Shown here: piece by piece, positions 1 through 20,472 of the stretch
Position numbering within the stretch: the stretch's first letter is position 1
How the letters are laid out: every line of letters begins with the position of its first letter
Virus record (IMG/VR): IMGVR_UViG_3300048929_000427
Span: 1 to 20,472 of that record
Length of the DNA: 20,472 bases
Reading direction: 5' to 3' (one strand)
Source of the DNA: a virus
Made by a program: the position numbers and the translations under genes
The notes under the pieces: generated by a model
The model's database searches: none
The model's input: only the letters and a program-made list of their open reading frames with translations
What the model was told of the DNA's origin: nothing

Positions 1-1734
1 ATGGACCTGGAAGTCGGTGTCGGTCTTCTCGGGGGCGCCGTCGGTGCTGGTGTAGACCTGCACGTAGGGATCGATCCCGCCGGTGAGTGCGGCACCCTTC
101 ATCTCGGGCACGCGCTGCTTGGCGTAGGCGCCTTGGAAGGACACCTGATAGGTCGTGACGCCGCCCGCGGTCACCGGATTGGAGACCGCGACGTCGCCAA
201 TAGCGATGCTGGGCAAAGCCTCCAGGGCGAGCCTGACCGTGTCCGCTGTCGCCGGATGACTGATCGACGAAGTCGTCTCGCTGCCGTTGTAGGTCAGATT
301 CCACGTGAGTGGCGATCCGTGAATCTCGACGGTCTGCACCTCACTTGCGCCGAGCCAGCGGTTGATGCACTTGCGCCCGAGGGCGGTATCAACCCAGACG
401 GTGTTTCCGTTGACCGCACGGACGTAGCCCGGGCCGGTGCCCGTGTAGTGCAGCGGCCACGCGCCCCCCAACCCCGTGGTCGTCGTGGTGGCGAAGTTGT
501 CCAGGTCCGTCATCGGGATGTTGATGCCGTCGGAGTTGCCACCGGCGCGGATGAACTTCACCTGCGCCGGAGTTGCCTGAGTGAGGATGGCTCCGCCGGC
601 GGACAGGCCAAAGCCCACGCCGAGGTGATCGAGATCAGCCACGTGGTGCAGATAGCCGTCGGCGTTGACGATGGTGTGGTCGTTGCGCTTCAGGACAAGC
701 TCGAAGGGGTCGTCCTCCGTGCCGCAGTAGAAGCTGAAGACGTCATTGCGCAGCGGCGGGATGAGAACGAATTCTCGATCTAGGACCGTCTCTTCAAAGT
801 CGATAAATGCGGAGATCTGGCAGAAGCCCCAGCCGACAGTGGCGCGGACGCCGTCGCCGTTCCAGGTCCCGTCGGGATTGCGCCCCATGCGGCCCCAGAT
901 GTGGTTCGCCGCACCGGCGCCCGGAGTGAACTCGGGAGTGTTGGCGATCTGGATGGTGATCTTCTGCATGTGCCCAGGCGTGGAGTAGGCCGCCTTCGGG
1001 CCGATGACCACGCTCTTGCGACCCGTGAAGGTCGTGTCGGGATCATTGGCGGTCCAGCGCGCGCGGCCGTGGCCCTTCTTGGTGTCTTCCGCGGTGCACA
1101 CACCGCCGCCGGGGCCCGTGTAGGTCTGCGCCCAGTTGACGCCGAGCGTTCCCTCGCCGTCGCGGTTGAAGTCGTCGAACGCCGCTTCGAAATCCAGCGA
1201 GAATTCGGAGACTGAGTCGACCGACTCCCAGAAGGCGTCGTCGTTGCGGACCGTCCAGGTGAACGCCCACTCGCGCGTCTCGACGCCATGGTGGCGCTTC
1301 TCGGGCGGGGCCTTGTAAAGCCTTGGCTTGCATGACCACACGCCGGCGTCCGGCGTGACCCAGTACAGCGTGCCCGGGTTCTCCGGGTCCCACGCGGCGT
1401 ACCACTGGCGGATGACGCGACGCAGACCCTCGGGGGTCCGGGCGGTGGCAACCAGCTTCATCTGGATTTCGGCCGGGTCGTAGACCGTGTCGGTCCACGT
1501 GGCACCGTCCTGGCGGGCACCCTTATGGTCTAGGTGAGAAAAGATGGGGTGAAGGCCTTGCATGCCTTCGGCGAGGATGACTCCCTCGGTGACGCCAGGG
1601 AACGGCTGCGGGCCACCGTGCAAGAAGAAAGTGGCTTCGCCATCCGCGCTGACGTAGAGAATGAATGGTTCAGCGCCCGACTTGAGGAGCTGAATCCCAT
1701 AAGGCGTGATGCGCCCCGCGGGGAAGATAGACAT
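1..1734 (-). CDS. minor tail protein, distal-tail-like (partial, C-terminus beyond left edge)
   Basis: An open minus-strand frame runs from ATG at 1734 to the window edge without a stop (578 codons); its C-terminus is missing. Translation starts MSIFPAGRITPYGIQLLKSG. A GAGGGG ribosome site lies 4-5 nt before the ATG. The first ~180 residues look like a siphovirus distal-tail/minor tail N-terminus: residues around 85-120 have the REGLRR-type arm region (TPEGLRRVIRQWYAAWDPENPGTLY would be its core), followed by a beta-rich segment ending FTWTVRNDDAFWES. A second beta-rich segment (FNRDGEGTLGVNW onward) resembles a carbohydrate-binding or jelly-roll module; this part is inference. Its position directly after the tape measure is where actinophages place their first minor tail protein, which joins the tail tube to the tip and host-binding apparatus. 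A terminator-like hairpin separates it from the tape measure. Confidence 0.85.
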   Translation of the reverse strand, partial: MSIFPAGRITPYGIQLLKSGAEPFILYVSADGEATFFLHGGPQPFPGVTEGVILAEGMQGLHPIFSHLDHKGARQDGATWTDTVYDPAEIQMKLVATARTPEGLRRVIRQWYAAWDPENPGTLYWVTPDAGVWSCKPRLYKAPPEKRHHGVETREWAFTWTVRNDDAFWESVDSVSEFSLDFEAAFDDFNRDGEGTLGVNWAQTYTGPGGGVCTAEDTKKGHGRARWTANDPDTTFTGRKSVVIGPKAAYSTPGHMQKITIQIANTPEFTPGAGAANHIWGRMGRNPDGTWNGDGVRATVGWGFCQISAFIDFEETVLDREFVLIPPLRNDVFSFYCGTEDDPFELVLKRNDHTIVNADGYLHHVADLDHLGVGFGLSAGGAILTQATPAQVKFIRAGGNSDGINIPMTDLDNFATTTTTGLGGAWPLHYTGTGPGYVRAVNGNTVWVDTALGRKCINRWLGASEVQTVEIHGSPLTWNLTYNGSETTSSISHPATADTVRLALEALPSIAIGDVAVSNPVTAGGVTTYQVSFQGAYAKQRVPEMKGAALTGGIDPYVQVYTSTDGAPEKTDTDFQVH

Positions 1735-1774
1735 AGAGCCCCTCTCATCAGGGTCGGCCTCAAAAGGGGACAAG

Positions 1775-1810
1775 AAAGGGGGCTGAGACTCGAAAGTCCC
1801 AGCCCCCTTT
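1775..1810 (-). terminator. hairpin terminator after the tape measure gene
   Basis: Two 16-nt arms (1775-1790 and 1795-1810) pair with a single mismatch around a 4-nt loop. The loop reads TTCG on the minus strand, a very stable tetraloop. The hairpin begins 12 nt after the tape measure stop codon and is followed on the minus strand by TTTCTTGTCC. This fits an intrinsic terminator or an RNA 3'-end stabiliser; the tail is not a clean U-run, so termination may be partial, allowing read-through into the minor tail gene. Confidence 0.75.
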
Positions 1811-1821
1811 CACTATTCGGT

Positions 1822-4800
1822 TTAGCCGCCCGGGTTGATGTAGGCGTTGTACATCGCGCCGCCCACGTCGTTCGCGAGCTGCTGGGCGTTACCAGCGCGA
1901 TCCGGCGGGATAGCAATGCTGATGTGGTTGGTCTGTTGAGGACCGCCCTGCGCACCCTGGCCGGGCTCTCCCGGCTGACCGGGCTGACCCTGCGGGTTGC
2001 GAGGATCGTTCGGGTCGACCTTGGAGTTCTTGCCCTGCTGTCCTGCGCCCATGCCAGTGGCGGGGCGTGCTCCAGCGAGACCGCCGGCGATGCGCGTCAA
2101 CCAGCTTGCGCCAGTTGAGTTACCGCCACCGTCGGGATCGGACACGCCAAAGGTCTCCATGAGGCCCTGCATGCCGATACCTGCAGCCTTGCCGCCGAAC
2201 GCGATGGTCTTGTTGATCGCCTTCATCGCCATGTCGGCCGCGGCGCCCATGCCGGGCATCATCATGTTCGCAGCGCCACCAGCCCCACTCAGCGCGGCAC
2301 CGATAAGGCCACCGCCAACGCCAGCATTGCCGCCGCCCTCGGGCGTCCAGCTCGGTGCCGCCTGCTCCTCGGGAGTGGTCGGGACGTAGGACGCAGTCGG
2401 AGGCGTACTCGGTGTCACCATGCCTGGGCCAAGGGCGTTCGGGAATCCCGAAGACAGTGGCCCGCCCGTGGGGACGCTGCCGGGAGCCGGTAGCGGAGGC
2501 AGTGGCGGGGTCAGGCCGGGGTCCGTGTTCGTCGACGGGCCAGGGACGAGTCCTGGCGGTAGTGTTACGGGTGTACTACTGACCGCCGGCGGCATAGTGG
2601 CCCCGGGAGTCGCGGAAACCACAGGGGGAACCGGGACGCCGGGTGAACTACCCACGCCACCAACACCGACGGGACGGTAGAACTGCTGAGCCATGACCGA
2701 CGAACCCTCGCCACTACGGCCACCTGCATCGGCAGCCGCTTGACTGCCCCAGTTGAAGTTCGTCCCGCCGGGCAGGGTCGCCTGAGCGTGACCGCTGTCG
2801 AATCCGACCCGCATGTCGCCGGGTCCGCCGGGTCCGGGCAAGAAGCCTCGGCTCCGGAGGAACTCCTCCATGTTGGCAGTAGTGACGTTGGCGCCACTGG
2901 TCGGCATACCGTCGAGCATGTTGACCAGATCTTCGACGGCGCTGGAGCAATCCGCGAGACCCTGGGTGAGGTCACCGCGAGCCTCCTGCGTGTAGGTGCC
3001 CTTCGGCACCCGCGACAGAAGGGCGGCGTCGCCCGGATATGCGGTCGTGGCACCGGGATTGAGATACGAAGCGCCGTAGGTCCCGTAGGAGCCGTAGGTG
3101 CTACTGCCGGTGTCGTTGCCCCCGGTGTAGCCCAACATCCCGAGGATGCCGGTACCCTTGGCGCCCGCGGCCATTGGCGCGAGCATGCCCTGGAGCGGAG
3201 CGGTCGCCAGTGCGGCGATGAACCGAACCAGGTTGTCTGCCAAGCCCGGAAGACCCTTGGAGAAGCCGAGGTCATTGTCGAGTTGTGCACCGATCTGGCC
3301 AAACCCGTCGGAGAGCTTGGACAGCTTGCCCTGTGCCTTCTCGGCGAGGTCGTACTGCGCCTGGCGGAAGTCGGCCTCCTCGTCGGCGACCTTTTCTCGC
3401 GCCTTGAGGATTTCGAAGTCCGAAGACACGCCGGCTGCCTGCATCGCGGCAAGCTGCATATTGGCGTCGCGGACATCGCGAGCCTGCTCGATAACCTTCT
3501 GGTACGCCGCCTGAACCTCACGAGGGTCGCCCATGCCACCCATTGGCATGGCGCCAATCTGCGGCATGAACGAACTCGGATTCAGCTTCGCCAGTTCCGC
3601 GGCGATCTTCTCCGAATCGGACGGCTTACTCCCGCCGCCACTTTCGGGGACGGGCGGGATGTCGAACTGCGTGGACGCGGGGAATCGCGGACCCCCAGGT
3701 TCAGGGGTCGACCTCCACCATGACCCAGCAGGCCCGGGGGCCTGCTCGCCAGGAGCGGGGGTTCCCCACCCTGGGCGAACGGGAGGAACGTAGCCAGGCT
3801 CGCCGGGGTCGGGGCCTAGTCCACCTTGACTTTTCGGGACGCGCGCCAGATCCTGGAGGCCGCCCCGCTGGGCAGTAGCCCGCTCTGCGGGCGTGGCGTC
3901 GGCCGGGAGGACGTCGTTCGGGTTCATTGGAACCTGCTTGGCGTTCTGGATCTTGTTGAGCGTGTAGAGCAACGACCCCGCCGCGGCGGCCAGCAGTCCA
4001 ATGGGCCCCATGGCGGCTGCGGCAAGACCTGGGAGCGCGCTCAACGCTCCGCCAACCCCGCCCATGCCCAGTGCGCCGGCCAGGTTCATGACGCCAGCGA
4101 TGGCGCCGAGCATCTTCGCGCCAACGAACACCGCGAGCGCGGTGGTGGCGAGATTCTCCCAGCCGCCCAACGCGTCCGCGACAGGCTTGATGGCGTTCAG
4201 GAATCCGTTCACGGCATTAGCCGCTCCCTGGATGGCTCCGATTACGCCCTTGACTGCCCCAGCAGCGCTTTCGATGGTCGCTTTAAAATCCTCGGGCGAC
4301 TTGTTGCCAAAGGTCTGATAGACCCACTTGCCAAGGTCTCCGATGAACCCGATGAGCATCTTCGTTGCGTCGATGCCCTTGTTGATGAAGGCCTCGAAGG
4401 TCCCGTCCTGCTGGGCGCCCTGGATGAACTTCGCGAACGAGTTTGCCGCATTGGTGATCGCGTCGGCTAGTCGCGGCAGGAACTTCGATCCCGTCTCCGC
4501 AATCCCCAGCAGCGCGTCGGCGAACGGCGCGACCGCGGGCTCCAGCTTCTGGAACGCCAAAAGGATGTTGTTGATGATGGTTTCGAGGGACTTCATGTTG
4601 TCCGGCGTCGCGAACTCGGTGAGGACGTTGCCCATCATGTTGTTCATCGAGCCGGCGATGCCGGTCGTAAGGCGTTGCGCGCCAGGGCCGAACCGGTTCG
4701 AGGCAAACTCCAGCATCCCCGAGCTATCCTTGAACAGGGCGTCCTGAGTGGCCTTCTTCAGCTCGCCCATAGGGCCATCGACGAGGTGCTGGATCTGCAG

Positions 4801-6018
4801 GGCCGCCTGCTGCGCGTTTGGCGACAACTCGGCGATACCCTCGGCGAACTTCTTCGGATCGCCCATATGCTTGATCGTGTCGGCGAAGCCGGCTGTGCCA
4901 ATTGCCAAGGTGGCCATGGCCGCCCCGCCTGCTGTTGCCACTGCGGGAAGGACTGCGAGAGCCTGCGACGCGGTGACGGCAGCCTCTGCGACGCTGGCCA
5001 AGGTAATGAGCACGCCCGAGCCGATGACAGCGCCGGCGCGACCGCCCGGAACGCCGGGCAGGTCGGTCAGCATCGAGCCCAAAGTGCCCATGCTGCCGCC
5101 ATTATTGCTACCGCGGCGCTTGTTCTTCTCAGCATCGGAGGCGGCGCGCTTGGCCTCGGCGAGGGACCTGACGGCCTCCTCCTCCTTCTCGGCGAGCTTC
5201 GTCGACTCCTCGCTGATGCGATTCGCCTCCTCGCTTACCGAGGCCGACTCCTTCACGATCTTGCTGTGCTCGGACTCGACGGCGCTCAGCTCCGAGACGC
5301 CCTTCTTGCGTGCGGCGGTTGCGGCTCGACTGGCGGCCTGGGTGGCTTGCACGGCGGCGGTGGCGTCGTTGTAGCTGTCGCGCAACTGATCGACCATCCG
5401 CTGCTGATCGGCAATTGCCTTCAGCTCTTCGATATTTCGCTTGCGCAGGCCACTGGAGTCGTCGCTCATGAGATCCGCGCGGCGTCGAGCAGCCTTGGCG
5501 TCCTCTGCGCTCTCGGCGACCTTGGCGTACGCGCGCAATGCACGGATCTGCTGATCGATATTGGCCAGCTCAGACTTCGTAGTGTCGGCGTGGTCCTTCT
5601 TGAGCTTGTCGCGCTTAGCTTCCGCTGCCGACAAGTCCTTTTCCGCCGCGGAGGCCTTCGCCTTCAGTCGCGTGAGGCTAGCCAGCAGGTCTGACTCCTG
5701 CTTGACCAACTCGTTCTGAACCGTCTTCTGGTCGCTCAACGCGTCGCCGATAGCAATAGCCTTCTGGTTCAACGCATTTAGCTTCGCCTGAACCTTGGCA
5801 TCCTCTTGATTCAGCTTGGTCTTCTGAGCGGTGATCTCATTAACCTTGCCGATGGCTCGCCGGACCCGCGGCATGCTCTTCTCGTACTCGGTCGCGAGAA
5901 GCTTGCCGCCCTGATTACCGGCGCGCTCAAGAGACCCCTGGATCTCGTTGACGGAGTCGTTGATTGACTTCCGGTTGATACCAAGGAATCCCTCAATGGC
6001 AAGGCGATGGGTGCTCAT
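1822..6018 (-). CDS. tape measure protein with embedded NlpC/P60-like domain
   Basis: This 1398-residue protein is the longest in the window and follows the chaperone frames, as tape measures do; it sets tail length and is ejected at DNA entry. ATG at 6018 has GGAGG 6 nt upstream, and TAA of the upstream frame abuts it (TAAATG). Residues ~50-305 are Ala/Glu/Lys-rich and likely coiled coil. A hydrophobic stretch at ~325-385 and a second near 640-690 could insert into membrane. Pro/Gly-rich linkers follow (~745-850, ~1100-1210). Between them, Cys ~1024 in LADCSSAVEDL and His ~1077 in DSGHAQATL are spaced like the Cys/His pair of NlpC/P60 cysteine peptidases, so this part may cut peptidoglycan cross-links during entry. 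A collagen-like GQPGQPGEPGQG run lies near the C-terminus. The tape measure call is firm; the peptidase call is inference from motif and spacing. Confidence 0.95.
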   Translation of the reverse strand: MSTHRLAIEGFLGINRKSINDSVNEIQGSLERAGNQGGKLLATEYEKSMPRVRRAIGKVNEITAQKTKLNQEDAKVQAKLNALNQKAIAIGDALSDQKTVQNELVKQESDLLASLTRLKAKASAAEKDLSAAEAKRDKLKKDHADTTKSELANIDQQIRALRAYAKVAESAEDAKAARRRADLMSDDSSGLRKRNIEELKAIADQQRMVDQLRDSYNDATAAVQATQAASRAATAARKKGVSELSAVESEHSKIVKESASVSEEANRISEESTKLAEKEEEAVRSLAEAKRAASDAEKNKRRGSNNGGSMGTLGSMLTDLPGVPGGRAGAVIGSGVLITLASVAEAAVTASQALAVLPAVATAGGAAMATLAIGTAGFADTIKHMGDPKKFAEGIAELSPNAQQAALQIQHLVDGPMGELKKATQDALFKDSSGMLEFASNRFGPGAQRLTTGIAGSMNNMMGNVLTEFATPDNMKSLETIINNILLAFQKLEPAVAPFADALLGIAETGSKFLPRLADAITNAANSFAKFIQGAQQDGTFEAFINKGIDATKMLIGFIGDLGKWVYQTFGNKSPEDFKATIESAAGAVKGVIGAIQGAANAVNGFLNAIKPVADALGGWENLATTALAVFVGAKMLGAIAGVMNLAGALGMGGVGGALSALPGLAAAAMGPIGLLAAAAGSLLYTLNKIQNAKQVPMNPNDVLPADATPAERATAQRGGLQDLARVPKSQGGLGPDPGEPGYVPPVRPGWGTPAPGEQAPGPAGSWWRSTPEPGGPRFPASTQFDIPPVPESGGGSKPSDSEKIAAELAKLNPSSFMPQIGAMPMGGMGDPREVQAAYQKVIEQARDVRDANMQLAAMQAAGVSSDFEILKAREKVADEEADFRQAQYDLAEKAQGKLSKLSDGFGQIGAQLDNDLGFSKGLPGLADNLVRFIAALATAPLQGMLAPMAAGAKGTGILGMLGYTGGNDTGSSTYGSYGTYGASYLNPGATTAYPGDAALLSRVPKGTYTQEARGDLTQGLADCSSAVEDLVNMLDGMPTSGANVTTANMEEFLRSRGFLPGPGGPGDMRVGFDSGHAQATLPGGTNFNWGSQAAADAGGRSGEGSSVMAQQFYRPVGVGGVGSSPGVPVPPVVSATPGATMPPAVSSTPVTLPPGLVPGPSTNTDPGLTPPLPPLPAPGSVPTGGPLSSGFPNALGPGMVTPSTPPTASYVPTTPEEQAAPSWTPEGGGNAGVGGGLIGAALSGAGGAANMMMPGMGAAADMAMKAINKTIAFGGKAAGIGMQGLMETFGVSDPDGGGNSTGASWLTRIAGGLAGARPATGMGAGQQGKNSKVDPNDPRNPQGQPGQPGEPGQGAQGGPQQTNHISIAIPPDRAGNAQQLANDVGGAMYNAYINPGG

Positions 6019-6294
6019 TTAGTCCTCCCTGAACTGTCCGGTGAGTTGCGCGTAGATCAGGCTTTGGATTTCGCGCTTGTGACTGCGCTCCTGCTCGACC
6101 TTGACTTCTTCAAGGAATTGCTCAGAGCTGATTCGATACCAACAATCAGGGGGGAGGCCGGCGAGAAGAGTGAGCAGCCGTCGGCTGCTCATCTTCCCTG
6201 TATGCCAGTCCCCTATATCAACGCCGTGATATAGGGAGAGGTCGCACTCAATCTCCCTCGGGAACGTCTTCCACAGTGGAATCGCTTCCGTCAC
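6019..6294 (-). CDS. tail assembly chaperone, downstream frame (likely frameshift product)
   Basis: The 91-residue open frame ends with TAA touching the tape measure ATG and overlaps the 3' end of the upstream chaperone by 47 nt in another frame. In lambda (G/GT), HK97 and most siphoviruses this part is translated only as a fusion, after ribosomes slip near the end of the first frame; the longer form binds the tape measure while tail tube subunits assemble. Residues such as PREIECDLSLYHGVDIGDW and RRLLTLLAGLPPDCWYR match the typical compact helical C-domain. A GTG at 6294 is available for independent starting, but no good ribosome site precedes it. The expected fusion would span 6019-6757. 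The frame offset is +1 (equivalently -2), not the usual -1. Confidence 0.8.
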   Translation of the reverse strand: MTEAIPLWKTFPREIECDLSLYHGVDIGDWHTGKMSSRRLLTLLAGLPPDCWYRISSEQFLEEVKVEQERSHKREIQSLIYAQLTGQFRED

Positions 6295-6309
6295 TTTTGG
6301 AGTCGGCCT
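6248..6309 (-). promoter_or_regulatory. candidate programmed +1 frameshift window
   Basis: The downstream chaperone frame is open only after its own TGA at 6312-6310, and the upstream frame stops at 6250-6248. Any slip must therefore occur in this 62-nt interval. Two places allow good re-pairing after a +1 slip: the lysine codon in TCC-AAA-A-GTG (run of four A at 6298-6295), where AAA re-pairs perfectly, and CCC-G at 6262-6259, where a proline tRNA could move from CCC to CCG. No X-XXY-YYZ heptamer giving the required frame was seen. The frame geometry is read directly; the slip site is inferred. Confidence 0.5.
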
Positions 6310-6757
6310 TCACCCGCTTCTGGAACGCGTCATTCATCTGCGCCCAGATCAGGCCGACCTGGTTACCAGAACCGCCGGCCTTCTTGAACGCTTCGTAGCG
6401 CTCACCGAAGAGCACCTGCGCCACGCGGACGTTGTACGAGGGCTTCAGCAGCTCGCCCTTGATGCGGTACGGCTTGAGGTAATCGCCCTTGACCGTGCTG
6501 GCCGGAATGACTGTGCCGTCTTCGAGTTCGCGCTCGGCAATATCGATGTCGGGCTCGCGGTCGCACTTCTCCAGTTCGAACTGCAACTCTTCCCAGCGCT
6601 CCTGCTGGTCGTCGTCGAGCAGGCCCGGGTTGGGGATCTCGAAGATCTCATCGCCCGCCTGGATCTTGACGCTGGCGGCGAAGCCGAAGTAGTCGGCCGC
6701 CTGCTCCTTGGCCTCCTGGTTCGAGATCGGGATGCGAGGGCTCAGGTGCTTGGTCAT
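6248..6757 (-). CDS. tail assembly chaperone, upstream frame
   Basis: This 169-residue protein starts at ATG 6757 with AGGAG 6-7 nt upstream. It is acidic, especially at the C-terminus (DSKSDGSDSTVEDVPEGD), and sits between the major tail protein region and the tape measure, the standard place for lambda gpG-like chaperones. These keep the tape measure soluble and recruit tail tube subunits; they are absent from the finished virion. The N-terminal part (SPRIPISNQEAKEQ, then a short beta-rich segment with GDEIFEIPNPGLLDDDQ) and the middle segment NVRVAQVLFGERYEAFKKAGG resemble actinophage chaperones. Its last 47 nt overlap the second chaperone frame. The identification rests on position, overlap geometry and composition more than on a catalytic signature. 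Confidence 0.85.
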   Translation of the reverse strand: MTKHLSPRIPISNQEAKEQAADYFGFAASVKIQAGDEIFEIPNPGLLDDDQQERWEELQFELEKCDREPDIDIAERELEDGTVIPASTVKGDYLKPYRIKGELLKPSYNVRVAQVLFGERYEAFKKAGGSGNQVGLIWAQMNDAFQKRVKADSKSDGSDSTVEDVPEGD

Positions 6758-6794
6758 GGATTACTCCTAAAATTTGTGAGGGAAAGTGGTTGAA

Positions 6795-7307
6795 CTACTT
6801 GTGAAATGCGAGGTAGGCGATCAGTCCGCGAAGCTTCTCGACGCTGTCGTTGACGCCGCCAAGAGCGACATTGCATCCGTTGCAGAGCAGCGATCTAACG
6901 CATTTGCCGCACGACTTCTGGCCGGGGCAGCACGCGTGGTCGTGATCGACGTCGAGGCTGCGCCTATCGGGCCCGCTAGAGCAGGTCGGATTTGCGCATA
7001 CGCCGCCTTGCTGTTCGAGCATGGCGATGTAATCCGCTTCGGTGATCCGATACTTGCTCTTCAGATAGTCGTTGCGGCGCTGTGATTTTCGATACCCTGA
7101 CCCGCGCGGGGAAGCCGCGTACTGGCGCTGCCGATCCTTGATGCGGTCACTATTGGCTTGGTAGTAACTTTTCTGATACAGAGAGCTGCACGCTTTACAC
7201 CAGTGCTGCAGGCCATCGTGCGTGCTGCGGTTCTTGCCGAACTGATCTAGCGATTTTTCGGTCTTACACTTTGTGCATGCCTTCAGTGGATGTCTACACT
7301 TTCCCAA
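6795..7307 (-). CDS. endonuclease VII-type HNH endonuclease (probable homing or mobile gene)
   Basis: The C-terminal part has the recombination endonuclease VII signature: DVDHDH, then a zinc-binding set and VRSLLCNGCNVALGG, with helix SVEKLRGLIAYL at the end. CANPTC provides the first zinc pair. The N-terminus has its own zinc ribbon (CTKC near the start, CKAC about 27 residues later), common in mobile HNH genes, followed by a basic helical linker. Such enzymes cleave branched or double-stranded DNA; freestanding copies inside phage structural operons often act as homing endonucleases. The start is uncertain. ATG at 7352 falls in the loop of the upstream hairpin, so TTG at 7307 is preferred, though it lacks a clear ribosome site; the conserved part begins just after CTG at 7286. 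It sits between the major tail protein and the chaperones, a common insertion point. Confidence 0.8.
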   Translation of the reverse strand: MGKCRHPLKACTKCKTEKSLDQFGKNRSTHDGLQHWCKACSSLYQKSYYQANSDRIKDRQRQYAASPRGSGYRKSQRRNDYLKSKYRITEADYIAMLEQQGGVCANPTCSSGPDRRSLDVDHDHACCPGQKSCGKCVRSLLCNGCNVALGGVNDSVEKLRGLIAYLAFHK

Positions 7308-7328
7308 TAGGGCTGCAGGGCTGTGGAG

Positions 7329-7369
7329 CCCGCGGTGGTGGACACAGCCCATAGGCCCACCACCGCGGG
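7329..7369 (-). terminator. hairpin after the major tail protein gene
   Basis: Perfect 13-bp GC-rich arms (7329-7341 and 7357-7369, CCCGCGGTGGTGG with its complement) surround a 15-nt loop. The hairpin starts 34 nt past the major tail protein stop codon. Neither strand has a U-run after the stem, as is often the case for hairpins in high-GC actinobacteria and their phages. It probably limits transcription or protects the 3' end of the abundant tail tube mRNA. Confidence 0.7.
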
Positions 7370-7403
7370 TAGAAAAGGTGAACTCCCAACCGGGAGTTCG
7401 GGA

Positions 7404-8408
7404 TTACGACAGGCCGATGACCGATGCCGTGAACGGCGAGGTCGAGGTGATCGCGTTCGTGCCGGTGGCCTTGACGCGGAACACCCAGTTGGCCGAGGAC
7501 GTCACGCCACTGACACGGATCGTGATCGTCGTGGTGCCGGTGACGGCAACGACGGTTGCGGTCGTCCACGTAGCACCGCCGTCGTTGGACTTCTCGACGA
7601 CGTAGGTGAGTTCGCTCGACTTCGAGGTCGGCTTGGCGAACACGACATCCGCGAGTTGGCCGACCACCGCGGTGGCGACAGGCGGCGCGGAGAACACCGG
7701 GCGGCCCTGCAGACCACGCCAAGCGGCGCCGTCGCGGAACCGCAGAGCGGGGGTGCCCACGTACGGGCAGAGCAGCGAGCCAAGCTCGATCTCCATGGTG
7801 TCCGGATCGGCCTTGTTCCACGACGAGTTGCCGCGGTTGCGCAGCGACATGCGCGGGAAGACCTCAGCGACGAAGTTCTCGCCGTCGAAGCCCAGCGCGA
7901 TCACCTGGCGTTCCAGCAGCGGGGTCTCCGCCGGCTTGCGAATGCCGTAGCCCGCCTTGCCGACATCCTGCAGCGACTGCAGCGGCAGGTCGTAACGCAG
8001 AGCGTCGACCAACGGGATGCCCTCCAGGGCCTTGATGGTGATGCCGTCGTTATCGGCGGTGACGTCGAACCGGACCGCGCGCTTGGACTGCGCGATCATG
8101 GTTTCGGCAACGTCGGTGTTGTAGGTCATTTCGAGGCCGTCCTCATGGAGGGCGCCGAGGTGATAGAACCCGAGGTTCGGTGCCTCACCGAGCAGGTCGG
8201 TGCGCAGCTTGCCGTCGAGCGCGAACGGCGAGAAGTCACCATCGTCGTTCAGGCCGACCGCGGGGTCCGCGAGGTTGTGGACCGTCCCGTCCGGATTCAG
8301 GTAGTCCCGAATCAGCAGATCGGTCACGATCATCTTGCGGACAGTCAGCGGGTTGATGCCCTGCTGCAGGATCTGCCCGTAAGTACCGCCGGAGTTGGGC
8401 AATGCCAT
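7404..8408 (-). CDS. major tail protein (tail tube) with C-terminal Ig-like domain
   Basis: This 334-residue protein starts at ATG 8408 with an AAGGAA ribosome site about 10 nt upstream. The N-terminal ~235 residues read like an actinophage tail tube subunit: a flexible start (MALPNSGGTYGQIL), then DRDYLNP-like and DLLGEAPNLGFYHLGALHEDG segments, and a beta-rich core. Residues ~237-334 form a separate Ig/Fn3-like domain, seen in VEKSNDGGATWTTATV, TITIRVSGVTSSANWVFRV and ending SVIGLS. Such domains decorate the outside of tail tubes and can bind cell-surface sugars weakly. The position downstream of the tail terminator and upstream of the chaperones fits. A 13-bp hairpin follows the stop codon, fitting a highly expressed gene. 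Surface Ser/Thr richness in this domain makes it one possible acceptor for the glycosyltransferases encoded nearby; this last point is speculation. Confidence 0.92.
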   Translation of the reverse strand: MALPNSGGTYGQILQQGINPLTVRKMIVTDLLIRDYLNPDGTVHNLADPAVGLNDDGDFSPFALDGKLRTDLLGEAPNLGFYHLGALHEDGLEMTYNTDVAETMIAQSKRAVRFDVTADNDGITIKALEGIPLVDALRYDLPLQSLQDVGKAGYGIRKPAETPLLERQVIALGFDGENFVAEVFPRMSLRNRGNSSWNKADPDTMEIELGSLLCPYVGTPALRFRDGAAWRGLQGRPVFSAPPVATAVVGQLADVVFAKPTSKSSELTYVVEKSNDGGATWTTATVVAVTGTTTITIRVSGVTSSANWVFRVKATGTNAITSTSPFTASVIGLS

Positions 8409-8431
8409 AAGCTAGTTGTTCCTTTCGAATT

Positions 8432-8447
8432 GCCCTGCTCACAGGGC
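8432..8447 (-). terminator. short hairpin before the major tail protein gene
   Basis: A 6-bp perfect stem (GCCCTG/CAGGGC) with a CTCA loop lies in the 66-nt gap between the 92-residue gene and the major tail protein. It is weak and lies 24 nt before the major tail ATG, so it could be a minor attenuator or chance. Confidence 0.25.
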
Positions 8448-8474
8448 GGCGAGGATTGGTTGGTTGGGGCCGAA

Positions 8475-8753
8475 TTACTTCTCGGCGGGCTTCGCCTTCG
8501 CGGTGGGCGCGGGCAGACCACTGACGAGCGTCTTGGGATCGACAGGCTCGACATCGGCCTCAATCACGAAGCCGGCAGGGATGATCGGGGCGCCGCCGGG
8601 GAACATCGCGTCCTCGGAGAGCGAGCGCTCCACATCGGCGCCAAGCGCCTCGGCCTGCGCGTCGGTCAGGTCGACGGTGCGGTTGGCCGCAACCGACTGG
8701 ACCTTGCCGTCGACGACGTAAGAAACAGCCTTGAGGGTGCGGTACTTCGCCAT
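8475..8753 (-). CDS. small structural-operon protein of unknown function
   Basis: The 92-residue protein starts at ATG 8753 (MAKYRTLKAVSYVVDGK), with GAGAGG 6 nt upstream; an in-frame extension upstream is out of character (Arg/Pro-rich) and crosses the plus-strand gene, so it is not used. Residues 1-45 form a short beta-rich unit ending in VDLTDAQAEALGADVERSL, a pattern seen in small phage head or tail accessory proteins where a hydrophobic 'TVDLTDAQAEALG' motif caps the fold. The C-terminus is Ala/Pro/Lys-rich (GLPAPTAKAKPAEK) and likely flexible. It lies directly upstream of the major tail protein and downstream of the tail terminator. No catalytic motif is visible. A tail or head accessory role is inferred from position only. 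Confidence 0.75.
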   Translation of the reverse strand: MAKYRTLKAVSYVVDGKVQSVAANRTVDLTDAQAEALGADVERSLSEDAMFPGGAPIIPAGFVIEADVEPVDPKTLVSGLPAPTAKAKPAEK

Positions 8754-8785
8754 GTTTTTCCTCTCTTGGAAATTGGGAGATCTGG

Positions 8786-8791
8786 TAGGGT
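8786..8791 (+). promoter_or_regulatory. -10 element for a leaderless transcript
   Basis: TAGGGT matches the TANNNT -10 consensus of actinobacterial housekeeping promoters. Exactly 6 nt (GGGGAT) separate it from the GTG at 8798, so transcription would begin at or next to the start codon. No matching -35 is seen at 17 nt; TTGGAA at 8766 is only 14 nt upstream. No ribosome site precedes the GTG, which supports a leaderless mRNA. Confidence 0.5.
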
Positions 8792-8797
8792 GGGGAT

Positions 8798-9049
8798 GTG
8801 CACGAACCGCCCAGGAATCTCCTGACGAGGGACGTACGTGAAAGCGCCGTCGCCCGAATCGACGAGGACGGCGGCTTTTTGCAGGTCTATTGGGGTGAAT
8901 TCGCACTAGGCGGAAAGATTCAGACCAAAGGCCCGCGCTGCAGGCCGTGGAAGCACACGTGGGATTACGTGACCTACAAGACCGGCGTCGGCCGGCTCAA
9001 TCACGACAAGTTGTGCACCACCTGCAACAGGCGGATACCGCTCAACTAG
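8798..9049 (+). CDS. small Cys/His-rich protein on the opposite strand, unknown function
   Basis: The 83-residue frame starts at GTG 8798, reading (M)HEPPRNLLTRDVRESAV. It is oriented against the late operon, between the tail terminator (its stop codon overlaps that gene's stop by 8 nt) and the 92-residue gene. The second half is rich in aromatic, Cys and His residues: GPRCRPWKHTWDYV, then GRLNHDKLCTTCNRRIPLN. The Cys, the His residues and the final CTTC could make one small zinc site, as in nucleic-acid-binding or anti-host proteins; this is inference. Support for a real gene: sensible protein composition, a TANNNT box 6 nt before the GTG, and a gap in minus-strand genes that it fills exactly. 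I do not recognise the family. Confidence 0.65.
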   Translation: MHEPPRNLLTRDVRESAVARIDEDGGFLQVYWGEFALGGKIQTKGPRCRPWKHTWDYVTYKTGVGRLNHDKLCTTCNRRIPLN

Positions 9050-9473
9050 CGGCTACATACCGGAAGTCGACCTCGTAGAGGCCGATCATCTGGTAAATCT
9101 TTTTGGGCTGTCCATCGTCGACGTATTTCTGCTTACGGAAGTACTCCGTGTTGTAGACATTGTCCGCATATACGTCGCCGGTCGAAATGGTTACCCGCTG
9201 CTGGCCAGTGAATCGGCCGGCGAGATATTCCATTCGCCGGTGCACCAGGGTACAGAAAGTCGAAGCCTTAGCCTCGGTCTCATGAAAGACGTGGATCGAA
9301 TACTTTCCGTTGTCGACAAGCCCATCCGCATTGCCGCCGCCGCGGGCTACCATGATGAATGGCAGCACTGAATTGGTGGGCTTCTCGGTTCGGCACTCCC
9401 CCAGTGGGGAGAGCCATACCTGCAGGACTTCCAGCCCATTCGGCGGCGCCCAGTTGGTCATTTCGACGGTCAT
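9042..9473 (-). CDS. tail terminator protein
   Basis: This 143-residue protein starts at ATG 9473 in an ATGA overlap with the upstream gene's stop. It comes after adaptor, stopper and gp10-like genes and before the tail tube gene, the standard place for tail terminators (lambda gpU-like), which cap the growing tail tube and join it to the head. The sequence is a mixed alpha/beta fold of the right size: NGLEVLQVWLSPLGECRTEKP at the start, a central PFIMVARGGGNADG, HVFHETEAKASTFCTLVHRRM helix, and beta-rich VDFRYVAAS at the end. The central PFI.V.R.GG motif followed by ..D...I.V..F is typical of actinophage tail terminators. The stop converges with the plus-strand gene. Confidence 0.82.
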   Translation of the reverse strand: MTVEMTNWAPPNGLEVLQVWLSPLGECRTEKPTNSVLPFIMVARGGGNADGLVDNGKYSIHVFHETEAKASTFCTLVHRRMEYLAGRFTGQQRVTISTGDVYADNVYNTEYFRKQKYVDDGQPKKIYQMIGLYEVDFRYVAAS

Positions 9474-9943
9474 CGGACGTTCGGTTTCCTCTCCATTGCC
9501 GCAACTGTGCGGCGCATAGGCGCGAATTCTGGAGTGGGTGTTTTCGGGCCCCATGGAGAACGCGATCCCGGCTTATCTTCATTTGTGCCGTATTCGATCC
9601 AGTGGGCCTTTGGGTCGTCGTTATAAACGAGGCCGACCATGACGCCGCCCTTTCGCAGGGCGCGTTTAATCCATAGCCGCTGGCCGAGCGAAAGCTCTTT
9701 CTTCTTGATGTTCCGCCGATAACTCCCCGTTGCGTACGGGTGCGGCCTTCCTGTTTCCTGGGCAAGGACGCCCTCCATTGAGGAGTCCCAGATGAATACC
9801 CAGGTGTCATGAATATCGTCGATGAAACGATGCAAGGCCCGCTTGATATCGCGGTTGCGACTCAGCCCGTCGAAGATCGTGTCCTCGACGTCCTTGTAGC
9901 GGACCTCTACATGCGAAGTGACCCAGGTTTCGGTTCTGGCCAC
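9470..9943 (-). CDS. HK97 gp10-like head-tail protein
   Basis: The 157-residue protein starts at GTG 9943, one nt after the TGA of the upstream gene. The C-terminal half shows the HK97 gp10/tail-component pattern: HPYATGSYRRNI, GGVMVGLVYNDDPKAHWIEYGT, then a Pro-rich loop and FAPMRRTVAAM. In this family an 'A.(Y/W).E(Y/F)GT' strand is followed by 'PF.RPA'-like residues before a final helix; here the versions are AHWIEYGT and PEFAPMRRTV. These proteins bridge the connector and tail completion. Neighbours on both sides (stopper upstream, tail terminator downstream) support the call. It overlaps the next start by 4 nt. Confidence 0.85.
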   Translation of the reverse strand: MARTETWVTSHVEVRYKDVEDTIFDGLSRNRDIKRALHRFIDDIHDTWVFIWDSSMEGVLAQETGRPHPYATGSYRRNIKKKELSLGQRLWIKRALRKGGVMVGLVYNDDPKAHWIEYGTNEDKPGSRSPWGPKTPTPEFAPMRRTVAAMERKPNVR

Positions 9944-9944
9944 A

Positions 9945-10301
9945 TCAGCCGTCCATCCGCTGGCAGATGATCGTCACCTTGAACGGCCGGCCGCGCGGAC
10001 CCGGAAACACCCTTGGCCCGCCGACGATCTGGTAGGTGATGCCGTCGACCTCGACCTCGTCGTTCGACTTGGCTGCCATCACCGTGGCCGTCGGCGGCGC
10101 GGTGCACCTCCACGGGTCGGTAACGATGTCGCCCACGTTGATCGCCGGGGCGTCGATCTCCTCCTTGGCGGTCATCGGACGAAAGCGGCACCCGCGGACG
10201 GGTACCTTTACGCGGACAGTCTCGGGATTGCCCAGGATGTCGCGGTTGTTCAAATCCTCGGTGACAGTGACGAAGTAGACCGTCTGACTGCCTAGCCTCA
10301 T
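9945..10301 (-). CDS. head closure protein (head-to-tail stopper)
   Basis: This 118-residue protein begins at ATG 10301 in an ATGA overlap with the adaptor gene. Its size, beta-rich content and position directly after the adaptor fit the stopper (HK97 gp7 / SPP1 gp16-like) that seals the portal channel after packaging. The N-terminus MRLGSQTVYFVTVTEDLNNRD, a middle region VGDIVTDPWRCTAPPTATVMAA, and the end GITYQIVGGPRVFPGPRGRPF read as small beta-barrel strands, including the 'I.Y.V.G.P..F..P.G.P.....' pattern typical of these proteins in actinophages. No enzymatic motif is seen. Confidence 0.82.
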   Translation of the reverse strand: MRLGSQTVYFVTVTEDLNNRDILGNPETVRVKVPVRGCRFRPMTAKEEIDAPAINVGDIVTDPWRCTAPPTATVMAAKSNDEVEVDGITYQIVGGPRVFPGPRGRPFKVTIICQRMDG

Positions 10302-10858
10302 GCGACCGGAATCAATCGATACTGGTACAGGACGGACTCTTGCATCGGTTGCTTGGCGATACCCCAGCTACGGTCTGTGATACCAGACGCGCGCAGGGAG
10401 ACATCGTCGACCTCGATGCCAGTGAGCTGGCCACTGAGACCCGTGCCGGCGCTGGCCACGGTGCGGTCGATGAGCGCCAGCACCTCCTCGCGGAAGGCCA
10501 TTGCCTCGGCCGCGGCGAAGCCATGCTCCACCGTGATCACCACGCGCCCACGCCAGAAACCGTCCTTGCGGTACAGAATTCCGGGTTCGTTGGTGTACTG
10601 CTCGATCTCGTCGACCGGAACGGTCACGCCATCGTCGGTGCACGAGGTGATGGAATCGACCTTCAGCGTCGGGATGACGATGTAAGGCCATCCGCCGCCG
10701 TCGACCACGAAGGTGTCCGACCGGATCGGCGAAACGTGCCAGCCGCAATACCGGCGGACCTTGTCGAGGGATGTGGCCAGTAGGCGCGCGTTCTCGACAG
10801 GGTCGATCAGCTCGGGGTTGTAGGCCACGACGTCGGCAAGTTCAAGCTCTTCAGCCAT
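10298..10858 (-). CDS. head-to-tail adaptor (connector) protein
   Basis: The 186-residue protein starts at ATG 10858 after a GGGGGG ribosome site. The helical N-terminus (ELADVVAYNPELIDPVENARLLATSLDKVRRYCGWHVSP) followed by a strand region (YIVIPTLKVDSITSC, EIEQYTNEPGILYRKDGFWRGRVVITVEHGF) and a long helix (AMAFREEVLALIDRTVAS) is the gp6/gp15-like adaptor pattern, in which a dodecamer binds below the portal. The motif VRRYCGWHV near residue 35-43 and the '...V.V.YTHGY/EHGF' strand (here ITVEHGF) are family hallmarks. It is the first gene of the resumed connector module after the glycan cassette, preceded by the AT-hook protein and overlapping the stopper gene by 4 nt. Confidence 0.88.
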   Translation of the reverse strand: MAEELELADVVAYNPELIDPVENARLLATSLDKVRRYCGWHVSPIRSDTFVVDGGGWPYIVIPTLKVDSITSCTDDGVTVPVDEIEQYTNEPGILYRKDGFWRGRVVITVEHGFAAAEAMAFREEVLALIDRTVASAGTGLSGQLTGIEVDDVSLRASGITDRSWGIAKQPMQESVLYQYRLIPVA

Positions 10859-10875
10859 GACGGCCCCCCATTCGG

Positions 10876-11148
10876 TTAGTCGGTGGTTTCCTTGCGGGGA
10901 CGGCCGCGGCCACGCTTGACGGGCTCTGCGGCGGTCTCCAGAGGCGGCTCGCCCACGGCGGTCTCAGTCGGTGCCGCGGCAACCTTCGTTTCCGGCGCCG
11001 GCGCGGAGACGGCCTTCTCGAAGTCCTGCAATGAAGCCCGCACCTGGCGGGCCCTATCCTCGGCGTCGACGGCCTCGTAGACCGCCAACTCCTGCAAGAG
11101 GGCTGCGCGGTAATCGGCCGCGAAGTCCCTCACGTTCTGGTCGGACAT
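10876..11148 (-). CDS. small AT-hook-tailed protein
   Basis: This 90-residue protein starts at ATG 11148 (MSDQNVRDFAADYRAALL), with AGGAG 5 nt upstream inside the end of the glycosyltransferase gene; an earlier start would overlap that gene's coding region. Residues 1-48 are an amphipathic, acidic helix pair. An Ala/Pro/Glu linker follows. The last 13 residues (KRGRGRPRKETTD) contain GRGRPRK, the core of an AT-hook DNA minor-groove motif. Small proteins with similar KRGRGRPRK tails are found in many actinophage head modules just before the adaptor; their role is unclear, with packaged-DNA or head binding as possibilities. The DNA-binding idea is inference from the motif only. Confidence 0.78.
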   Translation of the reverse strand: MSDQNVRDFAADYRAALLQELAVYEAVDAEDRARQVRASLQDFEKAVSAPAPETKVAAAPTETAVGEPPLETAAEPVKRGRGRPRKETTD

Positions 11149-11155
11149 GTTTCTC

Positions 11156-11851
11156 CTACCGAGGGTCACTCTCGACCCTCTCGAAATCGTTGATCATGGG
11201 GCTGTAGATGTCCTTCAGCCGCTTTCTGTCGTCAGTTCTCAGGTGCGTGCGGTGCTCCAGGCGGACATCCCACAAAGGCTCAGCGGGAAGCGCTTTCGGG
11301 CCGGCCAGGAACTCGCGCTTGCCGTCGACCGGAGCGGTGACAACGAAGTGCGCCTGCTCGATCCGAATGCCGGGGATGGCGCGGAACAGGCACCGCAGCG
11401 GATGCTGGGCGTAGCTGGAGGCTTCGCGCTGCCAAAGCATCACCTCGGCGGCGTGCGCGTCGGTGGCCGCCAGTCGAGACTTGGTGTCCGCGGGTACGTC
11501 GGAGATGATCTCATCGGCGTCAACCCGGAAAAACCAGTCGCCCGGCTGCGCAAACGTCATGCCGAGCTGGAACATGAAGTCCCGCTTGGCGACTTCGCCA
11601 CCCCACTCGTCCCCCCACCAGACCTTGCGCGACTGATGGATGGTGCAACCGATGCCGGCGCCCGCGGCCGTGCGCAGGATCGCGTCAGCCTGGTCGGTGC
11701 CGCTCGCCGGCTGCATCATGGCACCCGGGAAGCCCGCATACGGGCCGTCAACGGCGATGATGTGGTCGGCCAGTCGCGCGGTAGCGGCAACGCACTCGGC
11801 GAGCCAGGTTGGGCTCTCCTCGTACCAGTTCAGCAGGGCTATGACAGCCAT
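11156..11851 (-). CDS. glycosyltransferase, GT-A fold (third of cassette)
   Basis: The 231-residue protein starts at ATG 11851 (MAVIALLNWYEESPTWLAEC), 13 nt inside the upstream gene, with GGAGG 7 nt upstream. The opening strand-helix, AVDGPYAGFPG at ~33-43 and the DADE at ~111-114 (GDWFFRVDADEIISDVP) are the fold of family 2-like glycosyltransferases, where the DXD motif binds the metal and the nucleotide sugar. The motif WGGEVAKRDFMFQLG (about 83-97) and the C-terminal HRTHLR stretch fit the same group, found in mycobacterial and gordonia phages. The sugar donor and acceptor cannot be read from sequence. Given the dehydrogenase upstream, an activated uronic sugar is one candidate donor. It is the last gene of the cassette before the connector genes. 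Confidence 0.85.
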   Translation of the reverse strand: MAVIALLNWYEESPTWLAECVAATARLADHIIAVDGPYAGFPGAMMQPASGTDQADAILRTAAGAGIGCTIHQSRKVWWGDEWGGEVAKRDFMFQLGMTFAQPGDWFFRVDADEIISDVPADTKSRLAATDAHAAEVMLWQREASSYAQHPLRCLFRAIPGIRIEQAHFVVTAPVDGKREFLAGPKALPAEPLWDVRLEHRTHLRTDDRKRLKDIYSPMINDFERVESDPR

Positions 11852-12018
11852 TCGGGCGCCTCCGCCGAGCGCAATGCACACTCGATGTCGTAACTGCCGT
11901 CCTCGCAGGCGGTGAACGTAAACTCAGGAACGCCGTGGCGGCCAATCTCGATAGCGGTGATGCGATTGATCCAGACCGGCTTTTCGCCTGGGCCCGGACA
12001 TAGCCAGAATCCGCTCAC
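11839..12018 (-). CDS. small cassette protein of unknown function (59 aa)
   Basis: The most likely start is GTG 12018, in a GTGA overlap with the upstream TGA, reading (M)SGFWLCPGPGEKPVWINR; a GTG-extended version from 12048 is possible but would overlap more. GAGG lies 5 nt upstream. The middle is a plausible beta-sheet (WINRITAIEIGRHGVPEFTFTACEDGSYDIECAL), and it ends EAPEWLS, 13 nt into the next glycosyltransferase gene. I do not recognise the family. Translational coupling to both neighbours suggests it serves the glycan cassette or was inherited with it. Confidence 0.7.
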   Translation of the reverse strand: MSGFWLCPGPGEKPVWINRITAIEIGRHGVPEFTFTACEDGSYDIECALRSAEAPEWLS

Positions 12019-12206
12019 GCTGGCCTCACCCTCCCTACGGGTACGCACACCGTCTGGTGGGGCGCCAAACGCTCAGTGCCGCTGCCGTAGTCGGCCTCGG
12101 GATCGATGGCCACGGTGCAACGCGCCCAGCCGTGGTCGATCCGCTCGACGTGACCACGAAGGTCTTCGCCATCGAAGTCGACAATGACGTCGTCGCCGGG
12201 ATTCAT
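12015..12206 (-). CDS. small beta-rich cassette protein of unknown function (63 aa)
   Basis: It starts at ATG 12206 in an ATGA overlap with the dehydrogenase stop, and its TGA overlaps the next start by 4 nt. Reading MNPGDDVIVDFDGEDLRGHV, it has alternating hydrophobic strands (VIVDF, LRGHVERID, ARCTVAID, TVCVPVGRVRP) typical of a small SH3- or KOW-like barrel, a fold used for binding in many small proteins. No catalytic residues are evident. Function unknown; its tight coupling to the sugar dehydrogenase is the only clue. Confidence 0.75.
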   Translation of the reverse strand: MNPGDDVIVDFDGEDLRGHVERIDHGWARCTVAIDPEADYGSGTERLAPHQTVCVPVGRVRPA

Positions 12207-13426
12207 CGTCGCCCCAATCGCTTAACGGTCACGCCATCCCGATCCGGAATGACGCCGAAGGGGTCGACCACAACCGAGCCCTCGGGGAACTCCAGCGAGC
12301 GATACCGCTCATTGTTGGTGGCCAAGAAGTACACAGCCTTGTACATGTAATCCACATCGTTGACGTGCAGGAACTGCTCGCCAGACTGGCGGAGGATATC
12401 GGCCATCAGCATTGCCGCGCTGCCGGTTTCGATGTCGGTCTCGGGCTTGAAGGCCGTTCCGAGCACGATGAGTGGCAGATCATGCTTCTCGGCGTAGTAG
12501 GAGGCGACCTCGGCGTGCCAGGCCTCATACTCCTGGCGGGCGTGCATCAGCGCGTCCCAGATGTTGAAGGACATGTCAACCTCTTCGGCGAGCCAGGACA
12601 GCGCGATATTGTCGCGCGGGTGGCAGCCGCCACCGTCGGACATGCCGGCATCCATGTAGCGGCTCGACAGTAGCCGGCGGTCGGCGAGATCCCAGGCTGC
12701 CTTCATGTCGTCGAAATTCATGCCCATGCGCTCGCACATCTCGCCCCAGCAGTTGGCGATGACCGTCTTGGCGGTGATCCACGTGTTGTACGAGACCTTG
12801 ATTCCCTCGGCCGTCGTCACGCCGGTGCGGATGCACGGGGCATCATTGATCGTGGCGTAGAACTCCTCCAGGAGATCCGCGGCCTCGTCGCTGCAGACGC
12901 CGATCAGGTTGAACTCCGGGTGTAGGTAGTCCTGCAGGACGGTGCCCATCGCGATGAACTGCGGGGTGTAGACATAGTCGACGAAATCGTTGAGTAGCGG
13001 GGCGATCTCGCGGGAGAACGTGCCGGGCAGGCAGGTGGAGATGACCGCGACAGTCTTGCGCACGCCCAGCCGCTCGCACGCCGCGGCGACGGCGGCCACG
13101 CCCTCCTTCAGAAAGGTGTAGTCGAAATCCTCTCTGGCGTCGGGCATGATCGTGGCGCCCTCAAATTCCGGCGCGTGCGGGGTCTGGATGGCGACGAAGA
13201 TGATGTCCGAGTCGGCAACTACCTCGTCGACGGTGTCGTGCCACTGGATGTCATGATTGTCGAGCAGCGGCTGCAGCCCCTCCTCGCGGAACGGGATGAA
13301 GCGCGACTCCAGGTAAGTCTTGACGTCAGGATTGGCGTCGGTTCCGCAGACGGTGTGGCCGCGGCGTTCGATGGCTAGTGCGACCGGCAAGCCGAGCTTG
13401 CCCAGTCCGACATGACCAATTCTCAA
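12203..13426 (-). CDS. UDP-glucose/GDP-mannose 6-dehydrogenase family protein
   Basis: This 407-residue protein begins at TTG 13426 (MRIGHVGLGKLGLPVALAIE) with AAGGGGAA upstream. It has all landmarks of the family that oxidises nucleotide-sugar C6 alcohols to uronic acids with NAD: the GxGxxG Rossmann motif at 4-12; STCLPGT at 130-136; the Lys210/Asn214 pair in EGIKVSYNTWITAK; the catalytic Cys268 in GGGCHPRDNIAL; and the C-terminal GTAFKPETDIETGSAAM (323-339), where the usual Arg is absent. Length matches the usual ~400-450. It is cytoplasmic; its product would be UDP-glucuronate or a related activated acid sugar, used by the adjacent glycosyltransferases. The exact substrate cannot be read. 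It is unusual in a phage structural operon. The neighbouring start overlaps its stop (ATGA). Confidence 0.93.
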   Translation of the reverse strand: MRIGHVGLGKLGLPVALAIERRGHTVCGTDANPDVKTYLESRFIPFREEGLQPLLDNHDIQWHDTVDEVVADSDIIFVAIQTPHAPEFEGATIMPDAREDFDYTFLKEGVAAVAAACERLGVRKTVAVISTCLPGTFSREIAPLLNDFVDYVYTPQFIAMGTVLQDYLHPEFNLIGVCSDEAADLLEEFYATINDAPCIRTGVTTAEGIKVSYNTWITAKTVIANCWGEMCERMGMNFDDMKAAWDLADRRLLSSRYMDAGMSDGGGCHPRDNIALSWLAEEVDMSFNIWDALMHARQEYEAWHAEVASYYAEKHDLPLIVLGTAFKPETDIETGSAAMLMADILRQSGEQFLHVNDVDYMYKAVYFLATNNERYRSLEFPEGSVVVDPFGVIPDRDGVTVKRLGRR

Positions 13427-13444
13427 AGTGTTCCCCTTTGGTGG

Positions 13445-14002
13445 TTAGTCGAGTAGTGCTGCGATGTTTCGCTCGGATGTGTTGCCGCCGTTGCAGTGCA
13501 CTGCGGCAAATGCTTCAGCGAGCGCCTCTGGCGCGTTGAAATGGCCGTCCTTAAACGAGTAGCGGGCCAACTCGTCGTAGTCGACGGCGTCCGTCCATGT
13601 GAGATCGATCAGCGCGCGCGACGGTGCGTCACCGCGATTAGCGTCGAGGATGTGCGCGGCCTCGTGGTAGGTGACGAACTCCATTGGCGTGCAGGACACG
13701 GTCCGCGGGTGGAAGTGACTCGCCTCGTCGTTGGCCATGGACTTCTCGAACGCGGCGCGATCCGCCAGAAATGTCGAGTTGAAGGTGATTACCCCACCGC
13801 CGGCCTGTGCGTAGATGTCATTGAGTGGCTCGGAGTCGATCTTGACGTCCCGCAACTCCGGGTATTTCACGGCGAGTTTGTCTATGGCGCCGTCAATCTC
13901 GGCGGAGAGCGTCGGGTCGGCGCCCTGACTGAGCTTGGTCTCGCCACATGCGGCAAGGGTGGCAACGATAGCCGCGGCGGAGGCGAGATATTTGATGAGA
14001 AT
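13445..14002 (-). CDS. predicted lipoprotein with HEAAH zinc-metallopeptidase motif (ATT start likely)
   Basis: Conventional starts give only 141 residues from GTG 13870, but the frame stays open upstream and encodes a textbook lipoprotein signal: reading from ATT 14002, MLIKYLASAAAIVATLAACG, with lipobox L-A-A-C at 16-19. A GGAGA ribosome site lies 8 nt before this ATT; no ATG, GTG or TTG is available in the interval. Total length is 185 residues. The mature part holds HEAAH at ~113-117 (FVTYHEAAHILDANRG), the HExxH zinc motif, and a downstream EALAEAFAAVHC where a Glu could be the third ligand, as in gluzincins. If exported and lipidated it would act on the outer face of the host membrane. 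It sits between a glycosyltransferase and the dehydrogenase. The motif and lipobox are seen; the start codon and the activity are inferred. Confidence 0.78.
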   Translation of the reverse strand: MLIKYLASAAAIVATLAACGETKLSQGADPTLSAEIDGAIDKLAVKYPELRDVKIDSEPLNDIYAQAGGGVITFNSTFLADRAAFEKSMANDEASHFHPRTVSCTPMEFVTYHEAAHILDANRGDAPSRALIDLTWTDAVDYDELARYSFKDGHFNAPEALAEAFAAVHCNGGNTSERNIAALLD

Positions 14003-14013
14003 GGGCTGTTCTC

Positions 14014-14559
14014 CTAGCGCCCGTATGTCAAGCTGTTCCCCGGGCTGAAGAAGTAGTGGTAGAGCGTCTGATCGATGTAATGCTCGGTCTTTGGCGAGAC
14101 CTGGTCGGCCCAGCGCTTGTCCTCCCCATAGCCGCCGTTAAAACGTCCCTGTCGGGCGATCTCGGTGCGAATCGGGTTGAGGTGGCTGACATTCCGGTAG
14201 TAACCGTTAGCGTCGTCGGACCACTCGTCGTACTCAAGCGAGTGATAGGTGGGCTTCTGGCGCGCTCCGTCGATGTAGAGCTGAAGCTGGAAGCCGATAT
14301 AGTCGACACCGTCGAGAAGCGGGTAGATGGCGTCGACGTAGTTGCCGGCGACCATGTCGTCATCGTCGATGAAGTTGAAGTACTCCCCCGAGGCGTTGTC
14401 CAGGCACCACTGCCGTTTCTCGGCGACGGTTCCCGGCATGTTGCAGGTCATCAGCTCGATGTCCGAGCGAGCCTGAATCTGTGGAGTGAGGGTGTTCATG
14501 AGCCGGGCGTACTCGTGGCGGCGCTCAGGGACTGTGAGGACCGCTATCGTCCACTTCAC
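14014..14559 (-). CDS. glycosyltransferase, GT-A fold (second of cassette)
   Basis: The best start is GTG 14559 in a GTGA overlap with the upstream gene, giving (M)KWTIAVLTVPERRHEYARL and 181 residues; AGGAGG lies 7 nt upstream. A longer frame from further up would begin inside the preceding gene and has no fitting protein start. It shows the GT-A pattern: an initial AVLTVPERRHEYARLMNTL strand-helix, NASGEYFNFIDDDDMVAGNY with the acidic metal-binding motif (DDDD at ~65-68), and the GGYGEDKRWADQV segment (GED, a likely catalytic base region). The end is YFFSPGNSLTYGR. The N-terminal halves of GT2-type enzymes bind the nucleotide sugar. Acceptor unknown. Confidence 0.86.
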   Translation of the reverse strand: MKWTIAVLTVPERRHEYARLMNTLTPQIQARSDIELMTCNMPGTVAEKRQWCLDNASGEYFNFIDDDDMVAGNYVDAIYPLLDGVDYIGFQLQLYIDGARQKPTYHSLEYDEWSDDANGYYRNVSHLNPIRTEIARQGRFNGGYGEDKRWADQVSPKTEHYIDQTLYHYFFSPGNSLTYGR

Positions 14560-15248
14560 TGCATGACCTCCTGCAGTTTCGCCGCGGTGTCGCGAATGAG
14601 CGCCTGCACTTCGGCGCCGTAGTACAGCTCGTCCGGCCGGCACTCCTGGTGGCGGGCCAGGCGCTCGCTGGTGTTCTGATCGATCTCCGCCTTGCCCACG
14701 ATGTAGTGCATGTGCTCGGTGTAGATGTCGATCTCCAGGTGGCGGCCAATGAGTTTGGAGACGTCGTTAAGGAACGTGTCGTTGAAATCGCTGACGAACA
14801 GCGGCGGGAAAAGGAACCCGGCGGTCTCGACCCACTTGCGATGGATGAAGCCGTGCGTCCCAAAGTTGTTGCCGTCCTGGTATCCGTCGCGCCCGAAGGC
14901 GAACAGGATCTTGTCCGGGTAGGCATCGAACGTCTCGCGCACAACGTCGTCCCAGCCGGGCGTGCGAAACACGATGTCGTCGCCGCAGTGCATGATGATG
15001 TCCGCGCGCGACGCGTCGAAGCACAGATTCCACATCGCCGAGAGGTTCACGAGATTATCGCGCTCTCGGGGGCCACGGACCTGCACCCATTTGATGTCGA
15101 TCTGCAGGTCGTCGTATGAATGGTCATCAGAGTCGATGTACGTCACGATCCGGATGTTTTCCGGGTGCGACGCCGTGGCGTTGATGGAATCAACCAAGCG
15201 GCTCAACTGATTCGGCCGCTGGCGGGTTGGGAGGAGGAGGTCAATCAA
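14556..15248 (-). CDS. glycosyltransferase, GT-A fold (first of cassette)
   Basis: This 230-residue protein is best started at TTG 15248 ((M)IDLLLPTRQRPNQLSRL), overlapping the end of the 44-residue gene; AAGGCGG lies 8-9 nt upstream. Starting further upstream would add an Arg/Ser-rich run that is out-of-frame translation of that small gene. 'IDLLLPTRxRPxxLxRL' is the standard opening of phage and bacterial GT2-like enzymes. GDD at 89-91 (IIMHCGDDIVFRTPGWD) is the metal-binding motif, and NNFGTHGFIHRKWVETAGFLFPPLFVSDF (about 128-155) matches the acceptor-side segment, with Asp154 a possible catalytic base. It opens the cassette next to the divergent plus-strand genes. Donor and acceptor cannot be determined from sequence. 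Confidence 0.87.
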   Translation of the reverse strand: MIDLLLPTRQRPNQLSRLVDSINATASHPENIRIVTYIDSDDHSYDDLQIDIKWVQVRGPRERDNLVNLSAMWNLCFDASRADIIMHCGDDIVFRTPGWDDVVRETFDAYPDKILFAFGRDGYQDGNNFGTHGFIHRKWVETAGFLFPPLFVSDFNDTFLNDVSKLIGRHLEIDIYTEHMHYIVGKAEIDQNTSERLARHQECRPDELYYGAEVQALIRDTAAKLQEVMQ

Positions 15249-15375
15249 GGACGGGGACCGCCTTGATGCGCATTTCAGCCTGCTCTTCAGCGGGGCGGTC
15301 AGCCATCTCCATGCAGAGGCGCTGGAAGCGCTCGGCGACGGCAACGGGCTCCCCGCGGTCGGTGAGGACATGCAT
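15241..15375 (-). CDS. 44-residue cassette leader protein, unknown function
   Basis: The frame begins ATG 15375, preceded by GGAGG 5 nt upstream, the strongest ribosome site in the cassette, and encodes MHVLTDRGEPVAVAERFQRL, with an acidic middle (MADRPAEEQAEMRIK) and the end AVPVLD. It overlaps the first glycosyltransferase by 8 nt. No known motif is evident. The ribosome site and coupling overlap show it is very likely translated; it may mainly serve to start translation of the glycosyltransferase. It is too short to identify by eye. Confidence 0.65.
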   Translation of the reverse strand: MHVLTDRGEPVAVAERFQRLCMEMADRPAEEQAEMRIKAVPVLD

Positions 15376-15388
15376 GAAACCTCCAATT

Positions 15389-15406
15389 TGTCTCAATAGT
15401 GAGACA
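15389..15406. promoter_or_regulatory. inverted-repeat operator candidate in the divergent region
   Basis: TGTCTC-AATAGT-GAGACA is a perfect 6-bp inverted repeat with a 6-nt spacer (18 bp total). It lies in the 98-nt gap between the divergent cassette leader gene and the three plus-strand genes, just upstream of the -35 of the plus-strand promoter. Size and symmetry fit a dimeric helix-turn-helix regulator, phage- or host-encoded. It could also be chance or a small hairpin; no binding protein is known here. Confidence 0.45.
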
Positions 15407-15410
15407 TTTG

Positions 15411-15439
15411 TTGCATTGGCGAGATTCGGGACTTAGATT
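15411..15439 (+). promoter_or_regulatory. promoter for the three-gene plus-strand block
   Basis: TTGCAT at 15411-15416 and TAGATT at 15434-15439 are separated by 17 nt and match SigA-type -35 and TANNNT -10 elements. Transcription would start near 15446, about 28 nt before the first ATG, which has an AGGAGAT ribosome site. The inverted repeat lies immediately upstream. Confidence 0.6.
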
Positions 15440-15473
15440 GGGGACACAGGCCACACAATCCCAGGAGATGAAC

Positions 15474-15827
15474 ATGACCGTTTTGCAGGACTTGATCGAT
15501 TCGCGCGACCTTCTGATCCGGGGTGGGTACACCGCCCACTATCTCAGGATGGACGGGCGCCACTGCGCGGTCGGCGCGGTGCTGGATGCCACCGGCAACG
15601 AGGACATCCACGCCTTCATCTACAACACGATGAACGAGCGGGGCGCCGCGGTGATTCGTGCGCTGAATGCCACCCTCCCCGAGGATTTCCAGCCACATCT
15701 CAATTCTCAGCACCTGGGGGACATCGCGTCTCGGGTGGCTGGATACAACAACCGGAGGGGCGAGGAGGCGGTGATCGCAATGTTCAATTCCGCCATCGCC
15801 CGCGAAGAGACGCTCGTCTCGGCCTAA
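15474..15827 (+). CDS. first of three tandem paralogs (DUF6197-like small protein)
   Basis: The 117-residue protein starts at ATG 15474 with AGGAGAT 4 nt upstream, and reads MTVLQDLIDSRDLLIRGGY. It shares with its two neighbours a pattern: MT(V/L)LQDL..SRDL(L/I)(I/V), then W/Y...LR, (H/R)CA(V/M)GAVLD(A/T)TGNE, Y..MNERG.A, a loop (L/I)P, and finally YNN..GE....(L/M)F..AI. The early part, with a helix and a 'CA(V/L)GA' core, resembles DUF6197-type proteins of actinobacteria and their phages, which have no known activity. No catalytic set or signal peptide is seen. It is a likely cytoplasmic protein transcribed opposite to the late operon. Confidence 0.85.
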   Translation: MTVLQDLIDSRDLLIRGGYTAHYLRMDGRHCAVGAVLDATGNEDIHAFIYNTMNERGAAVIRALNATLPEDFQPHLNSQHLGDIASRVAGYNNRRGEEAVIAMFNSAIAREETLVSA

Positions 15828-15852
15828 TCCCAACAGCCAGAAGGAGATTCAC

Positions 15853-16251
15853 ATGACCGTTTTGCAAGATCTGATCGACAGCCGCGACCTCATCATTCGC
15901 GACGGGTGGTCGCTCGGTCGGCTGCGCGGCGCGAACGGAAGCCATTGCGCCATGGGCGCTGTGCTCGATACCACCGGCAACGAGCACATCAACCACTCGC
16001 TCGCATACGACACGATGAACGAACGCGGCCAAGCGGTGACTGCCGCGCTCTACGAGGCAATTCCCGCGGAGAAGCGGGCCTCGATCATGGCCGAATGGGG
16101 CAATGAGATCGCAGAACTCCCCTCGGATTGCGTCCGAGGGTGCATCGTGGGCGACTACAACAACTACTTCGGCGAGTCGACGGTGATCGAGATGTTCAAC
16201 GTCGCCATCGCCCAACAGCGGGCCGCCGCCTCCACTTCATACAAGCGCTGA
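15853..16251 (+). CDS. second tandem paralog (DUF6197-like)
   Basis: The 132-residue protein begins at ATG 15853, 25 nt after the first gene, with AAGGAGAT 6 nt upstream. Its first 45 nt are nearly identical to the first gene's start, showing a fairly recent duplication, yet the middle (RASIMAEWGNEIAELPSDCVRGCIVG) is longer and differs. It keeps the family markers GSHCAMGAVLDTTGNE, YDTMNERGQA and GDYNNYFGE, then MFNVAI. The C-terminus (QQRAAASTSYKR) is unlike the others. Two extra Cys residues (DCVRGC) are specific to this copy. Function unknown. Confidence 0.85.
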   Translation: MTVLQDLIDSRDLIIRDGWSLGRLRGANGSHCAMGAVLDTTGNEHINHSLAYDTMNERGQAVTAALYEAIPAEKRASIMAEWGNEIAELPSDCVRGCIVGDYNNYFGESTVIEMFNVAIAQQRAAASTSYKR

Positions 16252-16265
16252 AGGAGATATCGAAC

Positions 16266-16652
16266 ATGACACTCTTGCAGGATCTGGTCGCCAGTCGCGA
16301 TCTGCTCGTCAATGATGGATGGGTGGCGCACAAGTTGCGCGACTCCGAAACGGGCGCGCGTTGCGCCGTCGGTGCGGTGCTCGACGCCACGGGGAATGAA
16401 GACCTCGACGCGTTCACCTACGGAGAGATGAACGAGCGCGGCGTCGCGGCGGTGGACGCCCTCTATAACCTCCTACCGGTGGGGTGGAAGGGGTATCGCG
16501 AAGCATCGTTGACCACGAAGGCGATCTGCATCGCCGACTACAACAACGGACGGGGCGAGCAGCCCACCGTTAAGCTCTTCGAGAACGCCATCGACGCCCT
16601 CGCGCCGGCAGCCGTGGGCTGCGGCGTTCGGCAAATAGGCGTGTTCCGTTGA
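16266..16652 (+). CDS. third tandem paralog (DUF6197-like)
   Basis: The 128-residue protein starts at ATG 16266, 14 nt after the second stop, with AAGGAGATAT 7 nt upstream. It reads MTLLQDLVASRDLLVNDGW, then ARCAVGAVLDATGNED, YGEMNERGVAA, ADYNNGRGEQ and LFENAI, so it is clearly of the same family but more diverged. The last ~15 residues (PAAVGCGVRQIGVFR) have no counterpart in the first two, and may be an extension after a shifted stop. It is the last gene before the bidirectional terminator. Function unknown. Confidence 0.84.
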   Translation: MTLLQDLVASRDLLVNDGWVAHKLRDSETGARCAVGAVLDATGNEDLDAFTYGEMNERGVAAVDALYNLLPVGWKGYREASLTTKAICIADYNNGRGEQPTVKLFENAIDALAPAAVGCGVRQIGVFR

Positions 16653-16689
16653 CAACGGAACGGGTGAATTAACCGAACAGTGACCACCG

Positions 16690-16725
16690 AAAGGCCGAGC
16701 ACCCGCTATATGGTGCTCGGCCTTT
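16690..16725. terminator. bidirectional terminator between capsid and plus-strand block
   Basis: Perfect 14-bp arms (16690-16703 and 16712-16725, AAAGGCCGAGCACC and its complement) enclose an 8-nt loop. The stem ends in TTT on both strands, so it can serve the three plus-strand genes (38 nt after their last stop) and the capsid gene (34 nt after its stop) from the other side. Confidence 0.85.
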
Positions 16726-16758
16726 CATGGTTACTGAGATGCGCTTGCGCGCAACGCC

Positions 16759-18138
16759 TTACGCGAAGGTCGGCGCGGTGAGAGCGGTACCGGTGATTTC
16801 GGCGATGCTCTCCGAGTGACGCTCGGCGGTGAACGCCAAGAAGCCGTAGACCTGCAGCAGGATCGTCAGGTTGTCGGCCCGCGTCTGGTCGAAGGTCCGG
16901 GTACGGATACCCGATTCGAACAGGAGCAGATCGCTCGCGCGCAGGATGTGGACGACATCCTGGTTGGTGCCGGCGCCGAGGTTGGTCGGCAGCAGCGGGT
17001 CGGTGTACACGGGCAGGCCGTGCAGGTTGCCCACGTAGCCGGCCGTGATGACGCCGCCGTGCGTACCGATCAGCGGGGTGCTCGCGTTGGACGAGCCCGA
17101 GATCAGCGGCACGTCGTTGGCGGTGAACACCGCCTGCAGCTGAGACCAGCGCCGCGGGTGCATGACGATGACCTCGGCCGGCAGGGTGCGCTGAGTACCC
17201 ACGCGCTGGATCGCGTCAGCGATCTTCGCGTAGAGGGTCTTGGCCTTCGACAGCTCGTTACCGGCGTCGGTCGCGGTGATCGTGGTGATGCCAGAGGCAT
17301 TCCGGACGCCCTTGACCTGGCCCGAGGAGTTCGAGCCGTTGATGACCTGCAGGTTGAGCTTGTTCGCGTAATCCGCCGAGAGATCCCGGAAGATGATCTC
17401 GTCGAAGTTCAGCGGCGACTGCTCCAGCGCCTGGATCGACAGCGCCTGGGCACCGGCGATGGTCTTGACCTGCGCCGAGACGAAGGTGTCGGTCAGATCG
17501 ACCTCAGTGATCGCGGTGTTGTCCGCGGTCTGAATGCCGGTCGAGGTGCCGGTCGCGATCTTCGGGATCGAGATCGAGTCCGTGCCGCCGGGCAGCGGCT
17601 CAGACGGCGCCAGGTTGGCGTAGACCCGACCCGGGCGGGACAGCTCGATGAAGCGGTCCATCAGCCATACGGGCGGAACCAGGTAGCCGCCGGTGCCGTC
17701 GGTCCGGTTCAGGGCGCGGACCTCATTGGCGTGCGCATTCAGACGTGCCTGCACCTGGTCGTCACCCATGTTGAAGGCGCGGGCTAGCATGTCCTGGACG
17801 TAGGACTTGCCGTTGCCCTTCTCGTAGGTGCGGTGCTCGTTGGTGACGGTCACGGTCGTGGTAGGACGGGTCACGTTGCGGACCTCCTCGGTGTGGCGGC
17901 CGGCGCGCTCGGCCTCGGCTTCCAGATCGGTGATCTGGCTAGACAGGTCGTCGACCCGGTCCTGCTTGGCCTTGACGCTGGCGGTAGCCGCGCGGAAGGC
18001 GGCGTCCTCGTCTTCGGTCAGGTCGGCGTCGCCGCGGGCCTCGACAGCGTCGAGAACGGCGTCACGGGCGGTGATTTCGGCGTCGATCTCGGCCAGGAGG
18101 GTGGCGCGAGCTTCGATCAGCTTCTGCAAACGATCCAC
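16759..18138 (-). CDS. HK97-fold major capsid protein
   Basis: This 459-residue protein starts at GTG 18138 ((M)DRLQKLIEARATLLAEID) with AAGGAGAT 5-7 nt upstream. Residues ~1-90 are a charged coiled coil, the delta-domain type scaffold that HK97-like capsids carry at the N-terminus and lose by protease cleavage; the protease is the next gene upstream. The body shows the family pattern: DGTGGYLVPPVWL (N-arm/start of mature fold), SISIPKI, TFVSAQVKTIAGAQALSIQALEQSP (E-loop into spine helix), FRDLSADYANKLNLQVING, VIVMHPRRWSQLQAV, GLPVYTDPLLPTN, and a final AFTAERHSESIAEITGTAL. It forms the icosahedral shell. A perfect hairpin follows, so its transcript may end here. As the most abundant protein it is the first candidate acceptor for glycosylation by the cassette enzymes, which is inference. 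Confidence 0.96.
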   Translation of the reverse strand: MDRLQKLIEARATLLAEIDAEITARDAVLDAVEARGDADLTEDEDAAFRAATASVKAKQDRVDDLSSQITDLEAEAERAGRHTEEVRNVTRPTTTVTVTNEHRTYEKGNGKSYVQDMLARAFNMGDDQVQARLNAHANEVRALNRTDGTGGYLVPPVWLMDRFIELSRPGRVYANLAPSEPLPGGTDSISIPKIATGTSTGIQTADNTAITEVDLTDTFVSAQVKTIAGAQALSIQALEQSPLNFDEIIFRDLSADYANKLNLQVINGSNSSGQVKGVRNASGITTITATDAGNELSKAKTLYAKIADAIQRVGTQRTLPAEVIVMHPRRWSQLQAVFTANDVPLISGSSNASTPLIGTHGGVITAGYVGNLHGLPVYTDPLLPTNLGAGTNQDVVHILRASDLLLFESGIRTRTFDQTRADNLTILLQVYGFLAFTAERHSESIAEITGTALTAPTFA

Positions 18139-18319
18139 TAGGGATCTCCTTTCGGATTTTGGGCACGAATAGGCCCGGGCACTGGGTCATTGGGGAGCCC
18201 CGCATGTGCCATGACGGGGTCGCGCCCTCCCCCAGGTGCTTTAGGAGGACACTTCAAACGGCCCCCAGTGCCAGGGAGCAATTCGCGAAAGAACAAGCGA
18301 GGGAATGACCCTCGGGGGC
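18139..18319 (-). promoter_or_regulatory. structured 181-nt leader between protease and capsid genes
   Basis: No convincing gene lies here. A 6-bp hairpin (18298-18314, CGAGGG/CCCTCG) sits 5 nt after the protease stop, with a T-rich minus-strand tail, fitting a weak terminator. Further on, a stem-loop (18198-18219: CCCCG and CAT arms with one bulged base) is enclosed by distant 9-bp arms GGCACTGGG (18178-18186) and CCCAGTGCC (18264-18272). The capsid ribosome site AAGGAGAT is near the 3' end. No clear promoter was found. Leader RNA structure is inferred. Confidence 0.4.
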
Positions 18320-19381
18320 TTAGCGCTCAGATAGGGCGCGAGCGAGGCGCAGGCTCATGCCGCGCTTCGGTGCTTCAGGCTCCTCGGCGACAGGCGCCGG
18401 GATGAGTTCAAGCTTTTCGAGCATCTCGATCAGTTTGGGGGCGCGCTCGCTAGTCGCGTCGACGCCGAAGTGCTCCCGTAGGGCGGCTTCGATCTCGGGA
18501 CTAGCCTCGGATTCGACCGTTTCCGACTGTGCGCGTTCGGCATTCAGCCACGTGAGCACATCGGCACGCCAAACAGCCTCGGCGGTGAGCCATTCGTAGG
18601 TGCGAATAGTCTCGTCGGCCTGGCCTTCGAGTTCGCGGACGTCATCGGCGGCCGGGTCACCGGTCTTGCCGGTCACCGGCTGTGCATCGCGGACGGCAGT
18701 GAGACGCTCCTGTGCGACCTTGAGATCCTTGACGGCATCTTCGGAGCGGACCTCGGCCAATTCGGTCTCGTCGCACTCAGCGAGGTACCGCACCGCATCC
18801 GCCGCGGACCGCACGCCAATCGAGGTGTCCGGGTTGGCGCCGAAGTTCACGATGCTGACGTCACCCTTGTGCAGGGAGACCTCGGTGATGGTGCGGTACG
18901 AGTGGTTGTCGTCGTCGTAACCCTCGGCCGCCCGCCACTCCTGGGCCTTCACCCGGAACGCGAAGGACATTTCGTCCATGTCGCCGCGCTCCATCTTGAC
19001 GAAGATGCCCATCGAGTCGGGATCGCGCTTATCAAGCGTCGCAACGACCTTCAGACCCTTCTCGTCAGCCTCCAGTACGCAGGTGCCCGACTTGGTGCGG
19101 GCCAGCGGCGTGCCGGCGTGGTTGATCAAGAAGTGCAGATCAGGCTTCTCGCGGAGCGTCTTGTCGAACGCGCTGGGGTCGATGCGCTCGATGTAGCCGT
19201 AGCCGTTGGCCGGCCCGCCGTACATCTCGTACTCTTCAAACGTCGAGGCGTAACCTTCGACGACAAAGAGGTTCTCATCTTCTGCGACGTCCCGATGCTC
19301 GATGCGATCCATTGGGATCGCGCGCCACTCCGGGGAGTCGGTGATATTTACTGGCCGCGCGCGGCGAGTCAGTAGATCCAT
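18320..19381 (-). CDS. HK97-type prohead protease with long C-terminal extension
   Basis: This 353-residue protein starts at ATG 19381, sharing one base with the portal stop (TAATG). Catalytic-like residues of the HK97 protease fold are present: His88 in FLINHAGTPLA and Ser139 in GDMDEMSFAFRV, with an Asp/Glu in SLHKGDVSIVNFGAN completing the set. EGYASTFEEYEMYGG and DPSAFDKTL before them match the family opening. Such proteases mature the head by cutting the capsid scaffold domain. The usual length is ~180-220; here about 150 extra residues, acidic and helical (EGQADETIRTYEWL, TVESEASPEIEAALREHFG), follow and could act as a scaffold or be self-cleaved. It ends MSLRLARALSER. Confidence 0.94.
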   Translation of the reverse strand: MDLLTRRARPVNITDSPEWRAIPMDRIEHRDVAEDENLFVVEGYASTFEEYEMYGGPANGYGYIERIDPSAFDKTLREKPDLHFLINHAGTPLARTKSGTCVLEADEKGLKVVATLDKRDPDSMGIFVKMERGDMDEMSFAFRVKAQEWRAAEGYDDDNHSYRTITEVSLHKGDVSIVNFGANPDTSIGVRSAADAVRYLAECDETELAEVRSEDAVKDLKVAQERLTAVRDAQPVTGKTGDPAADDVRELEGQADETIRTYEWLTAEAVWRADVLTWLNAERAQSETVESEASPEIEAALREHFGVDATSERAPKLIEMLEKLELIPAPVAEEPEAPKRGMSLRLARALSER

Positions 19382-20472
19382 TAGTTTCCTTTCCCGCCGG
19401 TTTTGGCAGAAGTGGTTGGCGCCGTGCCCTTCTCTTGGGGCGGCGTGCCGAGTTCGACAAAGTTGGCGGGCTGTAGGTGGATGTCGCCGTTCTCGATGGG
19501 CTCGCGTTCCTCAAGGGCGCGAACCTCATTGACGGACAGCCACCCGTTCTGGAGGGCGATCATGTAGGCCTCGTTGCGGCTCTTGTGATCACCGCGCAGA
19601 AGTGCGTCGACGTTGAACTTGGAGAACTGGCCGCGGGGCAGGATCAGGTCGAACGCCTGCTCGATGCACACCAGCCAGGGCGCCAGAGTGTCGACGACGA
19701 AGCCGATGGACATATGCTCGATGCCCGAGCCGTACGATGTCGACTTCTCGGTGTCGCCGAGTTTGTGCAGCGGGATGCCGAACATCATTGCGATGTCGTG
19801 CCGCTGGAAGGAGCGAGTCTCCAGGAACTGAGACTCTTCCGGCGTGATCTTGATCGACTGCCACTTCATGTTGTTGCCGAGGACAGCCGGGATGCGGCGG
19901 TTGCGGTGCGCGCGCATCCAGCTCTGCAGGGTGCGCTTCACCTGGCCCTCGTCGAGGTCCATTTCCGTGGTGAGAATGCCCGAGGGGTTCGAGGAGTCCT
20001 TGAACCATCGCAGGCCGTACTGCTCGGCCGAGAAGCCAAGGTCAATCGTGGTAGCGGCCAAAGCAACCGGCGAAAGACTCACCGGGCAGCCGGCTGTCGG
20101 ATAGCGCTTGATGTGGAATACATCCGCGCTGTCGACGAGCTTGCCCTTGATGCGGTACCGCGGGCGCGTCCAGTCGGCGCTGCCGTCCTTCGGGTTGTCG
20201 ATGCTCACATCATCGGGATGGACGGGCAGGATGGCCGTGGGCCACATGTTCTTGTCGCGCGCCGTCACGTAGCCGAATGCGTTGCCGGTCACCGCCAATG
20301 ACTGCACCATCATCCACAGCCAGTCCCGCCAGGTCATGTCGGGATAAGGGCTCTGAATGAGTTGCGGCATCGGCTTCACGGGCGCCCGGACGCCGTCCTT
20401 GCGCTTGTAGGCGTTCAGCGGCAGTGAGGACACCGAGTCCGCGAGGATGCGCACACAGGCGAAGAACGCCAG
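19381..20472 (-). CDS. portal protein, HK97 family (partial, N-terminus beyond right edge)
   Basis: The frame is open to the right edge; the first codons read LAFFACVRILADSVSSLPLN, typical of the start of the portal core (conserved 'FACVRILADSVSSLP'). Further landmarks are PYPDMTWRDWLWMMVQSLAVTGNAFG, VVDTLAPWLVCIEQAFD and FNVDALLRGDHKSRNEAYMIALQNGWLSVNEVRALEEREP, the 'LLRGD...R...Y....G..S.NEVR..E...P' motif of HK97 portals. A dodecamer of this protein forms the channel for DNA packaging and exit. It ends in a Thr/Lys/Gly-rich tail (TSAKTGGKGN). About 363 codons are seen; perhaps 40-80 N-terminal residues are outside. Confidence 0.95.
   Translation of the reverse strand: MAFFACVRILADSVSSLPLNAYKRKDGVRAPVKPMPQLIQSPYPDMTWRDWLWMMVQSLAVTGNAFGYVTARDKNMWPTAILPVHPDDVSIDNPKDGSADWTRPRYRIKGKLVDSADVFHIKRYPTAGCPVSLSPVALAATTIDLGFSAEQYGLRWFKDSSNPSGILTTEMDLDEGQVKRTLQSWMRAHRNRRIPAVLGNNMKWQSIKITPEESQFLETRSFQRHDIAMMFGIPLHKLGDTEKSTSYGSGIEHMSIGFVVDTLAPWLVCIEQAFDLILPRGQFSKFNVDALLRGDHKSRNEAYMIALQNGWLSVNEVRALEEREPIENGDIHLQPANFVELGTPPQEKGTAPTTSAKTGGKGN

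Follow-up and report, generated by a model that had tools for sequence, protein, structure and literature searches.

The 20,472-nt window analyzed here (IMG/VR record IMGVR_UViG_3300048929_000427, positions 1 to 20,472) is part of the genome of a mycobacteriophage that resembles Cluster J (Omegavirus) and is known from environmental DNA alone. In its head gene cluster lies a sugar-building cassette (11156-15375, minus strand) made up of three GT-A glycosyltransferases, a full-length NDP-sugar dehydrogenase (UGD), a Zn peptidase, and small ORFs. The best explanation for this glycan-building cassette, held here with moderate confidence, is decoration of the virion. Its place and its transferases were known before; the novel elements appear to be the complete dehydrogenase, the altered active site of that enzyme, and the remnant of its C-terminal domain in cultured relatives.

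The cassette consists of eight genes, in the order s44, GT1, GT2, Zn peptidase, UGD, sm63, sm59, and GT3. All are present on the minus strand, as an earlier sequence-only reading had claimed, and all except sm59 are intact in the relative L006 (98.8-99.0% identical). The same reading described most of the genes as joined by 4-13 nt overlaps. This is true of five of the seven junctions (s44/GT1, 8 nt; GT1/GT2, 4; UGD/sm63, 4; sm63/sm59, 4; sm59/GT3, 13), but not of the Zn peptidase gene, which overlaps neither neighbor. The first gene, s44 (15241-15375, minus strand), encodes 44 aa behind a GGAGG-type ribosome-binding site; it is 100% identical in L006, and no wider homologue was found. The conserved small protein sm63 (12015-12206, minus strand; phrog_1693) has 71% identity in WXIN and 63% in L011, where its gene adjoins a stand-alone C-domain gene. 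The sm59 slot (11839-12018, minus strand) is variable, and is occupied in L006 by an unrelated ORF of ~74 aa. Searches found no sigma-70 promoter in the cassette, no Rfam match, no methyltransferase or Ser/Thr kinase among the cassette proteins of the window (save a weak phrog_2675 match of GT1), and no nucleotide-sugar epimerase elsewhere in the phage.

Where exactly does the cassette sit? It lies upstream of the head-tail connector gene (10876-11148, minus strand; phrog_6852; 35-45% to annotated connectors), which is followed by the head-tail adaptor gene (10298-10858, minus strand; 49-58% to annotated or syntenic adaptors of Redno2, WXIN, and Courthouse). The upstream border is the major capsid protein gene (16759-18138, minus strand), with 52-73% identity to the annotated major head proteins of the same three phages. 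Placing the cassette between capsid and adaptor is thus right as to a conserved place in the head cluster but not as to immediate neighbors: the connector follows GT3, and a hairpin and three plus-strand genes separate the cassette from the capsid gene. The hairpin, a terminator-like stem-loop directly 3' of the capsid gene (16684-16726, minus strand), was identified by minimum free energy (-42.9 kcal/mol for 16670-16745; z -7.7) and covariation, with two-sided changes at 6 of 10 stem pairs in the four sequences compared. Its loop, CATATAGCGGG, is common to WXIN, Courthouse, LittleE, and Ariel, and a copy follows the capsid gene in each genome. The plus-strand genes are tandem DUF6197 paralogues (15474-15827, 15853-16251, and 16266-16652; span 15474-16652) with 43-51% mutual identity, two of the three scoring above the PF19698 cut-off.

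The position of the cassette is the same in all Cluster J relatives examined: a glycosyltransferase-rich block lies between capsid and head-tail connector, with a GT3-type gene last. It is not, as had been thought, an unusual position, because Pope et al. reported in 2013 that 8-10 genes, including glycosyltransferases and a Zn peptidase, are inserted between the capsid and connector genes of Cluster J phages (PMC3706429). The window shares with this insertion, as found in Omega, LittleE, Thibault, and also Redno2, the place, the flanking genes, the GT3 family, the Zn peptidase, several GT-A transferases, and small conserved ORFs. It differs in having a full-length dehydrogenase and the GT1 partner, whereas in Cluster J isolates the dehydrogenase is reduced to its C-terminal domain; in addition, Redno2 has a kinase and a methyltransferase that the window cassette does not. 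Full-length dehydrogenases occur at the same position in a prophage of Mycolicibacterium sp. S2-37 (L101) and in contig L023. The C-domain of the isolates is nested inside the tree of full-length dehydrogenases, pointing to a single truncation, and the stand-alone domain (gp21 in Redno2) is under purifying selection. It lacks Lys327, which predicts that it does not bind UDP- or GDP-sugars; no remnant of the NAD domain was found elsewhere in the isolates. Since the full-length enzyme is absent from these isolates, the lineage can do without its product, a point that counts against the virion-decoration reading.

The three glycosyltransferases are GT1 (14556-15248, minus strand; TTG start; phrog_14945), GT2 (14014-14559, minus strand; GTG start; DDDD motif; phrog_14775), and GT3 (11156-11851, minus strand; phrog_7009, E 7.5e-104). 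Assignment to the GT-A fold is based on a model of GT1, GDD/DDDD/DAD motifs in the sequences, and the PHROG matches; Pfam matches were sub-threshold only. GT2 has 33% identity to LittleE gp15, GT1 and GT2 are fused into a single gene in one other locus (L035:3274-4680), and GT3 is present in 49/49 matching mycobacteriophage records at 58-63% identity. The AlphaFold model of GT1 (pLDDT 94.3) matches TarP, RmlT, and K4 chondroitin polymerase in Foldseek. The last of these (2z86), which has two GT-A domains that use a GlcA donor, matches at TMq 0.58, but RmlT and TarP match at better E-values. Omega gp16 has been likened to a chondroitin synthase (PMC3706429); a chondroitin-synthase-like polymer is not claimed here because the fold match of GT1 is generic to GT-A enzymes.

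The Zn peptidase (13445-14002, minus strand) belongs with the Anthrax-LF-like/M48-like peptidases of the Cluster J insertion, as indicated by its phrog_7153 match (E 2.7e-42), its HEAAH motif, and 37-40% identity to Cluster J zinc-finger proteases. A tblastn search gave no match to it in L101, L023, or LittleE. A lipobox (LAAC-G) in the signal ILIKYLASAAAIVATLAAC-G would fit the earlier prediction of a lipoprotein, but no ATG, GTG, or TTG start would include that signal; the sole fitting start behind an AGGAG is an ATT at 14002, also found in L006, so the lipoprotein prediction depends on this inferred start.

UGD (12203-13426, minus strand; TTG start) is a full-length NDP-sugar 6-dehydrogenase of a divergent clade. 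It scores above cut-off for PF03721 (2.1e-19) and PF00984 (3.3e-14) and below it for PF03720 (13.9 vs 30) and TIGR03026 (153.8 vs 189.8 bits). The best Foldseek match of its AlphaFold model (pLDDT 95.6) is 1mfz (TM 0.87), so that the nearest solved relative is a GDP-mannose rather than a UDP-glucose dehydrogenase. With this enzyme, AlgD, and with the UDP-glucose 6-dehydrogenases 3vtf, 2q3e, and BceC (2y0e), UGD shares the three-domain fold, the GxGxxG motif, and the catalytic Cys, Lys, Asn, Asp, and Thr. These residues (C268, K210, N214, D272, and T131) and the diphosphate-binding Lys (K327) are invariant in 114 homologues. UGD differs from the solved enzymes in having Lys10 for Tyr10, Phe or Gln across the clade for Glu141 (Q156 in UGD itself), Met for Glu145, Arg for Lys beside the catalytic motif, and no Arg327, there being no Arg in the FKPETDIETGS motif. 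Among the homologues, Lys10 and Met160 (replacing Glu145) each occur in 112/114 and Arg271 in 113/114, and this phage-rich clade is separated from the canonical enzymes with support of 100/100. In known families, Tyr10, Glu141, and Arg327 are 98%, 100%, and 99% conserved, and the UDP-Glc, GDP-Man, and UDP-ManNAc dehydrogenase groups are told apart by Leu/His/Arg at index 359 and Lys/Arg/Glu at index 215 (PMC4794789). UGD has none of these diagnostic residues; it has Ile217 and Ile129 at these places, as do 110/114 and 111/114 homologues, respectively. This altered active site within a phage-rich clade appears to be a new point. Because the clade lacks Tyr10, Glu141, and Arg327, which include residues linked to completion of the reaction, the earlier label of the enzyme as uronate-forming is unproven. 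The departure of the active site from known uronate-forming enzymes also speaks against the virion-decoration reading. Relatives of UGD are also found in bacterial genomes (Pelagibacteraceae and others). A host origin was considered and rejected: the four other NDP-sugar dehydrogenases of the S2-37 genome are canonical in their motifs and are 23-27% identical to the clade member L117.

UGD and GT1 are repeatedly found together, which appears to be a further new point. Of 56 dereplicated non-J viral loci with UGD, 22 have a close GT1 homologue (E<1e-20) nearby, meaning that the pairing of dehydrogenase and transferase, regarded earlier as unusual, is not so among uncultured phages. GT1 is directly upstream of UGD in 10 of these loci, with a 4-nt overlap in 7 of the 10, and occupies slots adjoining UGD 11 times against 3.5 expected (P about 8e-4). 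UGD adjoins an SU10-type adaptor gene in two unrelated phages, L009 (for which megablast against phages gave no match) and L051, is close to a phrog_442 adaptor in L038 and L041, and lies downstream of the capsid gene in L029, L030, L036, and L037. This recurrence of UGD, usually with GT1, beside head genes of unrelated phages argues against random cargo.

What might the cassette do? From its site in the head gene cluster, it would act late. The dehydrogenase would oxidize a host nucleotide-sugar (UDP-glucose or GDP-mannose) at C6, and GT1, its conserved partner, would use the product. GT2 and GT3 may then attach sugars to a virion protein or lengthen the chains there; a head or head-tail protein encoded in this gene cluster is the likeliest target. 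The lipoprotein-type Zn peptidase would be a companion of the cassette. We infer substrate, product, glycan, and virion target alike, and to our knowledge neither a glycan nor a modified virion protein has been described for Cluster J. Virion glycosylation in the mycobacteriophages Che8, Corndog, and Myrna (Freeman et al. 2023, as reported in PMC12363180) depends on phage-encoded glycosyltransferases and targets capsid and tail-tube proteins; relative to what is described there, the window adds a sugar-donor enzyme.

Virion decoration is compatible with a dehydrogenase that makes no uronic acid, instead stopping at or diverting the C6 aldehyde or thioester stage to give another oxidized sugar and a non-hexuronate glycan. 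This is a substantial possibility, albeit one that we would not yet adopt. The clade-wide substitutions at Lys10, Met160, and Arg271 and the 100/100 clade split are consistent with it, as are the reported role of Tyr10 in thioester hydrolysis, the invariance of Glu141 in 229 enzymes (PMC4794789), and the thiohemiacetal in crystals of human E161Q (PMC3184952). On the other hand, the clade retains Cys268, Lys210, Asn214, Asp272, Thr131, and Lys327, and the hydrolysis step may have passed to other residues. A more elaborate version, which we regard as speculative and unlikely, is that GT1 and this distinct dehydrogenase class (Lys10, no Glu141, no Arg327) are a module of many unrelated phage lineages whose product is not a plain uronate (e.g., a C6-aldehyde sugar, or one that another acceptor releases from the acyl-enzyme) and whose sugar ends up attached to the head or neck; the C-domain of cultured Cluster J phages would then have been retained for a different function, probably in regulation or binding.

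The glycan might instead be directed at the cell. TarP and RmlT, the fold neighbors of GT1, act on wall teichoic acid, and a host-surface role of the dehydrogenase family is possible because relatives also occur in bacterial genomes, possibly in surface-sugar loci. The cassette would then change the host envelope (for instance arabinogalactan of the cell wall, lipoglycans, or glycolipids), either at a late stage of infection or during lysogeny, and thereby prevent superinfection or affect how receptors are recognized. This reading would also fit the predicted exported peptidase, the presence of the GT1/dehydrogenase family in bacterial chromosomes, and the one J-like copy in the S2-37 prophage. 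We consider it somewhat unlikely: that unrelated phages repeatedly carry the dehydrogenase next to capsid or adaptor genes suits a virion target, and the cassette showed no membrane-anchored polyprenyl-sugar transferase, flippase, or acyltransferase. That the genes are "moron" cargo, lacking a specific link to the particle and residing past the capsid gene at a site where insertions are tolerated, is less probable again. The contents do differ among relatives (methyltransferase, kinase, other transferases, an IS110-type insertion; PMC3706429 and this comparison), and the small ORF slot differs even between 98.8%-identical phages, but GT3 is retained in every matching record, the truncated C-domain is under purifying selection, and the glycosyltransferase theme is constant at this position and appears again in unrelated phages. 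DNA is the substrate of some phage glycosyltransferases, and the weak phrog_2675 match of GT1 could hint at hypermodified bases rather than protein as the target. This is very improbable, given that no base-modifying synthase is among the window proteins scanned and that the genes are placed with head genes, not with nucleotide metabolism.

If virion decoration is correct, the 2013 puzzle of Cluster J transferases between capsid and connectors would become a pathway open to testing, in which both the sugar-donor enzyme and the transferase paired with it are named, and the same GT1-dehydrogenase pair lies near head genes in unrelated phages. Members of a large dehydrogenase clade carry the annotation UDP-glucose dehydrogenase, and their chemistry cannot be read from that label. 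Finally, the remnant left by domain loss is under selection in laboratory phages; although transfected Omega DNA reportedly yielded no plaques (PMC3706429), so that deletions may have to be made by a different route, the remnant can be deleted there and its role tested.

What sets this cassette apart from the known insertion is its dehydrogenase. A Cluster J (Omegavirus) insertion between capsid and connectors, with glycosyltransferases and a zinc peptidase, was reported in 2013 (PMC3706429), and virion glycosylation was described in Che8, Corndog and Myrna by Freeman et al. 2023, as summarised in PMC12363180. Thus, the cassette's place, its transferases, its peptidase and the general idea were already known. 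The window is a metagenome fragment. By megablast, it is matched by 49 Mycobacterium phage records, none spanning most of it. Cluster J phages have counterparts of its capsid, protease, portal, connector, adaptor and major tail proteins that match at about 39–75%. Two longer IMG/VR contigs (117,568 and 71,918 bp) belong to the same phage species, the compared stretch of a sister phage (L006) is 98.8–99.0% identical to the window, and Mycolicibacterium sp. S2-37 carries a related prophage (L101). An Endonuclease VII-family gene (6795–7352, minus strand; PF02945, 1.5e-19) comes just after the gene for the major tail protein and resembles the free-standing homing endonucleases reported for Cluster J.

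The observations of the sequence-only reading stand with corrections, and its interpretation is supported in part. The gene content it described is virtually certain: all eight genes are there, encoded by the minus strand from 15375 to 11156, in the order s44 (a small ORF), the GT-A glycosyltransferases GT1 and GT2, the zinc peptidase, the full-length NDP-sugar 6-dehydrogenase UGD (12203–13426), the small ORFs sm63 and sm59, and GT3. They include phrog_14945, phrog_14775, phrog_7153, phrog_9148, phrog_1693 (sm63) and phrog_7009. The claim that most overlap by 4–13 nt holds for five of seven junctions. Between the phrog_1693 gene and GT3 is a swap slot, occupied in the window by a small ORF (11839–12018) and in the sister phage (9410–9630) by an unrelated ORF of ~74 aa, although the phages are otherwise 98.8% identical. 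The predicted lipoprotein zinc peptidase is present with its signal; however, the sole possible start for that signal appears to be an ATT (14000–14002, minus strand; kept in the sister phage), and the gene is bordered on both sides by short gaps rather than overlaps. By tblastn, the peptidase was not found in L101, LittleE or the J-like contig L023, so the dehydrogenase module does not need it.

The cassette does lie in the head gene cluster, but it does not adjoin the capsid gene. Between them are a hairpin and three tandem DUF6197 paralogues (15474–16652, plus strand; 43–51% mutual identity) that run against the structural genes, so simple co-transcription with capsid is probably not to be expected. 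A hairpin is likewise present behind the capsid gene of Redno2, Courthouse, WXIN and L101. In the window (16684–16726, minus strand), Courthouse (L004, 3104–3152), WXIN (L003, 3162–3214) and LittleE (L136, 2756–2812), the 11-nt stretch CATATAGCGGG is invariant across the loop while the stems vary, with two-sided changes at 6 of 10 pairs. There is one exact or near-exact copy behind capsid per genome, with no T-run and no match in Rfam; the hairpin may be something beyond an ordinary terminator.

UGD belongs to a divergent, phage-rich clade that is split from canonical enzymes at 100/100 on a long branch. Among 229 NDP-sugar dehydrogenases, 18 residues are invariant and others reach 98–99% (PMC4794789). 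The clade (114 homologues) keeps GxGxxG, Ser130-Thr131, Glu207, Lys210, Asn214, Gly-Gly-x-Cys268, Asp272 and Lys327. Tyr10 is replaced by Lys and Glu145 by Met (112/114 each), the Lys beside the catalytic motif by Arg (113/114), and Glu141 by Phe, Gln and others; Arg327 is missing. The pattern DGGGCHP used in the viral scan selects for part of the motif, but the changes also occur in members from the genome scan and tblastn matches, neither of which used it. There are two exceptions: Pseudomonas phage Y5 (L019), an ordinary AlgD-like enzyme, and L020, which departs at the Met position only; L024 is truncated. Eleven loci (about eight after near-copies) have a second dehydrogenase, mostly short and with a canonical PEFLTEAN motif, so the two enzymes are probably not redundant. 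In L044, L045, L055, L057, L062, L072, L089 and L107 it lies 2–8 genes from the clade enzyme; all except that of L107 are 263–347 aa long, without a C-terminal domain and with Tyr10 replaced by Phe.

The dehydrogenase and GT1 form a pair. Scans turned up 29 bacterial-genome loci and at least 80 viral ones. Counting close homologues only (E<1e-20), GT1 occurs in the neighbourhood in 22 of 56 viral loci among those listed, after dereplication and with the J group set aside. It is directly upstream in 10, with a 4-nt overlap in seven of these. Adjacent slots hold GT1 11 times versus 3.5 expected from its frequency within the same loci (P about 8e-4, approximate because loci are treated as independent). 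In L035, GT1 and GT2 are fused into a single protein. The dehydrogenase is also placed by head genes in unrelated phages, as examples, not a frequency, from about 17 selected contigs illustrate. An SU10-type adaptor follows GT1 and UGD in L009/L034 (PF24175, 3.6e-27) and UGD directly in L051; a phrog_442 adaptor is immediately behind UGD in L041 and slightly further downstream in L038; and a major head protein is encoded 4–5 genes upstream in L029, L030, L036 and L037.

In isolates the enzyme is shortened. At least 49 Mycobacterium phage records match UGD only over residues about 295–403, and the counterpart at the same locus is a ~100-aa ORF (phrog_6896). Redno2, WXIN and Courthouse have no NAD-binding domain (PF03721) anywhere in their genomes, nor does the L011 record; both sister contigs carry it, as do L008/L009 and LR756502. 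In a C-terminal-domain tree, the six stand-alone proteins form a single group (100/99) nested within full-length enzymes, beside the J-like sequences of the window, L023 and L101 (forks 93/87 and 90/74). The simplest reading is a single truncation event. The stand-alone proteins lack the FKPET motif, and hence its diphosphate-binding lysine. Their dN/dS values (Courthouse–LittleE, 0.06; Courthouse–Ariel, 0.14; Redno2–Courthouse, 0.28) show them to be under purifying selection, and they are retained for some role other than catalysis.

What might the full-length enzyme make? GDP-mannose dehydrogenase is its top match in profile (182 bits) and fold (TM 0.87) searches, ahead of UDP-glucose dehydrogenases. 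Isoleucine occupies both group-diagnostic indices (215 and 359) in the clade, a residue that none of the three known substrate groups has there. Foldseek matches include BceC Y10K (2y0d) and human E161Q with a trapped thiohemiacetal (3khu), laboratory mutants at exactly the positions altered in the clade. The chances that the product is a true uronate are even. In Synechococcus phage Bellamy (L017) and Pelagibacter phage HTVC008M (L020), the clade dehydrogenase occurs with NadE-like, carbamoyltransferase and methyltransferase genes, in Bellamy with glycosyltransferases as well; these neighbourhoods suggest that the sugars of such marine phages are amidated or carbamoylated. In the proposed mechanism, UGD would oxidise a host nucleotide-sugar at C6, GT1 would quite likely use the product, and GT2 and GT3 would complete or attach the glycan. 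The acceptor would be, by a slight preference, a virion protein, probably from the same gene cluster.

Follow-up and report, generated by a model that had tools for sequence, protein, structure and literature searches.

Three tandem DUF6197 genes behind a putative repressor-controlled promoter in the late region of an Omegavirus-like phage

The C1 operators of phage P1 are dispersed, and the stoperators of cluster A phages are asymmetric and also halt elongation. In cluster J mycobacteriophages, divergent genes encoding helix-turn-helix (HTH) proteins have been described as the candidate repressor and Cro; that text contains no word beginning with "operator" (PMC3706429). Multiple genes of the DUF6197 family are present in Gordonia phages of cluster A15 (Nebulosus gp47 and gp72), and a tandem two-domain DUF6197 gene has already been reported for other A15 members (PMC10586128; this was the only paper with the term DUF6197 found in our literature search). 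One of the A15 copies lies beside the DNA polymerase I gene in the right arm, whereas the locus studied here contains three separate genes in the late region, with what appears to be their own double-operator promoter.

The analyzed stretch of DNA, further referred to as the window, is the 20,472-bp virus record IMGVR_UViG_3300048929_000427 from IMG/VR. Its structural genes show about 76% DNA identity to Omegavirus (cluster J) mycobacteriophages over 16% of the window (best hit), and its gene order is much like that of Redno2. The same phage type is represented by two longer IMG/VR contigs, G001 (117,568 bp) and G002 (71,918 bp), with the capsid being 99% identical. The DNA identity of G001 to the window equals 99.4% at positions 1–8350, 97.9% at 8250–11855 and 98.8% at 12015–20472. 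About 160 bp of the window (11856–12014) do not align to G001, with both flanks being approximately 98–99% identical. An Endonuclease VII-type gene (PF02945; 6795–7352, minus strand) is located among the tail genes of the window, and none is annotated in that stretch of Redno2. No tRNA genes were found in G001.

The features of the unit are listed in Table 1. It is situated between the capsid and glycosyltransferase genes and opposes the direction of the late operon. The operator, the three tandem paralogs, each preceded by a ribosome site (AGGAG or AAGGAG), and the two-way hairpin are all present as the sequence-only reading had described them, and its title of a self-contained unit with three paralogs stands. 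The unit is also present in both G001 and G002, where tblastn shows all three paralogs. Immediately to the left of the operator, a 44-aa ORF (15241–15375, minus strand) is found behind GGAGG; it overlaps the start of the next glycosyltransferase-type gene and is identical in G001 and G002.

Table 1. Features of the DUF6197 unit (positions in the window).
Feature	Position	Strand	Remark
Operator O1, perfect palindrome TGTCTCAATAGTGAGACA (arms TGTCTCA and TGAGACA around ATAG)	15389..15406	+	Recurs in the relative G001
Degenerate second operator O2 (TTGC-N6-GAGA)	15409..15426	+	Layout common to four G001 promoters
Possible −35 hexamer TTGCAT, within O2	15411..15416	+	Visual reading; absent from the σ70 scan list
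−10 hexamer TAGATT	15434..15439	+	27 nt after O1, 7 nt after O2
Paralog A, DUF6197 protein, 117 aa (P0001)	15474..15827	+	PF19698, 39.6 bits
Paralog B, DUF6197 protein, 132 aa (P0002)	15853..16251	+	PF19698, 30.0 bits
Paralog C, DUF6197 protein, 128 aa (P0003)	16266..16652	+	PF19698, 34.8 bits
Two-way terminator-like hairpin, 15-bp perfect stem, 8-nt loop	16689..16726		Separates paralog C from the convergent capsid gene

O1 is the sole site of its kind in the window and has no mismatches to the palindrome. Given that 36 of 100 shuffled sequences contained at least one site with up to three mismatches (mean 0.47), the palindrome within the window alone is not decisive. A scan lists it as terminator-like; given its modest folding energy (z −1.9) and its recurrence at promoters, the terminator was rejected and O1 is read as an operator. 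O2 starts 2 bp after O1, overlaps the −35 region and has two mismatches to the TCTC-N6-GAGA core. The spacing between TTGCAT and TAGATT is 17 nt, and the distance from O1 to the −10-like hexamer is the same in the other three G001 promoters described below. A generic σ70 scan of the window found no promoter, and therefore the term "promoter" rests here on the layout recurring in G001. Mycobacterial promoters are often devoid of −35 boxes.

For the hairpin at the other end, the folding energy is −39.8 kcal/mol on one strand and −39.3 kcal/mol on the other, compared to shuffled means of −14.2 and −15.7. It has short T tracts and is absent from the output of the terminator scan. One more palindrome, GTTCCGTTGACAACGGAAC, spans the stop codon of paralog C (16643–16661, 9-nt arms with 1 nt between them). 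It was rejected as a repeated operator, being present as a single copy in each of the two relatives searched.

In Redno2, the capsid and glycosyltransferase genes are separated at this junction by a gap of 116 bp. Four Omegavirus-like contigs (L009, L010, L011 and L018) have a long ORF whose start follows the capsid gene by about 120 nt, and a tblastn search with the three proteins yielded nothing at the capsid junction in contigs L009–L019. The sole match in this set is located elsewhere in L017 and is at chance level (E 0.32). The trio is thus a self-contained insert between genes that adjoin in relatives. The insert lies on the opposite strand, is lacking at this junction in the other capsid relatives that we examined and has its own promoter layout and hairpin; this fits the sequence-only reading of the trio as a true moron, that is, a unit expressed in the lysogen that alters the host or excludes other phages. 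On this reading, the palindrome would serve an activator or have nothing to do with the repressor.

The window has one operator, and the evidence for a regulon comes from G001. At up to three mismatches, the palindrome occurs there at six sites (positions 7129, 46790 in the trio unit, 56141, 114522, 114589 and 115093), versus one for the reversed control. The exact TCTC-N6-GAGA core is found at six sites, all within four regulatory regions, compared to 3, 3, 1, 1 and 1 sites for five control 4-mer cores; TCTCA-N4-TGAGA occurs four times, and five control arms, not once. The full layout (O1, 2 bp, O2, 7 bp, TANNNT) is seen only at 7129+, 46790+ (the trio), 56141+ and 114539− (the Cro homolog), and in five Markov controls it was encountered 0, 0, 1, 0 and 0 times. 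The double-operator layout had first been noticed by eye at these same sites, before the scan. Since the layout was drawn from the sites themselves, a second test was made using the distance from the palindrome to TANNNT over 12 oriented palindromes (six places, both strands). This hexamer, with a frequency of 0.0018 in G001, occurs exactly 27 nt downstream of four of the 12; among the 61 distances tried (0–60), 56 gave none, four gave one, and only 27 nt gave four.

The four promoters precede the trio, a gene for a 90-aa HTH protein at 114.5 kb and two runs of small ORFs. The ATG codon follows the −10 hexamer by 6–7 nt at the three non-trio promoters, and hence their transcripts are likely leaderless; the trio, unlike them, has a leader with a ribosome site. 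The best double operator of the four is the one at 7129 (L026 2130–2180), and a DnaJ-type zinc motif, scoring below the Pfam cut-off, is encoded by the second ORF that follows it. Six other relatives contain zero or one site each (up to three mismatches), four in total versus two for the reversed control, and therefore we take the operator to be specific to this phage type. A literature search covering titles and abstract starts retrieved no paper describing this operator set.

The 90-aa HTH protein encoded behind 114539− (phrog_1702) matches 351 phage records at E ≤ 0.01, and several of the matches listed are annotated as Cro. Its divergent neighbor of 144 aa (phrog_1746) matches 45 records, and many of those listed are annotated as immunity repressor. 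By visual reading, the same palindrome lies in the promoter of the repressor homolog between TTGCAC and TAGGAT, just before the gene start. The repressor and/or Cro homologs are predicted to bind these operators. The order of the repressor, HTH and esterase genes in G001, the last with an esterase-type fold, is that of Nebkiss. The immunity region of the Nebkiss/Gaia type likewise has divergent repressor and HTH genes with GTCTC sites between them and an esterase gene beside the HTH gene, and its HTH protein is 37% identical to that of G001 over 89 aa; however, the repressor is only 33% identical and the operator sequences differ. WXIN, an Omegavirus, has both homologs in divergent orientation (repressor, 37.9% identity over 132 aa; Cro, 41.5% over 65 aa). 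In the intergenic regions of WXIN and Nebkiss, as judged by eye, the HTH gene is preceded by GTCTC sites and the repressor gene by TGAGACTAAGAT. At the HTH-gene promoters of these two phages the GTCTC sites are paired with a spacing unlike that in G001, so that conservation of the exact layout does not reach beyond this phage. The operators of G001 are palindromic and paired at promoters, unlike the asymmetric cluster A stoperators, which also stop elongation. They resemble both these stoperators and the C1 operators of P1 in that one type of site is dispersed over the genome.

All three proteins score above the curated Pfam cut-off for DUF6197 (PF19698; 24.6 bits, whole-protein score) over almost the whole profile and also match phrog_762; the family assignment suggested earlier is thereby supported. 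As tblastn alone was weak (E from 3e-4 to 0.3), profiles were used instead. G18, C33, G36, A37, N93 and A108 are invariant in the 17-row family alignment, which includes near-copies. Differing from other PF19698/phrog_762 members, the trio forms its own clade (100/100) and has YNN in place of the common (F/W)ND. With P0005 as the query, 55 of 50,697 phage records matched at E ≤ 0.01, their hosts being Gordonia (28), Mycobacterium (17), Rhizobium (7), Streptomyces (2) and Pseudomonas (1); no plasmid matched at E 0.01. PF19698 was found in 9 of the 14 records searched, near-copies included (e.g., G008 and W02, of the same length and place), with six genes in WXIN, three in Anon, one in Redno2 and none in G003–G007. 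In G001, the listed PF19698 matches are only within the trio unit; for G001 and G002 this search lists two paralogs, A being missing, and tblastn shows all three.

In 8 of the 10 annotated member loci, the flanks contain replication, recombination or regulatory genes. These include DNA polymerase I (two loci), DnaB (two loci) and an exonuclease and, at further loci, HTH and WhiB genes, DNA polymerase with a methylase, and an Erf-like annealing protein. The other two, Geonosis (beside the terminase) and Milchi (hypothetical proteins only), have no early or replication setting by annotation. The six copies of WXIN, a related phage, include a tandem pair in a plus-strand gene run downstream of the Cro homolog. 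They differ from the trio in lying among small genes at 50.8–58.4 and 83.1 kb, and the pair is a separate duplication. A genome-contig scan with A1 gave 59 stretches and no relatives. A scan by DNA pattern gave eight loci, of which two have DUF6197 genes and the other six were dropped: four genes arranged as two pairs in Streptomyces solincola (L073) and four in a row in Actinobacteria bacterium OV450 (L077). Neighbors at both bacterial loci were read by us as primase- or ATPase-like.

The trio has the same operator and layout as the Cro promoter of this phage, one of four such promoters in G001, and the palindrome is also present at the repressor promoter; by the ordinary logic of temperate phages, the trio would then be repressed in the lysogen and active early. 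We favor, with a probability of about 0.64, the reading of the trio as an early lytic unit located inside the late region and shut off by the immunity repressor. The tandem operators would serve the phage's own immunity repressor and/or Cro, and the repressor would keep the trio silent in the lysogen. Upon infection or induction, the trio would fire early from the strand opposite to the late genes, giving rise to three diverged DUF6197 proteins, and transcription of both the trio and the convergent capsid gene would probably stop at the end hairpin. We infer the direction of regulation, the early timing and the termination at the hairpin from sequence features.

Expression in the lysogen and superinfection exclusion, as proposed earlier, are thus not supported by what the promoter comparison suggests. 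A lack of transcription outside late lytic growth, named by the sequence-only reading as the outcome speaking against it, is near to our expectation, except that the transcription would be early rather than late. We consider a true moron unlikely: its promoter has the double-operator layout of the promoter of the Cro homolog, which is off in the lysogen by ordinary logic; family members elsewhere are mostly found near replication or regulatory genes; and six family proteins had no match in PADLOC. A point in its favor is that O1 is centered near −48, outside the core promoter on its upstream side, a place open to an activating regulator; it is conceivable that the repressor activates the trio instead. 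Given the −35-like TTGCAT and the degenerate O2, the promoter could also be constitutive or only partly repressed. Elsewhere in G001 (115.2 kb; L028 9165–9902), an ORF that we read as a membrane protein, with no Pfam match, adjoins the repressor gene and is preceded by a weak operator, TGTCTCACGTCTGAGCCA. It is perhaps a better candidate for lysogenic exclusion than the trio.

The origin of the trio by duplication followed by divergence, suggested by the sequence-only reading, is supported. The cores GAVLD(A/T)TGNE and YNN..GE are shared by all three paralogs, and the pairwise protein identity equals 62/117, 54/108 and 52/121 aligned residues. In the 39-row tree, which has many long branches and is unsure in its deeper parts, the trio forms one clade (100/100), as do the pairs from WXIN (100/99) and Milchi (98/91). 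Judging from the sequences, local tandem duplication recurs among DUF6197 genes. The codon-based selection analysis suggested together with the duplication gave dN/dS pairs of 0.43/0.96, 0.48/1.15 and 0.57/1.19 between the paralogs (ratio about 0.4–0.5, the synonymous sites being close to saturation). When the window is compared with G001, paralogs A, B and C differ by 0, 4 and 1 replacements and by 1, 8 and 4 synonymous substitutions, respectively; the capsid dN/dS for the same comparison is about 0.05. The changes in the paralogs, few in number, are consistent with purifying selection, and the genes look maintained. The values between the paralogs, with dS near 1 or more, do not show positive selection.

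As to function, we guess from the context and duplication that DUF6197 proteins act in counter-defense or host takeover, that is, on the host or its defenses, with tandem copies intended for different targets. A more specific version, which we hold as a tentative possibility, is an early lytic counter-defense set in which each paralog binds or blocks a different host defense factor, the range being extended by tandem duplication. This version refines the early lytic reading with respect to function and does not compete with its regulatory part. It agrees with the recurrent local tandem duplication and divergence in several phages and two bacterial loci, with the context near early-type genes, and with the proteins being small and mildly acidic (pI 4.75–5.4). 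On the other hand, the dN/dS values between the near-saturated paralogs give no support to positive selection, and PADLOC covers defense and not anti-defense.

The AlphaFold model of paralog C (17 sequences; pLDDT 90.8, pTM 0.83) consists of helices only, except for isolated bridge residues; a model of a member from the OV450 locus has pLDDT 82.8. Foldseek found nothing in PDB at E 0.001 and three matches in BFVD at E ≤ 0.001, the best being uncharacterized or unnamed viral proteins, with the named ones from phages. In a search of PDB by sequence the best E was 0.65, with no match for P0005, and eight proteins had no relevant match in NCBIfam. The top VIA-align match for the models of both members, which are about 22% identical, was the C-terminal anticodon-binding domain of GluRS (Z 5.7, 82 residues, 3.2 Å; and Z 5.5, 83 residues, 3.2 Å for the OV450 model), the best rows outside GluRS scoring 4.0 and 3.0. 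If the modeled fold resembled this domain, the proteins might bind tRNA or other RNA, which we regard as highly improbable: VIA-align warns that Z below 8 (below about 13 in the case of helical folds) may reflect no more than a common arrangement, PDB gave no Foldseek match at the above threshold, and hhalign assigned a probability of 0.1–0.2% against a thin profile of five GluRS C-termini. Homology to GluRS, a recurrent but weak top structural match without profile support, is kept as a lead only.

The trio is a genuine and conserved unit, for which the best reading is an early lytic DUF6197 array under repressor control in the late region. A wider picture, which we offer as doubtful, is that the trio belongs to an early regulon governed by the repressor and dispersed along the genome, and that a double-operator promoter of 50 bp, being portable, was copied before a fast-duplicating DUF6197 array. 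Phages would then generally use such arrays as a strategy, every local copy being adapted to a different target in the host or its defenses by means of a helical fold without a solved relative. For the Omegavirus-like immunity system, the results provide a testable operator code. They also warn against automatically taking a unit on the opposite strand of a late operon for a lysogenic moron. DUF6197 emerges as a widespread phage family with repeated duplications, which makes its function worth finding.
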